Below are positions 1 to 64,000 of a stretch of DNA of 64,000 bases, piece by piece. Origin of the DNA: Pyrinomonadaceae bacterium (GTDB lineage: Bacteria; Acidobacteriota; Blastocatellia; Pyrinomonadales; Pyrinomonadaceae). How positions within the stretch are numbered: position 1 is the stretch's first letter; every line of letters starts with the position of its first letter. Below the pieces are notes generated by a model that was given only the letters and a program-made list of their open reading frames with translations, did no database searches and was not told the origin of the DNA. The stretch covers positions 888,462-952,461 of the forward strand of contig JAJQRF010000001.1 in the NCBI GenBank assembly GCA_021228405.1. Reading direction: 5' to 3'. A program made the position numbers and the translations under genes.

Positions 1-2774
1 TTGTAAACCATATCGTTCAATCCTTCGGCACTGTGAACGGTTGCGTGAACCGGACAGACAACTTCGCAGGGTGCTTGTTCGCACTGCTGACAAAGCACGG
101 GTTGGAAATGCGGACCGTCGGGATTGTTGACATCCGTTCCGCCGAAATAAGCGTCGATTCTGAGCCAGTGCATTTCACGGCTTCGTTCGACCTGTTCTTT
201 TCCGACGACCGGAATATTGTTTTCCGACTGGCACGCCACCACGCAGGCATTACAGCCGACGCAGGAGTTCAGATCGATCGCCATTCCCCATTTATGCTGC
301 CATTCGTGCTCAGAATAATTAAACGGGTCATACATCGATTTGTCATAGCCCGAATGCTTCAGCTCGTGTTTTTTCGATTCTTCGGCGAGCTTTTCGATTT
401 CTTCGACTTCCCAAACGCGTAAAAGATCGCGTCCTTCCATATTGAAATGGATTTGCGTCGAAGCGATCGTCGTTCGTTCACCTCGTTTGACGACCTCGCC
501 CGTTCCGAAGCTCGGCGCATCCGAACGGCGCACGTCAAAGGCGTTGTAGCCTAAATTTGTGCCGACGCGTCCGGCTTTTGTGCGTCCGTATCCCATATAA
601 ATGGTGATTACGTCGTCGGGCTGTCCGGGCGAAATCCACATCGGAACCCCGTTTTTGATCTCTGCGCCCTGATATTTGAGCGTTACGAGATCGGATGACA
701 TATTTCCGCCTTTGGTATTGATAAATGCCGTTCCGCGAACGCCGCCCGACATTTCATCCTGATCGTTTCCCTGGTTGACTTCGAGTTTAGCCGCCGTTGC
801 CGGACTGACCAGAGCAACGTTGTCCCAGGTGATCTTCGTTAAAGGATTCGGCAGTTCCTGAAGCCAGCCGTTATTTGCAAAACGTCCGTCATAAACGCCC
901 GGATCGGGTAAGATCAAAATTTCGAGATTTCCCGACGAAGCAGGTTTCGTTTCGGGCTGACTTAAAAATGCCGTGTTGACCGTAACCGCTTTTGCAGGTA
1001 ATGCGGAATTTGCCACGAAACCGTCGTGAATCGCTTTCCGCCAACTGTCTTCAAAAGATTTCGCAGTTGTCGAAGCCGGTGCGCTCGGCGTAGCCGGAGC
1101 AGGACTCGCCGCCGGAGTTGCTGACGGCGACGCGCCCGGCGATGCCGTCACGACAGGTTTCGGCGCAGATGAACCGATATTTTGTGTCTGCCAGAAACCT
1201 TTCACGATGTCGAGATCGGTCTTGTCAAAATTTTCTCTAAAGAAAAGCTGGACTAATTCGTGTGCGCTCTTGCCTTCGTAAAGCGGCTTGATAAGCGGCT
1301 GAATGAGCGAAACCGTTCCGTCGTATGCGCGCGCATCGCTCCACGTTTCGAGATAATGTTTTTCGGAAATATTCCACTGGCAAAGTTCGCCCGTTTCGTC
1401 GATGTATTGTCCGAGCCGAACACGAAGCGGAACTTTTTCCATTCTTTCGGCGGTTAGCTTCAGATCGGCAGGTGTATTGTAAACCGGATTTCCACCCAGA
1501 ATGACGAGCATTTTTACTCTTTCGCCGTCGATGTCGCCAATTAATTCGCGAAGCTGATCGACTTGCAGTTTATCGGCGGCAGGCGAAAGCGGTTCGGTAT
1601 AAACGACCGTCTGCCCGACATTTCCGAGTGCGCCGTTGATCGCGTGTGCCAGCGCGTGAACCATCGGCGATTGATGATCGCCCGGGATAACGACCGTTTT
1701 ACCGCGGCTTGCCTGTAAATCCTTCGCCATCACGGTAATCCATTTCTGCGCGTCCGCCGGTAATCCGGCGGCAGGCGTTCCGCCCGAAACTCCGACCGCC
1801 GCCGCGAGTGCTTTCGCAACTTCGACGACCTGGCTCGGCTTGACCGCCAAACGGTGATCGGCTTTTGCGCCTGTCAAAGTCGTGGTCGATTCGACTGCGT
1901 AAAGACGGTTGACTTGTTTTTTATCTTCTTTGTATGCCCGACCTTTCGCGTAATCCTTCATATAACGGACATTGAAATCCGAGAAAAGGTCTTTGTCGAG
2001 CGTCACGATCTTGTCGGCTTGATCGATCTTGTAAACCGTGTGAACGGGCGATCCGAAAGCCATTTTCGCACCTGCCATCGCGTTATCGTGATTGACGGGT
2101 TCATACTGCACCCATTTCGCATTCGGAAATTCGGTGGCGATTTGTTTGAACTGCGCGACCAGAGTCGGCGAAGTGACGGTTTCGGTCAAAAATCTGAGTC
2201 CCGCGCCGCCGTCCTTGCGATTCTCTTCAACCGAATTGCGAAATTCGGTCATAAACGACTGCCACGTTTTCGGAGTGCCGCGAAATGTAACTTCCTGCAA
2301 ACGATCAGGATCATACATATTCAAAAGCGATGCCTGCGCATAAACGTCGGTTGCGCCCAGACTGCCGGGATGTTCGGGATTTCCTTCGATCTTGACCGGG
2401 CGACCTTCGTAAGATTTTGCAAGCAATCCGGTCGCGATTCCGCCGAGCGACATTGCCGTGGCGAAAAATAAAGGCTTTCCGGGCAGAATTTCTTCGTTCG
2501 GTCGGACATACGGCACGATCTTTTCGGTCGGCTGAATGACACAACCGCTCAAACCCGCCAGCGCAAGCGATGCGCCCATTACCTTGACGAAATTACGGCG
2601 GCTTAAAGAATTGTCCCATTCTTCCGCCTGTGCCGGATATTCCTGTTTGACAAATTCTTCAAATTCAGGTGCGTCAACAAACTCCTCGACGCTCCGCCAA
2701 TATTTTTTTCCGCTTTGCGACAAAATCTTGTCGCGCAATAACGCAAAGTTTCCCATATTTTCTTTGCCAGCCAT
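1..2774 (-). CDS. actB: ActB, molybdopterin/iron-sulfur subunit of alternative complex III (partial, 3' end outside window)
   Basis: Reads leftward from an ATG at 2774 and stays open to the window edge (924 codons). A twin-arginine-like segment (SRRNFVKVMGASLALAGLSGC) ends in a lipobox-like Cys. A long molybdopterin-oxidoreductase-like region follows. Near the left edge a ferredoxin-like segment has CVGCNACVVAC and CQQCEQAPCEVVC clusters (about 70-270). This order (complex iron-sulfur molybdoenzyme-like half, then Fe-S half) is that of fused ActB in alternative complex III, a quinol:cytochrome c or copper-protein oxidoreductase replacing bc1. An Ala/Pro/Ser/Thr-rich low-complexity linker lies around 1068-1165. 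It follows actA by 30 bp, as in known act operons. Family assignment is firm; the remaining act genes would lie to the left. Confidence 0.9.
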   Translation of the reverse strand, partial: MAGKENMGNFALLRDKILSQSGKKYWRSVEEFVDAPEFEEFVKQEYPAQAEEWDNSLSRRNFVKVMGASLALAGLSGCVIQPTEKIVPYVRPNEEILPGKPLFFATAMSLGGIATGLLAKSYEGRPVKIEGNPEHPGSLGATDVYAQASLLNMYDPDRLQEVTFRGTPKTWQSFMTEFRNSVEENRKDGGAGLRFLTETVTSPTLVAQFKQIATEFPNAKWVQYEPVNHDNAMAGAKMAFGSPVHTVYKIDQADKIVTLDKDLFSDFNVRYMKDYAKGRAYKEDKKQVNRLYAVESTTTLTGAKADHRLAVKPSQVVEVAKALAAAVGVSGGTPAAGLPADAQKWITVMAKDLQASRGKTVVIPGDHQSPMVHALAHAINGALGNVGQTVVYTEPLSPAADKLQVDQLRELIGDIDGERVKMLVILGGNPVYNTPADLKLTAERMEKVPLRVRLGQYIDETGELCQWNISEKHYLETWSDARAYDGTVSLIQPLIKPLYEGKSAHELVQLFFRENFDKTDLDIVKGFWQTQNIGSSAPKPVVTASPGASPSATPAASPAPATPSAPASTTAKSFEDSWRKAIHDGFVANSALPAKAVTVNTAFLSQPETKPASSGNLEILILPDPGVYDGRFANNGWLQELPNPLTKITWDNVALVSPATAAKLEVNQGNDQDEMSGGVRGTAFINTKGGNMSSDLVTLKYQGAEIKNGVPMWISPGQPDDVITIYMGYGRTKAGRVGTNLGYNAFDVRRSDAPSFGTGEVVKRGERTTIASTQIHFNMEGRDLLRVWEVEEIEKLAEESKKHELKHSGYDKSMYDPFNYSEHEWQHKWGMAIDLNSCVGCNACVVACQSENNIPVVGKEQVERSREMHWLRIDAYFGGTDVNNPDGPHFQPVLCQQCEQAPCEVVCPVHATVHSAEGLNDMVY

Positions 2775-2804
2775 TTTTGTTCTAATTCCTTATAAACTCG
2801 ATAT

Positions 2805-3467
2805 TTATCGGTGACAAGTCGAGCAGCTTGTCAGCATTTCCGTGTTACGTAAGCTTTTAACTTTTTCGTCAACTTCCTTTTTCTGCTCCGGCGTTATGTC
2901 GCCCGGATTCCACGAAGTATTGAAAATTTCGGATTTCGGTCGGATGTTCGGTTCGGGGTTGCGATGACACGACAAACACCATTCCATCTGCAAAGTATTT
3001 TGCTGGTAAACTGCCGGCATATTGGCAATATCGCCGTGACAGCTGGCACAACCGACACCTTTATTAACGTGAATACTGTGATTGAAATAAACGTATTCGG
3101 GCAGATCGTGAACGCGCGTCCATTCGAGCGGCTTATTGTCGCGGTAGCTTGCTCTGACGGGTTCGAGATACGGACTGTCCGCCCAAAGCTGATTGTGACA
3201 GTTCATACACGTCTGCGTCGGCGGCATTCCTGCCGAAGCCGTCGTTTCGACCGTCGTGTGACAATAGCGGCAATCGATGCCGTCATCTCCGACGTGGTGT
3301 TTGTGGCTGAACTGAACCGGCTGTTGTCTTTCGACAAACTGCCCCGTCAGATACGAAGAACGCGCCACTTGTGTGTAAACATAAAAAGCTACTCCGCCAA
3401 GCAGGACGGCAACGACCATACTTATCCTGGCGATATTGTTTGCGCTTTTATGAAAAAATTGTGCCAT
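2805..3467 (-). CDS. actA: ActA, pentaheme cytochrome c subunit of alternative complex III
   Basis: 220 residues. One N-terminal membrane anchor (about residues 12-32) is followed by a periplasmic domain with five CxxCH haem motifs (CRYCH, CMNCH, CASCH, CLSCH, CSTCH) and several extra His residues. This matches the pentaheme ActA subunit, which passes electrons out of alternative complex III. I chose the ATG at 3467 because GAGAGAA sits just upstream; a start 18 codons earlier would add a basic, non-conserved extension. It is the first gene of the leftward act operon, so its promoter should lie in 3468-3784. Confidence 0.93.
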   Translation of the reverse strand: MAQFFHKSANNIARISMVVAVLLGGVAFYVYTQVARSSYLTGQFVERQQPVQFSHKHHVGDDGIDCRYCHTTVETTASAGMPPTQTCMNCHNQLWADSPYLEPVRASYRDNKPLEWTRVHDLPEYVYFNHSIHVNKGVGCASCHGDIANMPAVYQQNTLQMEWCLSCHRNPEPNIRPKSEIFNTSWNPGDITPEQKKEVDEKVKSLRNTEMLTSCSTCHR

Positions 3468-3784
3468 TTTTAATTCTCTCGCAACGAAAAATTTAAAGAT
3501 AAACGTTCGCCTTGCTCTCAAACCTCTATCTAAAAGTTTAAGAAACCTTTGGCGAACAGAATTTTTTAGTAATGAAGACCTACCTAAGCTGTCTTTTATT
3601 TTTACCGAATATTGTTAATTCCGCAACTACTAGAAAATAGAATTTATACAAACATTGTGCACTTTTTCACTAAAGTCTTTTGAATGATTAGCGAATTTAA
3701 TGTTTGCGATTGTATAAATTACTGTTAATAAAGACAATAAGAGAAATCTTATTATTTTCTCAGATAAGAAATTTAAATAAATGA
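3468..3784. other. AT-rich leader region upstream of actA, no gene
   Basis: 317 bp between the actA start and the ROK gene's 3' end (both leftward). It is AT-rich and has no convincing reading frame. It should hold the act operon promoter. A TATAAA-like hexamer is readable on the minus strand near 3640, but no matching -35 stands out. No terminator hairpin was recognised. Confidence 0.4.
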
Positions 3785-4711
3785 TTATTCGCCTTCTGAT
3801 GCCAGTAATGCCGCGCCGATCGAAGCCGCGTTTTCATCCAGTTCACCCTCGACGATTCTGACCGTTTCAAACGAAGGTGCGAATGCAAGTTCTTTAGCAC
3901 GTTCAATTATGGCTTCCAGAACGATGTGTTTGGCTTCCATAATTTCCCCGCCGACGACGATTCTCTCGATATTTAACAGATTGATGACACCGGCAATCGC
4001 CGTTCCGACATACGCGCCCGTCCGTTGGAGCATCATCTGTGCGAAATCGTCCTCGTGCACGGCTTCGTTGATAATATCTCTTAATGAAATCCGTTCTTCC
4101 TCAAACTGGCTCAACGAAGTCGTGCTGTCCTGATGATAGCGGCTTCGGGTGCGGCGGACGATATTCTGCGCGGAAGCGACATCTTCGAGCTTCATCCCTT
4201 CGGAATTGATCGCAAGATAGCCGAATTCGCCCGCGAACCCCGATGTTCCGTGCCAGATTTGTTCATTAAAAATAAACGCGCCGCCAACGCCCGTTCCGAG
4301 CGTGGCGTAAAACATATCGCGGCTTCCGCGTCCGGCACCGAGCCGAAATTCGCCGTAAGCCGCCGCATTCGCATCGTTTTCGATGGCAACCTTCAAACCT
4401 GTCGCTTCGGCAAGCTGACCTAAAAGATCGACTTCGGAATGTTCGGGAATGTAGGTTGAAAAAGCGACGCGTTTCGTTTGACGGCGGACGAGTCCGGGCA
4501 CGGCAACGCCGAGTTTTTCAAAATTTCCGAATTTTTCCTTCAAATCGTTAATGAAACTGATTAATTGATCGTTGATCGGCTGAGATTTGTCGATCAGAAC
4601 CTTGTTCGCGCTGAGGATTTTTCCGTCCGAATCCAAAAGCACCGCTTTGAAAGCGGAGTTTGAAACTTCGAGACCGACCATTTTGCTTACCGAATTTGCG
4701 GAATCACTCAT
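3785..4711 (-). CDS. ROK-family sugar kinase/glucokinase-like protein lacking the zinc motif
   Basis: 308 residues. It has the ROK actin-like ATPase fold: an N-terminal phosphate loop region, IENDANAAAYGE carrying the catalytic Asp, and LGTGVGGAFI. Most ROK enzymes then carry GEIGH and a CxCGxxGC zinc loop. Here the motif is AGEFGY followed directly by a Cys-free stretch and LEDVAS, so the zinc-binding His is Tyr and the cysteine loop is gone. No helix-turn-helix is present, so this is a kinase-type rather than repressor-type ROK protein. Substrate is unknown; glucose or an amino sugar would be the default. It stands alone between actA and a divergently transcribed DedA gene. Confidence 0.85.
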   Translation of the reverse strand: MSDSANSVSKMVGLEVSNSAFKAVLLDSDGKILSANKVLIDKSQPINDQLISFINDLKEKFGNFEKLGVAVPGLVRRQTKRVAFSTYIPEHSEVDLLGQLAEATGLKVAIENDANAAAYGEFRLGAGRGSRDMFYATLGTGVGGAFIFNEQIWHGTSGFAGEFGYLAINSEGMKLEDVASAQNIVRRTRSRYHQDSTTSLSQFEEERISLRDIINEAVHEDDFAQMMLQRTGAYVGTAIAGVINLLNIERIVVGGEIMEAKHIVLEAIIERAKELAFAPSFETVRIVEGELDENAASIGAALLASEGE

Positions 4712-4892
4712 TATTATTTTTAACCTTTTGTTTGTAAAACCGTGCAGAAACTAACGAGATTTTAGACACTCGCCGATAAACTGTCAACTAATTCGTTTCA
4801 GATATATTTAAGAATAAAAGTTAGTTCCCGGGAATTATATTTTGTTTGACTGCCGGGCTTTTGAAAGTTACTCTTTGAAAAGTTGATTTTTT

Positions 4893-5636
4893 ATGGAGCA
4901 ACTTTCACAACTCATCGAGCAATACGGAATTTATGCCGTTTTTGCGCTTTGCACCGTCGAAGGAGATATTACTCTTTTGATTTCGGGCGCGATGGCTCAC
5001 AGCAATTTTTTCGGTAATCACAGCTTCATACAGGTTTTTCTCGCCGGAACGCTCGGCGGCGTAGTCGGTGACAGTATCGGTTACGGGATCGGGCGGGTTT
5101 TTCGTCAAAGCGTGAAAAATTACGGCTTTTATAAAATGGCACAGCCGCGCATCGAAAGATTGATCGATAAATTCGGCGGTTTTGCGATCATCATTTCCAA
5201 ATATATTTACGGGATTCGCGGCGGAATGTGTCTTTTTTACGGCATCGGGCGAATGCCTTACTGGAGATTTTTGATTCTCGACATTATCAGTTGCTCGACG
5301 TGGGTTTTGATTCTTTCGGGCATCGGCTATTTTTTCAGCGGCGCGATCACTTCGATCATCGGCGATTTCAAACAAGTCGGAATCGCGCTTTTCTTCGTGG
5401 TTTTGTTCGGAATCATCATTTTCTATACGGTCGAAAGATATTGGCTGTCGGAAAAGGTTGAGGAAGCCGACCCCGAAACGATTCATAAACTCGAAGAAAA
5501 ACTGCATCTCGTCGAAGAAGCGGCGCAGGAAAAATTTCAGGAACTCGGCGAAAAATTACATTTGACCGCGCCGCCGAACAGCGAAGAAAAACCGCCGACC
5601 GAACCGAAGGAAGTTTCAAAAGCCGCCAAAAAATAA
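4893..5636 (+). CDS. DedA/SNARE-associated family membrane protein
   Basis: 247 residues. It has several hydrophobic segments (about 10-35, 45-68, 105-130, 140-165, 170-190), the family motif GTLGGVVGDSIGYGIGR and the later GIRGGM...GIGRMPYWRF block. DedA proteins are thought to translocate or scramble phospholipids such as undecaprenyl phosphate or phosphatidylethanolamine. The C-terminal ~60 residues are a charged, coiled-coil-like cytoplasmic tail (EEKLHLVEEAAQEKFQELG) ending in a Pro/Lys-rich stretch; this tail is longer than in typical DedA members. Start ATG at 4893 has only a weak ribosome-binding sequence. Confidence 0.9.
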   Translation: MEQLSQLIEQYGIYAVFALCTVEGDITLLISGAMAHSNFFGNHSFIQVFLAGTLGGVVGDSIGYGIGRVFRQSVKNYGFYKMAQPRIERLIDKFGGFAIIISKYIYGIRGGMCLFYGIGRMPYWRFLILDIISCSTWVLILSGIGYFFSGAITSIIGDFKQVGIALFFVVLFGIIIFYTVERYWLSEKVEEADPETIHKLEEKLHLVEEAAQEKFQELGEKLHLTAPPNSEEKPPTEPKEVSKAAKK

Positions 5637-5753
5637 CTTTCGCACTATCAAGAAACTGTAAATTACGTTAATATATTCCGTTATTTAGATAATCATTTCT
5701 GATACTAAATTAATCAACTAAAACTAAAAACCGAATTTCAGAGGAAATAATTT

Positions 5754-6776
5754 GTGATAATCGAATCATCTGCTCCGACAAGAGTCGACCTTGCGGGCGG
5801 AACTATTGATATACCGCCGCTTTTTCTTTTTCACGAAGGTGCGGCAACCGTAAACTTTGCCGTCAGCCTGATGGCGCGATGCCGCATCGAAACGCGCAAC
5901 GACGATAAAATCGTGCTCGAATCCATCGACCGCGGCGTTTCGTTTGAAACTTCGTTCGAGCATTTTCACGAACTGAAAAACGAACCCCGGCTCGAACTGC
6001 TCGCCAAACTCGTCTATTTTTTCAAACCCGCAACCGGATTCAATATGATAACGGAATCCGAAGCTCCGGCAGGAGCCGGACTTGCGGGTTCTTCGACGCT
6101 GAACATCGCCTGTATCGGCGCATTAAATCATTTGGTCGGAAACCGCTACGCGCCCGAACGTTTTATCCCGATCGCCGCGGCGGTCGAATGTCAGGTCATC
6201 AAAGTTCCGACGGGTTATCAGGATTATTATTCGGCACAATACGGCGGCGTTTCGGCGATCCATTTCGCACCGGACGGAATGCACCGCGAAGGACTCGCCA
6301 TCGACACGGACACTTTGCAGAAACGCGTCGTCGTCTGCTACACGGGCGAACCGCGCAATTCGGGCACGAACAACTGGGAAATCACGAAACGCCACATCGA
6401 CGGCGACAAGGAGCTTTTCGATATTTTTGAAGGCGTACGCGATTCTTCGCTGGCAATCCGCGAAGCACTTCTGGCGAACGAATGGGAAAAAGTCGGCGAG
6501 CTTTTGCGGAAAGCGCATCCGCACCGTAAACGTCTTTCGCCGAATATCACGACTCCGCAGATGGATTTGCTGATCGACAAAGCCTATGCGAACGGCGCGA
6601 TCGCGGCAAAGGTCTGCGGCGCGGGCGGCGGCGGATGTATCGCCTTTTTCTGCGAAGAAAACGAACGCGAAAACGTCGAAAAAGCACTGGCGGAAGAAGA
6701 AGGCGCGGAAGTTTTGAACTGGAAACTCTGCAACGACGGTTTAGTTGTAAACGAGGTTTCGGCGGAAGCTGTTTAA
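5754..6776 (+). CDS. GHMP-family sugar kinase (heptose-7-phosphate kinase/galactokinase-like)
   Basis: 340 residues, starting at GTG 5754 behind GAGGAAA. It shows the three GHMP motifs: APTRVDLAGGTID at the N-terminus, the ATP loop GAGLAGSSTLN, and KVCGAGGGGCIAFF near the C-terminus. The closest architecture I recognise is D-glycero-D-manno-heptose 7-phosphate kinase (HddA) and related bacterial sugar kinases. The rest of the heptose pathway is not nearby, so the substrate is unproven. No partner gene is tightly linked; the next gene is 170 bp downstream. Confidence 0.8.
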   Translation: MIIESSAPTRVDLAGGTIDIPPLFLFHEGAATVNFAVSLMARCRIETRNDDKIVLESIDRGVSFETSFEHFHELKNEPRLELLAKLVYFFKPATGFNMITESEAPAGAGLAGSSTLNIACIGALNHLVGNRYAPERFIPIAAAVECQVIKVPTGYQDYYSAQYGGVSAIHFAPDGMHREGLAIDTDTLQKRVVVCYTGEPRNSGTNNWEITKRHIDGDKELFDIFEGVRDSSLAIREALLANEWEKVGELLRKAHPHRKRLSPNITTPQMDLLIDKAYANGAIAAKVCGAGGGGCIAFFCEENERENVEKALAEEEGAEVLNWKLCNDGLVVNEVSAEAV

Positions 6777-6905
6777 AAGTAAAAAGTAAAAAAATAAAAG
6801 GCAAAATATGCCTGATTTTTGACATCATACGCCGCGAAAAGTAATTACTTCAGTTTTTACTTACAAGATTCCGGTTTTGAAGTTTTTACTTTTCACTTTT
6901 TACTT
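6775..6905. repeat. Long inverted repeat built on AAAAGTA heptamers
   Basis: The left arm (6775-6802) begins AAAAGTAAAAAGTAAAA, a 7-bp period. The right arm (about 6882-6905) is the complementary ACTTTTCACTTTTTACTT. The spacer is ~80 bp. It lies between the GHMP kinase stop and the next gene's ribosome-binding site. It belongs to the set of heptamer-armed inverted repeats found elsewhere in the window. Confidence 0.7.
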
Positions 6906-6945
6906 AAACTGTCTCTCCCCCGAATAAAAAAAAGGAGACAAGATT

Positions 6946-7710
6946 ATGAAGAAATTTATTTTATTGACATTATTTTCGGTATTAGCCTTTAGTTTGTCGG
7001 CTTTTGCGCAGGAATCCAACCGTTACGGTTCGACTCGTTTGAACAATTACGCCGACGATTTGAAACGCGCATCCGTTGACCTTGCCGACCGCACTTCCGA
7101 AAGGCTCAGAAACGGCTATTCGGTCAGCCGCAGCGACATCGAAGAAGCGTTTACAGCCGCCCAACTCGATGCAAGCGCGGGACTTTTTCAAGATTTGGTG
7201 CGCGGAAACAATAATTCGGGCAATCTGCGTGATGCGGCTTCGATGCTTACCGAATTGATTCGCAGAGCACCGAGTTACGGCTCGAACAGCAATTTATGGC
7301 GCAACGCAAGAAATTCGGTTGACGACATCAATCGCGAGCTCGGCAACGGCGGCGGCTACGGCGGCGGAAATACCGGCGGCGGCGGTTATGAAAACGATAA
7401 TCGTCCGATCATCGGTCGGGCATACTGGCGCGGAACGGTTGACGACCGCGCGCGTCTGGTTTTGCAAGACAGAAATTTAAGAGTCGATACCGTTTCGGGC
7501 AGACCTTATCCCGAAGGCACGTGGAGCTTTACGGCATCGCTCGGCAGAGATGTCATCGTCGAAGTCAATAAGCAAAAAGGTCGCGGCGATGTGCGCGTCC
7601 TGCAACAGCCGTCAAAAGAAAACGATTACTCGGCAGTGATCGAAATCGCCGACACTGACGGCGGCGCGAAGGAATATCAACTTGAAATCGTTTGGAGAAA
7701 AAGACGCTAA
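6946..7710 (+). CDS. Secreted protein of unknown function with Gly-rich linker
   Basis: 254 residues with a clear signal peptide (MKKFILLTLFSVLAFSLSAFAQ) behind AAAGGAGAC. The mature N-terminal half is helical and charged (about 25-125). A Gly-rich linker (about 130-148, GGGYGGGNTGGGG) leads to a compact C-terminal domain (about 155-254) with alternating hydrophobic residues, likely beta-rich. No family was recognised. It is followed by a strong terminator, so it is probably a single-gene transcript exported to the periplasm or surface. Confidence 0.75.
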   Translation: MKKFILLTLFSVLAFSLSAFAQESNRYGSTRLNNYADDLKRASVDLADRTSERLRNGYSVSRSDIEEAFTAAQLDASAGLFQDLVRGNNNSGNLRDAASMLTELIRRAPSYGSNSNLWRNARNSVDDINRELGNGGGYGGGNTGGGGYENDNRPIIGRAYWRGTVDDRARLVLQDRNLRVDTVSGRPYPEGTWSFTASLGRDVIVEVNKQKGRGDVRVLQQPSKENDYSAVIEIADTDGGAKEYQLEIVWRKRR

Positions 7711-7730
7711 AACAAGTATCGATAAAAGTA

Positions 7731-7768
7731 AAAGGCTTGAAAGTGTGATACTTTCAAGCCTTTTTTAT
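7731..7768 (+). terminator. Rho-independent terminator
   Basis: A perfect hairpin (AAAGGCTTGAAAGT / ACTTTCAAGCCTTT) with a short loop and a T-rich tail, 20 bp after the secreted-protein gene. Confidence 0.9.
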
Positions 7769-7854
7769 TTTTGCAGATTTAATAATAAGCATAAATGCGC
7801 CCGCAAGGAAGCGTGTAAAACTTTGAGTAAATCGGACATACAAACGGCAAATGT

Positions 7855-8015
7855 ATGCTTACATTCGTTAAATGTAACGTTATATTTATCAATTGTTGCG
7901 TTACATTTGGCAAATTCCCGCTGTTTTCGGCAAATGTCACATTACATTTGGCAAATTCCCGCTGTTTTCGGCAAATGTCACATTACATTTGCCGATTGTT
8001 GCGTTACATTTTTCG
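7855..8015. repeat. Array 1: ~20.5-bp phased repeats with TTACATTTG/CAAATGT motifs
   Basis: Short related motifs (TTACATTTGGCAAAT, GCTGTTTTCGGCAAATG) recur about every 20-21 bp. They include two near-exact copies of a 41-bp double unit starting near 7902 and 7943. Because 41 is not a multiple of 3, translations shift frame between copies, which argues against coding. The array lies between a terminated rightward gene and the convergent purQ. Confidence 0.8.
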
Positions 8016-8032
8016 TTTATGCCGACCTAAAA

Positions 8033-8104
8033 ATGCGGAAACGCGCAGGAAATAAGCGTGAATTAAATCAATAATTCACGCTTATTTCCTGCGCGTTTCC
8101 GCAT
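8033..8104. terminator. Perfect 32-bp stem hairpin at convergent gene ends
   Basis: Arms 8033-8064 and 8073-8104 are exactly complementary over 32 bp around an 8-bp loop. It lies 6 bp from the purQ stop codon. Its length goes well beyond an ordinary terminator and it lacks a long T tail, though it may end transcription from both sides. Confidence 0.85.
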
Positions 8105-8110
8105 ATACTC

Positions 8111-8815
8111 TTACGCTTCGACCGTTTCTGCGATCTTTTTCGTTAGCGAACGAAAGATCGCTCTGCCGTCGTTTGAGCCGAGCAAGCTTTCGCAGGCACG
8201 TTCGGGATGCGGCATCATTCCGAGAACGTTCCTGTTTAAATTACAAATTCCCGCAATGTTTGAGCGTGCGCCGTTCGGGTTTGCTTCGTCGGTGACTTCG
8301 CCGTTTTCGTCGCAATAGCGAAAAACGATCTGACCGTTTTCTTCGAGCTGGTGAAAAGTTTCGTCGTCGCAAACGTAATTGCCTTCGGCGTGTGCGATCG
8401 GGATCGAAAGCACTTTGCCGTTTTCGACTTCGCTCGTAAAAGGCGTGTTGGCGTTTTCGACCTTGAGATTGACGTGTTTGCAGATAAAATGCAGATTTTT
8501 ATTGCGAATCAGTGCCCCCGGCAAAAGACCGGCTTCGCAGAGAATCTGGAAACCGTTGCAGATGCCGAAAACATATTTTCCCTGCGCCGCAAACTCTTTG
8601 ACCGACTGCATCACGGGCGAAAATTTCGCCAACGCACCGCACCGCAGATAATCGCCGTAGGAAAATCCGCCCGGCACGATGACGGCATCATAACCGCTCA
8701 GATCGGTTGCCTTGTGCCAGATAAAATCGACCGGCTGACCGACGTGTTTTGAAATGACGTGATAAGCGTCGTGATCGCAATTTGAACCGGGAAAAACTAT
8801 AACTCCGAATTTCAT
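8111..8815 (-). CDS. purQ: Phosphoribosylformylglycinamidine synthase subunit PurQ (glutaminase)
   Basis: 234 residues. A class I glutamine amidotransferase: [14 protein letters not shown] oxyanion region, nucleophile Cys in [10 protein letters not shown], and the His-Glu pair in MMPHPERA. It supplies ammonia to PurL in step four of purine synthesis, with PurS as the bridging subunit. purS lies directly upstream, separated only by a heptamer inverted repeat, and purL is not in the window. The ATG at 8815 has no Shine-Dalgarno; the sequence before it is the end of the inverted repeat. Confidence 0.95.
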
Positions 8816-8818
8816 AAT

Positions 8819-8893
8819 TTTCAGTAGTCAGTAGTCAGTAGTCAGTAGTCGGTAGAAAATAAAATCTACTCGCTCCTCCCTACTCGCTACTTT
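8819..8893. repeat. CAGTAGT heptamer inverted repeat between purS and purQ
   Basis: Four to five direct copies of CAGTAGT (8822-8855) face ACTACTCG/CTACTCGCTAC-type sequence (8865-8890), forming an imperfect hairpin that fills the purS-purQ gap. It abuts the purS stop and the purQ start codon. Confidence 0.8.
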
Positions 8894-9139
8894 TCAATTA
8901 ACTATTTCTACTCTGTAATCTTCGATGACGGGATTTGCCAAAACGTCTTTCGCTATTTTTTCGGCGGTTTCCTTTGCTTCCGCTTCCGAAGTATTTTCAG
9001 CGAGTGCGATCTCGAAATATTTTCCCTGACGAATATCGGCGATCTTTTCAAAACCCAGAAGTTCCGCCGAATGATGGATCGCTTTTCCCTGCGGATCGAG
9101 CACGCCCGGCTTTAATGTGACATAAACTTTAACTTTCAT
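8894..9139 (-). CDS. purS: Phosphoribosylformylglycinamidine synthase subunit PurS
   Basis: 81 residues, the normal PurS size. It begins MKVKVYVTLKPGVLDPQGKA and continues through a FEKIADIRQGKYFEI segment, the typical ferredoxin-like PurS fold. PurS dimerises and couples PurQ to PurL. The ATG at 9139 is preferred over one 15 codons upstream because the family start is MKxKVYVxLK. It is the first gene of a leftward purS-purQ unit. Confidence 0.93.
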   Translation of the reverse strand: MKVKVYVTLKPGVLDPQGKAIHHSAELLGFEKIADIRQGKYFEIALAENTSEAEAKETAEKIAKDVLANPVIEDYRVEIVN

Positions 9140-9284
9140 AATATAATCGAAAATAACCAAAATAAATCTTAGATTCTTACGCAAATTCTTGAGTAAATCA
9201 ACGTTCTATGTTAAATTTCACGCTAATAAAAGTTCTAATTAGCAACCGAATCAATTAATTCAAAGGAGAAACTTTAATAACAAT

Positions 9285-9674
9285 ATGCAAAATAACGGAA
9301 AAACCGCGCTTGGACTTGATGCCAATGTTGGAGCTTTAATTTGTTACCTTGGCAATCTGGTCTGTGCTTTAGGCTTAATTTACAGCATCGTCGTAATCGT
9401 GACCGACAAAACAAACAAACTGGCTCGCTTTCACGCGTTTCAATCGATCTTATTATCAGCGGCAGGCATAGTAATAAGTATCGTAATTCAGGTTCTTGCC
9501 GGTATTGCGGCGGCTGCCAACTCAGGTATTCTGGCGATGTTGATCGGATTAGTTGCCCTGGTTTTCGGTCTCGGAATTTTGATCGCCGTAATCTTTACGG
9601 CGGTCAAAGCGTTTCAGGGTCAAATCTTCAAACTTCCGGTTATCGGCAATTTAGCAGACGGCTGGTCAAACTAA
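9285..9674 (+). CDS. DUF4870/Tic20-like small membrane protein
   Basis: 129 residues with about four transmembrane helices. The signature DKTNKLARFHAFQSILL sits between the first and second hydrophobic regions, as in DUF4870 proteins. Function in this family is not established. AAAGGAG lies 16 bp before the ATG, a rather long spacing. It is transcribed divergently from purS and convergently with purB, with a shared terminator at its end. Confidence 0.85.
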   Translation: MQNNGKTALGLDANVGALICYLGNLVCALGLIYSIVVIVTDKTNKLARFHAFQSILLSAAGIVISIVIQVLAGIAAAANSGILAMLIGLVALVFGLGILIAVIFTAVKAFQGQIFKLPVIGNLADGWSN

Positions 9675-9690
9675 AAGACCACTGAAAATA

Positions 9691-9724
9691 AAAAAAGGCG
9701 GGCAGATTTGCCCGCCTTTTTTTA
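9691..9724. terminator. Bidirectional terminator between DUF4870 gene and purB
   Basis: AAAAAAGGCGGGCA...TGCCCGCCTTTTTTT: a GC-rich stem with A and T runs on the two sides, serving both convergent genes. Its right side touches the purB stop codon. Confidence 0.92.
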
Positions 9725-11017
9725 TTTCCCGAAAACTCTCGCAAAAACCTTTTCGACGTTCCGCAGATAGTGCTTCACGTCAAAAGCTCTTTCGATCTCT
9801 GCGACCGAAAGTTTGGCGCGGATGTCCGCATCCTGCATCACCAAATCCTTATATTCGCCGCCTTCGTCCCAAACCTTCATCGCGTTTCTCTGCGTGTAAA
9901 CGTAAGCGTCTTCGCGTGAAATCCCCTTTTGCGTCAAAGCCAGCATCAATTGTCCGCTGAAGACCAAACCGCGCGTCAGGTTCAGATTTTTCAGCATATT
10001 TTCGGGATAAACGACGAGCGTATCCAACAGCGAAGTAGTTTTCGCCAGAATATAATCGAGCGCGGCGGACGAATCGGGCAAAACGATTCTTTCAGCCGAC
10101 GAATGCGAAATGTCGCGTTCGTGCCAGAGCGCAACGTCTTCCAGACCGACGATCGCATTGGCGCGCACGGTGCGCGCCATCCCGCAGATTCTTTCCGACA
10201 AGATCGGGTTGCGTTTGTGCGGCATCGCGCTTGAGCCTTTCTGTCCCGTCTTGAATTTTTCCTGCGCTTCGCGGACTTCGGTTCTCTGCCAATGGCGAAC
10301 TTGCAGTGCGATCTTTTCCAAACTCGAAGCGATGATCGCCAAAGTGCAAAGATATTCGGCGTAACGGTCGCGCTGGATGACCTGCGTCGAAACGTCGGCG
10401 GCGGCAATCCCGAGTTTTGCACAAACTCTTTCTTCGACATCGGGCGCGAGATGCGCAAACGCGCCGACCGCGCCGGAAATCTTGCCGACCGCGATTTGTT
10501 TCTTCGCTTTTTCGAGCCGTTCCCTGTTGCGCTGAAACTCCGAATACCACAAAGCCCACGTTAAGCCGAAAGAAGTCGGCTCGGCGTGAATGCCGTGCGT
10601 GCGTCCGATCTGCGGCGTGTCTTTGAATTCAAAAGCGCGGCGTTTCAAAACTTCCAGAAGCGCGTCGATCTTCGGCAAAAGCACATCGCAAGCTTCTTTT
10701 AAAAGTAAGGCGTTTGCCGTGTCGACCACGTCCGACGACGTTAAGCCGTAATGCACGAAACGCGCCGCTTCGCCGATGTTTTCGGCTAAATTCGTGGTAA
10801 AAGCGATCACGTCGTGATCGGTCGTTTTTTCGATCTCGTTGACTCTTTCAACTGTAAAAGCGGCTTTCGATTTTATTTCTTCAAGCGCATCGGCGGGAAT
10901 GATTCCGTCCTCGGCGTGAACTTCGCAGACGGCGATTTCCACGTCGAGCCATTTCTGAAATTTATTGTTCAGCGTCCAGATTGCGCCCATTTCGGGCAAT
11001 GTATATCTTTCGATCAT
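9722..11017 (-). CDS. purB: Adenylosuccinate lyase
   Basis: 431 residues, the standard bacterial length. The fumarase/aspartase superfamily signature GSSAMPHKRNP is present, with an N-terminal MIERYTLPEMGAIW and the THGIHAEPTSFG active-site segment. It cleaves SAICAR and adenylosuccinate in purine synthesis. It lies 0.6 kb from purS/purQ but is a separate transcription unit. Confidence 0.96.
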   Translation of the reverse strand: MIERYTLPEMGAIWTLNNKFQKWLDVEIAVCEVHAEDGIIPADALEEIKSKAAFTVERVNEIEKTTDHDVIAFTTNLAENIGEAARFVHYGLTSSDVVDTANALLLKEACDVLLPKIDALLEVLKRRAFEFKDTPQIGRTHGIHAEPTSFGLTWALWYSEFQRNRERLEKAKKQIAVGKISGAVGAFAHLAPDVEERVCAKLGIAAADVSTQVIQRDRYAEYLCTLAIIASSLEKIALQVRHWQRTEVREAQEKFKTGQKGSSAMPHKRNPILSERICGMARTVRANAIVGLEDVALWHERDISHSSAERIVLPDSSAALDYILAKTTSLLDTLVVYPENMLKNLNLTRGLVFSGQLMLALTQKGISREDAYVYTQRNAMKVWDEGGEYKDLVMQDADIRAKLSVAEIERAFDVKHYLRNVEKVFARVFGK

Positions 11018-11082
11018 AACTTTGAAAAAGAGATATTATTACTTTTCGATTCGGAAAATGGAAATTCCTCTTGACGGTTTTT

Positions 11083-11208
11083 CGGGGAATGGAACGCGGA
11101 GCGGGCGGATTCGGCAGATTACCGCGGATTTTTCAAAAGGTATTTTTAATGTTTTATCCGTTTCGCGCCGCCCGCTCCGCCAAATCCGCGTTCCAAATTC
11201 TTTTCCCC
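11083..11208. repeat. Long inverted repeat, GC-rich family B, copy 1
   Basis: The arm at 11083-11130 (GGGGAATGGAACGCGGAGCG...) pairs with 11156-11208 (...CCGCGTTCCAAATTC, then CCCC) imperfectly over ~45 bp. It fills most of the divergent purB/ino1 intergenic region. Related copies lie at 21641-21734 and 37397-37475. Confidence 0.8.
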
Positions 11209-11236
11209 AATGTTTTGTTGTAGAATTAAGGTTTTT

Positions 11237-12421
11237 ATGAGCAACAGAAATTTAGGCATTGCGATCATCGGTTTGGGCGGCGCGGTCGGTTCGACGATGG
11301 TTGCGGGAATCGAGCTTCTCAAAAAAGGAAAGATCGACAAAGCGGGTTTGCCGCTTGCGGATTTGGACGAAAATCTGGTCAAAGATTTAGCCGCATACGA
11401 AAACATCACGTTTGCGGGTTGGGATTTGTTCGGCGAACATCTCTCAAAAGCGGCGGAGGAACACGAAGTTCTCACGCTCAAACAATTTGCGGCGGTCGAA
11501 GAAGAATTGCGCCGCATCAAGCCGTGGCGCGCCGTGTCAAATAAAGATTTTCTCGCCAACATCGAAGGCGAAAACACCGTGGCGGACAATTCGCACCGCG
11601 AAATCATCGGGAAGATTCGCGCTAACTTGCGCGAATTCAAACAAACCTGCGATTCGGTCGTCGTCATCAATCTCGCTTCGACCGAAAAATTGGCGGATGA
11701 AGGCAACGAGATATTCAATTCGCTTGCCGGTTTTGAAAAAGCTCTGGACGCAAACGCCGCAGAGATTTCGCCCGCGATGCTTTACGCTTACGCGGCAATC
11801 GCCGAGCAAATTCCTTACGGAAATTTCACGCCGTCCGTCGCGGCAGACATTCCTGCACTGATCGAATTTGCCGAAAATCAAAACGTCCCGCTTGCCGGAA
11901 AGGACGGCAAAACCGGACAGACGATGATAAAAAGCGTTCTCGCACCGGCTTTTAAAACCCGTGCTCTGCACGTCGAAGGCTGGTTTTCGACCAACATTTT
12001 AGGCAACCGCGACGGGCTTGCGCTTTCAAATACCGATTCGCTCGCGTCGAAAATTAAAACGAAAAGCAGTTTATTGGACGACATTCTCGGCTACGAGGTC
12101 GAAGATCATCTCGTCGACATCCGCTATTACAAACCGCGCGGCGACAATAAGGAAGCGTGGGACAACATCGATCTGAAAGGCTTTTTAGGTCAGCAAATGC
12201 AGTTAAAGGTAAATTTTCTCTGCAAAGATTCGATCCTCGCCGCGCCGTTAGCAATTGAAATCGCCCGCTGTTTAGATTTAGCCAAACAGCGCGGTGAAAA
12301 AGGTGTTTTTGAAGAAGCCGGCGTATTTTTCAAATTCCCGATGACGCGCCGCAAAGACGCAAAACCCGAAAACGCGCTCCACAAACAGGAAGATATTTTA
12401 TTAAATTGGCTGAAAAAATAA
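11237..12421 (+). CDS. ino1: Inositol-3-phosphate synthase
   Basis: 394 residues. It has an N-terminal Rossmann motif (GIAIIGLGGAVGST) and the MIPS core: PLAGKDGKTGQT, then GWFSTNILGNRDG and GFLGQQMQLKVNF...DSILAAPLAIE. It converts glucose-6-phosphate to inositol-3-phosphate with NAD, the first step of inositol lipid synthesis. The ATG at 11237 follows TAAGG; nine extra codons upstream are unlikely to be used. Glucose-6-phosphate isomerase lies 3 kb away but is not in the same operon. Confidence 0.92.
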   Translation: MSNRNLGIAIIGLGGAVGSTMVAGIELLKKGKIDKAGLPLADLDENLVKDLAAYENITFAGWDLFGEHLSKAAEEHEVLTLKQFAAVEEELRRIKPWRAVSNKDFLANIEGENTVADNSHREIIGKIRANLREFKQTCDSVVVINLASTEKLADEGNEIFNSLAGFEKALDANAAEISPAMLYAYAAIAEQIPYGNFTPSVAADIPALIEFAENQNVPLAGKDGKTGQTMIKSVLAPAFKTRALHVEGWFSTNILGNRDGLALSNTDSLASKIKTKSSLLDDILGYEVEDHLVDIRYYKPRGDNKEAWDNIDLKGFLGQQMQLKVNFLCKDSILAAPLAIEIARCLDLAKQRGEKGVFEEAGVFFKFPMTRRKDAKPENALHKQEDILLNWLKK

Positions 12422-12425
12422 CAAA

Positions 12426-12558
12426 AGTTCAGAGTCCCGCCTTCAGGCGGCTTTTTGCTGAGTGTGATGCCGCCCGAAGTTTTCACGAGTCGTTTCGTCA
12501 TTTTTTCGGCATAGGCTTTTTGCCGAGTATTTGCCGCCTGAAGGCGGGACTCTGAACT
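12426..12558. repeat. Inverted repeat with perfect ~25-bp arms after ino1
   Basis: Arms 12426-12450 and 12534-12558 (AGTTCAGAGTCCCGCCTTCA...) are exactly complementary. Inside are two direct copies of a GGCTTTTTGC(T/C)GAGT...GCCGCC motif. The right arm reaches the stop codon of the convergent XRE gene, so the element is a shared 3' structure. Confidence 0.85.
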
Positions 12559-12910
12559 ACTCTTTTTCCTTGATCTGTTTGAGCATTTCGCCGATTTCTT
12601 CCATTTTTTCGATCGGCAAATCTTTGACGATCTCGGCGATGGTCGGCGCGCTTTTTTCGCGGATGAGCGCACGCATCGCGTGATTTTCTCCTACCGAAGC
12701 GTGTTCGGACGGTTCCCAATCGAACAGATCGCTCGGCGTGCAGTTGAGCAAAAGACAGAGCTTTTCGATTTGCCAGATTTTCAGTTCAAGCACATTTCCA
12801 CTGAAAAAATTATTCGATGCCGACCGCGTAAAGCCGTTTTCCATCAAAAAAACCCAGGGTTTTTGAATCCCGCGCAGTTTCATCACCCGCATTACATCAA
12901 AACGAAGCAT
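12557..12910 (-). CDS. XRE-family (Cro/CI) helix-turn-helix regulator
   Basis: 117 residues. The N-terminal ~70 residues form a Cro/CI-type HTH ending in IEKLCLLLNCTPSDLFDWEP, the usual closing pattern of HTH_26/XRE domains. The C-terminal ~45 residues are acidic and helical (IVKDLPIEKMEEIGEMLKQI), suggesting a dimerisation helix. No toxin partner is adjacent. The gene's promoter region borders array 2, so one possibility is that it binds that repetitive DNA; this is speculation. Confidence 0.85.
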   Translation of the reverse strand: MLRFDVMRVMKLRGIQKPWVFLMENGFTRSASNNFFSGNVLELKIWQIEKLCLLLNCTPSDLFDWEPSEHASVGENHAMRALIREKSAPTIAEIVKDLPIEKMEEIGEMLKQIKEKE

Positions 12911-12951
12911 ATTTTCACCTCAAATTTCAGATTCGACCTAAATTTTAATTT

Positions 12952-13197
12952 TAACAGAACTTTTATGCGATTGAACAGAACTTTTTTAATATTGAATCGA
13001 ACAATTTTAATTTTGAACCGAACGGTTTTGATATTTAACCAATCGGCTATTATATTTCACAGAACAGTTATTACTTTTAACAGAACGGTTTTTAATATAA
13101 ACAGAACTGTTTTAATATTTAACCGATCGGTTGTGACATTAAACAGATCGGTTATGACATTAAACAGATCGGTAGTGACATTTCACAAATCTCTCTC
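12952..13197. repeat. Array 2: exact 21-bp repeats with AACCGATCGGTT-type palindromes
   Basis: Eleven to twelve units, each 21 bp, centred on AAC(C/A)GA(A/T)CGGTT with an AT-rich TTT(A/G)ATATT spacer. The best units are perfect 12-bp palindromes. Every internal unit checked is exactly 21 bp, so one reading frame stays open and encodes a meaningless 7-residue repeat. It lies upstream of the XRE gene and downstream of the DUF1203 gene. Confidence 0.9.
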
Positions 13198-13204
13198 TAC
13201 TTGA

Positions 13205-13303
13205 AACGAACGGCTTTGCCCAAAAAGTGCTTAAGATGAAGATTTCCGCCGCGTGTGCGGCAGAAAGAACATCTGCGATCAAGCACTTTTTGGGCAAAGC
13301 CGA
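13205..13303. repeat. Inverted repeat with ~21-bp perfect arms
   Basis: CGGCTTTGCCCAAAAAGTGC near 13209-13230 is repeated in inverse near 13282-13303, with ~50 bp between. It lies directly after array 2. Confidence 0.8.
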
Positions 13304-13317
13304 AACGAACTTTATAA

Positions 13318-13362
13318 AGGCAGAAACACGTCCTACTATCCTGCGCGTTTCTGCCTGTTTTT
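13318..13362 (-). terminator. Hairpin at the 3' end of the DUF1203 gene
   Basis: AGGCAGAAAC pairs with GTTTCTGCCT across a ~22-bp loop, overlapping the DUF1203 stop codon. It is likely a terminator for that leftward gene. Confidence 0.65.
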
Positions 13363-13822
13363 ATGTGCGTTCGATGCGGGCGACGAAACAGCCCGCTTCG
13401 GCGTTGCGGAGGTTGATGTAATTCACGTTTTCGAGCGCGAAGATTGCGGCGATCTGCGTTTCGATGTTTTCCTCTTCGACCGCTTCCCTTTTGATAAGTT
13501 CGCTATTGTTTCCGTAACCTTCAAAAAGCAGCGGCAGATCGATCAATTCGGGCGGAAAACCTGCCTCGTCAAACGCTTTGCATTCGTTTTTATGAATGTA
13601 AACGGGCGAAGGAAGCGGCAGATCGGACAGATTTTCAAACGCATTGTAAGTAAATAAAATCCTGTCCTCCGCGCCTTTCCGGAAAGTTTTCAGACACACC
13701 CGGCAAGGTCCGTAACCTTTCGCCACGTCCGCAAATGCGGGATGTCCATACTGCGGCGACTTCATCTTTTCACGCACACTTCGAGCCGTTTCCGACGGGA
13801 TCGGAACGATTTTGTAGTTCAT
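13361..13822 (-). CDS. DUF1203 family protein
   Basis: 153 residues, the normal DUF1203 length. Family-like features: a PCRVC motif in the first third, then PVYIHKNECKAF in the middle and a C-terminal YINLRNAEAGCFVARIE. The paired Cys and His suggest metal binding, but the function is unknown. The ATG at 13822 follows AGGAGAA. It is expressed leftward, separately from the Ada gene upstream. Confidence 0.8.
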   Translation of the reverse strand: MNYKIVPIPSETARSVREKMKSPQYGHPAFADVAKGYGPCRVCLKTFRKGAEDRILFTYNAFENLSDLPLPSPVYIHKNECKAFDEAGFPPELIDLPLLFEGYGNNSELIKREAVEEENIETQIAAIFALENVNYINLRNAEAGCFVARIERT

Positions 13823-13847
13823 ATTTTCTCCTGATTATTTAAGAATA

Positions 13848-13950
13848 TTTGCCTGCGAAAGAAACGAAAAGAACGAAAAGAAATTAAGAAAATTATTTAA
13901 CTAATGATGTTCTATTTAGTTTTATTTTTCGCGTTCTTTCGCGGGCAAAT
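13848..13950. repeat. Long inverted repeat family A, copy 1
   Basis: TTTGCCTGCGAAAGAAACGA (13848 on) pairs with TTCTTTCGCGGGCAAAT (to 13950). It sits between the ada stop and the DUF1203 start. Members of this family read TTGCCCACGAAATACACGAA on one arm. Confidence 0.85.
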
Positions 13951-13953
13951 GTT

Positions 13954-14985
13954 TTAACGTTTTTCGTTTTCCAAGATTCGTTTTTTGCGTTCGATTCCCC
14001 AGCGGTAGCCGCTCAGATTTCCGTTTTTGCCGATGACGCGGTGGCACGGAATGACGAGCGCGACGTGGTTTGAAGCGCAAGCCGTCGCAACGGCGCGCAC
14101 GGCGTTTTTATTGCCCAGACTTTCGGCAACGTCCGCATAAGAAACCGTTTCGCCGTATGGAATTTTCCGCAAAACTTCCCAAACGCGCATCTGAAACGCC
14201 GTCGCCTGCAAATCCAAAGGCAAATCCAAAGTCTTGTTTTTACCTTCTAAATTTAAAAGAATCGCTTCGATATATTCCTTCAGATTCGTGCTTTCTTCGA
14301 TGATCGCGGCGTTCCTGTATTCCGCAAAAAGATTTTCTTTCAGCACGTTTTCATCATCGCCGAACGCCACGGAGCAAACTCCTTTGGCGGTTCGCGCAAC
14401 AAGCAGTTTTCCGAGATCGCAATCTGTGACCGTGTAATTTATCTTCATATTTTTGCCTTTCTTCGCGTAGGTTTTCGGGGTCATTCCGAGCTTTTCGGAA
14501 ACGTTTTCGTAAAGCCGGCTCGACGAGTTAAATCCTGCTTCATACATCGCATCCGTCACGCCGCCGCCCGATTTTATCTCCGCCTTGAACTTTTCCAAAC
14601 GCTTTATTTCCGCAAATTTCTTGGGCGAAACGCCGATGATTTCCTTGAACATTTTCTGCAAATGCGCCGCGCTCAGATTCAATTCCGCGCTCAAATCTTC
14701 GAGTGAAATGTTTTCTTCCGTTTCGAGCAATTCACAAACGCGAAGCACGGTCTTCGTCTGTTCGCCGATCGTTTCATTTTTCGGCTGACAACGGCGGCAG
14801 GCGCGAAAACCTTCGCGTTCGGCGCGTTCAAAATCTTCAAAGAACGAAACGTTTTCACGTTTCGGCAACCGCGACGAACACGAAGGCTTGCAGTAAATTT
14901 TGGTCGAATTGACCGCGTAAACAAACGCGCCGTTAAACCGCGCATCATTGTTCCGAACTGCTTTCCAATAAATTTCCGTTTCCAT
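13954..14985 (-). CDS. ada: Bifunctional Ada: methyl-phosphotriester sensor, AraC-type activator and O6-methylguanine-DNA methyltransferase
   Basis: 343 residues with the full Ada layout. The N-terminal zinc domain has Cys32, Cys36, Cys63 and Cys66 (Cx3C...Cx2C); the methyl acceptor of this domain is one of these. An AraC-type double HTH follows (about 85-175), then the MGMT domain ending in IPCHRVIGKNGNLSGYRWG, where the PCHRV Cys accepts the methyl group. In characterised Ada, methylated protein activates its own and repair genes. Here it is a stand-alone leftward gene. Confidence 0.95.
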   Translation of the reverse strand: METEIYWKAVRNNDARFNGAFVYAVNSTKIYCKPSCSSRLPKRENVSFFEDFERAEREGFRACRRCQPKNETIGEQTKTVLRVCELLETEENISLEDLSAELNLSAAHLQKMFKEIIGVSPKKFAEIKRLEKFKAEIKSGGGVTDAMYEAGFNSSSRLYENVSEKLGMTPKTYAKKGKNMKINYTVTDCDLGKLLVARTAKGVCSVAFGDDENVLKENLFAEYRNAAIIEESTNLKEYIEAILLNLEGKNKTLDLPLDLQATAFQMRVWEVLRKIPYGETVSYADVAESLGNKNAVRAVATACASNHVALVIPCHRVIGKNGNLSGYRWGIERKKRILENEKR

Positions 14986-15054
14986 ATTTGAGAGTTTATT
15001 TGATGTGAAAAAGTAAATCTATCCGAAAATTGTGCGGTAATTTTTAAAGAGGAA

Positions 15055-15145
15055 ATTATCACAGATGAACACAGATAAAATAGAGATCATTTTATCAGGA
15101 TTTACATAAAATCCGCGTTCAGCCGTGTCGATCTGTGGATAATTT
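15055..15145. repeat. Long inverted repeat, CACAGATGAACACAGAT family
   Basis: ATTATCACAGATGAACACAG (15055 on) pairs imperfectly with ...CCGTGTCGATCTGTGGATAAT (to ~15142). It fills the divergent ada/pgi intergenic region, so it may overlap their promoters. Confidence 0.75.
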
Positions 15146-15168
15146 TTTCTTTGTGGTAAATTAAAATT

Positions 15169-16854
15169 ATGCTGAATTCAATCACTTATTCATTGCCCGA
15201 AGATTTGGAAACTGCCGTTCAGTTGGAGTTTTTCAAGTGGAAAAAAGAGGAAAAAATCGCACGCGTTTGGCAAAAGGATGCAAGCGTTTGGACGAACGAC
15301 GACGAAGCAAAATGGCTCGGCTGGCTCGATTCGGTCGGGGAGGAACTCGAAAAAGTCGCTGAATATAAAGCGTTTGCCGACGACGTGAAGGAGTTTGAAT
15401 CGATCGTTTTACTGGGAATGGGCGGAAGCTCCTTGTGTCCTGAAGTGCTTTCGATCACGTTCGGAAAAACGCAGTTTCACATTCTCGATTCAACCGTTCC
15501 CGCACAGGTCAAAACCGTCGAAGAAAAAGTAAATTTGGCGAAAACGCTTTTCATTGTCGCTTCAAAATCAGGCTCGACGCTCGAACCCAACTGCTTCAAA
15601 CAATATTTTTATGAGCGTGTTTCTGAAACGGTCGGACGCGAAAACGCCGGAAAACATTTCGTCGCGATCACCGACCCGAATTCTAAAATGCAAAAGGTTG
15701 CGGAAAGAGACAATTTCCGCCAAATCTTTTTCGGAAATCCCGAAATCGGCGGCAGATTTTCCGCGCTTTCGCCGTTCGGAATGGCGGCGGGCGCGGCGAT
15801 GGGTTTGGATGTTGGCGATTTTTTAAGCCGTGCAAACGAAATGGTTGCGGCTTGCAAAGAAGAGAATCCGCAGGAAAATCCGGGCGCGCTTTTGGGAATC
15901 ATTCTCGGGACGGCGCATAAGCACGGGCGCGATAAATTGACGATTTACACCTCGCCCGACATTTACGATGTCGGCGCGTGGCTCGAACAATTGCTGGCGG
16001 AAAGCACGGGTAAAAATGGCGTTTCGATCATTCCGATTGACCGCGAACCGCTTCTTTCGCCCGAAAATTACGGCGACGACAGCACGTTCGTCTATCTCAA
16101 AACGGCTGACACCGAAAACGCCGAATTTGAAAACGATCTCGCAGAGTTGGCGGAAAACGCACAGCCTGTGATTCATATTTCACTTGCCGAAAAAGCGAAT
16201 CTCGGACAGGAATTTTTCCGCTGGGAATTTGCAACGGCGGTCGCGGGCGCGATTATGGAGATCAATCCGTTCAATCAGCCCGACGTTGAATCAGCTAAGA
16301 TCGAGGCGCGGAAATTGACCGAAGAATATGAAAAAACCGGCGAATTGCCCGACGAAACGCCGTTTTTTGAAGCCGACGGCATCGAACTGTTTACGAGCGA
16401 AGAATATGCGGAAGAATTAACGGATGCAGTTGATGAAAAATCGCTTGCGAATTTGCTCGAAGCACATTTGCTGAACCTCGAAGACAACGACTATTTCGCG
16501 CTTCTCGCGTATATCGAAATGAATGCGGAAAACGAGGAAATGATGCGGAAAATACGCGAAAAGGTTTTGGAACGCGAGCAGGTGGCGACCTGTCTGGGTT
16601 TCGGTCCGCGCTTTCTGCACTCGACCGGACAAGCCTACAAAGGCGGCGCAAATAACGGAGTTTTCCTGCAAATCACGGCGGACGACCCGTTCGATCTCGA
16701 CGTGCCCGAACAAAAATATACTTTCGGAGTTGTCAAAGCGGCACAGTCACGCGGCGATTTTCAGGTTTTGATCGACCGCGGCAGACGCGCCCTGCGTGTT
16801 CATCTTGCCACGAACGTGAAAGATGGCTTGGAAAAACTTTTGAAGCTGATTTAA
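15169..16854 (+). CDS. pgi: Glucose-6-phosphate isomerase (long, transaldolase-fusion type)
   Basis: 561 residues. SIS-domain motifs are LLGMGGSSLCPEV and VASKSGSTLEPN, with the late sequence GFGPRFLHSTGQAYKGG. This version of PGI is usually the C-terminal half of a transaldolase/PGI fusion; here the transaldolase part is missing and it starts cleanly at its own ATG. It interconverts glucose-6-phosphate and fructose-6-phosphate. It has its own terminator and no operon partner. Confidence 0.9.
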   Translation: MLNSITYSLPEDLETAVQLEFFKWKKEEKIARVWQKDASVWTNDDEAKWLGWLDSVGEELEKVAEYKAFADDVKEFESIVLLGMGGSSLCPEVLSITFGKTQFHILDSTVPAQVKTVEEKVNLAKTLFIVASKSGSTLEPNCFKQYFYERVSETVGRENAGKHFVAITDPNSKMQKVAERDNFRQIFFGNPEIGGRFSALSPFGMAAGAAMGLDVGDFLSRANEMVAACKEENPQENPGALLGIILGTAHKHGRDKLTIYTSPDIYDVGAWLEQLLAESTGKNGVSIIPIDREPLLSPENYGDDSTFVYLKTADTENAEFENDLAELAENAQPVIHISLAEKANLGQEFFRWEFATAVAGAIMEINPFNQPDVESAKIEARKLTEEYEKTGELPDETPFFEADGIELFTSEEYAEELTDAVDEKSLANLLEAHLLNLEDNDYFALLAYIEMNAENEEMMRKIREKVLEREQVATCLGFGPRFLHSTGQAYKGGANNGVFLQITADDPFDLDVPEQKYTFGVVKAAQSRGDFQVLIDRGRRALRVHLATNVKDGLEKLLKLI

Positions 16855-16858
16855 GAAT

Positions 16859-16946
16859 TTTGCCCACGAAATACACGAAAGAAACGAAAAGATAAAATAA
16901 ATTAATTGTCTTTTTGTTCGTATTTTTCGTGTATTTCGTGGGCAAA
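16859..16946. repeat. Long inverted repeat family A, copy 2
   Basis: TTGCCCACGAAATACACGAA at the left pairs with its complement ending at 16946, with ~30-bp arms. It lies immediately after the pgi stop. Confidence 0.9.
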
Positions 16947-16956
16947 AAACCAAAAA

Positions 16957-16988
16957 AATAAGGCGGTGTGAAGTCCGCCTTTTTCAAC
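16957..16988. terminator. Terminator between pgi and the convergent HDOD gene
   Basis: A short hairpin AAGGCGG...CCGCCTTTTT with a T tail, following family A copy 2. Confidence 0.8.
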
Positions 16989-17006
16989 TTTAGTTTTAAC
17001 CCAAAA

Positions 17007-17885
17007 CTAACTGAATGTCCGAACTACTTCGGAAATGTTTTCATCGACGCGTTTCCAGATGTTTGCCAGATGTTCGTCCGAAAGACCGAGTTTCATCACG
17101 GATTCGGAAAATTCGAGCTTGCTTGCGTCTTCCAGTCTTAAACCGTAACCGTTGATATTCGCCATAATGTCGGCGACATCGACGATATGCGCGACGAGCA
17201 TCGCCTGATCCGATTGCGACGGGTTGTGATGATGCAGAATCGTGTAGCAAACTTCGTCGGGCAATCCCCAACGACGCGCGACAAGCGAACCGACTTCGGC
17301 GTGATTGAAACCGAAAGACTGTGTTTCATTGTTGAGCAATTCGCTTTCATCGCAGTCAACGGCAATTGCCGAATAGCCTTCGAGATCGTTGCTCAAAAGA
17401 ATTATTTTGCCGAGATCGTGAAGCAATCCGCAGGTAAAAGCTTCTTCGGTTCCGCGCATTCCGAGCGTTTGACTGACTTCGCGCGCGAGCATTGCGACCG
17501 CCAGCGAATGTTCCCAAATCTTCTGTGCGAGCGGCGAATTACGGATTTCCTTTGAAAATGTCGCCGACGCAAGCCCCATCAAAACGATGTCGTAGATCGC
17601 CTTCGTCCCGACCGTATCGATCGCGGTTTGAACGGACGTGACGTTTCTTTCGAGCGAATAGATCGGCGAATTTGCCAGACGCAGAATTCGTGCGACGAGG
17701 ATCGGTTCGTAATTGATCGCTTCGGTAATTTTTCGGGTCGAAGCATTGTAATCACGCAACAAATTTGAAATTCGCATCAAGCTCCCGGGCGAAGGCGGCA
17801 GTTTGGTTTCGACCAAAGTTTCGATATTAATTCTCGGTTTGAATGGGACGGCAATCGCGTCGTAATGTTCTGTATGCGGTATCAT
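17007..17885 (-). CDS. HDOD-domain signalling protein 1
   Basis: 292 residues. The N-terminal LVETKLPPSPGSLMRISNLL and the long helical core match HDOD, a degenerate HD-type domain found in c-di-GMP and stress signalling proteins. An HD pair is retained in TCGLLHDLGKI, and a later FNHAEVGSLVARRWGLP block is shared by all three HDOD proteins here. No output domain is attached. The ATG at 17885 follows AAAGAGAAA. The three HDOD genes of this region (this one, 20608-21489 and 21762-22598) are clear paralogues. Confidence 0.88.
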   Translation of the reverse strand: MIPHTEHYDAIAVPFKPRINIETLVETKLPPSPGSLMRISNLLRDYNASTRKITEAINYEPILVARILRLANSPIYSLERNVTSVQTAIDTVGTKAIYDIVLMGLASATFSKEIRNSPLAQKIWEHSLAVAMLAREVSQTLGMRGTEEAFTCGLLHDLGKIILLSNDLEGYSAIAVDCDESELLNNETQSFGFNHAEVGSLVARRWGLPDEVCYTILHHHNPSQSDQAMLVAHIVDVADIMANINGYGLRLEDASKLEFSESVMKLGLSDEHLANIWKRVDENISEVVRTFS

Positions 17886-17995
17886 AATTTCTCTTTCTGT
17901 AAAATTTCGCCGAAATAATTTGTAAAAGCAGAATTGCCTCTTCAATCTTTTCGGCAAAACGACGGAAAACTTTAATTATTTTTTGGTTTTTCAGA

Positions 17996-18031
17996 CAAAA
18001 AAAGACGCAGACTTTCGTTCTGCGTCTTTCT
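17996..18031 (-). terminator. Terminator after the radical SAM gene
   Basis: AAAGACGCAGA/TCTGCGTCTTT hairpin with a T run in the leftward direction, 26 bp beyond the radical SAM stop codon. Confidence 0.88.
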
Positions 18032-18056
18032 ATGCAAAAGTTCTAAGTTTATTTGC

Positions 18057-20024
18057 TTAAACTCCCATCTTCTCGTATTCTTCCGCCGCTTCGTCTTCGA
18101 CTAAATAAGGCGTTGCGGTCGGTTTGTCCAAATCTTCCGCCAGAACTTTCGCAATCACCGGAAGCGATAAACTCCGCGTTTTCGCAATATTCGGAACGGG
18201 TTTTCCGGCGGCGTAAACCGCGTGGCGACCGTGTTCCTTATACCATTCCGCCAGAGATGCGGTTTTGTGCATTTCTTCAATGATCTGCCGCCAGCCGACA
18301 CCCGTGTTGTAAGCGCAGAATGAAATTTCGCCTTCCTGCGTTCCGTATGGAATCACGCACATTTCGGTGCGGCGGAAATCGTAAGTGAAAAGGTCTTGAA
18401 ACCACATTCCCTCGACACACAAAACGCGCCAAACGTCTTCCTCGGAACGCGTCTGCATACGGTCGTTTCTGTCCGAATTGGAATTTGCCGACGAAGGTTT
18501 GAAAAGGTTCAAAATCTGCGAGATCGGGAAATCTTCGGGCGCGTTTGCGGCGTTATAATTTCGCATAATCGCCATTCCGAGCTGTGCCATCGTCAATTTT
18601 TTGCCGCGTGCCGTATCCGTGATCGTCGCCACGTCCTTCATAAACTGTTCGTAATTGAAAAACTCGAACAGCGAACGCATTTCGTTCGTCTTTTTATTGA
18701 CGACGACGAGCGTGAAAATTCCGCAATTCGGATGACAATTGCACGACGACCAGCCCCACGGAGCATCCGCGCCTTGCAGCATATCCATCACGGAAGTAAA
18801 TGCCGAATAGCTTGAGAGCGGAAACCAATCGCGCAAAGGCTCTAATGCAAGTTTGTCGTTTAATTGGTCTTTCAGGTCGTGCGTCATTCCCGCAAGCGTG
18901 TAGCGTTGCTGTTTGCGGTCTGCGTCGGAAACGTCTTCGTCGCGTCCCGTAAACGAAACGGGCTGAAACGCGATGGTCTGAACTTTGTCGATGTTTTCCG
19001 CCGCAAATTTGACGATCTCGCCGATCGCGTCGTTGTTGATCGTGTTAACGATCGTCGTTACGAGCGTGACTTTGATGCCGACCGAAGCGAGATTTTCGAT
19101 CGCTTTTAATTTCACGTCGAACAGGTTTCCAACGCCGCGATGTTTATTTTTTTCTTCGGAAACGCCGTCGAATTGCAGATAAACGCCGTGCTGTCCGGCT
19201 TCTTTCGCCTGACGGCAAAATTCGATGTCTTCGGCGTAGCGGATGCCGTTCGTCGCGGCTAAGATTCTGTAAAATCCGACCTTTCTGGCATACGCGACCG
19301 ATTCGAGAAAGTGCGGCGACAATGTCGGTTCGCCGCCCGAAAACAGAATGATGATCTGTCGGCGCGGTTTGAACGAAACGGCGTTATCGAGAATCTGTTT
19401 CGTGTCTTCAAACGTCGGTTCGTGAACGTAGCCGACCTGGTTTGCGTCCATAAAACACGGGTTGCACATCATATTGCAACGGTTGGTCAGATCGACGGTC
19501 AAAACCGCGCCGCGACCGAATTTGATGTCGGATGTGCCGTGATGGTGAACGTGCGAATCTTCCGCCGATTTGAAATCGCGTCCGAAGAAGAGAGATTCGA
19601 TGCGCTCCAGAAATTTCGCGTCCGTCGCCAGCACGTCTTCAAATTCGCCGTGCGTCGGACAGGTTTTCCGCATAATCACCTGACCGTTTTCTTCGAGAAT
19701 CTGCGCTTTGATCTCGCCCGGATGCGAATTCATCAAAATTTCGAGCGGAATCTCGCCCGATGTGACACCTTCGCGCACCTGCTTGACGCATTTCGGACAA
19801 AGCGAATCGGTTTCACGCGGAAATCCGAGCGGCGGCGCGGTTCGTTCGTATGATTTCAAGAGCGGTTCCGCCGCCCATTTCGGTTGAATGGATTTGCCTT
19901 CGGGCAACGATTTGTTAACGGCTTGGAACGCCTTCCAACCGATGTCGGCAATTTTTGAAACCGCCTTTGAACCTTTTTTTCCTTTTCCGCCGCCTTCGCC
20001 GCGTCTAAAATTATCGCTAAACAT
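18057..20024 (-). CDS. Large radical SAM enzyme, COG1964-like (Tes/MJ0619-type candidate)
   Basis: 655 residues. A zinc-ribbon-like N-terminus has Cys76, Cys79 and Cys122 (SLCPKC...TCPTHGEF). The radical SAM cluster motif is Cys183, Cys187 and Cys190 (NRCNMMCNPC), with the SAM-binding FSGGEPTLS. A second cysteine set at 428-434 (CNCHPNCG) and more Cys near the C-terminus suggest an auxiliary Fe-S cluster. This layout resembles the COG1964 group, which includes archaeal tetraether synthase Tes and MJ0619; acidobacteria make membrane-spanning lipids, so a lipid C-C coupling role is one hypothesis. The reaction is not shown by sequence. It sits between HDOD genes and has its own terminator. Confidence 0.8.
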   Translation of the reverse strand: MFSDNFRRGEGGGKGKKGSKAVSKIADIGWKAFQAVNKSLPEGKSIQPKWAAEPLLKSYERTAPPLGFPRETDSLCPKCVKQVREGVTSGEIPLEILMNSHPGEIKAQILEENGQVIMRKTCPTHGEFEDVLATDAKFLERIESLFFGRDFKSAEDSHVHHHGTSDIKFGRGAVLTVDLTNRCNMMCNPCFMDANQVGYVHEPTFEDTKQILDNAVSFKPRRQIIILFSGGEPTLSPHFLESVAYARKVGFYRILAATNGIRYAEDIEFCRQAKEAGQHGVYLQFDGVSEEKNKHRGVGNLFDVKLKAIENLASVGIKVTLVTTIVNTINNDAIGEIVKFAAENIDKVQTIAFQPVSFTGRDEDVSDADRKQQRYTLAGMTHDLKDQLNDKLALEPLRDWFPLSSYSAFTSVMDMLQGADAPWGWSSCNCHPNCGIFTLVVVNKKTNEMRSLFEFFNYEQFMKDVATITDTARGKKLTMAQLGMAIMRNYNAANAPEDFPISQILNLFKPSSANSNSDRNDRMQTRSEEDVWRVLCVEGMWFQDLFTYDFRRTEMCVIPYGTQEGEISFCAYNTGVGWRQIIEEMHKTASLAEWYKEHGRHAVYAAGKPVPNIAKTRSLSLPVIAKVLAEDLDKPTATPYLVEDEAAEEYEKMGV

Positions 20025-20198
20025 ATTTATTTTTTATTCTTGGTTAAATGATAAATTATGTAAAGGCTAACAAAAAATCGGTCAAATTGTCCAATTTTTA
20101 ATGTAAATAGGCAGATTTTCAAATGCTTTCAATCGAAAGACAGCTTGCATTTTCAAAGACTTTCGTTTTTTAGCAGGGTTCGGAAAGAATTCTTTTAT

Positions 20199-20435
20199 AT
20201 GAAAGAAAAAATATGCGAAGTCCATAAGATCGTCCGCAAGCCGATGAAGATTCCGATTCGTTACGGCTTGTTCGAGGTTGACGCGGAGCTTAACGAAGCG
20301 CGGCAAATACTTTTCCCGTATGCGTTTACCTTCGTCAGCGGCGGCTGTGAAATCCAGGACGATGAGGAACCGACCGAATTTGTCTGCGAAGAATGCCGCA
20401 AAGACGAAGCCGGATGGCGCGCGCTCACGAAATGA
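20199..20435 (+). CDS. Small hypothetical protein with Cys pairs
   Basis: 78 residues, start ATG 20199 with weak GAAAG upstream. It has an early Cys-x-x-His (ICEVH), a mid GGC, and a late FVCEECR, so it could bind a metal ion such as zinc. No family was recognised. An upstream in-frame ATG (20145) and an opposing 74-codon frame are less protein-like. It stands alone between the radical SAM and second HDOD genes. Confidence 0.5.
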   Translation: MKEKICEVHKIVRKPMKIPIRYGLFEVDAELNEARQILFPYAFTFVSGGCEIQDDEEPTEFVCEECRKDEAGWRALTK

Positions 20436-20472
20436 CCGATCGCTTTGCAGATAATTTGAATATCCTTAAAAA

Positions 20473-20602
20473 TAAAAAATCTTCGGAAAAGATGAAGACC
20501 GGCAGATGATAAACGGTGTGATTATCGGGAAACGTTTATCGGCTGGTTGCTCTCGGGCTTCGGCTTTTCCGAAGATTAAGGCTTTTGAATCGATTCAAAA
20601 GC
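20473..20602. repeat. Complex long hairpin at convergent ends
   Basis: AATCTTCGGAAAAG near 20478 pairs with CTTTTCCGAAGATT near 20565-20578. Nested pairing (ATAAACG/CGTTTAT) extends it to ~105 bp. It is followed by a perfect GCTTTTGAATCGATTCAAAAGC palindrome (split over 20581-20602) close to the HDOD 2 stop. It probably acts as a terminator. Confidence 0.7.
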
Positions 20603-20607
20603 TAAGA

Positions 20608-21489
20608 TCAATTAAACGTCCAGATGATTTCTTCGAGCGGTTCCTGAATGTTGTCCCAAGCCTCGAACATCTGCTCGCGGGTGAGTCCCAGGAAAGCAAC
20701 GCCTTCGCAATCGAAAATCTCACCTTCTTCCGCCAGACGCAGACCGTAACCGTTGATGTTGGCGACGAGATCAGCCGCGTTGACGACGTTTGCCACGACT
20801 GTCGAGGTCGATGTTTTCGACGGCTGATGGTGGTGCATTATCACGTTGTAGATGCTCTGCGGCAAGCCCCATTTATAAGTGACATACGCGCCGACCTCAG
20901 TATGATCGAAACCGTAGATGCGTTGTTCCCATTCAAACATTTCGGCTTCGGTGCGTTTGTCGAGCAGTGATTCAAAGCGTTCAGTGTCCGAGCGGAGCAT
21001 CAGAATTTTCCCGATGTCGTGAAGCAATCCGCACAAAAACGATTCTTCCGCGCCGCGCAATCCGAGCGTTTTGCTGAGTTCGCGGGCGACCAGCCCGACC
21101 GCGAGCGAATGTTCCCAAACGGTGCGTCCCAAAACCGAATCGCGGATTTCCCTGCCGAAACTTTCCGACATCGCGCCGAGCATCACGAGGTCGTAGAGCG
21201 ATTTCGTGCCGACCGATTCGATCGCCTGATGGAGCGTCGTCACGGCTTTGCGCCGTGCGTAAAAACTGGAATTTGCCAGTTTCAGAATCCGCGCCGCCAA
21301 GATCGGGTCGTAGCCGACCGTATCGGCGAGCGTTTTCGACGAAACGTTTATATCGCGCAGTAGTTCGGTCAAACGCAGAACCGTTCCCTGCAAGGGCGGA
21401 ATCTTGGTCTTCACCAATCCGTCCATATCCAATCTCGGCTTGATGAGTAAATCGCGTTTTTCACTTAAATCTTTTGTCGGGCTAATCAT
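20608..21489 (-). CDS. HDOD-domain signalling protein 2
   Basis: 293 residues. Same layout as its neighbours: LVKTKIPPLQGTVLRLTELL at the start, CGLLHDIGKIL with the retained His-Asp, and FDHTEVGAYVTYKWGLP. No catalytic or DNA-binding domain is attached. The leftward order is HDOD 3, HDOD 2, then the small gene and radical SAM further on, separated by 270 bp or more, so co-transcription is uncertain. Confidence 0.88.
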   Translation of the reverse strand: MISPTKDLSEKRDLLIKPRLDMDGLVKTKIPPLQGTVLRLTELLRDINVSSKTLADTVGYDPILAARILKLANSSFYARRKAVTTLHQAIESVGTKSLYDLVMLGAMSESFGREIRDSVLGRTVWEHSLAVGLVARELSKTLGLRGAEESFLCGLLHDIGKILMLRSDTERFESLLDKRTEAEMFEWEQRIYGFDHTEVGAYVTYKWGLPQSIYNVIMHHHQPSKTSTSTVVANVVNAADLVANINGYGLRLAEEGEIFDCEGVAFLGLTREQMFEAWDNIQEPLEEIIWTFN

Positions 21490-21640
21490 AATTTTCTCGG
21501 GGTGTAATAAGATTCGGTTAAATTTTCCTCAAAACCTCTTTTCGGCATTTTTTGAAAAGTCTTGAATCGAATTGCAATAAATTTCTTTTCTTCTCAGAAG
21601 CCGTGGGAAAACTCGAAAACATCTAAAAACGTTTTCAATC

Positions 21641-21734
21641 AAGAACGCGGATCGGGCGAATCGGGCAGGATTTGTGCGGATCGATTAAATAGAAATCCGA
21701 ACATATCCGCCTCATTCGCCGAATCCGCGTTCCA
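21641..21734. repeat. Long inverted repeat family B, copy 2
   Basis: AGAACGCGGATCGGGCGAAT (21641 on) pairs with ...ATTCGCCGAATCCGCGTTCC (to 21734). Lies between the second and third HDOD genes. Confidence 0.85.
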
Positions 21735-21761
21735 AAAAAGAAATCCGGCTTGCGCAGTTAT

Positions 21762-22598
21762 TTAGAAAAACGCTCTGATGACTTCGCGCAGTTCGGCGAC
21801 GACTTTTTCCCAGACGGCATCGAGTTGTGCGGCGGTAAATTTTAATGTAATCATCGAAGCCGATTGTAGAAACTCTTCGCTGTATTCCTGCTTGTAATTC
21901 TTTGTATAAGCGACGGTGTCCGCGATATTGATAACGTGCGTCATCAAAAGCGCGTCGATGGTCGAGGTCGGGTTGTGATGATAAAGGATCATATTGCAGA
22001 CCGAATCGGACAGATTCCAACGCCGCGCCGCGAGTGCGCCGACCTGCGCGTGGTCGAATCCCAGAATCTCTCTTTCCGCGTCGGTCAGGTCGCCGCCTTC
22101 CGCCTGATTGAAAATCTCCGTGAACAGCGCGGAATCGGCGCGGAAGATGAGAAGTTTGCCGATGTCGTGCATCAAACCGCAGGTGAAGGCTTCGTCAACG
22201 CCGCGCAGCTTGAGCAAACCGCATAATTCGCGCGCGCCGATCGCCGTCGCCAGCGAATGAAACCAATTGTCGCGCCCGACGACCGAATTGCGAATCTCGC
22301 TCGAAAACGAGTCGGCGATCATTCCCATCACGATCATTTCATAGATCGCCTTATTGCCGAGCGCACCGACCGCGCTCGTCAGGCTCGTCACCTTCTGCTG
22401 AAACGCATAGATCGGCGAATTGGCGAGCCGCAGAACGCGCGAGGCGAGCATCGGGTCGCACCCGACCGCATCGGCGATCTTCTTTTGCGAACAATTGTAG
22501 TCGAGCAGTAAGGACGAAATCTTCAAAACACTGCCCGGCAACGGCGGAAGCTTTGCTTTCACGAGCAATTCCAAATCGAATTTTGCCTTGGCGATCAT
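21762..22598 (-). CDS. HDOD-domain signalling protein 3
   Basis: 278 residues. It begins with LLVKAKLPPLPGSVLKISSL and retains CGLMHDIGKLL and FDHAQVGALAARRWNL. It is the most divergent of the three paralogues in its C-terminal third. It is transcribed away from the SIR2-STAND gene, with a 270-bp gap containing no other gene. Confidence 0.87.
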   Translation of the reverse strand: MIAKAKFDLELLVKAKLPPLPGSVLKISSLLLDYNCSQKKIADAVGCDPMLASRVLRLANSPIYAFQQKVTSLTSAVGALGNKAIYEMIVMGMIADSFSSEIRNSVVGRDNWFHSLATAIGARELCGLLKLRGVDEAFTCGLMHDIGKLLIFRADSALFTEIFNQAEGGDLTDAEREILGFDHAQVGALAARRWNLSDSVCNMILYHHNPTSTIDALLMTHVINIADTVAYTKNYKQEYSEEFLQSASMITLKFTAAQLDAVWEKVVAELREVIRAFF

Positions 22599-22868
22599 AA
22601 AATAGAAAAGAGAAAAAAGGACGGCGTTTTGAAGAAATTTCCGTGCGCGGGCAAGCTTGCCCTTCTATCTTTTCGGCGTTTCGCCCGATTACTTTACCTT
22701 TGCCGCAAATTAATTCGCGCGGAAACACACGCGCCGACCGTTAAACCTTTCCGCCGTGAAAACCGATTGCAAATTCCCGGTTTTTCGCTTAAATTATTCG
22801 ACGGCAACCTTTTATTTCCGTTTCCGACCCGATGCAATTTATCGTGCAAAAACATTCGCGAGGCTCTC

Positions 22869-25800
22869 ATGGCAGAAGATGTTTTCAAAATTCCGAAATC
22901 TTTAAAGATCGCGCTCAAAGAAAAGCGCGTCGTTCCCTTCGTCGGTGCGGGTGCTTCGATACCTGTCAGGAAAAGGAACGCAGACGGCGCGATGTCCGAC
23001 GAATCTCTTTTCCTTAGTTGGAAAGATTTCATCGAATTTCTCATTCAAGGTCTGCGCGATGAAAACAGAAACGATGAAGCTGAATTCATTCAATTTGGAT
23101 TAAAAACCAAACGAATGACATATCTCGACGCATTACAGCAAATACAACAAATTCTCGGGAAAAATCTCTGGTATGAACTTTTTGAAAAGAGTTTCGGCTT
23201 CCTTGAAAGCGACGCGCACCCGGATTCTTTCAAACTCAATCGGCTTATCTGGGAACTCAGCAATAATTTAATCATCACAACCAATATTGACCGCGTCCTG
23301 CATTGGGCTTGCCCGAAACCTTTGGATTTCAATCTTCTCAATGTGCAGAAGGTCAAATTCGCGCAACTGCAAAACGAGAAAACTATCAAACGTCCGACCG
23401 TCTGGCATCTGCACGGACACATCGACCATATCGAAGAAATCATTTTTACCCGCGATCAATTTGAATCTTTCTACAAACAAAAGGACAACGAGGCGAAATT
23501 TCAAACCTTAATCAGTTTTTTAACCCAACGCACCTTCGTTTTTATCGGATTCAGCCTCGATGACGATTACTTGCGCGAGCTTCTCAAATACGTTCACGAT
23601 ACTTATGAAGGCGGCGCGGGTTCTTATTACATTTTGTTTCGCAAACGCGACATCGCAAGCGCGAATTTCCCCGACTACGTTACGCCGATTCCCTTCGCCG
23701 ATTTCGGAAAGCCTTTGGAAGATTTGGTCGAAGAGTTAGCGCGGATTGCAAAAGAGGACGACGACAAGCGTGAAGAGAAATCCATTGACGGAAATACGCA
23801 ATCACCTGACGAAACAAAGAAAGACGCGCAGGAATCTTTTTTCAATGTTCCGTATCGTTCCAAAGGCGATGAGTTTGTCGGGCGCGTCGGGAAGATTGAT
23901 GAGATTTTGGAAAAGCTATCAAATAACGGTTGTGCGGCTATCGGGCAAGCGGTGAGTGTGAAAGGTTTCGGCGGTTTGGGTAAGACACAGCTTGCCGTCG
24001 AATTTGCTCACGCTTACAAGGACAGATATAAAAACGGCGTGTATTGGCTGGTCGCCGATTCAAATATCGAAAATCAGATCGTGCAGATCGCCGACGAGCG
24101 TAAATGGATTAATAAAGATGACAAGAGCATCAATCAAATCGAAGTCGCCAAAGACGAATTTAAAAAACTTTCCGAATGTCTGATTCTGGTCGATAACGTC
24201 GAAGCCTTTGATGATGTCAAAGATTATCTGCCGAAAACCGATTCGCACACGCATCTTTTGATAACTTCGCGCGAAAAGGACGGACGTTTTCACGAAATAG
24301 ACATCGACCTCTTAAACAGGGACGAATCACGCGAGCTTTTGCAGAAAGTTTCAAAACGCAATCCAACCGACGAAAACGAAAAAGCCGAACTCGAAAAGAT
24401 TCTCGAAATTCTCGGCGATATTCCGCTTGCCGTCGAGCTTGTCGGCGGTTTTCTGAAAGAGCATAAAGATATTTCATTCGGCGAATATTTGGGATATTTG
24501 GAAAATGTTCCTTTATCCGAATTGGAAGAAGAATTTCCGAAAAGCAGTTTTACATCTCACGACCATAGTATTATCCGCACTTTGCGAATCAGCGAAAAAA
24601 CTATCGAGAAAAATCCTTTATTGGTTGAGATTCTCAAAGTTTTAGCGTGGAGCGGAAGATCGTCAATGAGCGTTTCGCTTTTAAAGGATTTGATTGCACC
24701 TGACAATGATTTCAAATTTAGAATTGCATTGAGCGATGCCGTAAATCTTCGTTTGATTAATAAAGATGAAGATGGGGAACGCTATACGATTCACCGATTA
24801 TTGGCAAAGGTTATTCGCTTTGAACAATCGCTCGAAAAGCAAATCGAATGGCTGACTAAAATAGCGGAAAATCTCGAAAAATGGTTTGACGACCGTAAAG
24901 AAGAATTTAATTATCTCGCTGACTTTGAAGCCGAAACCGAACATTTAACTGAATGGCAAAAGAACACAATCAAATATCTTCCTGAAAAAGCCATTTGGTT
25001 CGTTGCCTTAGAAAGTTATCCGTTATGGCAACGCGGTAATTACAAGGAAGCATTTCAGTTTCTGGAAAAATCTTTTGGTTTATATGAAAGTAAAAAAATA
25101 GATAATCATGCTTTATTAGCGAATCTGAATAATGATTTAGGTGTAATTTACGGAGCCTTAGGCAATTATCAAAAAGCACTCGAGTATCAAGAGAAAGCCT
25201 TAGAGTTGCAAAAGGAATTATTCGGTGAGAAGCATCCCTCAACGGCATTGTCTTACAGCAATGTCGGTTTGACTTACGGAGCCTTAGGCAATCATCAAAA
25301 AGCACTCGAATATAAAGAGAAAGCTTTAGAGTTGCGAAAGGAATTATTCGGTGAGAAGCATCCCTCAACGGCAACGTCTTACAACAATGTCGGTGGAACC
25401 TACGGAGAATTAGGCAATCATCGAAAAGCACTTGAATATCTAGAGAAAGCCTTAGAGTTGCGAAAGGAATTATTCGGTGAGAAGCATCCCTTAACGGCAT
25501 TGTCTTACAGCAATGTCGGTGGAACCTACGGAGATTTAGGCAATCATCGAAAAGCACTCGAATATAAAGAGAAAGCCTTAGAGTTGCGAAAGGAATTATT
25601 CGGTGAGAAGCATCCCTCAACGGCATTGTCTTACAACAATGTCGGTTTGACTTACGGAGCCTTAGGCAATCATCAAAAAGCACTCGAATATAAAGAGAAA
25701 GCTTTAGAGTTGCAAAAGGAATTATTCGGTGAGAAGCATCCCTCAACGGCAACATCTTACAACAATGTCGGTTTGACTTACGGAGATTTAGGCGAGCATC

Positions 25801-26060
25801 AAAAAGCACTTGAGTATTTTGAAAATGCTTTGGATATTCATCAAAACATTTTAGGAAAACAGCATCCGAATTCAATTTTTATTGCAAGAAATTTGATAAT
25901 TACATATTTAAATCTGGGTAATAACCTAAAAGCACGAGAGAAGTTGCTTGAATATTTTTATATCGTTCCGCAAAATAACCCTCATTGGAAATGGTTTGAA
26001 GAAGAGAGCCGTCCGTATCGTCCTAATAAAAACAGGCAGAAGAAAAAGAAACGACGGTGA
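22869..26060 (+). CDS. SIR2-STAND-TPR protein, candidate anti-phage NADase
   Basis: 1063 residues from the ATG at 22869, preceded by GAGG; longer upstream starts give an atypical leader. Residues ~15-295 form a SIR2-like NADase domain: FVGAGAS (24-30), TTNID with Asn139, HLHGH with His182, and FIGFSLDD. Residues ~335-640 are a STAND/NB-ARC ATPase: FVGR (336-339), P-loop GFGGLGKT (366-373), ILVDNVE Walker B, LLITSRE, and GDIPLAVELVGG. Residues ~745-1000 are kinesin-light-chain-type TPRs with a 42-residue period, then a basic tail (RQKKKKRR). In related defence proteins the repeats sense a phage product, STAND oligomerises and SIR2 depletes NAD+. That role is inferred; no partner gene is adjacent. 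Confidence 0.88.
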   Translation: MAEDVFKIPKSLKIALKEKRVVPFVGAGASIPVRKRNADGAMSDESLFLSWKDFIEFLIQGLRDENRNDEAEFIQFGLKTKRMTYLDALQQIQQILGKNLWYELFEKSFGFLESDAHPDSFKLNRLIWELSNNLIITTNIDRVLHWACPKPLDFNLLNVQKVKFAQLQNEKTIKRPTVWHLHGHIDHIEEIIFTRDQFESFYKQKDNEAKFQTLISFLTQRTFVFIGFSLDDDYLRELLKYVHDTYEGGAGSYYILFRKRDIASANFPDYVTPIPFADFGKPLEDLVEELARIAKEDDDKREEKSIDGNTQSPDETKKDAQESFFNVPYRSKGDEFVGRVGKIDEILEKLSNNGCAAIGQAVSVKGFGGLGKTQLAVEFAHAYKDRYKNGVYWLVADSNIENQIVQIADERKWINKDDKSINQIEVAKDEFKKLSECLILVDNVEAFDDVKDYLPKTDSHTHLLITSREKDGRFHEIDIDLLNRDESRELLQKVSKRNPTDENEKAELEKILEILGDIPLAVELVGGFLKEHKDISFGEYLGYLENVPLSELEEEFPKSSFTSHDHSIIRTLRISEKTIEKNPLLVEILKVLAWSGRSSMSVSLLKDLIAPDNDFKFRIALSDAVNLRLINKDEDGERYTIHRLLAKVIRFEQSLEKQIEWLTKIAENLEKWFDDRKEEFNYLADFEAETEHLTEWQKNTIKYLPEKAIWFVALESYPLWQRGNYKEAFQFLEKSFGLYESKKIDNHALLANLNNDLGVIYGALGNYQKALEYQEKALELQKELFGEKHPSTALSYSNVGLTYGALGNHQKALEYKEKALELRKELFGEKHPSTATSYNNVGGTYGELGNHRKALEYLEKALELRKELFGEKHPLTALSYSNVGGTYGDLGNHRKALEYKEKALELRKELFGEKHPSTALSYNNVGLTYGALGNHQKALEYKEKALELQKELFGEKHPSTATSYNNVGLTYGDLGEHQKALEYFENALDIHQNILGKQHPNSIFIARNLIITYLNLGNNLKAREKLLEYFYIVPQNNPHWKWFEEESRPYRPNKNRQKKKKRR
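25149..25904 (+). repeat. Six tandem 126-bp TPR modules inside the SIR2-STAND gene
   Basis: The landmark TACGGA recurs at 25149, 25275, 25401, 25527, 25653 and 25779, exactly 126 bp apart. Units share long identical DNA stretches, including silent positions; only the last is clearly divergent. This indicates recent duplication or gene conversion in the putative sensor domain. Confidence 0.92.
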
Positions 26061-26067
26061 GTAATTA

Positions 26068-26392
26068 CGAACTACGAATTGCGAGTTACGAATTAGAGAT
26101 TGGATTATGCGCTTGCGGGATTTGGGTTTAATCTTGTGAGCGTATTTAATTATCGGTCGAGTGTAAAGCGTAATCTCTGGAGATTAAAGGATAATCTGTT
26201 GAGATTAGGCTTTGCGCTTGTGAGCGTATTGAATAATCTTTAAAGATTTTGCTTTGCGCTCGTGAGCGTAAAGGATAATCTTGCGGGATTATTCAATACG
26301 CTTGCGTGATTATGCTTTACGCTCTTGAGATTATCCTTTACGCTCGTGAGATTATGCTTTACGCTCACGGTATTATTTAATAATAATTTCGG
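26068..26392. repeat. Array 3: exact 21-bp repeats with TAATCT...AGATTA and GCGCT...AGCGT palindromes
   Basis: Starts with a short heptamer run (ACGAACT/ACGAATT, 26068-26096). Then about 13 units of 21 bp follow, mixing two half-site types: TAATCT/AGATTA and T(G/A)CGCT/AGCGTA. Some units are perfect palindromes (TAATCTCTGGAGATTA); others pair one half-site of each type. It lies just after the SIR2-STAND gene. No terminator was recognised there. Confidence 0.9.
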
Positions 26393-26543
26393 GAAACAAA
26401 CATTTTTTGCTCTGCATTAAAGAAATATCTTTACATTTTTCTTCTATTTATATATATTATTCGCGTTTCAATTCGGAAACAAAGCTCTCTTCTTTTTGAA
26501 GTCTGCTTATCAATTTAAATTCTACAAAACGGAGGTTAAATAA

Positions 26544-26918
26544 ATGGCAAATAAAAGAACAAAAAGATTGCGTCCGGCAATCTTACAGGAAGACCTCGAT
26601 GCGTTTGCGGCGTTGCAGGCAATCGAGGGTTATAATCCGTCGAATCCGGCTTATACGGTGGAGAAAGGAAGGGCGATATTTGAAAGGATACGTGAAGATC
26701 AAACGTCCGAAGTGCAGAAGGATGCCGCCGCCGAAGCACAGCGCGATAAGGCAGTCAATTCCGAACACGACGGACACGATTTCATTCAAGGGATGAAAAA
26801 TCAGGTCAAAGCGCAATACGGCGAAGATTCGGACGAGTATGCCTCGCTCGGTATGAAAAAGAAAAGCGAATACCGCACGGGCAGACGCACCCCGTCAACA
26901 CCGCCGACGACAACATAG
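26544..26918 (+). CDS. Hypothetical hydrophilic protein
   Basis: 124 residues behind a good ribosome-binding site (GGAGG). It is highly charged and has no membrane segment. The central part (residues ~20-100) is predicted helical; the ends are basic and Pro/Thr-rich (TGRRTPSTPPTTT). No known family was recognised. It lies 480 bp after the SIR2-STAND gene with array 3 between, so it need not be functionally linked. Confidence 0.65.
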   Translation: MANKRTKRLRPAILQEDLDAFAALQAIEGYNPSNPAYTVEKGRAIFERIREDQTSEVQKDAAAEAQRDKAVNSEHDGHDFIQGMKNQVKAQYGEDSDEYASLGMKKKSEYRTGRRTPSTPPTTT

Positions 26919-26949
26919 GTTAGAGGGTTTCAAGTTTAAGTAAAGAAAA

Positions 26950-27045
26950 ATTGCCCACGAAATACACGAAAGAAACGAAATAAAGAAAAATATCAAAAAA
27001 ACTTTTTCTTATTTTTTAGTGTCTTTCGTGTATTTCGTGGGCAAT
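26950..27045. repeat. Long inverted repeat family A, copy 3
   Basis: ATTGCCCACGAAATACACGA (26950 on) pairs with ...TCGTGTATTTCGTGGGCAAT (to 27045), with arms of about 28 bp. It follows the hypothetical gene and could end its transcript. Confidence 0.9.
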
Positions 27046-27091
27046 ATCTCTTTTCTTTTCAAACTTTCCAAATAAATCGAATAAGCAAAAG

Positions 27092-27230
27092 AAGCTCCCC
27101 TCCTTTGAAATGAGGGGTGACACGAAGTGTCGGGGTGGTTGTTATACGCTGATGACTCGAAATGTTAAAGAATCATCGAAACACCCTGCCCTTTCGGGCA
27201 TCCCTCCTTATCCAAGGAGGGAAGTTTTTT
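27092..27230. repeat. REP/MITE-like element, copy 1, left of the SDR gene
   Basis: Starts AAGCTCCCCTCCTTTGAAA, has small internal hairpins (GAGGGG..., ACACGAAGTGT) and CGGGGTGGTT, then ATCATCGAAACACCC and a closing CTCCTTATCCAAGGAGG hairpin. A related, shorter copy lies in opposite orientation at 28262-28378, so the SDR gene is bracketed by inverted copies. Confidence 0.8.
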
Positions 27231-27282
27231 ATCGATTAACTTACCCGCATTGAATCATTTTATGTTTTTGAATTCGTTTGCC

Positions 27283-28014
27283 TTACACCAATTGATGATT
27301 TTCGGGCATCAGGACGATCTCGGACATCACGCCCTCGCCGGATTGGGTCGCGGCAAAGAAAACGGCGTTTGCCGCCGCGTCGATCGAGAGCATCTTGTCG
27401 CGCTGGACTTTCATCGAGATATTATCCCAAAAGCTCGAATCGACACCGCCGAAGTGCATTAAGCTGAAACGGATTCCGAAGCGTTTATATTCGTCCTTCA
27501 GGCACTTTATCATTCCCGTCAGCGCGTATTTCGCCGCACAGTAGGCGGAAGCCTGCATCATCGGGGCTTTACCTAAAATCCCCGGAATCGCGACGACGCG
27601 CCCGAACTTTTGTTCAGCCATCTTCGGCAGAACGGCTTGCAGGACGTTGAACGCGGTGCGCACGTTGGCGTTGATGAGCGCGTCGAAATCCTGCAAAGTG
27701 AGTTCGCCGAAAGGCTTTAAGATTCCCATTCCCGCCGCGAGAATCAAGTAATCGATCGAATCGAACCGCGCAATGGCGGATTCGACCAACGCCCGCACGT
27801 CCGCTTCGACGCTCGCATCGGCTTCGACCGAGAGAACGTTGCCGTTCCCTTTCGTGTTGAGTTTATATTCCAATTCCATCAGCTCGGCTTCGTTGCGCGA
27901 GGTGATGACGACGTTTGCGCCCGCATTTGAGAACAATTCCGCCGTTTCACGCCCGATGCCGCGCCCCGCACCGACGATCAATGCCGTCTTTCCCTCTAAG
28001 TTTATTTCGTTCAT
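27283..28014 (-). CDS. Short-chain dehydrogenase/reductase
   Basis: 243 residues. The cofactor loop is GAGRGIGRE; a following VITSR (Arg after the second strand) suggests NADP preference. The usual NNAG is altered to LAAGMG. The catalytic YxxxK is SAYCAAKYA, with the Ser 13-14 residues earlier not obvious, so the Ser position should be confirmed by alignment. Substrate unknown. The gene is flanked by inverted copies of a REP-like element, which suggests it may have moved as a unit. Confidence 0.85.
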   Translation of the reverse strand: MNEINLEGKTALIVGAGRGIGRETAELFSNAGANVVITSRNEAELMELEYKLNTKGNGNVLSVEADASVEADVRALVESAIARFDSIDYLILAAGMGILKPFGELTLQDFDALINANVRTAFNVLQAVLPKMAEQKFGRVVAIPGILGKAPMMQASAYCAAKYALTGMIKCLKDEYKRFGIRFSLMHFGGVDSSFWDNISMKVQRDKMLSIDAAANAVFFAATQSGEGVMSEIVLMPENHQLV

Positions 28015-28261
28015 TCCTATTTTTTATTCGTCTTAAAAATATTTTTGGATTTTCACCGAAGCGCATTTTTTCGTTTGCCGCGCGCACAAAAGCGCACGGC
28101 GTAAGCACACCTCCGGCAAAGGTTATATAAAATGTTTCGAGAGAACACTTCGATTATAAACATTTTGACGCGGAAAATGACAAGAGAGGGCGCACGATGT
28201 TTTTACGATTTAAGGCGCGATACGAACAAAATAGAGAAAATTTTTCCTTTTTCAAATGAGA

Positions 28262-28378
28262 GATGTTTTTAAGTGCGGGACGGTTCGATGATTCTCTGAT
28301 GTTTTGAGATATTAACGCAGGACGAACCACCCCGACGCTGGCGCGTCTGCCCCTCCTTTCAAAGGAGGGGAGCTTTTC
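28262..28378. repeat. REP/MITE-like element, copy 2, right of the SDR gene (inverted)
   Basis: Read on the minus strand it starts AAGCTCCCCTCCTTTGAAAG, keeps CGGGGTGGTT and ATCATCGAA as in copy 1, but lacks the final hairpin of that copy. The rest of the 28015-28407 gap is AT-rich and holds no recognised gene. Confidence 0.8.
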
Positions 28379-28407
28379 GGTTTCAGATTATTCGCGTTTT
28401 TAATCGG

Positions 28408-29715
28408 CTATTTCGATTTTTTGTTTATCTCGGCGTGATATTTTTTGATGACCGCCCATGTCGTGCGGTCGCTGTCGAAGACGGTGTTCAAGCCCTGCTC
28501 TTCCATCGGCGGATCGCCCATATAGTCGTCGCCCTTTTTCCAGAATATCTGCCCCTTGACCGGTCGCGCCGTGCCGCCGAACGCCCAGAAGTTCGCGCCG
28601 GCGATGTGCCCGTTCGTCTTTGCGCTGTCGGCGACGAACGCGAATATTTTCCCGTAATAATCATCGCGTAACGAAGTTGGCGAATTAATATCGAAAGACT
28701 GCGCGTTGCGCGGCAAGCCGAACTCTTCGATCACGAGCGGTTTATTCAGCTTTTGCGCGACGGCGAGGTGGTCTTTGACATAAGCCGCCGCCTTTTCGAC
28801 GACGTTCGTAAAGCCTTCCGCAACCTTGTCTTCCTTGAACCAGCCCCAATTTTTCGCCCAGACGTGAATCGTCAGGTAATCGACGTTTTTATCGCGGTGA
28901 ATCTCCTCGAAAAGCGGCATACTCTCCGTGCCCATATAGCCTTCGTGCCCGAGCGTGACGAGATGATTTTTGTCCTTCGCTTTTATCAACGCGGAAACGT
29001 CGGCGATCCATTGCTTGTAATCCTTTTCCGCAAACGGGCGCATCGGTCGCGGTTCGTTCGCAAGTTCCCACGCCATAATCGCGGGATCGTCAACATATTT
29101 TTTCCCTGAAATTTTGTTCGTGCGGTTCAGAATCAGATCAACCTGATCGTTGTAGGCGCGTTTGCACGGTTCGCACCCGTAAAATTTACTGACAATATCG
29201 CGTTGTTCGTCCCAGGTCAGCTTGCGCGTCTTTTGCTCTTCCGCGACGAGATCGTTCCAGATCAGATATTGCTGAAATCCGCCGCTCCATTCCCAGTTGT
29301 TGCTGAAAAAAACGATCGCTTTCAGGTCGCGTTTGCCCATTTCATAAAGAACTAAATCCAGACCGTCGAGCACGGATTCGTCAAACTTCCCTTGCGCCGT
29401 TTGCAGCGGCGGACCGACGCGCGTTACGCCGTTAATCAAGCCTTCGCCCTCTGCGCCCGCCATTATCCGCAGGTTGGTGACACCGTTTTTCTTTAGGAAA
29501 TCGAGTTCCTTTCGCAAGCGTTCAACACCGCGCTTCTTGTCTTTTTCCAATCCCAAAACCGTGCCATACCAGTAATTCGTGCCGATAAAATAATACGGCT
29601 TGTCGCCGATAAAAAACCGGTGATCTTTGACCGTCACGAACTTGGATTGCGCCAAAGCAGAAAGCGCACAAGCCGCAAGCAGAAACAAGACGAACGTAAT
29701 TTTTTTGATATTCAT
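28408..29715 (-). CDS. Secreted glycoside hydrolase family 5, beta-mannanase-like (GH5_7)
   Basis: 435 residues with a signal peptide (MNIKKITFVLFLLAACALSALAQ). A (beta/alpha)8 GH5 domain: YFIGTNYWY near the start, acid/base Glu in AWELANEPRP, and nucleophile Glu in VIEEFGLPRN. The motifs fit endo-1,4-beta-mannosidase subfamily GH5_7. No carbohydrate-binding module is seen. The Uma2 gene lies 9 bp upstream in the same direction, so the pair may share a transcript. Confidence 0.9.
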   Translation of the reverse strand: MNIKKITFVLFLLAACALSALAQSKFVTVKDHRFFIGDKPYYFIGTNYWYGTVLGLEKDKKRGVERLRKELDFLKKNGVTNLRIMAGAEGEGLINGVTRVGPPLQTAQGKFDESVLDGLDLVLYEMGKRDLKAIVFFSNNWEWSGGFQQYLIWNDLVAEEQKTRKLTWDEQRDIVSKFYGCEPCKRAYNDQVDLILNRTNKISGKKYVDDPAIMAWELANEPRPMRPFAEKDYKQWIADVSALIKAKDKNHLVTLGHEGYMGTESMPLFEEIHRDKNVDYLTIHVWAKNWGWFKEDKVAEGFTNVVEKAAAYVKDHLAVAQKLNKPLVIEEFGLPRNAQSFDINSPTSLRDDYYGKIFAFVADSAKTNGHIAGANFWAFGGTARPVKGQIFWKKGDDYMGDPPMEEQGLNTVFDSDRTTWAVIKKYHAEINKKSK

Positions 29716-29724
29716 AGATTCGGA

Positions 29725-30318
29725 TTAAAACAAATCGTCAAACTTTATTTCGATTTCGGGAAAGGCGACCAAGTTGAAAACATCGCCGCTTCGATAAGTT
29801 CTTTTCGCGCCGTAACCGTCCGCACTCGGTTCGCGGTAATCTTCGAGAGTTTCGTTTTGCAGGTTGAGCAAGAGGTATTGCTGAATCCCGTTGCGCGAAT
29901 ACGCCTGCGCTTTCGTTTCGCGGTCATATACCAAAGTCGTGTCGGAAATTTCCATAATGAGCAGAATGTCGGCAGGTGTCGGGTGGTTCTCGGAATATTC
30001 TTTCTCATCCCAATTTGCCAGCACGACATCGGGTTCGGGTTCGGAAAAATCGTCGAGCCGAATCGGGTCTTGACTGCGAACAATTAATCGTTCTCCGAAC
30101 AATCTGATAAAAAACCTGATAACTTTTGAATTTGCAGATGTATGCTTCGTTCCTTTGGGCATAATTTCAATGATCCTTCCATTCAATAATTCGATACGGT
30201 CATTTTCGGTGTAAATTCCGGCTTCGATCATTCGGTCATATTCCGAAACCGTGATCAAACGCGGTTTTACGCCGTTTGTGGCGGAGTTTGAAATCGTTCT
30301 CTCTAAAACTGCGGACAT
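29725..30318 (-). CDS. Uma2-family (DUF820) PD-(D/E)XK nuclease-like protein
   Basis: 197 residues. The family order is present: DRIELLNGRIIEIMPKG, then SEPEPDVVLAN and ILLIMEISDTTLVYDRETK, which carry the Asp and Glu-x-Ser positions of the nuclease-like core, ending in YLLLNL. Uma2 proteins are numerous in cyanobacteria and acidobacteria; their cellular role is not known. It precedes the GH5 gene. Confidence 0.88.
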   Translation of the reverse strand: MSAVLERTISNSATNGVKPRLITVSEYDRMIEAGIYTENDRIELLNGRIIEIMPKGTKHTSANSKVIRFFIRLFGERLIVRSQDPIRLDDFSEPEPDVVLANWDEKEYSENHPTPADILLIMEISDTTLVYDRETKAQAYSRNGIQQYLLLNLQNETLEDYREPSADGYGAKRTYRSGDVFNLVAFPEIEIKFDDLF

Positions 30319-30438
30319 ATTTTTTACCTCTCTGTGATTTTACAAGACTTTTGCGAAAATATCGAAGATTTACGAAGGTGCATTAAAACTGTGAATTTGG
30401 CGAAGCAAATATAATTAAGTAAAGTAAGAGTTTATTTT

Positions 30439-32340
30439 ATGAACATTATTTCACTGGAAAATGTCAGCAAAAATTACGGCATCAAACCGCTTTTCGAGAA
30501 CGTCACGCTCGGTTTTGAAGACACGGATAAGATCGGCATCATCGGCGCGAACGGTTCGGGGAAAAGCACTTTTTTGAAAGTCGTCGCCGGAACGGAAACG
30601 CCCGACACAGGCAAAGTCGTCCGCGCAAACGGCAAAACTCTCGCGTTTCTGTCGCAAAATCCCTCAATCGACGAAGAAGCGACCGTGCTCGAAACGATCT
30701 TTGCGGCGAGTTCGGGCGTGATGAAAACGATCCGCGATTACGAATTCGCCTGTCAAGAATTAGCCGTCGAATATTCGGACGCAAAGCTCGAAAAAGTTTC
30801 CTTGCTTCAGCACGAACTCGAAATAAACGGCGGTTGGGAGATCGAAACGAACGCGAAAAACGTGCTGACGAAACTCGGCATTACCGACACGTCGGCGCAG
30901 ATGAAAACGCTTTCGGGCGGACAGCGCAAACGCGTTGCGCTCGCGCACGAACTCATTTTCAAACCCGACATTTTAATTTTGGACGAGCCGACCAACCATC
31001 TCGATGCTGACACGATCGCGTGGCTTGAAGATTACCTGAAACGCTACACGGGCGCGCTTCTGCTCGTCACGCACGACCGCTATTTTCTCGACCGTGTAAC
31101 AAACCGAATCTTTGAAATAGATCGCGGCACGATTCAATCTTTCGGCGGAAATTACGCGTATTATCTGGAGAAGAAAGAAGAACAGGAAACGCTCCGCGCA
31201 ACCGAAGGACACAAACGCGAACAGCTCATCAAAAAGGAACTTGCGTGGCTCAGACGCGGCGCGAAAGCGCGCACACGCAAATCGAAACACCGCATCAATG
31301 CCGCCTACGAACTAATGGCACAACCGAAGGAAAAGGCGAAAGCCGAAATCGATATTGCCATCGGGTCAAAACGTTTGGGAACTAAAATAATCGAGCTTCA
31401 CGAAGTTTCAAAAGCTTACGGCGACCGCAAATTGATCGAAGATTTTACATACCTTCTGAAACGCGACGATCGTATCGGCATCATCGGCGCAAACGGTTCG
31501 GGCAAAACGACTCTGCTCGAAATCATCACGAACCGCACGAAACAGGACGCGGGCGAGATCGAGATCGGACAGACGGTTCACGTCGGCTATTACGATCAGG
31601 AAAGCCGCGCTTTGAACGAAGCACAGCGCGTCATTGATTACATCAAGGAAGTTGCCGAATATGTCACGACCGTCGAAGGAAATCAGATTACGGCTTCGCA
31701 GATGCTCGAAAAATTTCTGTTTCCGCCGGCGGTGCAATATTCGTTTATCGAAAATCTTTCGGGCGGCGAACGGCGCAGACTTTATCTCTTGCGGATTTTA
31801 ATGAGTGAACCGAATGTTTTACTGCTCGACGAACCGACCAACGATCTCGACATCCCGACGCTCATCGCGTTGGAAGAATATCTGGACGATTTCGCCGGCG
31901 CGCTCATCGTCGTCAGCCACGACCGTTATTTTTTGGACAGAACGATCGATGCGGTTTTCAAATTTGAAGGCGACGGGAAAATCCGCGAATTTGCGGGCGA
32001 TTATTCGGCTTATCTCGAAATCATCGAACGCGAAGCGGCGGAAATGCGTTCAGAGTCAACGCTTCAGCGTGCTTCGACGCAAATGGCGCAAGCGGCGGGT
32101 GAAACGGAAAAGCCGAAATCGAACAAGCTTTCCTTTAAAGAACGGCGCGAATTTGAAACGCTCGAAACGGAAATTGCCGAAAGCGAAAATCGTTTGGCGG
32201 AAATCGAGAAAGAATTGAACGAATTTGCGACCGACGCTTATAAACTCAATCAATTAATCGCCGAACAGGAAAAACTTAACGCAAAGCTCGAAGCCGACAC
32301 CGAACGCTGGCTCGAACTTTCCGAACGCGCAGATTTTTAG
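30439..32340 (+). CDS. uup: ABC-F family ATPase, Uup-type
   Basis: 633 residues with two ABC domains and no membrane part. Walker A: GANGSGKST and GANGSGKTT. Signatures: LSGGQRKRVALA and LSGGERRRLYLL, each followed by LDEPTN(H/D)LD. Between the domains is the ABC-F linker with Arg-rich WLRRGAKARTRKSK. The C-terminal ~100 residues form a coiled coil (LETEIAESENRLAEIEKEL), which is the Uup feature. Such proteins act on the ribosome or in DNA transactions. It is a single-gene unit. Confidence 0.92.
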   Translation: MNIISLENVSKNYGIKPLFENVTLGFEDTDKIGIIGANGSGKSTFLKVVAGTETPDTGKVVRANGKTLAFLSQNPSIDEEATVLETIFAASSGVMKTIRDYEFACQELAVEYSDAKLEKVSLLQHELEINGGWEIETNAKNVLTKLGITDTSAQMKTLSGGQRKRVALAHELIFKPDILILDEPTNHLDADTIAWLEDYLKRYTGALLLVTHDRYFLDRVTNRIFEIDRGTIQSFGGNYAYYLEKKEEQETLRATEGHKREQLIKKELAWLRRGAKARTRKSKHRINAAYELMAQPKEKAKAEIDIAIGSKRLGTKIIELHEVSKAYGDRKLIEDFTYLLKRDDRIGIIGANGSGKTTLLEIITNRTKQDAGEIEIGQTVHVGYYDQESRALNEAQRVIDYIKEVAEYVTTVEGNQITASQMLEKFLFPPAVQYSFIENLSGGERRRLYLLRILMSEPNVLLLDEPTNDLDIPTLIALEEYLDDFAGALIVVSHDRYFLDRTIDAVFKFEGDGKIREFAGDYSAYLEIIEREAAEMRSESTLQRASTQMAQAAGETEKPKSNKLSFKERREFETLETEIAESENRLAEIEKELNEFATDAYKLNQLIAEQEKLNAKLEADTERWLELSERADF

Positions 32341-32342
32341 TT

Positions 32343-32451
32343 TTTTGCCCGCGAATAAACGCAAAATTACAGAAAGAGAAGAAAGGAAATCTTTATTTCA
32401 AAATCGATTTTGATTTTACTTTCGTGCTTTTTCGCGTTTATTCGCGGGCGA
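32343..32451. repeat. Long inverted repeat family A, copy 4, overlapping a coding end
   Basis: TTGCCCGCGAATAAACGCAA pairs with TTTCGCGTTTATTCGCGGGCGA. The right arm contains the stop codon and last few codons of the Gfo/Idh/MocA gene (Ala-Arg-Glu-stop). Confidence 0.85.
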
Positions 32452-33418
32452 TCCCTTCTTTATAGATTTCGTCTTCCAATTCTGCAATGATTTTGCCCGT
32501 TTCGCCCGTAATCTGCGGTTCCTTGCCGGTCAAAACCGCGTTTGTAAAATCGGCAATTAAAGGCTGATGCACGTTGGCGTGATTCGGGTGAATCTCGGTT
32601 CGTTCGCCATTTTCGGTTTTGATGATGATCGTTTCCTTATTCAAAACGGGAACGGAAATCGTGCCTTTCGTTCCGAAAATTTCGAGTGTGTCTTTTGCTT
32701 CAAAAGCGGCGTGCGTGACGGTAACGTTTGCAAAAACTCCGCTTTCAAATTTCAAACTTGCGATCGCCGTATCTTCCGTTTCACGCTCGAAAACCGCGTT
32801 GCCGACAACGGATTTTACTTGCGAAACCTGTCCGAAGAGATTCGTCAGAACTTCCAAACGATGACAACCGAAATCCATCATCGGTCCGCCGCCGCTTTTT
32901 TCTTTTTCTAACAGCCAAAAACGCGGATGTTCCGGCTTCGGATCAAAAAACTCGAACGCATTCATCTGCGCGACGGAGATTTTACCGAGTTCGTTTGACG
33001 CAAGAATTTCCTTTATGCGCCCGATCACCGGAAAAAATCGACGGTAATATGCGATTCCGAGTTTTACATTGTTCGCTCTGCAAGCCGCGATCATTTCCTC
33101 GCAGTCTTTCGCGTTCAACGCCATCGGTTTTTCGCATAAAACGTGTTTGCCGTTTTCCGCCGCCGCGATAGTTTGCGCTTTGTGAAGAAAAACGGGCGTG
33201 GCGATGTAAACAGCTTGCGTTTCTTCGTCTTTCAAAAGTTCGTGCCAATCGGCAAACCATTTTTTCGCACCGAATTGCTTGGCAAAACTTGCCGCCAACT
33301 CTGCCTGATTTCGGCTGACGGCGACGAGTTCGCAACTTTCGAGCGAGTTTATTGCCGGAGCAACCCGTTTTCTGACAATATCACCCGCACCGATCAAGCC
33401 CCAATTCAATTTTTTCAT
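32438..33418 (-). CDS. Gfo/Idh/MocA family oxidoreductase
   Basis: 326 residues. The NAD(P)-binding motif GAGDIVRK and the EKPMALN motif are present; the C-terminal half is the typical alpha/beta substrate domain. Substrate is unknown; most relatives act on sugars or inositols. The C-terminus is short and formed in part by the inverted repeat at 32343-32451. Stand-alone leftward gene. Confidence 0.9.
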   Translation of the reverse strand: MKKLNWGLIGAGDIVRKRVAPAINSLESCELVAVSRNQAELAASFAKQFGAKKWFADWHELLKDEETQAVYIATPVFLHKAQTIAAAENGKHVLCEKPMALNAKDCEEMIAACRANNVKLGIAYYRRFFPVIGRIKEILASNELGKISVAQMNAFEFFDPKPEHPRFWLLEKEKSGGGPMMDFGCHRLEVLTNLFGQVSQVKSVVGNAVFERETEDTAIASLKFESGVFANVTVTHAAFEAKDTLEIFGTKGTISVPVLNKETIIIKTENGERTEIHPNHANVHQPLIADFTNAVLTGKEPQITGETGKIIAELEDEIYKEGIARE

Positions 33419-33676
33419 ACAGTCGAGTTTATTACATTTCGATTTCGCCTCAAAAAACCCCGCTCGTAAATGAAATGATCTCCTGCTTTAATCGTTAAAC
33501 TGCTTCAAATAAGTTTCTGGCACTGCTTTTGCACCTCGGTTAAAGAATGTAAAGTTTTTTGACTCGAAATCATACAATACGGTCTGATTTTGTTTCAAAC
33601 TAACTTCGGCGAATTGCCCGTAAAAGAAAGATTGCGGAAAATTCGTCAATTTTTAAGATTCTTTGAGGAGATTTTT

Positions 33677-34300
33677 ATGAAAAAATTAGCAATTTTAGGA
33701 ATGAGCGCGGCAATGCTTTTGAGCGGTTGCGGCGATGGCAGTCAAAACACATCTAACACGATTCGCAATTCGTCGAGCAATGCGCCGATGAACTCGAATA
33801 TGAACACGAATATGAATTCAAACTCGATGAATTCAAATATGATGAGCAACGTCAACAGCAACAGCACGGCGGTCGTGCAGGACAATTTCTGGACAACGGC
33901 GGCGCAGGGCGGAATGGCTGAGGTCGAACTCGGGAAGTTAGCCGCAAGCAAGGCGACAAACGCCGAGGTCAAACAATTTGCGCAAATGATGGTGACGGAT
34001 CACACGAAAGCAAATACCGAACTGAAAACTCTCGCGGCGAAAAAAAGCGTCACGCTTCCGACCGAAGTTAGTTCGAGCCACAAATCTTTGATGGAAGATT
34101 TGAACAAAAAAACGGGCGCGGATTTCGACAAAGCCTACGTCGATGCGATGGTTGACGATCACGAAGAAGATGTCGAATTTTTCAAGGACAAATCGGAAGG
34201 TTCGTCGGACGCGGACGTAAAAGCATTTGCGGCGAAAACTTTGCCGACGCTTCAGAAACATCTTGAGATGATAAAAGGCATTCAGGCAAAAATGAAATAA
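33677..34300 (+). CDS. DUF4142 lipoprotein
   Basis: 207 residues from the ATG at 33677, behind GAGGAG. Lipobox LLSGC, so it is lipid-anchored. A Ser/Asn/Met-rich low-complexity linker follows (about 22-62; MNSNMNTNMNSNSMNSN). The rest is a ferritin-like helical DUF4142 domain (VELGKLAASKATNAEVKQFA, MVTDHTKAN, HLEMIKGI). Function unknown; often envelope stress related by context. Confidence 0.87.
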   Translation: MKKLAILGMSAAMLLSGCGDGSQNTSNTIRNSSSNAPMNSNMNTNMNSNSMNSNMMSNVNSNSTAVVQDNFWTTAAQGGMAEVELGKLAASKATNAEVKQFAQMMVTDHTKANTELKTLAAKKSVTLPTEVSSSHKSLMEDLNKKTGADFDKAYVDAMVDDHEEDVEFFKDKSEGSSDADVKAFAAKTLPTLQKHLEMIKGIQAKMK

Positions 34301-34311
34301 TTTTCATTTTT

Positions 34312-34403
34312 TGACAGGACGCGGACAAACGCGAAATCAGGCATATTCTTACGGATATTCTTGATAACAGCCTTAAAGTTGTCCGTGTGAATCCGCGTCC
34401 TGT
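34312..34403. repeat. Inverted repeat between DUF4142 and ppk2 genes
   Basis: ACAGGACGCGGACAAACGCG pairs with TGTCCGTGTGAATCCGCGTCCTGT (split here for length) with ~45 bp between. It lies between convergent genes and may terminate both. Confidence 0.8.
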
Positions 34404-34410
34404 TTTATTT

Positions 34411-35280
34411 TTACTTTTCGTTTTCGAGAATTTTCTTTGCTTCCAAAAGACTTTGACGATGTTCTTCGGAAACTTGCGGATATTGCGGATTCATTTCTTC
34501 GAGCGTTTTGACGATAATTTCCGAAATTGCCGTCCGCGCAAACCATTTTTTGTCGCCCGAAATTACGAACCACGGCGAATTTTTCGTTGAAGTTTCGCGC
34601 AGCGCGTCTTCGTAAGCCTTCATATAATCGTCCCAAAATGTTCGCTCCTTCGCGTCTTGGGCGGAAAATTTCCAATTTTTGTCCGGTTCTTCGATTCGTG
34701 CGAGAAAGCGTTTCTTTTGTTCGTTTTTGGAAACATTCAAAAAGAATTTGATAACTTTCGTGCCGTTGTCGTGAAGATAATTCTCAAAATTCCTGATTGC
34801 TTCAAAGCGTTTTTTCCAGATATTTTTGTCGGCTTTGATTTCGTCGGGCAAAGGCTGATTTTCTAAAATATTTTGATGAACGCGCACGATCAGAACCTCT
34901 TCGTAATATGAACGGTTGAAAACACCGATGTGACCGCGTTGAGGCAGATTTTTCGCGCATCGCCAGAGAAAATCGTGGTCTAATTCTTCCGTGGAAGGCT
35001 GTTTGAATGAAACGACGTTGACACCTTGCGGATTTACGCCAGAAAAAACGTGCTTGATCGCGCCGTCTTTTCCTGCCGCGTCCATTGCCTGAAAAATCAC
35101 CAGCAAAGATTGTTTGTTCTCTGCATAGAGCGCGTCTTGCAAACGTGAAAGTTTTTCGATATTTTCGCGTAAAACGGCTTCGGCTTCTTCTTTATTTTTG
35201 AAATCGCCTGTAAAATCCGTTTCGTGGTCTTTTAATTTGAATTTCGAGCTTTCGGAAACTTTGAACTTTTCAATTTTCAT
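34411..35280 (-). CDS. ppk2: Polyphosphate kinase 2 family protein
   Basis: 289 residues, typical class III-like length. Walker A-type MDAAGKDGAIKHVFSG, the RGHIGVFNRSYYEEVL motif, and the lid Arg region RFLARIEEPDKNWKFS are present. PPK2 enzymes transfer phosphate between polyphosphate and nucleoside mono- or diphosphates. The start at 35280 is only 22 bp from the divergent sugar-dehydrogenase-like gene. Confidence 0.92.
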   Translation of the reverse strand: MKIEKFKVSESSKFKLKDHETDFTGDFKNKEEAEAVLRENIEKLSRLQDALYAENKQSLLVIFQAMDAAGKDGAIKHVFSGVNPQGVNVVSFKQPSTEELDHDFLWRCAKNLPQRGHIGVFNRSYYEEVLIVRVHQNILENQPLPDEIKADKNIWKKRFEAIRNFENYLHDNGTKVIKFFLNVSKNEQKKRFLARIEEPDKNWKFSAQDAKERTFWDDYMKAYEDALRETSTKNSPWFVISGDKKWFARTAISEIIVKTLEEMNPQYPQVSEEHRQSLLEAKKILENEK

Positions 35281-35302
35281 AAACCGTATATTAACTCAAA
35301 CG

Positions 35303-36502
35303 ATGAAAAATAAATTACTTTTCGCGTTCATTTTATTATTTTCGTTTTCCGCTTTCGCGCAAGTAAAACTTACGCCGCACAAGATTTCGCTGAAAAACGG
35401 CAAGAGTTTTAACCTGAATTTGCCCGCCGATTACGAAATAATTCCGGCGGTCGAAGGTTTGAAACGCGTTCGTTTTTTTGCTAAATCGCCCGACGGTCGG
35501 ATTTTCGTGACCGATATGTATAATCTCACCGACAACGAACGCGGTGCGGTTTATATTCTCGACGAATTCGACGCGAAAAGCGGAAAATTCGGCAAAGTCA
35601 TTCCTTACCTGACCAATCTGAAAAATCCGAACAGCGTTCAGTTTTACACGGACGCAAAGGGTCAGGATTGGCTTTATCTCGCCGAAACCGATCATTTGAC
35701 ACGGCGAAAATTTACCAAAGGCGAAGAAAAACCGACCGATACGAAACCGCAGATCATCGCCACGTTTCCCGACTACGGTTTGAGTTACAAATACGGCGGT
35801 TGGCATCTGACACGCACCATCGCGTTTGCGCCGAACGGAAAACTTTATGTTTCGGTCGGTTCATCCTGTAACGCCTGCGACGAAAAGGAAAAAGTCCGCG
35901 CCACGGTTTTGGAAATGAACCCCGACGGAAGCGGGCAAAAATTTTACGCGCAGGGCTTGCGAAACGCGGTCGGTTTGAAATGGATCGGCAAATCTCTCTG
36001 GGCGACCAATCAAGGCTCGGATCATCTCGGACTGAACAAACCCGACGAAACGTTTTACGCACTGAAAAGCGGTGCGGATTACGGCTGGGCTTCGTGCTAT
36101 CAATCGAACGGCAGAATCTATTTCGACCGCACGCCGCCGAACGAACTCAAAAAACCGACCAACCGTCTCAAATCCTGTGCGAACGTTCCGAAATCCTACG
36201 CTTTTTTCCCTGCACATTCTTCGGCGATGGGTTTCGACTATTTCGATGCGACCTATGCGGATGCAACTTTGAAGGATTCTTTTCTGGTTTCGCTTCACGG
36301 TTCGACCGATAAGGATTTGGCGAAAGGCTATCGCGTCGTGATCGTTCGCAAAGGCGCGAAATTGCAGGATTTTATCAGCGGATTTTTGCAGGGAAAAACC
36401 GTTCACGGTCGCCCTTGCGACATTATGAAATTGGATGAAAATTCTTTTCTTTTGACCGACGATCACAGCGGAATCGTTTATTTAATAAGAAAGAAAAGCT
36501 AA
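35303..36502 (+). CDS. Secreted sorbosone-dehydrogenase-like beta-propeller protein
   Basis: 399 residues with a signal peptide (MKNKLLFAFILLFSFSAFAQ). The mature part has the glucose/sorbosone dehydrogenase propeller pattern: FAKSPDGRIFVTDMY, FAPNGKLYVSVGSSCNACD, GLRNAVGLKW, GHGRPCDIM-like end. It is likely a periplasmic PQQ-type oxidoreductase, though PQQ-binding residues cannot be confirmed by eye. No Shine-Dalgarno precedes the ATG, and the 22-bp gap to the divergent ppk2 start leaves little room for leaders. Confidence 0.8.
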   Translation: MKNKLLFAFILLFSFSAFAQVKLTPHKISLKNGKSFNLNLPADYEIIPAVEGLKRVRFFAKSPDGRIFVTDMYNLTDNERGAVYILDEFDAKSGKFGKVIPYLTNLKNPNSVQFYTDAKGQDWLYLAETDHLTRRKFTKGEEKPTDTKPQIIATFPDYGLSYKYGGWHLTRTIAFAPNGKLYVSVGSSCNACDEKEKVRATVLEMNPDGSGQKFYAQGLRNAVGLKWIGKSLWATNQGSDHLGLNKPDETFYALKSGADYGWASCYQSNGRIYFDRTPPNELKKPTNRLKSCANVPKSYAFFPAHSSAMGFDYFDATYADATLKDSFLVSLHGSTDKDLAKGYRVVIVRKGAKLQDFISGFLQGKTVHGRPCDIMKLDENSFLLTDDHSGIVYLIRKKS

Positions 36503-36503
36503 G

Positions 36504-36623
36504 ATTTTGCCCACGAAAGAAACGAAAAGAACGAAAGAAAAAACAATTGTTTCAAAAACTCATTTTCAAGTATTATTCTTGTTCATATTTTTCGTTTCTT
36601 TCGTGTATTTCGTGGGCAAAATT
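36504..36623. repeat. Long inverted repeat family A, copy 5
   Basis: TTTTGCCCACGAAAGAAACG at the left, complementary sequence ending CGTGGGCAAA at 36623, with a ~50-bp spacer. Lies between two convergent genes. Confidence 0.9.
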
Positions 36624-36624
36624 C

Positions 36625-37080
36625 TCAGTTAAACAGCCCGAACCAGCCGTAATAATTGAAGATTTCGCCGATTCCGAATGATGCGAGATTAGCGATGACG
36701 ATGGCGATGAACGAGCGAATCCAGTCGTTCGTTTCGAGCAGATTTTTTCCGCGAAAGGCGAGCCAAAAGAACACGCATTCGCCGAGCGGTGCGAAGATTT
36801 CGGCGATGATTAAATAAAGCGTCCGCGACGAATCGAGAAAGATCGCGGGCAAAACCAAAACGACGATCGGATAAGTGCAAGCCGTCAGCCAGATGCCGCA
36901 AAGCAGTTTTTGTTTGAATGAAAGCTTCGGCGAAAGCCCGAAAAGCAAAACGGGCGTTTCGATCAGAATCGTCGTGATATAACCCAACGGCAGAAAAAGC
37001 CACAAACGATTCATCGGCAGACTTTGCGTTTGCACGAAATCGACTTCATCAAGAAAGAGTAAAAATGTCTGTAAAAACAT
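36625..37080 (-). CDS. Small integral membrane protein, unknown
   Basis: 151 residues with about four transmembrane helices (roughly 25-50, 58-80, 85-110, 120-145). No family recognised. An alternative start 22 codons downstream (MNRLWLF) would begin right before the first helix; neither start has a clear Shine-Dalgarno. Confidence 0.6.
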   Translation of the reverse strand: MFLQTFLLFLDEVDFVQTQSLPMNRLWLFLPLGYITTILIETPVLLFGLSPKLSFKQKLLCGIWLTACTYPIVVLVLPAIFLDSSRTLYLIIAEIFAPLGECVFFWLAFRGKNLLETNDWIRSFIAIVIANLASFGIGEIFNYYGWFGLFN

Positions 37081-37179
37081 AAGCCGTAAATGCCGAATAG
37101 CTTACCATAATTTTAAAGACCGAACGCGAATTCGATAATTTTCGGCATTATTTCAAGTAAAATTTCACAATTCCCATTT

Positions 37180-37350
37180 GCGTCATCTGACAAACGTTTT
37201 CGCGCTCTGACAGACTTTTCACGCACTTTTTGCATTTTTACGAGCCAGATGGCTTTCTACGCGCCAGATAGCTTTTATCCGACACAAATGGCTTTTTACA
37301 CGCCAGACAGGTTTTTACACGGCAGATGGCTTTTATCCGCCACAGTCGCC
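37180..37350. repeat. Array 4: 18-21-bp repeats with CCAGATGGCTTTTTAC-like units
   Basis: Units such as CCAGATGGCTTTCTACGCG and CCAGATAGCTTTTATCCGA recur with spacings of 19, 20, 20 and 18 bp, with two more divergent units at the left. This is looser than arrays 2, 3 and 5. A fragment resembling the REP-like element (CCCGATGCTGGCGCGAACGT) follows at about 37348. Confidence 0.7.
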
Positions 37351-37396
37351 CGATGCTGGCGCGAACGTCTTATTTTCAGGCAGTTTTGAAATAAAA

Positions 37397-37475
37397 ATCG
37401 GGCGGATCGAGTAGATCGAAACGGATTTTTTAATAATTCTATCCGTAAAAATCTGCCGAATCCGCCCGATTCGCA
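37397..37475. repeat. Long inverted repeat family B, copy 3
   Basis: AATCGGGCGGATCGAGTAGA (37397 on) pairs with ...CTGCCGAATCCGCCCGATT (to ~37471), with ~35-bp imperfect arms. It lies 10 bp after the VIT-VWA stop. Confidence 0.85.
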
Positions 37476-37484
37476 TTCAAATAA

Positions 37485-40169
37485 TTAACGATTCTGCGCC
37501 GAAATGAACGTCACCGCGTCGAGTTCAGCCAAAGCCGCGAGCTTTTCGACCGCGAGCTTGCCGACGACCGCGTTTGACGAAGCCATTTCGGTTAAAACTT
37601 CAAAACCCGCCGCTTTCAAAGCATTGACGGTTTCCGCGTTCAAATCGGAAACCCGCACGATTATTTCGGCTTTTCCGTCTTTGACGAACTTCAAATCTTC
37701 CGCCGTCAAAGCTTGGTTGCCGTTCAAACGCTCGACCAAAGCCTTCACCGAAGATTGATATTTGTTCGGTTTTACTTCCACTTTCAAGTTTTGCAAAGTG
37801 TCCGAAACGGTCACGGATTTTGTTTTCGCCTTGAAATCGAAAATGATGATTCCGGTGATCTTTTTGATCTCGCGCGAAGTTTGCGGAATCGTATATTTCG
37901 CCGTTTTCGCCGAAGCTTCAGCCGTTTCAAAGAACGATTTATCGCCCGAAATCGCTTTCGCCGTCACAACGTTTCCTTTTGCGTCGAGCGTCAATTCAAC
38001 TTTTACAACGCTGTCGGTTTTCGCCGCCGCCGGATACACGGCTTTCGGCAAAACATTTGCTTTCAGCCCGAGCCTTACCTCGTTTTGTTCTTCGCCCGAA
38101 AGAACCGAAATGTCTTTGTCAACCGCAAGCATTTTCGGTCGCTCTTCCTTCAAAATTCCTTTATTGGGACGGTTTTTTGTTTTTGCAACCGCGACCGTCG
38201 GCATCGGCAAATAAGCCGCCGAACCGCGACCGATCGCTTTCCGGTCGGCTTTTTCATAGTCGTCTTCATCCAAATCGCCGAAAATTCCTTCACGGCTTAC
38301 GCCTTCGGGCAGTTCGACGGGAACTTCGATTTTTCGGGGCTGTCCGCCGTCCGTGACGACTCTTTCTTCGACCGCGACGAACGACGTAAACTGCGTCATC
38401 AAACGATATTCGATGCCAAGACTCGTGATCTGTTCCTTGATTTCGGGCTTCGTGTTTTGATAATCCTGTTTGGTCAGATCGTCAATTCTGGTGCGCGCCC
38501 AAAGCGTCGCCAGAACGTCGTGAAGCGGTTCGTTTTCGGGAAGATTTACGGGAATTTCGCGGACGATTTCGCGACCGAAAGATTTGCCTTTCAATTTAAT
38601 CACGCCGCTTCCCGCGTTTGTGAAACGTCCCTGAATGACGACGGGTTTTGCCGAAAAGAGATCGTTTATTTTCTGCGGGTAAACATCGGCAACCTTCAAA
38701 TTGCCGAAATCGACCGAAATATCCGTCAAAAGCGGATTGCGGACACGCTCGTGAAATCGTTTCGCGGCGGCTGAACCGTCATCGTTAAGCGAAACATATT
38801 CGACTTCGCCGCGCCCTTCTTCCGCCATTTTGTCCAAAAGATAACGATTGACCGAGCTTCCGATGCCGAAACTGAATATTCTGGCGTTCTGATGCTTTTG
38901 AATTTCCGACAAAATTTCCGCTTCATTTCCGACGTAACCATCGGTCATAAAACAAACGATGCGAACGTGCTGTTGTGAATCCGACGGATCGAGCGCGGTG
39001 CGGATCGCTTTCATCATTTCCGTTCCGCCGCCGCCTTGTCTGGATTCCATAAAAACCCACGCTTTTTTCAGATTTTCGGGTGTGGCGGAAACGGGTTTTT
39101 CAAACAAAACCGCCGTGTCGCCCGCAAAAGTTATCAGATTAAAAGTGTCCTGCGGATTCAACCCGTTGAGAGCCATTTTCATCGATTCCTTCGCCTTATC
39201 GAGCGGAAAACCTTCCATCGAACCGCTCGTATCGACGACAAAAACGATTTCCTTCGGCGTGACATCCTGCGCGTCAACTTTGTCCGGTGGCTGTAAAATC
39301 AACGAAAAATATCCGCCCTTTTCGCCGCGATGAAGCAAAACCGCGTCTTCGATCTTTTTACCCGCCACGTCGTAACGCAAAATGAAATCCTTGTTCGGAA
39401 TCGTGTTTTCATTTTTCAATTTGACGCTGTAACTGTTTGCTGAAAGCATTGCGGATTCGACCTGATGCGATTTTGAAACAACCGATTCGACGGGAACGCC
39501 CGCGTCCAGCTTCACTTCCAGAGAAATATCGTGTCCGGCACGCGTCTTCGCAACTTGCGGCGTAATGCGCGAGCCGTCAGGAACTTTGTCCGTATCGGGT
39601 GCAAAACCGCCGGCTTGCTGTCCGGTCGGAGTTCCGGGAATGTAACGCGGACCGACGACCATCGGGAAAACGAATTCGTAAGTTCCGGCTTCGTATTTCA
39701 GCGTTTCGACGTAGGAAATCTCGATAATTACCTTTTCGCCGGGCAAAATATTTGCGACCGCTTGCGTAAAAATATTCGGTCGCTCCTGATCTAAAAGACT
39801 CGCGATCTGCCCGTTCGATTTTGCCGTTTCGTAAACTTCCCTTGCTTCTTCGCGCTTCATAATCTTTCCGCGCACCGTCCGTTCGCCGATCTTCATCGTC
39901 ATATCGTCAACCGCCGCGTTGTTCGGAAGCGGGAAAACGTAAACGGCTTCGATCTTGTCTGTGAAATTATTTTCAAATTCCTGCGTCACCTTCACGCGTG
40001 AAAGAAAACCCGATATTTCGGCTTTTACGTCCGTATGTTTGAGCGGACACGCGCCCAACGGCTTGCCGTCTTTGCTGACGGCGGAAAGCTCGCCCTGCGT
40101 TATTTTTTGCGCTTGAATTGAAAAAACGAATAGAAGACTCAGGAAAGTCAAAAAAACAGCTTTTCGCAT
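37485..40169 (-). CDS. Exported VIT-VWA protein with C-terminal TonB-like domain
   Basis: 894 residues with a signal peptide (MRKAVFLTFLSLLFVFSIQA). Residues ~25-160 are a VIT domain (AVYVFPLPNNAAVDDM, GKIMKREEAREVYETA). Residues ~300-480 are VWA with a complete MIDAS start (FVVDTSGSM). Residues ~700-785 resemble the TonB C-terminal fold (VVKVELTLDAKGNVV). A final ~70-residue domain (VSDLNAETVNALKAAGFEVL, AALAELDAVTFI) looks like a protease-propeptide fold. The likely place is the periplasm or outer surface. Function unknown; fusion to a TonB-like domain is unusual. Confidence 0.85.
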   Translation of the reverse strand: MRKAVFLTFLSLLFVFSIQAQKITQGELSAVSKDGKPLGACPLKHTDVKAEISGFLSRVKVTQEFENNFTDKIEAVYVFPLPNNAAVDDMTMKIGERTVRGKIMKREEAREVYETAKSNGQIASLLDQERPNIFTQAVANILPGEKVIIEISYVETLKYEAGTYEFVFPMVVGPRYIPGTPTGQQAGGFAPDTDKVPDGSRITPQVAKTRAGHDISLEVKLDAGVPVESVVSKSHQVESAMLSANSYSVKLKNENTIPNKDFILRYDVAGKKIEDAVLLHRGEKGGYFSLILQPPDKVDAQDVTPKEIVFVVDTSGSMEGFPLDKAKESMKMALNGLNPQDTFNLITFAGDTAVLFEKPVSATPENLKKAWVFMESRQGGGGTEMMKAIRTALDPSDSQQHVRIVCFMTDGYVGNEAEILSEIQKHQNARIFSFGIGSSVNRYLLDKMAEEGRGEVEYVSLNDDGSAAAKRFHERVRNPLLTDISVDFGNLKVADVYPQKINDLFSAKPVVIQGRFTNAGSGVIKLKGKSFGREIVREIPVNLPENEPLHDVLATLWARTRIDDLTKQDYQNTKPEIKEQITSLGIEYRLMTQFTSFVAVEERVVTDGGQPRKIEVPVELPEGVSREGIFGDLDEDDYEKADRKAIGRGSAAYLPMPTVAVAKTKNRPNKGILKEERPKMLAVDKDISVLSGEEQNEVRLGLKANVLPKAVYPAAAKTDSVVKVELTLDAKGNVVTAKAISGDKSFFETAEASAKTAKYTIPQTSREIKKITGIIIFDFKAKTKSVTVSDTLQNLKVEVKPNKYQSSVKALVERLNGNQALTAEDLKFVKDGKAEIIVRVSDLNAETVNALKAAGFEVLTEMASSNAVVGKLAVEKLAALAELDAVTFISAQNR

Positions 40170-40262
40170 AAATTTACCTCAAAATGTTTGAATTTTTCGT
40201 CATTGACACTTTGGGAACGAGAGGATTTTCGGAAACTTGCAGAAAAAATTATTTACAAATTA

Positions 40263-40351
40263 TTTTGCCCACGAAATACCCGAAAAGCACGAAAATAAAA
40301 AAGACAATTAATTTCTTTTTTTCGTTTCTTTCGTGTATTTCGTAGGCAAAT
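40263..40351. repeat. Long inverted repeat family A, copy 6
   Basis: TTTTGCCCACGAAATACCCG pairs with ...TTTCGTGTATTTCGTAGGCAAA; two arm mismatches relative to other copies. Lies between the VIT-VWA promoter side and the polytopic membrane gene's end. Confidence 0.85.
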
Positions 40352-40356
40352 CTTTT

Positions 40357-41370
40357 CTATAACATCTTCACCAGAAAAGGCATTTCGGCGAGGACGTGCG
40401 CCATTGCAAAGGCAAAATAGATGTCGCGCGTCGTTTCATAGTCGCGCGAAAAAGCAAACCAGAAGACGAAAACGAGGGATAAACTTATTAGCAAAGCGAT
40501 TGCGACGAGCTTCGGAAATCCGTCTTTGTTGGCAAAAAGCGGGATTTCCTTCAGTTTCCAGGGGATTGCGCGTTTGTCGACGAGCGGGATCAGCAGAATC
40601 CAGACCGTGTAATGAATCGTTTCGAGAAAAACGTGCGTGGCAACCAGAAAATGCGACGAAAGATTTTGAAATATTCCGCTTCCGGCGTGTTGCGTGATGC
40701 GCGAAAAAAGCGAGTTTTCTTCCGCCAGATTCGGCGCATTTGCAAAGGCGAAATATAAACCCGCGATGAAAAACGGGATCGTTAAAAGACAGAAATGATA
40801 TGCTTTCAGCCATTCCTTTTTCGTGCGGCGGATTTGTCTTTCCAAAAACCACATCGCCACGAACGGGTGCAGATAAACCATCGAAAGCGACCAATAAGCG
40901 GGAAAAAGCCACGCCAAACCCGCCAATAAAAAAGCGACGGCGAACGCGATCGTCCAATCGCTTTTCGGTTTCTGACGACCGCGAATGTAAAAAAGCGTTC
41001 CGAGCCATAAAATAAACGCCGTGTTCCAACCAGAAACGAAAATCTGCCAACGGTCTGCGCTCCACAACCACGTGCCGCTGTCAAAATAGATCGTTAAATA
41101 AAACGCCGTCAGCACCAAAACACCTCCGATGCCGACCGTGTAAAACAGGCGCGATCTGCCCCAACGAACGGGCATCCGCGCCGCAAAATAACGAAACTCA
41201 AAGAAGTTATGAATTCCGGCAAAAAGAAAGATCGTGACGATCGAAGCCGTGATCGGTGCACTGCCGATGAGTAAAGCGGAAAGAACGCAAAAAGCGAGAA
41301 ATCCAAGCGCGAAAAGATGCGCCGAGCTTAGTTTCGGATTGGAAATTTCGAGTTGTTTTGCGTTCTGCAT
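40357..41370 (-). CDS. Polytopic membrane protein with intramembrane histidines
   Basis: 337 residues with about eight to ten hydrophobic segments. Polar and His residues sit in or at several of them: FAGIHNFFEFRYF, YLHPFVAMWFLERQIRR, SHFLVATHVFLETIHY, and FAMAHVLAEMPF. The repeated His/Glu pairs suggest a metal centre of the membrane-oxygenase or cytochrome type, but I recognise no family. It starts 1 bp after the DUF2059 gene's stop region and is likely co-transcribed with it. Confidence 0.7.
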   Translation of the reverse strand: MQNAKQLEISNPKLSSAHLFALGFLAFCVLSALLIGSAPITASIVTIFLFAGIHNFFEFRYFAARMPVRWGRSRLFYTVGIGGVLVLTAFYLTIYFDSGTWLWSADRWQIFVSGWNTAFILWLGTLFYIRGRQKPKSDWTIAFAVAFLLAGLAWLFPAYWSLSMVYLHPFVAMWFLERQIRRTKKEWLKAYHFCLLTIPFFIAGLYFAFANAPNLAEENSLFSRITQHAGSGIFQNLSSHFLVATHVFLETIHYTVWILLIPLVDKRAIPWKLKEIPLFANKDGFPKLVAIALLISLSLVFVFWFAFSRDYETTRDIYFAFAMAHVLAEMPFLVKML

Positions 41371-41371
41371 T

Positions 41372-42118
41372 TTAATTTCCGGTCAAATTTTCCGCGACAA
41401 AATCTACCAACAATTTATTCAGTTCGCCGCTTTCAATATCCTGTTCCAGATTTTTTAGCATATCTTCGCCCCAGACCATGATTTTTTTGTTGAGAAAATT
41501 ATCGGCATCCTTCGTAAAAATCGCCATAAACTTTTCTCCCGGAGGGGTTTTCATAAATTTGTAGATTTCCACGGCATCATTATTTTTGAGCATCGACGAA
41601 CTTTTTGAAGGTCTTTTTTCAAGCTCGGCGGCGGCTTCTTCCTTCACCAATTCAAAAAAGACCGTTCCGCTCGAACCTTTAAAAAAGGTGTTTACTTTTT
41701 CCAGCTCGGCTACGGTCAAATCTTTTACATAATTTTCCGCCAGAGTTTCTTTGATCCATTGTTCCATATCCAGACCTTGCATTATTAAAGTTTCTACTCT
41801 GACCGCCATTTTATCGACCAGATTCGGAACTTTTGCTTTGATCGCGGCTTTTCTGGCGGCGGAAATGTCGGCAGTTTCGTCGATTTTCGCATTGAGCGTT
41901 GCGGATATTTCCGACTTGAAACCTTGCAAACTTTCCGTTTTCATTTTTTCGATGGTGTCTTGAAAGGTGTTCATCGGAAAGGCTTTAAAGGTGATTTCAA
42001 CCAATTCGTTGGCAAGTCTTACTTTTTCTGCGTCATTCGCTGTCTGGCTAAACGAAATTTGCGCGCAAACCGTGAGCGCAAGCGTCAGGATGGTAGCTGT
42101 GATAATATTTTTGTGCAT
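41372..42118 (-). CDS. DUF2059-type periplasmic protein
   Basis: 248 residues from the ATG at 42118; GAAGAG in the end of the upstream gene serves as ribosome-binding site. Signal peptide about 1-24 (MHKNIITATILTLALTVCA). The LTVAELEKVNTFFKGSSGTVF and YKFMKTPPGEKFM segments match DUF2059 and resemble a repeated helical motif. Function not known. It is third in a leftward run of five closely packed genes (43288 to 40357). Confidence 0.75.
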   Translation of the reverse strand: MHKNIITATILTLALTVCAQISFSQTANDAEKVRLANELVEITFKAFPMNTFQDTIEKMKTESLQGFKSEISATLNAKIDETADISAARKAAIKAKVPNLVDKMAVRVETLIMQGLDMEQWIKETLAENYVKDLTVAELEKVNTFFKGSSGTVFFELVKEEAAAELEKRPSKSSSMLKNNDAVEIYKFMKTPPGEKFMAIFTKDADNFLNKKIMVWGEDMLKNLEQDIESGELNKLLVDFVAENLTGN

Positions 42119-42122
42119 AATT

Positions 42123-42719
42123 TTACTCTTCATTTTTATTCGTTTTTTCTTCCTTGTCGGGAACGATCAATTCGACATTGTTGCCGTTTTCGACGATTTC
42201 GATCTTGATTGCGCCGCCTGCACGTCGCCAAAAACCGAAAACTTTTTTGTCGAATAAATGACCTGAAATTTTCCGTAACTGCGGCGGCGGTCCGGCGTTG
42301 GCGAAAACAAAAGCGGCGGCAGTTGCGCATAACAACAAAACCGCGCCGGCGGCGATGATCTTACCTGATTTTCCGTCCGATCTTTTTGAACGCGCAAATA
42401 AAACACCGCCGAACACGAACGCCAAACTCAAAAACATTCCGCCGATGACGGTTTGCGTGCGCGAAACTCCGCCGAGCGCGGCGGAGTTGTCGGAAGCATC
42501 GTCAAGTTCGTCAAGCTGTGCGCGGAGGTCTTTTAATTGGTTTTTCGAGATTTTCAGGACGGGTTCATTTGCGTTTTCGTCGAGCCGAATCTGCATAAAA
42601 GAATCGACCGATTTATTTTTCGTTTTCTTTTTCGGAGTCGGCGGCGGTGCTTCGTCGGCAAACGAAACATTTGCAAAAGCGAAAACCGCGAGCAACAGGC
42701 AAAATATTCCTTTCATCAT
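42123..42719 (-). CDS. Membrane protein, tandem paralogue 2
   Basis: 198 residues: signal peptide, basic/Pro-rich segment, then two transmembrane helices near 88-110 and 120-140, and an ending with IKIEIVENGNNVELIVPDK. The first helix, GGMFLSLAFVFGGVLFAR, is nearly the same as in the neighbouring gene. The start overlaps the upstream paralogue's stop by 4 bp (ATGA). No known family. Confidence 0.7.
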   Translation of the reverse strand: MMKGIFCLLLAVFAFANVSFADEAPPPTPKKKTKNKSVDSFMQIRLDENANEPVLKISKNQLKDLRAQLDELDDASDNSAALGGVSRTQTVIGGMFLSLAFVFGGVLFARSKRSDGKSGKIIAAGAVLLLCATAAAFVFANAGPPPQLRKISGHLFDKKVFGFWRRAGGAIKIEIVENGNNVELIVPDKEEKTNKNEE

Positions 42720-43288
42720 TCATCTCCTTTTTTCGCCGCTTTCGGCGTGTCCTTCGGAATCAGCAGACGAACGCCGTCTTCATAATCTTCATCCGAAATT
42801 TGGACTTTCACGGTTCCACGTGCCATCGCATAACCCTGCAATTCTTTGACAAACATATTTTTGTTGATCGGCATTTGGCGCGGCGGCGCAACATTCGCGT
42901 AAGTGATCGTTGCCGCCAAACCCAAAACCGCTACAATGACCGCGCCGATCGCGGCTTTCGGCATTTTGTCTTTTCCGCGTGCCAGCAAAACGCCGCCGAA
43001 AACGAACGCCAGACTCAGAAAAAGCCCGCCGACAATCGTTTGCGTCGAACCGATTCCGGCTTTTTCGGTTGTGCTGACGGATTGACCGACCAGTTTTCTG
43101 CTGATAATCAGGGTCGGTTCGCTGACATTATTTGAAAGCTGAATTATCATTTCGGCATTTTTTTCCGCCGTTTCGGGTGTTGCGGCAGGTGTCGGCGTTT
43201 GCTTCGGTCGGTCGGGAATGCGAATATCTGCCAAAGCCGCCGTTGCAAACAAAGCCGTCAAAACCGTTAACATCAAAATCTTTTTCAT
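42716..43288 (-). CDS. Membrane protein, tandem paralogue 1
   Basis: 190 residues from the ATG at 43288 behind GGAGAG. Signal peptide, Thr/Pro-rich linker (about 28-42), two helices (GGLFLSLAFVFGGVLLAR and a second), and a C-terminal part ending in VKVQISDEDYEDGVRLLIPK. Layout and core match the downstream gene. Both probably place N- and C-terminal parts on the periplasmic side with a short cytoplasmic loop. No known family; first gene of the operon. Confidence 0.7.
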   Translation of the reverse strand: MKKILMLTVLTALFATAALADIRIPDRPKQTPTPAATPETAEKNAEMIIQLSNNVSEPTLIISRKLVGQSVSTTEKAGIGSTQTIVGGLFLSLAFVFGGVLLARGKDKMPKAAIGAVIVAVLGLAATITYANVAPPRQMPINKNMFVKELQGYAMARGTVKVQISDEDYEDGVRLLIPKDTPKAAKKGDE

Positions 43289-43747
43289 ATTGCTCTCCAT
43301 TAAAAAGGGTTAGAATTTTTTCGGAATTATAACAGTAATCGCAAGTTTTGGAACGGAAAAGGTCAATTTTTTTTGCAAATAATTTTGTCCGAACGCATTC
43401 GCGCAAAAAATAACCGGGCGAACGGAAAATATATTCGTGCGACGAGAAAATATATTTGTCAGAATATATTTTTCCACAGAGTGTATAAATTTTCTATTAA
43501 ATTAATATTTAACTTTTCTGCGGCAAGATTCTCAATGATTTTCCAGAAATTTGCATTGAAAGTCAGACAAACTTCAGTTTCTCTCTCTCACTATACTTTC
43601 AAATCTTTGAAAAACCGCACTCCCATTTGATCGTGGAAATGAACAAAATTAAGTTTGTTCTACGTTTACCGAACAAAGGAATCCGCATCCATTTACTAAA
43701 CCGCAAACATTTGAGTTACAATTTCTACAACATTTTCAGGAGAACCT
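43289..43747. other. AT-rich divergent intergenic region with a short 21-bp repeat run
   Basis: 459 bp between the membrane-protein operon and pepP. At about 43385-43470, three to four units (CGGGCGAACGGAAAATATAT, CGTGCGACGAGAAAATATAT) recur with spacings of about 19 and 21 bp, like a small version of the phased arrays. No gene was found in the rest. Confidence 0.5.
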
Positions 43748-45055
43748 ATGCGAAAACAACTAAAAGATTTTATCGAAGCCATCGGCAAAGACGCGGTTGC
43801 GGTCATTCCCGCCGCGCACGAAGTAACGAAAAGCTACGACACCGAATTTAAATTTCATCAAGACCCGGATTTTTATTATTTGACCGGCTTTCCCGAACCT
43901 GACGCGATCGCCGTCATTGCGCCTTCAAACAAAAAACATCCGTTCACACTATTTGTCCGTCCGCGCGACCCGCTGATGGAAACGTGGTATGGACGGCGCG
44001 AAGGCGTTGAAGGCGCGAAGAAAAATTACGGCGCGGACAAAGCCCTGCCGATCGAAAAATTTGAGTCGGAGCTTGCGAAAATGCTCGACGGCAACGAAAA
44101 ACTTTATTATCGTTTCGGCGTTGACAACAGGCTCGATCAAACGATTCTGCATTATCTTTCAGGGCAACGTTTCCGCCGTTTGAAAACCGCGTATCCGCCG
44201 CACACGATAATTGACCCGACCTTAATTTTGGGCGAAATGCGTCTGCATAAAACCGAAAAAGAAGTCGAAATGATGCAAAGATCAGCCGACATCGCCGCCG
44301 AAGCGCATATTCTGGCGATGCAAAACTGCCGACCCGGAATGAACGAAGCGCAGATCGAAGCCGTCATCGAACATCACTTTAAGATGTCGGGCGCAAACGG
44401 CGCGGCGTATAATTCGATCATCGGCGGCGGCGACAACGCCACGATCCTGCATTATGTCGAAAACAATATGCCGCTCAAAGACGGCGATCTTTTATTGATT
44501 GACGCGGGCTGCAACTACAAAGGCTACGCTTCGGACATCACGCGCACATTTCCCGTCAACGGCAAGTTTACAAAGGCGCAACGCGAAGTTTACGACGTGG
44601 TTTTGGAAGTTCAATTAGAATGTCTTGCCGCGACGAAGAAAGGAAATACCGTCAAACAGCGTCAGGATTTATCCATCGAACTGCTGACCGAAGGAATGAA
44701 AAAACTCGGACTTTTGAAGGGAAAAACCAAAGATTTGATCAAAAAGAAAGAGTTTATGAAATATTATATGCACGGTGTCGGGCATTATCTCGGCTTGGAC
44801 GTGCACGATGCCGGGCGTTATTTTACCGAACAGCAAGCGAAAAATTCGCGCCCGTTCGCGCCCGGAATGGTTTTAACCGTCGAACCCGGACTTTATATTC
44901 CGCCCGACGATAAAGACGCGCCTGCTAAATATCGCGGCATCGGAATCCGCATCGAGGACGACGTTCTCGTGACCGAAGACGGCAACGTAAACCTGACCGC
45001 CAAAGTCACCAAAGACGCGGACGAGATCGAAGCGATTATGAACGAGGGAAAATAG
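43748..45055 (+). CDS. pepP: Xaa-Pro aminopeptidase (aminopeptidase P)
   Basis: 435 residues, the length of PepP. An N-terminal creatinase-like domain is followed by a pita-bread metallopeptidase. Metal ligands are visible: two Asp in DAGCNYKGYASDITRTF, His in HGVGHYLGLDVHD, Glu in LTVEPGLY, Glu in GIGIRIEDDV. It removes N-terminal residues before proline, using two Mn or similar ions. Ribosome-binding AGGAG precedes the ATG. Single-gene unit with its own terminator. Confidence 0.94.
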   Translation: MRKQLKDFIEAIGKDAVAVIPAAHEVTKSYDTEFKFHQDPDFYYLTGFPEPDAIAVIAPSNKKHPFTLFVRPRDPLMETWYGRREGVEGAKKNYGADKALPIEKFESELAKMLDGNEKLYYRFGVDNRLDQTILHYLSGQRFRRLKTAYPPHTIIDPTLILGEMRLHKTEKEVEMMQRSADIAAEAHILAMQNCRPGMNEAQIEAVIEHHFKMSGANGAAYNSIIGGGDNATILHYVENNMPLKDGDLLLIDAGCNYKGYASDITRTFPVNGKFTKAQREVYDVVLEVQLECLAATKKGNTVKQRQDLSIELLTEGMKKLGLLKGKTKDLIKKKEFMKYYMHGVGHYLGLDVHDAGRYFTEQQAKNSRPFAPGMVLTVEPGLYIPPDDKDAPAKYRGIGIRIEDDVLVTEDGNVNLTAKVTKDADEIEAIMNEGK

Positions 45056-45072
45056 ACCGCAACTTTTTCTGA

Positions 45073-45113
45073 CAAAAAAGGCTCGATATTGGTAAATATC
45101 GAGCCTTTTTTGA
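45073..45113. terminator. Terminator after pepP (shared with convergent subtilase gene)
   Basis: AAAAAAGGCTCGATATT...AATATCGAGCCTTTTTT: a perfect stem with A and T runs on either side, suitable for both convergent genes. Confidence 0.92.
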
Positions 45114-45129
45114 TTGATGCGATGCTCTT

Positions 45130-46503
45130 TTATTTCAATTCCAACGCTTTTTCGACGGCTTTGCGCGGGTCGATCACGCCCCAGCCCTGGCGGTCAACTT
45201 CGTAATGCGGCAGACGTTCGGACGATGAAATTAAAATCCGTTTGATCTGTTGCGGAGTGAGTTTCGGATTTGCTTCGAGCATCTGCGCGGCGACCGACGA
45301 AACGATTGGTGCGGCGAATGATGTGCCGTCAACGTATTTGTAATGCTTCGTGATAACGGCTTCGCGGCGGAGTTTTAGCGCAATGATTTGCCGAAGCATA
45401 TACGCCGGACGGTCGAGCGCGGCATCAAGTTCGTCGTCAACGCCGTAATTTTCACGAATTATCTCGTGCAGTTCGTCGTCGCTCGCGTGGTCGAGCGTGT
45501 CGTAAAGTTCGGCTTGTTTGGCGGTCGGCGTGTTCGGCAGGATCGGTGCGGGAATCCAGATCGAAGGCGCGATGACTTCGGGTTTCTGCAAACCGTCGAG
45601 CGTCGGACCGTAAGACGAGCGATACATTCCGCGCCTGGCGCGATTGATCGAATTATGATCGTCCAGACCGCCGACCGCGATTGCCGACGGCGCGGACGCA
45701 GGCGGAAAAACCGGATGGTTCGGCAAACTTCCGGCGTTTCCGACCGCGCAGATGATGGTCAACCCCTGCGCCACGCATTCCTCGACCGTTTGCGATAAGC
45801 TGTCGTGCAGATAACTCTGTTCAAAATCGCCGCCTGCCGAGATGTTGACGATCTTAATGTTAAATTTCGTGCGGTTTTCCAAAATCCATTCCAAACCGTC
45901 CTGAATATTCTGCTCGGTAATGCGTCCCGTCCGTGCGAGTTTCACCAGAACGACTTCGGCATCGGGCGCGATTCCGCGATAGAAACCGTTTGAAAGACTG
46001 CCGTTTCCCGCCGCGACGACGCTTGTCATCATTCCGTGCCAGCTTGCGACATCAGGCTGAAACAGCGACGTGAGATTACCGTCTTCGTGCAGTAAATTTC
46101 GATAACCGATAATGCGGTTCTTCGGCGTGGTCAGATCGACGTGCGGATAAAATCCCGAATCGAGAAACGCGATCGTCACACCTTTACCCGTAAAACGCTC
46201 GTCCGCGTCCAATCTTAACGGCGTGGAAAGCACCCGCGAACCATCTTTTTGCAGTGCCGCATCGGTCAAAATCTGATCTTTCGCGCGCTCGAACAAACGA
46301 ACGCAACGCGCACAAACGGCTTGAAATTCACGCGAATCGGGCGCGTTTGCCTGAATCAAACGTTGTAAATCTTCCGCCAGCGAGAGAAGCGGAACATATT
46401 CGTCCGGCGTTTCACGCGAACAAACCGGGCAGGTTTTTTCTCCGGCGGCAATATCGGCGGTCGTGGTTTGGCGTTCTAGTTGAAGCGATTCGTGCAGAGT
46501 CAT
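45130..46503 (-). CDS. Subtilisin-like serine protease (S8) with N-terminal zinc ribbon and insertion before Ser
   Basis: 457 residues, no signal peptide. Residues ~25-70 hold CPVC...CARC, a zinc-ribbon-like pair. The catalytic triad is complete: Asp in AFLDSGFYPH, His in SWHGMMTS, Ser in GTSFAAPI; SAGGDFEQSY and AVGNAGSLP are the oxyanion-side motifs. Between KPEVIAPS and GTSFAAP there are about 85 residues instead of about 20, a charged helical insertion (TLDHASDDELHEI...). No propeptide is obvious. Location is probably the cytoplasm. Substrate unknown. Confidence 0.87.
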   Translation of the reverse strand: MTLHESLQLERQTTTADIAAGEKTCPVCSRETPDEYVPLLSLAEDLQRLIQANAPDSREFQAVCARCVRLFERAKDQILTDAALQKDGSRVLSTPLRLDADERFTGKGVTIAFLDSGFYPHVDLTTPKNRIIGYRNLLHEDGNLTSLFQPDVASWHGMMTSVVAAGNGSLSNGFYRGIAPDAEVVLVKLARTGRITEQNIQDGLEWILENRTKFNIKIVNISAGGDFEQSYLHDSLSQTVEECVAQGLTIICAVGNAGSLPNHPVFPPASAPSAIAVGGLDDHNSINRARRGMYRSSYGPTLDGLQKPEVIAPSIWIPAPILPNTPTAKQAELYDTLDHASDDELHEIIRENYGVDDELDAALDRPAYMLRQIIALKLRREAVITKHYKYVDGTSFAAPIVSSVAAQMLEANPKLTPQQIKRILISSSERLPHYEVDRQGWGVIDPRKAVEKALELK

Positions 46504-46556
46504 TTTAGCGGTTTAGTTTTCCACAAACTGCGGTTAAAATCAATTAGAAGTAAAAC

Positions 46557-46688
46557 GTTGGTCGTTGGTCTTTGGTCTTTGGTCTTTGGATTTAAAGTTA
46601 AAACTTGCCTTCAAAAGAGATTTTAATTTCAATTCTTATCAATAATTTCAAAGACCAAAAACCAAAAGCCGAAGACCAAAACCAATTT
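46557..46688. repeat. GGTCTTT heptamer inverted repeat
   Basis: Left arm 46557-46590 contains GGTCTTTGGTCTTTGGTC (7-bp period); right arm 46648-46687 holds AAGACCAAAAACCAAAAGCC. The right arm ends 4 bp before the patatin start codon. Confidence 0.85.
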
Positions 46689-46691
46689 CTT

Positions 46692-47504
46692 ATGACCCGA
46701 AAAAAAATCGGACTTGCACTTTCAGGCGGCGCGGCGCGCGGATTCGCGCATCTCGGCGTTTACAAGGCTTTGCAGGAACACAACATCCCGATCGATTTCG
46801 TTTCCGGCACGTCGGCGGGTTCGCTGGTCGGCGCGTCGATCGCGGCGGGCTTGAATTATGAGCAAATTTACGAAATCTCGAAAAAAATAAGCTGGTTTCG
46901 GATGACGGGATTTTCCTATTCGCCGAAAGGCTTGCTTTCAAATGCTTCGATGGGAAATTTCTTCCGTCAACATCTGCCCGTCGATAAATTTGAAGATTTG
47001 CCGATTCCTTTTGCCGCGATTGCCTGCGACCTCGAAACAGGAAACGAAGTCGTGCTCAAAGAAAAAGGCGACGTAATTCAAGCGATTCGCGCAAGCTGTG
47101 CGATTCCGGGCGTTTTTGCGCCGATCGAGCACGAAGGAAAAATGCTGATCGACGGCGGAGTTGTCGCCGCCGTTCCGACCAAAGCCGTGAGAAAACTCGG
47201 CGCGGAAATCGTCATTGCGGTCGACGTTCTCGCTTGCGGCGCGACGTATTGGGGAACGCCTTCGACATTGCTCGGCGTGTTTTTCCAATCCGCTCTGATG
47301 CTGTTGCGCGCCGCTTCAAAAGCGCATCATTACCGTGCCGATGTCGTTATCAGCCCCGAGATTTCGCATCTGCGCCCTGATGAGATCAGTAAGATCGACG
47401 AATTTATAAAAGCGGGCGAACAAGCCGCGCTCGAAAAGATCGACGAGATAAAACAACTTATCGCCAACCCCGATTCGTCAATGGTCGCGGACGGATTAAG
47501 CTAA
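46692..47504 (+). CDS. Patatin-like phospholipase
   Basis: 270 residues from the ATG at 46692; an upstream in-frame start would translate the inverted repeat and is unlikely. Motifs: GLALSGGAARGFAHLGV (oxyanion hole), FVSGTSAGSLVG with the nucleophile Ser, and the Asp of IDGGVVAAVP for the catalytic dyad. RssA/YchK-type small patatin. It hydrolyses acyl esters of lipids. No Shine-Dalgarno is visible; the sequence before the start is inverted-repeat arm. Confidence 0.92.
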   Translation: MTRKKIGLALSGGAARGFAHLGVYKALQEHNIPIDFVSGTSAGSLVGASIAAGLNYEQIYEISKKISWFRMTGFSYSPKGLLSNASMGNFFRQHLPVDKFEDLPIPFAAIACDLETGNEVVLKEKGDVIQAIRASCAIPGVFAPIEHEGKMLIDGGVVAAVPTKAVRKLGAEIVIAVDVLACGATYWGTPSTLLGVFFQSALMLLRAASKAHHYRADVVISPEISHLRPDEISKIDEFIKAGEQAALEKIDEIKQLIANPDSSMVADGLS

Positions 47505-47506
47505 TA

Positions 47507-47580
47507 CAATTTGGGATTTGGGAATCCGGACTCGGGATTTAGATTTCAATGCGGATTCCCAAATCCCAAATCCCAAATTG
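47507..47580. repeat. TTTGGGA heptamer inverted repeat before tyrA
   Basis: Left arm has CAATT plus two heptamers then AATCCG; right arm is the complement with three heptamers. The arms differ by exactly one 7-bp unit. The right arm ends 2 bp before the tyrA start. Confidence 0.9.
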
Positions 47581-47582
47581 AA

Positions 47583-48311
47583 ATGAAAGAAATCGGGATC
47601 ATCGGATTCGGACAATTCGGACAATTTATGGCGCGCCACCTCGCGCCTTTTTTTGAAATTTCGGTGTTTGATAATGAAAATTTACAAACGCAAGCCGAAG
47701 AACTCGGCGTAAATTGGTGCGACTTTGAAACGACAGCAAACAAAAAAATCGTTGTTTTCGCCGTTCCGCTGACGGCATTTGAAACGGTTTTGCGTCGTGC
47801 CGTGCCGTTTTTACAAGCCGATGCGATGTGTTTCGACGTGTGTTCTGTGAAAATAGAACCGCTCCGGCTGATGGCGAAAGCTTTGCCCGAAACGGTCGAG
47901 ATCATCGGCACACATCCGCTTTTCGGACCGCAGAGCGGACGCGAAGGAATTGACGGAATGCGCATTGCGCTCTGTCCTTTGCGAACGGACAAAAGCGAAA
48001 AAATAAAACGATTTTTAGCCGAAGAATTAAATTTGAGAGTCTTTGAAAAATCGCCCGAGGAACACGATAAAGAGATGGCGCACGTCCAGGCATTAACGCA
48101 TTTTGTCGCGCGCGCGCTGGACGAGCTTCACGTCATCGATTCCGAACTTGCGACCGTTTCCTATGAAGAATTGATGAAGGCGGCGCGCCTTGTCAGCGAA
48201 GATTCGTGGGAACTTTTTCAAACCATTCAGCGAGGAAACCCGTTTGCCGAAACAAAGCGCAAAGCCTTTATCGAAAAGCTGGTCGAACTTGAAAATCGAA
48301 TGGTCGAATAG
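47583..48311 (+). CDS. tyrA: Prephenate/arogenate dehydrogenase
   Basis: 242 residues from the ATG at 47583. GIIGFGQFGQFMARHL is the NAD(P) loop; GTHPLFGPQSGREGIDGMRI is the TyrA active-site segment; HDKEMAHVQALTHFVARAL follows. It makes tyrosine precursor by oxidative decarboxylation of prephenate or arogenate; the form is short like arogenate-type plant enzymes, but substrate choice cannot be read by eye. No Shine-Dalgarno; the inverted repeat precedes it directly. Confidence 0.88.
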   Translation: MKEIGIIGFGQFGQFMARHLAPFFEISVFDNENLQTQAEELGVNWCDFETTANKKIVVFAVPLTAFETVLRRAVPFLQADAMCFDVCSVKIEPLRLMAKALPETVEIIGTHPLFGPQSGREGIDGMRIALCPLRTDKSEKIKRFLAEELNLRVFEKSPEEHDKEMAHVQALTHFVARALDELHVIDSELATVSYEELMKAARLVSEDSWELFQTIQRGNPFAETKRKAFIEKLVELENRMVE

Positions 48312-48357
48312 CCTAAATTAGTGAAACTTAATTATCACTTTCACGTTGAGTTAATTT

Positions 48358-49965
48358 ATGAATGTGAACGAAAATATTCCGACGCAAACTAATAAATGGC
48401 TGAGTCCGATTGCGATCGGTTTATATTTTGCGGTTTTCAAACTTTTACTTCATTTTACGTTCAATTCAAATTACGGATATTTCCGCGACGAATTATATTT
48501 TCTGGCGTGCGGCGAACATCTTGCGTGGGGTTATCCAGATCATTCGCCAATGGTTGCACTGATGGCAAAAACGAGCCGCGTTTTGCTCGGCGATTCACTT
48601 TTTGCGATTCGTTTTTTTCCGGCGTTGGCAGGCGCGTTCAAAGTTTTTCTGACGGCGGTTTTGGTCAGAGAATTCGGCGGAAAAGCGTTTGCGGCTTTTT
48701 TGGCGTGTCTGTGCGTTTTGTGCGCACCGATCTATCTTGCCATCGATAATCTGCTTTCGATGAACTCGCTCGAACCCGTTTTCTGGATGCTCTGCGTTTA
48801 TTTCGCGGTCAGAGCCGTTCAAAACCCGCCGGAAAATTCATCAACTGAAATTCAAAATCCAAAATCTAAAATCCCAAATTCATCCATTAACTGGCTTTTC
48901 TTCGGGCTTTTCGCCGGACTCGGATTGATGAACAAGCATTCGCTCGTCTTTTTCGGCTTTGCGCTGGTTGCCGGACTGCTTTTGACGCAGACGCGAAAAG
49001 TGTTCCTCGATAAATATTTCTGGCTCGGCGGAGTGATCGCATTTCTTATCTTTCTACCGAACATCATCTGGCAAGTTCAAAACGATTTTGCGACGCTCGA
49101 ACTACTGCAAAACGTGCAAAAAACCGGCAAAAATATTGTTATGTCGCCGCTTCAATTTATCGTTTCGCAAATTTTAGGAATGAATCCGCTCGCTTTTCCG
49201 GTCTGGCTCGCGGGAATCTGTTTTTTTCTTTTCAATAAAAACGGTAAGCGTTTTCGCTTTCTCGGCATTGCTTATCTTGTGACACTCGCGCTGATGATTT
49301 ATCTCAAAGCGAAAGATTATTATCTTGCACCCGTTTACCCGATGCTGTTTGCGGGCGGCGCGGTTTTGCTGGAACATTTACTTGAAAAAATCCGCGTTTT
49401 GCGTTTCGTAAAATATGCTTTTCCTGCTTTACTAATCGCATTGACAATTCTCATAATCCCGACGGTCGTGCCGATTCTGCCGATCGAAACACTGATAAAT
49501 TATCAGGAAAAAATCGGTTTCCGACCGCCGCGTTCGGAAACTGCACAGACCAGTCCGCTTCAGCAGATTTTCGGCGATCAATTAATTTGGCAGGAAATGC
49601 TCGAAAAAACCGCCGAAGTTTACAACTCGCTTTCGGAACAGGAACGCGCGAAAGCAGGAATTTTCGCTTCCAACTATGGCGAAGCGGGCGCAATCGACTT
49701 TTTCGGTGCAAAATACGGTTTGCCGAAGGCAATTAGCCCGCATCAGAGTTACTTCGTCTGGGGACCGCGCGAATATACGGGTGAAATCTTGATTCTTTTA
49801 GGGTCAAAAAAAGAAGATGCGGAAAAAAACTGTGAATCGGTCGAAGAGCGGACGGAAGTTAATCATCCATATTCCGATAATTACGAAAAATACAAGATTC
49901 TAATTTGCCGCAAAACAAAAAAACCGCTTGCTGAAATCTGGCACAGTCTGAAACATTGGAATTAA
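48358..49965 (+). CDS. GT39-type (ArnT-like) membrane glycosyltransferase
   Basis: 535 residues with about ten transmembrane helices. The early FRDELYFLACGEHLAWGYPDHSP includes acidic residues typical of the GT-C active loop. Family 39/83 proteins transfer sugars from polyprenyl phosphates at the outer face of the inner membrane. In the loop after the fifth helix, residues ~160-178 (SSTEIQNPKSKIPNSS) are encoded by a repeat of AAAATCCAAAA type related to the heptamer repeats, in frame. Acceptor unknown. Confidence 0.83.
   Translation: MNVNENIPTQTNKWLSPIAIGLYFAVFKLLLHFTFNSNYGYFRDELYFLACGEHLAWGYPDHSPMVALMAKTSRVLLGDSLFAIRFFPALAGAFKVFLTAVLVREFGGKAFAAFLACLCVLCAPIYLAIDNLLSMNSLEPVFWMLCVYFAVRAVQNPPENSSTEIQNPKSKIPNSSINWLFFGLFAGLGLMNKHSLVFFGFALVAGLLLTQTRKVFLDKYFWLGGVIAFLIFLPNIIWQVQNDFATLELLQNVQKTGKNIVMSPLQFIVSQILGMNPLAFPVWLAGICFFLFNKNGKRFRFLGIAYLVTLALMIYLKAKDYYLAPVYPMLFAGGAVLLEHLLEKIRVLRFVKYAFPALLIALTILIIPTVVPILPIETLINYQEKIGFRPPRSETAQTSPLQQIFGDQLIWQEMLEKTAEVYNSLSEQERAKAGIFASNYGEAGAIDFFGAKYGLPKAISPHQSYFVWGPREYTGEILILLGSKKEDAEKNCESVEERTEVNHPYSDNYEKYKILICRKTKKPLAEIWHSLKHWN
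48838..48888 (+). repeat. In-frame heptamer-like repeat inside the GT39 gene
   Basis: ATTCAAAATCCAAAATCTAA and CCCAAATTC give a 7-to-8-bp period resembling the right arm of the element at 47507-47580. Only one arm is present, and it translates as an Asn/Lys/Pro/Ser-rich loop. Confidence 0.7.
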
Positions 49966-50175
49966 ATGCCATTCAGTCACGAACCAACTTGAAACTAAAA
50001 TGGAAACCAAGCCGGACGAAAATCTCAGCGAATAACTTAACATATATTTAACGTCTGGGAAAAATAATTACTTTGATATAATAAAAATACGTCAAGCATT
50101 TACGAATCAGCGGTGCGAGCCGTTTTTTCCTATGGTTCGGCGGATAAATTTACAAACACAGGGAGATTAATATTA

Positions 50176-51006
50176 ATGCCATATTTTAAAGTAGGCGAAG
50201 AAAATTCGGCTGACATCGAGCTTTATTACGAGGATTCAGGAACGGGTCAGCCCGTCGTTTTGATTCACGGCTTTCCTTTGAACGGACAATCCTGGGAAAA
50301 ACAAACTTCGGTTCTGATCGAAAACGGCTTTCGCGTCATAACCTACGACCGGCGCGGTTTCGGAAAATCGGACAAACCTTCAAAAGGTTACGATTACGAC
50401 ACTTTTGCCGCCGATCTCAACGAATTGATGACCAAGCTCGATCTGCAAGACGCGGTTCTGGTCGGCTTTTCGATGGGAACGGGCGAAGTGACGCGTTATT
50501 TGTCGAAATACGGTTCGGCGCGTGTCGCCAAAGCCGCTCTGCTCGGTGCTTTACAGCCGTTTTTGCTGAAAACCGACGACAATCCCGAAGGCGTTCCGCA
50601 GGAAGTTTTCGACGGCATCAAAGAAAATATCATCAAAGACCGCCCGTCTTTTTTTACCGGATTTTTCGATAATTTTTTCAATACCGACAAACTCGGCGGC
50701 ACGCACATCACGGACGAAGCGGTGAAAATGAGCTGGAACGTCGCGGTTCAATCTTCGGCAATTGCGACACTTGCCTGTGTCGATACCTGGTTGACGGATT
50801 TTCGCGCCGATGTCAAAAAAATAGACGTTCCGACCTTGCTCGTTCACGGTGATGCCGACCGCATTCTGCCGTTTGAATCGACTGCCGAAAGATTGCCCGA
50901 TCTGATCGCCGACAGTAAACTCGTCGTTATCAAAGACGGTCCGCACGCCATCGGTTGGACACATTCAGAAGAAGTCAATTCCGCGCTTTTGGAATTTTTG
51001 AAGTAA
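50176..51006 (+). CDS. Alpha/beta hydrolase (chloroperoxidase-like)
   Basis: 276 residues from the ATG at 50176 behind GGGAG. Motifs: VLIHGFPLNGQSW, nucleophile Ser in LVGFSMGTGEVTRY, Asp in LLVHGDADRILP and His in KDGPHAIGWTH. This is the non-haem haloperoxidase/esterase type. Substrate unknown. A consensus-like TATAAT is readable near 50077 but the matching -35 is weak. Followed by a terminator. Confidence 0.9.
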   Translation: MPYFKVGEENSADIELYYEDSGTGQPVVLIHGFPLNGQSWEKQTSVLIENGFRVITYDRRGFGKSDKPSKGYDYDTFAADLNELMTKLDLQDAVLVGFSMGTGEVTRYLSKYGSARVAKAALLGALQPFLLKTDDNPEGVPQEVFDGIKENIIKDRPSFFTGFFDNFFNTDKLGGTHITDEAVKMSWNVAVQSSAIATLACVDTWLTDFRADVKKIDVPTLLVHGDADRILPFESTAERLPDLIADSKLVVIKDGPHAIGWTHSEEVNSALLEFLK

Positions 51007-51050
51007 CGAAAAGCAACCGCATTTTGAACGAAAGAAATTTCGTTCGGCAA

Positions 51051-51089
51051 TAAAAAAGGAATGGGAAAATTTCCATTCCTTTTTTATTT
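51051..51089. terminator. Terminator between hydrolase and molybdoenzyme genes
   Basis: AAAAAAGGAATGG...CCATTCCTTTTTT with a perfect stem; serves convergent genes. Confidence 0.9.
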
Positions 51090-51108
51090 TTACTTTTCCC
51101 GATCCAAA

Positions 51109-53331
51109 TCAGACCGGGAAGAAAGGCAGACGGCGGATGCGGTTGCCGGTGAGCCTGAAATAGGCGTTGGCGATCGCCGGAGCGATTGCGGGCACGCCGG
51201 GTTCACCGACTCCGCCAATCGAAACGCTCGGATTCGCCGGCATAATGCTGATGTTGATCTGCGGCATTTCGCGCAGTTTGATTTTGCGCGTATTGTTGAA
51301 ATTGCTGACGTTCGAGCGTCCGGCGGTAAACGTTACCTGTTCCCAGAGCGCGGCGTTGATGCCGTGAACGATGCCGCCTTCGATCTGTGCCCTGACCTGT
51401 TGGGGATTGACGGCGCGACCGCAATCGACCGCGCACCAGACATTGTGCAGACGGATTTGTCCGCCGGTCAGCAAAGAAATCTCGACGACTTCCGCGACGA
51501 TACTGCCGAAACATTGCGTCATTGCAATCCCTCTGGCGCGACCGCCCGGAATGGTTCCGTTCCAGTTCGCATCCGCCGCAACCTTGTCAATCACGGCAAG
51601 CGCACGCGGGCTGTTTTCCAGATGTATCCGGCGAAACTCATAAGGATCGATCCCCGCGCTTTCGGCAAGCTCGTCCATCATACTTTCGGCGGCGAAACAA
51701 TTGATCGAATTACCGACCGACCGCCAGAAACCGACCGGTATCGGAACAGGTAAAACGAGATGATTGACGAGCCGCGATTTGAACGAATACGTTAATCCGG
51801 TCGCCGTCGTCGAACCTTCGACCGCCTGACCGTCAACATTTGCCGTCGTGCGTCTTTGCAGAGTGATCGACGGCGAACAATTGTTATATTTCCAGCTTTT
51901 GACCTTCTTTTCACCGTCAAGACTCGCTTCGATCCTGACGACCGCCATCGGGCGATATTGATCGCGGCGGTAATCTTCTTCGCGCGACCAGATCAGCTTC
52001 ACGGGACGATTGACCGCCATCGCGACCTGAATCGCCTGGCTGATAAAATCCTGCTCGAATTTTCTTCCCAAACCGCCGCCTAAAAAAGTCGTGTGCAGTT
52101 GAATTTGCGCGGTCGGAATTCCGGTTAGCGCGTTTGCCGTCGCAACGGTCGCCGCCTGGCTTTGCGTCGGTGCCCAAATCTCGCAAAGCTGGTTCGGTGC
52201 TTGTCCCGTGATGCGAACCGTGCAATTTAAGACTTCCATCGGCGCGTGAGCCTGATACGGCAAATAATAAGTTGCCGTGACCGGTTTACCCCAATTTTGA
52301 AATTTTCTGGTGCTTCCGACTCTTTCAGCCTGCCGCGTGTCGGGCGCGCCGTTCTTTAAATAATCTTCGGCTTGCGCGAAAAATGCGTCGCTGTTCAAAT
52401 TTTGCGAGGTCGCGGGAATGTTCCAGCTTGCGTTCAATTGCGAAGCCATCCGCATTGCCGACCAGGTGTTATTCGCGACAACGGCAACGGCATTGAGCAT
52501 TCCGGTCGTTTCCGTTCCGCGTCCCGTTCCGCTCATCACTTGCAAAGGAACGACGGCGATCGCGCCCGAAGGTGTCGAAGGCGTGCCGACAAGCGTTCCG
52601 CCGAACGACGGGCAATGTTTAACGGCGGCATAAACCATATCAGGAAGCCGCACGTCAATTCCGTAAACTGCGCTTCCCGTAATTTTTGCGGGAATATCAA
52701 CGCGTTTTAGCCCGGTGCCGATGTAGCGCAGTTGACTGTCGGGAACGAGCGTCGGGTTAGTCGGAACGGGCATCGTCGCGGCGAGCGCGGCGAGCTGTCC
52801 GTAAGTTAGAAACGCGCTGTTTTGCGTGTTCGTGACGCGCCCGTTTGCCGCCTGGCAATTCGCAATCGGAATGCTCCAGGTCTGCGCGGCGGCGGCTTTC
52901 AGCATCTCGCGGGCGGTTGCTCCGGCGAGGCGCAGAGATTGATAATAGCCGCGCATACTGCCGCTGCCGACCGTCATCTGTGCATTATAAAGCGGATTTT
53001 TATAGATCGAATTCGCGCCCGCCTGTTCAACGACGACGTTGTTCCAGTCAACCATCAAATCTTCGGCGATAAGCTGTGCGAGTCCCGTTAAAATTCCCTG
53101 TCCCATTTCGGAGCTTCCGACCAGAATCGTGACGAATTCATCCGTGCCGATTCGCAACCACGTTCCCAACTGCGTTTCCGCTAAAGCGGCGTTCGGTCTT
53201 GCGCCCGATTCGATCGCCGCCGCGAACGCTTTTTCGCCTCCCTCGAAACTCATCTTCAAAACGAACGCGCCGCTGACCAAACTCGCGATAAAACTTCTCC
53301 GGCTGACCGAATTTTCATCTTTCTTCGTCAT
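51109..53331 (-). CDS. Molybdopterin-binding subunit of an aldehyde/isoquinoline oxidoreductase-type enzyme
   Basis: 740 residues. Tat signal (SRRSFIASLVSG), then the IorB/xanthine dehydrogenase large-subunit layout: SSEMGQGILTGLAQLIAEDL, FLGGGLGRKFEQDF, and the catalytic Glu in GVGEPGVPAIAPAIANA. The enzyme is periplasmic and hydroxylates aldehydes or N-heterocycles. It starts 13 bp after the 2Fe-2S subunit's stop. No FAD subunit or cytochrome c subunit is next to it. Confidence 0.9.
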   Translation of the reverse strand: MTKKDENSVSRRSFIASLVSGAFVLKMSFEGGEKAFAAAIESGARPNAALAETQLGTWLRIGTDEFVTILVGSSEMGQGILTGLAQLIAEDLMVDWNNVVVEQAGANSIYKNPLYNAQMTVGSGSMRGYYQSLRLAGATAREMLKAAAAQTWSIPIANCQAANGRVTNTQNSAFLTYGQLAALAATMPVPTNPTLVPDSQLRYIGTGLKRVDIPAKITGSAVYGIDVRLPDMVYAAVKHCPSFGGTLVGTPSTPSGAIAVVPLQVMSGTGRGTETTGMLNAVAVVANNTWSAMRMASQLNASWNIPATSQNLNSDAFFAQAEDYLKNGAPDTRQAERVGSTRKFQNWGKPVTATYYLPYQAHAPMEVLNCTVRITGQAPNQLCEIWAPTQSQAATVATANALTGIPTAQIQLHTTFLGGGLGRKFEQDFISQAIQVAMAVNRPVKLIWSREEDYRRDQYRPMAVVRIEASLDGEKKVKSWKYNNCSPSITLQRRTTANVDGQAVEGSTTATGLTYSFKSRLVNHLVLPVPIPVGFWRSVGNSINCFAAESMMDELAESAGIDPYEFRRIHLENSPRALAVIDKVAADANWNGTIPGGRARGIAMTQCFGSIVAEVVEISLLTGGQIRLHNVWCAVDCGRAVNPQQVRAQIEGGIVHGINAALWEQVTFTAGRSNVSNFNNTRKIKLREMPQINISIMPANPSVSIGGVGEPGVPAIAPAIANAYFRLTGNRIRRLPFFPV

Positions 53332-53344
53332 AATCTCACCTCTT

Positions 53345-53782
53345 TTAACCTTGCAGACTCAGAATCGCCGCCCGAATGCGCTGAAATGTGCCGCACGAAC
53401 AAATATTGCTGACTTCGTTGATGATCTCGGCTTTAGGTCGCCCGTCGTTGATCTCGCCGACGATCTCCATGATCATTCCCGATTGGCAATAGCCGCATTG
53501 CGGAACCTGATGCTCGATCCACGCTTGCTGAACCGGATGCAAGCCGTTTGCGGCAAGCCCTTCGATCGTCGTGATCTGTTTTCCGACCGCGCCGCCGACA
53601 TCATATTCGCAGGTTCGCTCGGCGCGTCCGTTAATTAAAACCGTACACGCGCCGCAGAGTTCGCGACCGCAACCGTATTTCGTGCCGGTCAAACCGATCA
53701 CATCGCGCAAGACCCACAAAAGCGGCATATCCGTCGGGACATCGACCTGATAACTGACATTATTAACATTTAACGTAATCAT
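53345..53782 (-). CDS. 2Fe-2S subunit of the molybdoenzyme
   Basis: 145 residues. Plant-type cluster CGRELCGACTV...C and the second cluster CGYCQSGM...CSCGTF; the usual Arg between the last two cysteines is Ser. It passes electrons from molybdopterin outward. It has no own signal, so export would be with the Tat-carrying large subunit. First gene of the two-gene operon. Confidence 0.92.
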   Translation of the reverse strand: MITLNVNNVSYQVDVPTDMPLLWVLRDVIGLTGTKYGCGRELCGACTVLINGRAERTCEYDVGGAVGKQITTIEGLAANGLHPVQQAWIEHQVPQCGYCQSGMIMEIVGEINDGRPKAEIINEVSNICSCGTFQRIRAAILSLQG

Positions 53783-54000
53783 TCTGGCTCCTTATTAGCT
53801 GGCGGAAAATAACTTTAGTTTCAAATGCAGGGGTTATAAAAATTTGAAAATTCCGGGAAATGGAAACACGCAAATATTTCCGTGTTTGAGAAAAATAGTC
53901 CCTTTACTGCGCCATTTGATACATCGCGGATGAAAAAAATATATTATTTCCGGAAATTCGCCTTTTCGCTCTTCAACTTCTCTGTGGCAAAATATTCCCG

Positions 54001-55572
54001 ATGACAAAAAAATACGATGTTGCGGTAGTCGGCGGCGGGCATAACGGTTTGACTTGCGCGTGTTATCTGGCGAAGGCTGGATTGAAGGTGATCGTTCTCG
54101 AACGACGGCATATTGTCGGCGGCGCGGTTTGCACGCAGGAAGATATTATCGAAGGTTACAAGATCGATGTCGGTTCGTCGGCGCACATTATGATCCATCT
54201 CACGCCCGTGATTCGTGATCTGGAATTGGAAAAATTCGGGCTTGAATATATCGACTGCGACCCGTTTGCGTTTGCGCCGATGCCGGACGGGAAAGGCGCG
54301 ATCTATTTTTGGAAGGACATCGATAAAACCTGCGAATCCATCGCCAAAGTTTCGCCCGAAGACGCGGAACGCTACCGCAAATTCGTGACCGAATGGGAAA
54401 AGGTCAACGAAGGCGTTTTCGATGCGTTTCTGAAACCGCCGACGGCTTTTAATCTCGTCCGTCATATGGTGCTCGGCGGAAAGTCGAAAAATCCGGCGGA
54501 TATGGTTCGTAAACTGATGACGAGTTACGGCGCGCTCGTCCGCGAAACCTTCAAACACGAAGGCTTGCGCGGCGCGATGGCTTGGCTCGCGGCGCAATCG
54601 GGACCGCCGCCGACCGCGATGGCTTCGGGCGATTTTCTCGGCTGGCATTCGATGATTCACAAAAGCGGCGTGAAACGTCCGAAAGGCGGTTCGGGAATGC
54701 TGACGCAGGCGATGGCGAAATGTTTGGAGCATCACGGCGGCGAGGTTTTATTGAATGCCGAAGTTGCCAGGATCGAAGTTGAAAATAATGAAACTGGCGC
54801 AATAATTCTGGCAAACGGCGAACGCATCGAAGCAAAAAGAATCGTTTCAAACGCGCACGTTTACACGACTTTTTTAAAGCTTATCGGCGTGGAAAACTTG
54901 CCCGAAGGATTGGCGGAACGCATCGAAAACGTCAGGATCGGCAACGGTTTCGGGATGATTATTCGTTGCGCCGTTTCCGGGCTTCCCGATTACATCGCCG
55001 CGCCGTCGGGCGGAAAACCTGCCGAATGTCATCGCGGTTTACAGCTTTTGTGCCCGTCGATGGAATATCTCGAACGTTCTTACGCCGACTATTTAAACGG
55101 CATTCCGTCCAGAAATCCGTGTCCGCTGCCGATGTCCTTTTCGTCGGTCGATCCGACGCTCGCGCCCGCAGGAAAACACACGCTTTTCATCTGGGGACAA
55201 TATTATCCATACGAACTCGCCAACGGCGAACGTTGGGAAAACATTCAGGAACGCGAAGCCGACAAACTCATCGATGTCGTCAACAGTTACGCACCGAACG
55301 TCAAAGATTCGATCATCGACCGTTTTATCCAAACGCCTCTGGATTTGGAACAGCGTATCGGCTTACTTCGCGGCAACGTGATGCACGTCGAAATGGATTT
55401 CGACCAGATGTTTCTTTTCCGCCCTCTGCCCGAAATGTCCGCTTACAAAACGCCGATCAAAAATCTTTACTTAACAGGTGCCTCAACCCATCCCGGCGGC
55501 GGAGTCTTCGCCGCGTCGGGACACAACACGGCGCAGGTCGTTTTGAAAGATGTCAAAGGCAGTTGGTTTTGA
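54001..55572 (+). CDS. CrtI/PYROXD2-like FAD-dependent oxidoreductase
   Basis: 523 residues. FAD motif VAVVGGGHNGLTCACYLAKAG, then GGAVCTQE, IDVGSSAHIMIHL and the C-terminal LYLTGASTHPGGGVFAASGHN. These are typical of the carotenoid desaturase superfamily's PYROXD2-like branch. No carotenoid genes are near, so the substrate is unknown. No strong Shine-Dalgarno is seen. Confidence 0.88.
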   Translation: MTKKYDVAVVGGGHNGLTCACYLAKAGLKVIVLERRHIVGGAVCTQEDIIEGYKIDVGSSAHIMIHLTPVIRDLELEKFGLEYIDCDPFAFAPMPDGKGAIYFWKDIDKTCESIAKVSPEDAERYRKFVTEWEKVNEGVFDAFLKPPTAFNLVRHMVLGGKSKNPADMVRKLMTSYGALVRETFKHEGLRGAMAWLAAQSGPPPTAMASGDFLGWHSMIHKSGVKRPKGGSGMLTQAMAKCLEHHGGEVLLNAEVARIEVENNETGAIILANGERIEAKRIVSNAHVYTTFLKLIGVENLPEGLAERIENVRIGNGFGMIIRCAVSGLPDYIAAPSGGKPAECHRGLQLLCPSMEYLERSYADYLNGIPSRNPCPLPMSFSSVDPTLAPAGKHTLFIWGQYYPYELANGERWENIQEREADKLIDVVNSYAPNVKDSIIDRFIQTPLDLEQRIGLLRGNVMHVEMDFDQMFLFRPLPEMSAYKTPIKNLYLTGASTHPGGGVFAASGHNTAQVVLKDVKGSWF

Positions 55573-55671
55573 TAAATTTGTGGTATTTTTTCGCTTTTGA
55601 CAATATAATATAAAGCAGGTAAGCTTGTTTCATCAATGAAACATCTTAATAGAGTAATAGGAGGATTGCTT

Positions 55672-56190
55672 ATGGAAAATCCATTTAGGTTTGACCCCCA
55701 AAAAGCACTTGAAGTTATACTCTATATTTCAGAAAGGGCGCAAATTCCAGATATTTACCATATTGGAAAAATTTTGTATTTTGCAGATTTGGCGCACTTG
55801 GAAGAATATGGAAGATTTATTTGCGGTGATTATTATGTCGCGATGAAAGATGGTCCCGTTCCAAGCAGGGTATATGACATCATTAAAGATGTGCGAGATA
55901 ATAGAAAAGAAACAATTCTTCCTTTAGCAAAGGAAGCGTTTTCAATTGACGGATATAGAATAATTCCTCTGCGCCAGGCTGAGAAAGATTTTTTTAGTAA
56001 GTCTGATTTGGCTTGTCTTGACAAGGCAATTGAACAATACAGCTCATTACCTTTTGGAAAATTGAAAGATATAAGTCACGATGCGGCTTACGAAACAGCC
56101 GATATGAACGGAGAAATTTCTGTATTTGAAATTGCTAAAAACTTGAAAGGGTCTGATGATTTAATCCAGTTGCTAGGAGAATATGTTTAA
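55672..56190 (+). CDS. Panacea-domain (DUF4065/SocA-like) antitoxin candidate
   Basis: 172 residues from the ATG at 55672, behind GGAGG. DIYHIGKILYFADLAHLEEYG and the GDYYVAMKDGPVPSRVYDI motif define the Panacea/DUF4065 family. The domain neutralises many unrelated toxin types. The gene is clearly more AT-rich than its neighbours (AGA, ATA, TTA codons), which suggests horizontal transfer. The next gene starts 2 bp after its stop, so they form an operon. Confidence 0.85.
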   Translation: MENPFRFDPQKALEVILYISERAQIPDIYHIGKILYFADLAHLEEYGRFICGDYYVAMKDGPVPSRVYDIIKDVRDNRKETILPLAKEAFSIDGYRIIPLRQAEKDFFSKSDLACLDKAIEQYSSLPFGKLKDISHDAAYETADMNGEISVFEIAKNLKGSDDLIQLLGEYV

Positions 56191-56192
56191 TA

Positions 56193-56648
56193 ATGAACTT
56201 AGGCAAGCATTTTTCAGAAGATGAGAGAATAAATTTTGTCGAAAGAAATCTGCTTCCAGGTCACGTTATTAAATTGTTTTGTCATACTACAAGAGATCCT
56301 AAAGAGAAGAGGTTAGTGATTGTTAGTCTAAATCCTGAACTTCTTCTCTTTTTTATTAATAGCGAAGTTCCAAACTTCAAGCAAAAATCTACTCATTTGA
56401 GAACTCAACAAATATTTTTAAAAGCAAAAGATAATGCAGAATTTTTAGAACATGATTCTTGGCTAGATTGCTCAGAAGTTTGTAGAGAGTTTACTGTCGA
56501 AGAGATTAAAAAAATTCTTCTGAATGATATATCTCGAATCTTAGGAAAATTAAACGATGAAACTATTTCACAATTAATGGATAGTGTTTGTGACTCTGAA
56601 ACTTTAGAGCAAAGACATATAAATTCAATTCTTAATGAAATAAAATAA
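56193..56648 (+). CDS. Putative toxin partner of the Panacea protein, PemK/MazF-like
   Basis: 151 residues, 2 bp after the Panacea gene, AGGAG inside the upstream gene. The first ~100 residues have LLPGHVIKLF, RLVIVSLNPE and FLEHDSWLDCSEV, and the end has SRILGKLNDETISQLMDSV, which loosely recalls the beta-barrel plus final helix of PemK/MazF RNases. The match is weak; it may be a new toxin family. AT-rich like its partner. Confidence 0.6.
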   Translation: MNLGKHFSEDERINFVERNLLPGHVIKLFCHTTRDPKEKRLVIVSLNPELLLFFINSEVPNFKQKSTHLRTQQIFLKAKDNAEFLEHDSWLDCSEVCREFTVEEIKKILLNDISRILGKLNDETISQLMDSVCDSETLEQRHINSILNEIK

Positions 56649-56746
56649 ATTTCGACAAATTTACATTAATATTTTTTCATATAACCTATTATTTTATATT
56701 TGATCACGTGGAGAAATCTAAACCTTCTTCGAGTCAGCTAAATATT

Positions 56747-56992
56747 TCATAACTGTCTTTTTCTCTGATCTTCGTAAATACTTTCGCGGCTCATTTGTTC
56801 ATCGGTTAAGGTCGGCGTGTTCGGATCGAGATTTGCCATCCATTTATTAAAGATTTCTAATTTTGTTTTGTTATCCGTTTTTTCAACCATCTCATGGACA
56901 TCAATATTGAAATATTTATCTTCCGGTAATTCTATCGACTCCAACGGGCGAAAAATGCCATTTTTATACACTACTTGAAGATTTTCGCTCAT
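56747..56992 (-). CDS. AF2212-like orphan antitoxin
   Basis: 81 residues. VVYKNGIFRPLESIELPEDKYFNIDV matches the AF2212/DUF104 antitoxin start (VxYExGVLKPLE). It usually precedes a PIN-domain toxin, but no reading frame of that kind follows within the ~100 bp before the next gene. It is next to the Panacea operon, convergent, and may be a remnant. Confidence 0.7.
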   Translation of the reverse strand: MSENLQVVYKNGIFRPLESIELPEDKYFNIDVHEMVEKTDNKTKLEIFNKWMANLDPNTPTLTDEQMSRESIYEDQRKRQL

Positions 56993-57202
56993 AATGCGCC
57001 CAGTTTAGTAGAACCTTTTAATTTCTCAAAAAAATTATTTTCAATAAATCTTTTCGGCTGAATTATTTGCAGGTTAGGGCGTTTTTTGTTTGAAAATAAT
57101 ATAAAAATTTTCGGCAAAAATTTTCTCTGTTTCGGTCACAATTTTGATGTGTTAAACACATCGGAAAATCCAAAAATAAAACAAACCGAGGAGAATAAAA
57201 AA

Positions 57203-57694
57203 ATGATTGAAAATAGAATTTCGATAGAGTGGAATGAAGCGGAACTTGACGAGATCAGGACGGCGATCAATACGCTCGTCAGACTGCTTGCGCCGAAGCT
57301 CATTGCGCTTAGTGCCGAGGCTAAAAAGCGGCTTCCGAAGATCAGCGACGACAGTTTGCCGTTTAATGAAAAGGTCGCGCAGTATGTCGTTTCCAATCCC
57401 GAATTTCTTCCGCTGTTTCGGACGGCGGGAGAGTTTTTGAAAGACCTTGCGGCGTTCAAGGAATTGCGCGGTTTTATTCGTTTGCTCGAACAGCTTTACG
57501 GCAATCTCGAAGACACTTCGATGCTCGCGGGCAGTGAAGCCGACGAATTTGCGCGGGCTTATTACGCGGCGGTCGGGCAGGCGGCGAAAATGGGCGTTCA
57601 AAATGCACAGGCAATTTACGACGATCTGAGCACCCGCTTTCAGGCGCAGAGAAAACCGCGTCAACGAACGACTCCGCCGAAAGAAGAAGGTTGA
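57203..57694 (+). CDS. Hypothetical helical protein
   Basis: 163 residues from the ATG at 57203 behind GAGGAGA. Mostly helical and charged, no signal or membrane segment, ends in a basic Pro/Thr tail (RKPRQRTTPPKEEG). No family recognised. GC content returns to the normal level after the AT-rich island. Followed by a terminator. Confidence 0.65.
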   Translation: MIENRISIEWNEAELDEIRTAINTLVRLLAPKLIALSAEAKKRLPKISDDSLPFNEKVAQYVVSNPEFLPLFRTAGEFLKDLAAFKELRGFIRLLEQLYGNLEDTSMLAGSEADEFARAYYAAVGQAAKMGVQNAQAIYDDLSTRFQAQRKPRQRTTPPKEEG

Positions 57695-57743
57695 TTTTTT
57701 GCCGTCACTTAAGCACCCCAACAAAATTAAGTAAAATTGAATA

Positions 57744-57780
57744 AAAACTCCCCTCCTTTTTTAAGGAGGGGAGTTTTTTT
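57744..57780 (+). terminator. Terminator after the hypothetical gene
   Basis: AAACTCCCCTCC...GGAGGGGAGTTTTTTT: strong stem and T tail. Its core is the same CTCCCCTCC as in the REP-like elements at 27092 and 28262. Confidence 0.9.
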
Positions 57781-57814
57781 AGTTTCATTTAATATTGTGT
57801 GAGTGCTTAAAAAG

Positions 57815-58095
57815 CAATCTAATGGTTATATCGTCAGGCGTGACCGATATATTGGCAAAAAATATGTTTATAAAGGTATCGGAGATCAATATATTGGTTT
57901 CCAATACCTTTATATTGGTCTTCGCAACCAATATAAGGACAAAATTCAGGAATATATTGGTCTTCGATGCCTTTATATTGGTCGGCGTGCATAATATATT
58001 GGTTTCCGACACCTTTATATTGGTCTTTGCAACCAATATATCCGTCTGATTTACCAATCTAACCATTAGAATAACCGATATTTCATTATCCGTGA
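57815..58095. repeat. Array 5: exact 21-bp repeats with ACCAATATATTGGT palindrome
   Basis: About 12-13 units, eight consecutive ones checked at exactly 21 bp. Two alternating unit types are seen: ATCAATATATTGGTTTCC and ACCTTTATATTGGTCTTC. The ends (TCTAATGGTTAT near 57818 and AACCATTAGA near 58070) are inverse of each other. Reading frames stay open in several frames on both strands because 21 is a multiple of 3. It fills the gap between two rightward genes. Confidence 0.92.
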
Positions 58096-58136
58096 TTATT
58101 AGATCACGCATATTTCGCATTTCTTTTTGATAAACT

Positions 58137-58202
58137 GCCGCCGACCAAACTTTTCAGACGATTTTCCCGAAACGGGAAAATCGCTTCTTTTGAATTCGGC
58201 GG
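58137..58202. repeat. Two-part hairpin after array 5
   Basis: GATTTTCCCG/CGGGAAAATC with a 3-bp loop forms an inner stem, and GCCGCC/GGCGGC flanks form an outer stem. It lies ~65 bp before the dehydrogenase lipoprotein gene. Confidence 0.8.
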
Positions 58203-58268
58203 CTAACTTTCTCAATATTAAAGTCATCTCAGGTTACAATTAAAAATTAAAAAAGGCGGTTCGGTTCG

Positions 58269-59450
58269 ATGAGATTAAGAAAAAATTTAGCGAAGTTTGT
58301 GTTGTTGGCGTTGGTCGGTTTGAATGCGGTTGGATGTTCGGCGGCGGAAGGCGAGGCGGATTTTCCCGTCGTGCCGGCTTCTAAATATCTGCCGCCGATG
58401 AAGGTTGAAACGGTGGCGGAAAATGTCGAGATCGTGTGGTCGATCGTCTTTGCGCCCGACGGTCGCGTGTTTTTTGCCGAACGTCCGGGCAGAGTCCGCC
58501 TGATCGAAAACGGAAAACTTCGCGCCGCACCGTTTTTTACCGTTCCCGACGTTTCGCTTTCCGACGAAGGAGGTCTGATGGGAATGACACTGCATCCTAA
58601 TTTCTCTGAAAACCGTTTCGTTTATCTGGCTTACGTTTACCGCGACGAACGCCGGGAACAGAACGTGCGCGTCGTGCGTTACCGCGAAACGGGCGAAACG
58701 CTGACCGAGCCGAAAACGATCATCGAAGCGATTCCCGCCTCGAAATATCACGCCGGAACGCGTCTGAAATTCGGCGCAGACGGCAAGCTTTACATCACGA
58801 CGGGCGATGCGACCAAACAGAAACGGGCGCAGAATCTCGCTTCGATCAACGGCAAAACTCTGCGTTTGAACGATGACGGAAGCATTCCGAGCGATAATCC
58901 GTTCGTCGGGCAAAAGGATGCGCGTCCCGAAATCTGGAGTTACGGACACCGCAACGCGCAGGGAATGGATTTTCAGCCCGAAACAGGGTTAATGTTTCAA
59001 ACCGAACACGGATCTTCGATAATCGACGGCGTTTCGCTCTTCAAACGTTCGGGCGGCGACGAGGTAAACATTGTCGAAGGCGGGAAAAATTACGGTTGGG
59101 ACAAGATCAGCCACAATATGACGAAAGCGGGAATGGAAACCCCGATCATCGAATTTTCGCCCGCCGTCGCGCCCGCCAGCGCAATGTTTTATCGCGGCAA
59201 TCTGTTTCCCGACTTCAAAAATAATTTCTTTTTCGGCGCATTAAAAGGCGAAGCGATCATTCGTCTGGTATTGGACGGAAGAAAAGTTACGGCGCGTGAC
59301 GAGCTTTTTAAAAAGGAATACGGACGCATCCGCGAAATCGCCGAAGCTCCCGACGGTTCGATCTGGTTTTCGACCTCGAACCGCGACGGGCGCGGCGACG
59401 CGGCAAAAAACGACGACCGCATTCTGCGGATAGTTCCCGCGACAAAGTAG
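58269..59450 (+). CDS. PQQ-dependent sugar dehydrogenase-like lipoprotein
   Basis: 393 residues. Lipobox VGCSA after a basic hydrophobic leader. Soluble aldose sugar dehydrogenase propeller: FAPDGRVFFAERPGRVRLI, GGLMGMTLHPNF, KYHAGTRLKFGADGKLYITTGDA, WSYGHRNAQGMDF, QTEHGSS. His and Arg residues at these positions are the PQQ and catalytic sites in the Asd family. It would oxidise sugars in the periplasm. Second protein of this fold in the window. Confidence 0.88.
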   Translation: MRLRKNLAKFVLLALVGLNAVGCSAAEGEADFPVVPASKYLPPMKVETVAENVEIVWSIVFAPDGRVFFAERPGRVRLIENGKLRAAPFFTVPDVSLSDEGGLMGMTLHPNFSENRFVYLAYVYRDERREQNVRVVRYRETGETLTEPKTIIEAIPASKYHAGTRLKFGADGKLYITTGDATKQKRAQNLASINGKTLRLNDDGSIPSDNPFVGQKDARPEIWSYGHRNAQGMDFQPETGLMFQTEHGSSIIDGVSLFKRSGGDEVNIVEGGKNYGWDKISHNMTKAGMETPIIEFSPAVAPASAMFYRGNLFPDFKNNFFFGALKGEAIIRLVLDGRKVTARDELFKKEYGRIREIAEAPDGSIWFSTSNRDGRGDAAKNDDRILRIVPATK

Positions 59451-59527
59451 AAAAGTGTATGGCTGTTTCCACAGTTTGCTTGCGTTTCAATCAAAGCATT
59501 GCTTTTCGTGCTTTACCGAAGAACTAA

Positions 59528-59568
59528 AACGCGGCGGTCAAAGAGCGTGATTATCGACCGCCGCGTTT
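59528..59568 (+). terminator. Terminator after the dehydrogenase gene
   Basis: AACGCGGCGGTC/GACCGCCGCGTT perfect stem, ~15-bp loop and short T run. Confidence 0.85.
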
Positions 59569-59697
59569 GTAGTAGTATTTTTCAACAAAATTCCATTTCG
59601 ACGGCATTGCCGCCGCAGGTTTTATTTGATTTTCACCTCCTTGCTCTAAGATCGGTTCGATAAAAAACTGCCTTTTATCTTGCCTTTAAAAATGCCT

Positions 59698-60198
59698 TTA
59701 TAATTTCTGAATGACGATGATTACCATCGCCTGTTCGCCCGCCATACGGTTGTATGAAACCCAGAATCCGGCATCGGTATATCGCACCATTTTGAAAACC
59801 GAGCCGTCGGACTTCGATTCGTCTTCGGCGGTTTTGCCGAAAACATCGGCAAATTTCGGCGGATTCAGATATTCGGCGGTATAGATCACGGAAATCGTCC
59901 GCACCTTTTTGTTGATGTCGAACAAAACCTGCGCGGTTTCGTTTTCCGTATACATATAGAAATAGCCTTCGGCGGTTTCCGATTGCGGCGCACCGAGCTT
60001 TTCGATCACTTCCGGCACGGTCATCCCGATCGTTACACCCTTATAGCTTTGCCAGAGCGGAAGATTTTTGTTTTTTGCAGTGTCGTTTCTTTGTGCATTT
60101 ACAGTAACCGCGAAAACGCACAAAATAAGCGGCAGGATTAAAGCGAAACGAAGGAGAAAACTCCTGTTTAAATTGAATTTATTGGTCTTGGTTAACAT
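59698..60198 (-). CDS. Exported protein with BamE/SmpA-like domain
   Basis: 166 residues from the ATG at 60198 (AAGGAGG eight bases upstream; a GTG nine bases earlier overlaps that site). N-terminal signal (about 1-35; LPLILCVFAVTVNAQ). The WQSYKGVTIGMTVPEVIEKLG and FDINKKVRTISVIY pattern is that of BamE-like domains, found in many envelope proteins. No lipobox seen, so probably periplasmic. Confidence 0.7.
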   Translation of the reverse strand: MLTKTNKFNLNRSFLLRFALILPLILCVFAVTVNAQRNDTAKNKNLPLWQSYKGVTIGMTVPEVIEKLGAPQSETAEGYFYMYTENETAQVLFDINKKVRTISVIYTAEYLNPPKFADVFGKTAEDESKSDGSVFKMVRYTDAGFWVSYNRMAGEQAMVIIVIQKL

Positions 60199-60489
60199 TA
60201 TCTGCACCTCCTTAAACGGTTATAAAATTAAAATAAGTGCCTGATAATTACCTTCCCTTGTTTGTCGAAAAATATTCTACTTACAGATAATGCGAGTCAA
60301 TCACCTAACTCGCCTTCATCATAAACCCACGCCAAGCGAAAGCAAAGAAAATATAAAAGCAAATAAACTCATTTGTAAGTAAGCACATTTTATATTTATT
60401 GCGCCTTAACATAAGAATTGCTCATTAGACGTGGCAAATTAATATTTTTGGTTGCAAAAAGCCCTTTCAAAAAATTACTCTTTAGTAAT

Positions 60490-63400
60490 ATGCCGACTGA
60501 AGATTTCTCGCCCGATTACCGCCATTTGTTTGAAATTTCGCCGAAAGCCGTGATCGTGCTTGCGCGCGATCTCAAAATTGTCAATGTTTCGGACGAGTAT
60601 CTCAGACTGACGATGCGGCGGCGCGAGGACATTGTCGGGCAGTATATTTTTGACGTTTTCCCCGATAATCCCGACGACGAATCCGCGCATTCCGAAAAAG
60701 TTCGCGCCTCGTTTTTGAGGGTTTTTGAAACGGGCAAACCCGATAAATTGCCGATCCAGAAATACGACGTGACGCGTCCGCCCGAAGAAGGCGGCGGTTA
60801 TGAAGAACGTTACTGGCGACTGGTCACATATCCCGTCTTTGACGATCAGGGAAAGGTCGGCTGCGTTTATCATCACGTCGAAAACATAACCGAACAAATT
60901 CTGCTCGAAAGACAAGCAATCGAACAGGCAAAAAGAAACAGCGAACTGGCTGTGCTTGCCGAAAAAACGGAATCTGAAAGACAAGAAGCGGCAAATGCAC
61001 TCGAAGATGCGCGTCTGCGGCTCGAAGCGACGTTGCAGGCAGGCGAGATCGGCACCTGGACTTGGGACGTAATCAATAACCGCATTACCGCCGATAAAAG
61101 TCTGGCGATATTGTTTTCGGTTTCGGCAGATGACGCGAACGGCGGGAGCATCGAAAAATATAAACAGGCAATTCACAAAGACGACCGCGCACGGGTTGAA
61201 AAACTCATCGACGAAGCCCTTCGCTCGTCGGATTCATACCAAGCCGAATATCGTCTGGTAAAACCCGACAATTCGATTCGCTGGGTCGTCGCGCGCGGAA
61301 GCATTCTACGCGACGAAACGGGCAACCCGGTTCAGCTTCCCGGCGTTGTCATCGACATCACCGACCGTAAAAAATCGGAAGAAGCGTTAATGAAAAGCGA
61401 ACAAAGACTGAAGTTCGCACTCGACGCGGGACGGCTCGGCTCGTATGAACTCGATCCTTTAACCGGAAAGATGAACTGCTCGGAAAGATGCCTGGCAAAT
61501 TTCGGTTTGCCGCCGGAAACGGATTTTCCGTTCGACAAATTTCTTTCGATGATTCACCCCGACGACCGCGAGCGCGTCAGCACTTCGGTCGCTAAAGCCC
61601 TCGAAGACCGTGCGGATTACGAAGTCGAATATCAGATAATCCGTCCCGACGGCGAAACCGCCTGGATATTTGCGCGCGGTCGCGGAATTTACGACGAAAG
61701 CGGAAAGGCTCTGTTGATGAACGGAGTCACACTCGACATCACCAGCCGCAAACAAACGGAAGAAAAACTCCGTGTCAGCGACGAAAGATTTCGGCTCGTG
61801 ACACGCGCCACGAACGACGCGATCTGGGATTGGAATCTGCAAACCAACCACGTCTGGTGGAACGACGCGGTGCAGAGCGTTTTCGGCTACAAGCCCGAAG
61901 AAGTCGAAACGACTTCCGATTGGTGGTATCAGCATATTCATCCCGACGACCGCGAACGCGTCGTTTCGGGAATTCATCAGGTGATCGACAACGGCGGCGA
62001 AAATTGGTCGGATGAATACCGCTATATCTGTGTCGACGGCAGTTCTAAATACGTTTACGACCGCGGATTTGCAATTCACCGCGACGGAAAACCGATCAGG
62101 ATGCTCGGCGCGATGCAGGATATTGCCGAACGCCGACGGATCGAAGAAGCGTTTCGCCAAAGTCAGGAAAGATTGCAGTTGGTGCTCGATTCTTCAAGAT
62201 TCGGTTTGTGGTATTGCGATCTGCCGTTCGACGTTTTGAATTGGAGCGATCTGACCAAACATCATTTCTGGTTGCCGCCCGAAGCGACCGTCACGATTGA
62301 AGATTTTTACAATATCATTCACGCGGAAGACCGTGAGAAAACACGTGCCGCAATCGATAAATCCATCGAAGACCGCACGCATTACGATGTCGAATATCGA
62401 ACCGTTAATCCGCAAAACAATCAGACAAAATGGATTCGTGCGATCGGTCGCGGATTTTACGATAAAAATAACGAACCGTATCGTTTCGACGGAATCACCA
62501 TCGACATCAGCGATGACAAACAGATTCAAGCCGAACGCGAGCATCTTTTGTGGAGCGAAAAAACCGCCCGCGCCGAATCGGAAAAAGCCAACCGGGTGAA
62601 GGACGAATTTCTCGCCACGCTTTCGCACGAGCTTCGCACGCCGCTGACTTCGATTCTCGGCTGGTCGCGGATGCTCCGAGAAAATCAGATTCCGACCGAC
62701 CAATTTCCGCGCGCCATCGAAACCATCGAGCGCAACGCCAAATCGCAGGCGCAATTGATCGAAGACGTGCTGGACGTTTCGCGCATCATTTCCGGCAAAA
62801 TGCGTCTGGACGTGCGCTCGGTCGATCTTTCTTCGATCATCGAAGCGGCGATCGATGCCGTCAAGCCTGCCGCCGAAGCGAAGAATATCCGTTTGCAAAA
62901 GATCATCGACCAGAATGTAAAAGTTTCGGGCGATTCCGACCGGCTTCAACAGATCGTCTGGAATCTGCTTTCAAACGCGATCAAATTTACGCCGAAGGAA
63001 GGACGTGTGCAGATCAAACTCGAACGCGTCAATTCGCACGCCGAGATCATCGTCAGCGACAACGGCATCGGCATTGCAGAGGAAGACATTCCTTTTATTT
63101 TCGAGCGTTTCCGTCAGAGCGACAGTTCGACAACAAGACAATTCGGCGGACTTGGACTTGGTTTGGCGATTGTCCGTCACCTGGTCGAACTTCACGGCGG
63201 AACGGTCGAAGCGACGAGTGCGGGAGAAAATCAGGGAACGACTTTCACTATCGGGCTTCCACTGCTCGCTTTACGTTCAAAAGAGCTGAATTTCAATTCG
63301 GATGCGGAAAATGCCGAACGGATCCATCCGACAGCAAGCGGGCACGTTTCATTTTCCTGTCCGCCCGAACTCAAGGATTTGCGAATTCTCATAGTTGACG

Positions 63401-63747
63401 ACGAACCCGACACACGCGAGATATTGACCTTCATTTTCGAGTCGTGCGAGGCGCACCCGACCGGCGTTTCGTCAACGGAAGAAGCTCTGGAAATCATCAA
63501 GACGAACAATTTCGATATTCTTGTCAGCGACATCGGAATGCCCGTCAGCGACGGTTACGAACTGATAAAAAGCGTTCGCGCTCTTTCAAACGAAGAAGGC
63601 GGACGCATTCCCGCCGTTGCTCTGACGGCGTATGCGCGGGTCGAAGATCGTATGCGCGCCCTGCTTGCGGGCTTTCAGATGCACGTTCCGAAACCGGTCG
63701 ATCCCGCTGAACTCGTCGCGGTCGTCGCAAGTTTGGTAAACCGCTGA
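60490..63747 (+). CDS. Multi-PAS hybrid histidine kinase with receiver domain
   Basis: 1085 residues, ATG 60490 chosen because upstream starts add unlike sequence; no clear Shine-Dalgarno. No membrane segment. Domains: PAS 1 (~10-140), coiled coil (~140-185), PAS 2-5 (~185-700, four copies with HPDDR- or KDDR-type motifs), HisKA with His in LATLSHELRTPLTS, HATPase (NLLSNAIKFTP, DNGIGIAEED, GGLGLGLAIV), and REC with Asp in DILVSDIGMP and Lys in VPKPVD. A cytoplasmic sensor likely binding ligands or cofactors; partner not in window. Confidence 0.93.
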   Translation: MPTEDFSPDYRHLFEISPKAVIVLARDLKIVNVSDEYLRLTMRRREDIVGQYIFDVFPDNPDDESAHSEKVRASFLRVFETGKPDKLPIQKYDVTRPPEEGGGYEERYWRLVTYPVFDDQGKVGCVYHHVENITEQILLERQAIEQAKRNSELAVLAEKTESERQEAANALEDARLRLEATLQAGEIGTWTWDVINNRITADKSLAILFSVSADDANGGSIEKYKQAIHKDDRARVEKLIDEALRSSDSYQAEYRLVKPDNSIRWVVARGSILRDETGNPVQLPGVVIDITDRKKSEEALMKSEQRLKFALDAGRLGSYELDPLTGKMNCSERCLANFGLPPETDFPFDKFLSMIHPDDRERVSTSVAKALEDRADYEVEYQIIRPDGETAWIFARGRGIYDESGKALLMNGVTLDITSRKQTEEKLRVSDERFRLVTRATNDAIWDWNLQTNHVWWNDAVQSVFGYKPEEVETTSDWWYQHIHPDDRERVVSGIHQVIDNGGENWSDEYRYICVDGSSKYVYDRGFAIHRDGKPIRMLGAMQDIAERRRIEEAFRQSQERLQLVLDSSRFGLWYCDLPFDVLNWSDLTKHHFWLPPEATVTIEDFYNIIHAEDREKTRAAIDKSIEDRTHYDVEYRTVNPQNNQTKWIRAIGRGFYDKNNEPYRFDGITIDISDDKQIQAEREHLLWSEKTARAESEKANRVKDEFLATLSHELRTPLTSILGWSRMLRENQIPTDQFPRAIETIERNAKSQAQLIEDVLDVSRIISGKMRLDVRSVDLSSIIEAAIDAVKPAAEAKNIRLQKIIDQNVKVSGDSDRLQQIVWNLLSNAIKFTPKEGRVQIKLERVNSHAEIIVSDNGIGIAEEDIPFIFERFRQSDSSTTRQFGGLGLGLAIVRHLVELHGGTVEATSAGENQGTTFTIGLPLLALRSKELNFNSDAENAERIHPTASGHVSFSCPPELKDLRILIVDDEPDTREILTFIFESCEAHPTGVSSTEEALEIIKTNNFDILVSDIGMPVSDGYELIKSVRALSNEEGGRIPAVALTAYARVEDRMRALLAGFQMHVPKPVDPAELVAVVASLVNR

Positions 63748-63930
63748 TCTTCGTGCCGAAAAACGACAAAAAATATCGAATTTATAGGAAACTTACCTGC
63801 CGCTTCTGCCGATAACAAAAATGCACGAATTGTGTTTTTTGTTTCATTCAATCAATTTCTGCATCCGAAGCGGATTCGGAAATTCTTTGCCTGAATTTTA
63901 TTCATTTTTTTAAGGAAAACAGGAGCGAAA

Positions 63931-64000
63931 ATGTCATTTATAGATTCGATCAAGCGCGCCGGGAGCAATGTCATTCACACGGCGGAAAAAGCAAAAGATA
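63931..64000 (+). CDS. Partial gene start, unknown product
   Basis: ATG at 63931 behind AGGAGCGAAA. The visible 23 residues (MSFIDSIKRAGSNVIHTAEK...) are amphipathic. The rest lies outside the window, so no function can be given. Confidence 0.55.
   Translation, partial: MSFIDSIKRAGSNVIHTAEKAKD

What the first reader, a model, noticed from the sequence alone, without database searches (positions are those of the whole stretch)
22869..26060. SIR2-STAND-TPR single-gene defence candidate
A complete SIR2 NADase head (FVGAGAS, Asn139, His182), an NB-ARC-type ATPase (GFGGLGKT) and kinesin-light-chain TPRs in one protein. This is the plan of NLR-like anti-phage proteins: sensor repeats, STAND switch, NAD+-depleting effector. 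The particular order with 42-residue TPRs in an acidobacterial setting may be undescribed.
Basis: partly seen in the sequence, partly recalled or inferred. Interest (0 to 1): 0.75.

Follow-up and report, generated by a model that had tools for sequence, protein, structure and literature searches.

The report
NLR-like NAD-destroying bacterial immune receptor
A single bacterial gene encodes an immune-receptor-like protein (a repeat sensor, an ATP-driven switch and a probable NAD-destroying toxin domain), and its relatives keep the same switch and a basic tail while swapping the toxin domain for at least four other kinds; whether it fights phages is untested.

Summary
Window 22869-26060 (+) encodes a 1063-aa protein with a SIR2_2 head, an NB-ARC STAND ATPase and about seven KLC-type TPR helix pairs (six in exact 42-residue register). 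Asn139/His182 align with ThsA Asn112/His152 and are kept in 12 of 12 SIR2 rows compared. The AlphaFold2 model (mean pLDDT 84, pTM 0.59) matches a STAND-TPR protein and Avs5 overall, and KomC/ThsA/DSR2 for the head. The anatomy supports a one-gene, NLR-like abortive-infection receptor. Genomic context does not settle it: no conserved partner, and 4 of 30 neighbours scanned singly match defence models. SIR2-STAND-TPR is already known as Avs5 (nSTAND3, not NB-ARC), so the plan alone is not new.
(1) A scattered, multi-phylum clade carries one NB-ARC/TPR chassis with SIR2, calcineurin-like phosphoesterase, TIR, HD-CE or PRTase-CE heads; one sister pair shows a clean swap. (2) All 25 members read to a stop codon finish in a polybasic tail (7-13 K/R in the last 20 residues), against 1-7 in 43 NB-ARC outgroup proteins. 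(3) Four central TPR units are 88-98% identical in DNA. New variant of a known kind; antiviral function untested.

The parts
22869..26060 (+). complete gene, 1063 aa: SIR2 - NB-ARC - winged helix/arm - TPR - polybasic tail
22860..22863 (+). GAGG, likely ribosome-binding site before ATG 22869
   Evidence: sequence; inference
22893..23753 (+). SIR2 NADase-like effector domain (aa 9-295); Asn139 at 23283-23285, His182 at 23412-23414
23769..23831 (+). flexible linker between effector and NB-ARC (aa 301-321, pLDDT under 50); in the sister pair L046/L050 the change from unrelated to similar sequence lies in the matching stretch
23841..25037 (+). NB-ARC plus winged-helix/arm chassis conserved across the clade (aa 325-723); Walker A aa 366-373 at 23964-23987; Asp442; MHD-like IHRL aa 641-644 at 24789-24800 (naming of the MHD-like motif is recalled)
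25107..25964 (+). KLC-type TPR superhelix (aa about 747-1032, seven helix pairs in the model)
25119..25874 (+). six in-register 126-bp TPR units (start aa 751, 793, 835, 877, 919, 961); units 2-5 (25245-25748) are 88-98% identical in DNA
25998..26057 (+). C-terminal polybasic tail (last 20 aa: 10 K/R; last 10: 8 K/R); last 10 residues predicted disordered

Best explanation
A one-gene, NLR-like immune receptor. At rest the NB-ARC ATPase holds the SIR2 head inactive. The TPR superhelix binds an invader protein or peptide in its groove (inferred). Binding lets NB-ARC exchange nucleotide and oligomerise (inferred from the STAND family), which clusters the SIR2 heads so that they hydrolyse NAD+ through Asn139/His182, killing or arresting the infected cell (inferred from ThsA, DSR2 and Avs5). 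The NB-ARC/winged-helix/TPR/basic-tail part is a chassis that in relatives drives other, probably nucleotide-targeting, heads. The TPR units probably change by exchange between near-identical repeats, so the sensor can be re-tuned while the chassis stays fixed (inferred). Shown here: domains, active-site residues, predicted fold, effector swapping, near-identical repeats, and the tail in every member read to a stop. Not shown: NAD+ loss, oligomerisation, phage protection, ligand.
For: Pfam SIR2_2, NB-ARC and TPR all over cut-off. Asn139/His182 align with ThsA Asn112/His152 and are kept in 12 of 12 SIR2 rows; six Walker A positions are kept in 24 of 24. AlphaFold2 model mean pLDDT 84.3; Foldseek rank 1 is a STAND-TPR protein (6mfv), AVAST5 (9nc9) ranks 10 and EfAvs5 SIR2-STAND (9jap) 22; head-only matches are KomC/HAM-SIR2, ThsA and DSR2 at Z 22-25, anti-phage proteins (that KomC is one is recalled). 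Best PADLOC models on the head are LmuA (77.9 bits) and ThsA (59.2). Effectors in the clade are SIR2, metallophosphoesterase, TIR, HD-CE and PRTase-CE; the fewest changes on the NB-ARC tree is 9. Sisters L046 (SIR2) and L050 (phosphoesterase) are 72% identical in NB-ARC but 23% before it. The distribution is patchy: strong matches in 4 of 60 genomes counting its own, and 1 of 396 sampled from the phylum, its own, at E<=1e-40. The TPR region diverges faster than head and NB-ARC in three of three same-effector sister pairs (48% vs 83-88%; 48% vs 71-77%; 50% vs 61-69%).
Against: Context gives little support: no Pfam family in more than 3 of 123 neighbour proteins (28 loci), and 26 of 30 neighbours scanned singly have no PADLOC match at 1e-10. 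Of the window's own ten neighbours three match PADLOC models, weakly or generically: a radical SAM enzyme (pVip, 51 bits), Uma2 (PDC-S03, 48 bits) and an ABC-F-like ATPase (mad3, 171 bits); the rest are three HDOD proteins, a phosphoglucose isomerase-like protein, SDR, GH5 and one unknown. No phage record matched and only 2 distant viral-contig hits were found, so mobility is inferred from distribution only. pN/pS between TPR units is below 1 at groove positions (0.80 window, 0.63 clade), so positive selection is not shown. pTM is 0.59, so domain placement is uncertain. No experiment on a clade member was found in the paper searches.
Confidence: 0.7

Rival explanations
1. A non-immune regulator: an FxsT-like AP-ATPase/TPR protein that works with a modified peptide, with the SIR2 head acting as a signalling or deacylating enzyme, not a killer.
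For: NCBIfam FxSxx_TPR scores 342.8 against a cut-off of 300, best stretch aa 333-905; TPR neighbours by fold include Rap/NprR peptide receptors; FxSxx systems carry an AP-ATPase with TPRs (PMC7159879 passages).
Against: No SPASM, metallopeptidase or vWA domain among the ten neighbours scanned (the radical SAM there has an HMPTM zinc ribbon). Clade members carry five unrelated heads, which does not fit one peptide pathway. The SIR2 head is closest to NAD-hydrolysing ThsA by sequence and to KomC/ThsA/DSR2 by fold.
Confidence: 0.12
2. A kin- or self/non-self recognition (allorecognition) killer like fungal NB-ARC-TPR heterokaryon-incompatibility NLRs, aimed at related cells or their elements more than at phages.
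For: High internal TPR conservation (units 2-5 mean 88.5% aa identity), variation raised at groove positions, a one-unit repeat-number difference between sisters: the traits described for fungal NLRs (PMC4986451 passages).
Against: Bacteria lack cell fusion (general knowledge); the same repeat pattern is seen in NB-ARC proteins outside the clade; no allelic series in one species was available.
Confidence: 0.1
3. A decaying genomic passenger: an intact-looking but unexpressed or drifting repeat gene.
For: Several relatives have broken or shortened frames (L034, L041, L056, L057, L058, L063, L068), and there is no operon context.
Against: In the window copy the SIR2, Walker A and MHD-like residues checked are intact and pN/pS at non-groove TPR positions is 0.44; most of the other clade loci have long open frames over wide phylogenetic distance. 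Breaks in draft MAGs may be assembly errors.
Confidence: 0.05

Closest known systems
Avs5 (AVAST type 5), SIR2-STAND
   Same: N-terminal SIR2 NADase head (PF13289), central STAND ATPase, C-terminal helical repeats incl. TPR/Sel1; Foldseek hits 9jap, 9nc9
   Different: Avs5 uses nSTAND3 (PF20720); this protein has NB-ARC and no nSTAND3 match at E<=0.01. Here there are 42-residue KLC-type TPRs in near-identical units and a polybasic tail. No PADLOC Avs model matched at E<=0.01.
Effector-variable AP-ATPase/STAND-TPR conflict proteins (Kaur et al. 2020, 2021)
   Same: Swappable heads including TIR, calcineurin-like phosphoesterase and SIR2 in systems with NTPase and TPR parts (passages)
   Different: In the passages read, SIR2 is named on a TPR-GreA/B-C-PIN chassis, not on this NB-ARC one; the basic tail is not mentioned in the passages read ('polybasic' 0 occurrences in PMC8195603)
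Fungal NB-ARC-TPR NLRs (e.g. Podospora Pa_2_10340)
   Same: NB-ARC plus TPRs modelled on kinesin light chain 2, high internal repeat conservation, repeat-number change and variation on the binding surface (passages)
   Different: Different N-terminal effectors and kingdom; positive selection was reported there, not shown here
ThsA (Thoeris), KomC, DSR2, LmuA (Lamassu) SIR2 effectors
   Same: Head fold and, for ThsA, the aligned Asn/His pair
   Different: These use a SLOG domain, KomB, a helical receptor domain or an SMC partner (recalled); here the putative switch is an NB-ARC in the same chain
FxSxx-COOH system TPR protein (FxsT, NF040586)
   Same: NB-ARC+TPR part over the model's cut-off
   Different: No FxSxx operon genes among ten neighbours; SIR2 head; basic tail

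Membership tests
STAND/NLR-type tripartite receptor | N-terminal effector, central STAND NTPase with Walker A/B, C-terminal repeat sensor in one chain | tested here: met
STAND/NLR-type tripartite receptor | ligand-triggered oligomerisation and effector activation | not testable with these tools
   needs biochemistry
Avs5 (AVAST type 5) | SIR2 (PF13289) head | tested here: met
   81.2 bits
Avs5 (AVAST type 5) | nSTAND3 ATPase (PF20720) | tested here: not met
   not among 18 Pfam families at E<=0.01; NB-ARC 54.0 bits instead; no Avs model in PADLOC at E<=0.01
Avs5 (AVAST type 5) | sensing of a jumbo-phage protein | not testable with these tools
   experiment needed
FxSxx-COOH system TPR protein (NF040586) | sequence model over cut-off | tested here: met
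   342.8 vs 300 bits, best stretch aa 333-905
FxSxx-COOH system TPR protein (NF040586) | linked SPASM radical SAM / metallopeptidase / vWA genes | tested here: not met
   none among the ten neighbouring proteins scanned with Pfam, window 15169-32340; short precursor peptides were not searched for
Thoeris ThsA | SIR2 head with Asn/His pair | tested here: met
Thoeris ThsA | C-terminal SLOG domain and a TIR ThsB partner | tested here: not met
   no SLOG in the Pfam list; PADLOC ThsA best match covers only aa 126-262; no TIR among ten neighbours
Lamassu | LmuA head plus LmuB SMC partner | tested here: not met
   LmuA model matches aa 11-260 only; no LmuB among ten neighbours scanned with PADLOC at 1e-10; the SMC_N match at 30439-32337 is in an ABC-F-like protein
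Internally conserved NLR repeats (Dyrka et al. threshold: over 85% identity over at least 100 aa) | repeat identity over 85% over at least 100 aa | tested here: met
   units 2-5, 168 aa, mean pairwise 88.5%, range 83-95%; all six units only 73.7%
Internally conserved NLR repeats | positive selection at groove positions | tested here: inconclusive
   groove variation raised (p=0.009 window, 0.00035 clade) but pN/pS below 1
Defence-island gene | known defence genes in the neighbourhood of most homologues | tested here: inconclusive
   4 of 30 clade neighbours and 3 of 10 window neighbours match PADLOC models at 1e-10, several of them generic ATPase or radical SAM matches; the scan of 123 lists only the 25 commonest of 176 models

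The most novel reading that the evidence does not exclude
A multi-phylum bacterial NLR family, not named in the papers I found: one NB-ARC/TPR chassis that has exchanged its N-terminal killer among at least five unrelated NAD/nucleotide-targeting enzymes, re-tunes its sensor by exchange between near-identical TPR units in the manner of fungal allorecognition NLRs, and ends in a polybasic (often GFR-preceded) disordered tail. The tail is a working part independent of effector and repeat number, most likely an anchor to nucleic acid or to the acidic membrane that places the receptor where infection is sensed, or an autoinhibitory peptide.
Probability: 0.35. Interest if true: 0.7.

Novelty: new variant of a known kind. 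Interest (0 to 1): 0.5.

Why it matters
If the receptor works as proposed, bacteria have an NB-ARC/TPR immune receptor family whose sensor evolves as in fungal NLRs and whose effector is plug-and-play. It would be a natural system for asking how one STAND switch can fire chemically unrelated effectors, whether repeat exchange re-targets bacterial immunity, and what a conserved basic tail does in such a receptor. Sister pairs (L046/L050 for the effector swap, L045/L048 for sensor turnover) make both questions directly testable. A SIR2 member also occurs in a record of a named strain, Marinomonas shanghaiensis DSL-35 (L039).

Tried and rejected
Considered and rejected: membership of Avs5 (no nSTAND3), Thoeris and Lamassu (head-only matches), and an FxSxx system (no operon genes, although the NCBIfam model passes its cut-off). 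An upstream start (TTG 22629) was rejected: GAGG precedes ATG 22869, and the SIR2 relatives L003 and L004 begin near it in alignment A2.

Led nowhere: a single-protein scan of genome contigs found no relative; phages gave none; viral contigs gave only two distant NB-ARC hits, L121/L122, not followed; plasmids gave 55 records, none covering 80% of the query, and the 30 rows listed are 23-31% identical, mostly over NB-ARC; Rfam found nothing in 20000-29000. Those tables show only the 25 commonest of 177 Pfam and 176 PADLOC families, so the number of neighbours with any defence match is not known. PADLOC on 30 of the 136 singly gave 4 with matches: a SoFic-like Fic protein (L039), a RhuM/PDC-S05 protein (L061), an AriA/OLD-like ATPase (L044) and a DUF499/HmaC-like protein (L052). 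Ten paper searches found no description of this clade or its tail; the library lacks most subscription papers. One search (HD-CE/PRTase-CE) gave nothing relevant.

Rows dropped before counts. Tail count: the 25 used are the window plus 24 loci with a stop, read in the open frame at the end of the NB-ARC match (for L056 this is a different frame from its head). Left out: L033, L040, L054, L059 (no stop before the contig end; L040 is basic, 12 of the last 20 visible residues), L041, L057, L058 (frame ends early, not basic), L068 (frame broken, 0 K/R). L046 has 8 of 20 but only 2 in its last 10: its basic stretch is followed by about a dozen further residues. Outgroup: 43 of L064-L112, leaving out L068 and five without a stop. 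Tree: 30 clade rows + 8 of the outgroup loci; L041, L056, L068 left out. Head labels come from Pfam for 11 proteins and from motifs read by eye for the rest; in L034 and L063 only part of the SIR2 head is in the open frame, L047 and L049 show a fuller head only if a non-ATG start is allowed, L063 also matches only the first 222 positions of the chassis, and L037 is unlabelled. L041 may have a further TIR/SEFIR-like head (by eye; not scanned). The count of 9 changes rests on a tree with 11 of 35 inner branches under 80, so it may be too high; starred forks give at least two clean changes (L046/L050; L062 vs L059/L061).

Limits of the TPR test: the groove set {2,5,9,12,13,33,34} is recalled (Magliery and Regan), not read in a call, and I had seen the variable positions of the window's units before the test, so the window p value is not independent. 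In the window positions 12, 33 and 34 of the set hardly vary, while 24, 31, 18 and 41 outside it do. Groove positions are less constrained in TPRs generally (recalled), the outgroup shows the same pattern (p=0.004), and no non-STAND TPR control was run. In L045/L048 dS is also raised in the TPRs (0.97 vs 0.34-0.53), which fits repeat exchange or aligning non-matching units as well as selection; in two other pairs dS is saturated.
Full report
Check of the observation. The frame from ATG 22869 to the stop at 26058-26060 (+) encodes 1063 aa. Pfam finds SIR2_2 (aa 134-261), NB-ARC (342-533) and a long TPR array, all above curated cut-offs. In a phmmer alignment to ThsA, Asn139 pairs with ThsA Asn112 and His182 with ThsA His152 (positions counted by me; their catalytic role is recalled). 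The first-stage observation is right in coordinates, domains and residue numbers.

Fold. An AlphaFold2 model from a 24-row clade alignment has mean pLDDT 84.3 and pTM 0.59; the linker (301-321) and the last ten residues are below 50, as is 361-367 just before the Walker A motif. Foldseek ranks a STAND-TPR protein (6mfv) first; the AVAST5 filament (9nc9) is rank 10 and EfAvs5 SIR2-STAND (9jap) rank 22. VIA-align gives head-only rows at Z 22-25 with KomC/HAM-SIR2, ThsA and DSR2 over about 250-260 residues, and for the TPRs Z 34.9 with APPBP2, then Rap/NprR peptide receptors and LGN. NB-ARC was barely tested in that list.

A chassis with exchangeable heads. A profile of the NB-ARC/winged-helix part (A1) brought 80 of 308 related loci in GTDB species genomes. 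In a tree with 8 outgroup rows, 30 rows including the window form one clade (96/91), the window pairing with L033 (100/99). Origins are Acidobacteriota, Pseudomonadota, Thermodesulfobacteriota, Campylobacterota, Nitrospinota, Bipolaricaulota and Aminicenantes. Heads among these 30 rows: 14 SIR2, 9 calcineurin-like phosphoesterase, 3 TIR, 2 HD-CE, 1 PRTase-CE, 1 unlabelled (motifs by eye where Pfam was not run). The fewest head changes on the tree is 9, with the caveat on weak branches given under Tried and rejected. The cleanest case is L046 (SIR2) against L050 (phosphoesterase), sisters at 100/100: 72% identity across NB-ARC, 63% across the TPRs with one whole 42-aa unit missing in one, 76% in the last 45 residues, but 23% before the NB-ARC.

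The tail. All 25 clade proteins read to a stop codon have 7-13 Lys/Arg in their last 20 residues (window 10), against 1-7 in 43 NB-ARC outgroup proteins (Mann-Whitney p = 6e-12, rows not independent). Eight further loci could not be counted, and four of them end non-basic in broken or early-ending frames (see Tried and rejected). A G-[FYL]-[RKH] motif stands in the last 45 residues in 16 of 25 against 1 of 43; the window protein itself lacks it. From the end of the NB-ARC core match to the stop there are 188 to 691 residues in members whose match is complete (L063, with a partial match, is shorter still), so the tail is kept whatever the number of repeats. The letters are not always conserved: the last 45 residues are 76% identical in L045/L048 and L046/L050 but 44% in L042/L035 and 56% in L039/L043; what is constant is the basic character. 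Function unknown; nucleic-acid or membrane tether or autoinhibition are proposals.

The sensor. The window's six TPR units are in exact 126-bp register. Units 2-5 are 83-95% identical in protein and 88-98% in DNA. Differences fall mostly at unit positions 2, 9, 13, 24, 31, 18 and 5. The recalled TPR groove set averages 0.416 against 0.153 elsewhere (permutation p 0.009) in the window, 0.462 against 0.169 (p 0.00035) over 11 clade proteins, and 0.434 against 0.164 (p 0.004) over 7 outgroup proteins, so the pattern is not special to this clade. pN/pS is higher in the groove (0.80 vs 0.44 window; 0.63 vs 0.27 clade; 0.97 vs 0.36 outgroup) but below 1. In L045/L048, which share a phosphoesterase head, identity is 88% (head), 83% (NB-ARC), 48% (TPR) and 76% (last 45), with both dN and dS raised in the TPRs. 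This fits concerted evolution by repeat exchange, as described for fungal NLRs (PMC4986451, passages), but does not prove exchange or selection. High internal repeat identity is also uneven: several clade members have neighbouring units no more than about 50-60% identical in protein.

Distribution and context. Of 60 genomes of relatives, counting its own, four had strong matches: own, G015, G034 (SIR2) and G056 (phosphoesterase). Of 396 sampled from the phylum only its own passed 1e-40. No phage record matched. The window neighbours are HDOD proteins, a radical SAM, a phosphoglucose isomerase-like protein, SDR, GH5, Uma2, an ABC-F-like protein and one unknown; three of these ten match PADLOC models, weakly or generically. 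For 28 clade loci, 123 nearby proteins showed no Pfam family in more than 3 members and no PADLOC model in more than 2; 4 of 30 scanned singly had PADLOC matches. So there is no conserved partner and no clear defence island; context neither supports nor refutes a defence role. The scattered distribution suggests horizontal spread (inference).

Mechanism and comparison. The best-supported model is a one-gene STAND receptor: TPR groove binds a trigger, NB-ARC switches and oligomerises, SIR2 heads hydrolyse NAD+. Each step beyond the anatomy is inferred from ThsA, DSR2 and Avs5. Avs5 shares the plan but has nSTAND3, which was not found here. Kaur et al. describe effector-variable conflict systems with AP-ATPase/TPR parts. 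Ten paper searches found no account of this clade or its tail, in a library limited to open licences. I rate it a new variant of a known kind. For each paper opened (PMC12931631, PMC8195603, PMC7159879, PMC4986451, PMC12169576, PMC10907252) I saw passages returned by term searches and the start of the abstract in a listing, not the whole text.

Noticed in passing
window 26096-26368; also own genome C4:855269-855432 (L113) and C18:123218-123379 (L120): An array of diverged 21-nt units (core GATTATNCTTTACGCTC) in both orientations, forming long imperfect inverted repeats right after the gene. Eleven matches within 1 mismatch in the own genome, at three places, against 0 for the reversed control; 8 in the window (2 mismatches) against 0.06 expected. 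The other two copies lie between unrelated genes, so it looks like a dispersed repeat, not part of the receptor.
   Followed up: partly
window 17007-17957, 20608-21489, 21762-22598 (-): Three HDOD-domain genes within 5.6 kb on the minus strand, two of them neighbours of each other and directly upstream of the receptor.
   Followed up: no
L062 9044-12181: A Campylobacteraceae member of the clade carries a PRTase-CE head (PF24390) while its closest relatives L059/L061 carry SIR2.
   Followed up: partly
L071, L084, L088, L099, L101: NB-ARC proteins outside the clade (Anaerolineales/Anaerolineaceae, Aminicenantes and an unplaced bacterium) also have near-identical 42-aa TPR units, up to 97% DNA identity between neighbours, so repeat homogenisation is wider than this clade.
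   Followed up: partly
L041, open frame around 5595-6887: A broken-frame relative whose N-terminal part reads by eye like a TIR/SEFIR-type head; not scanned.
   Followed up: no
L033 4185-8668: Beside the closest relative of the window protein lie a NurA-domain gene and a 1023-aa protein with an M48 peptidase domain and a beta-propeller match far below its cut-off.
   Followed up: no
L039 7470-8843; L044 4641-5633; L052 7604-8764; L061 8056-8916: The four PADLOC-positive neighbours among 30 looked at singly: SoFic-like Fic, AriA/OLD-like ATPase, DUF499/HmaC-like and RhuM/PDC-S05 proteins.
   Followed up: no
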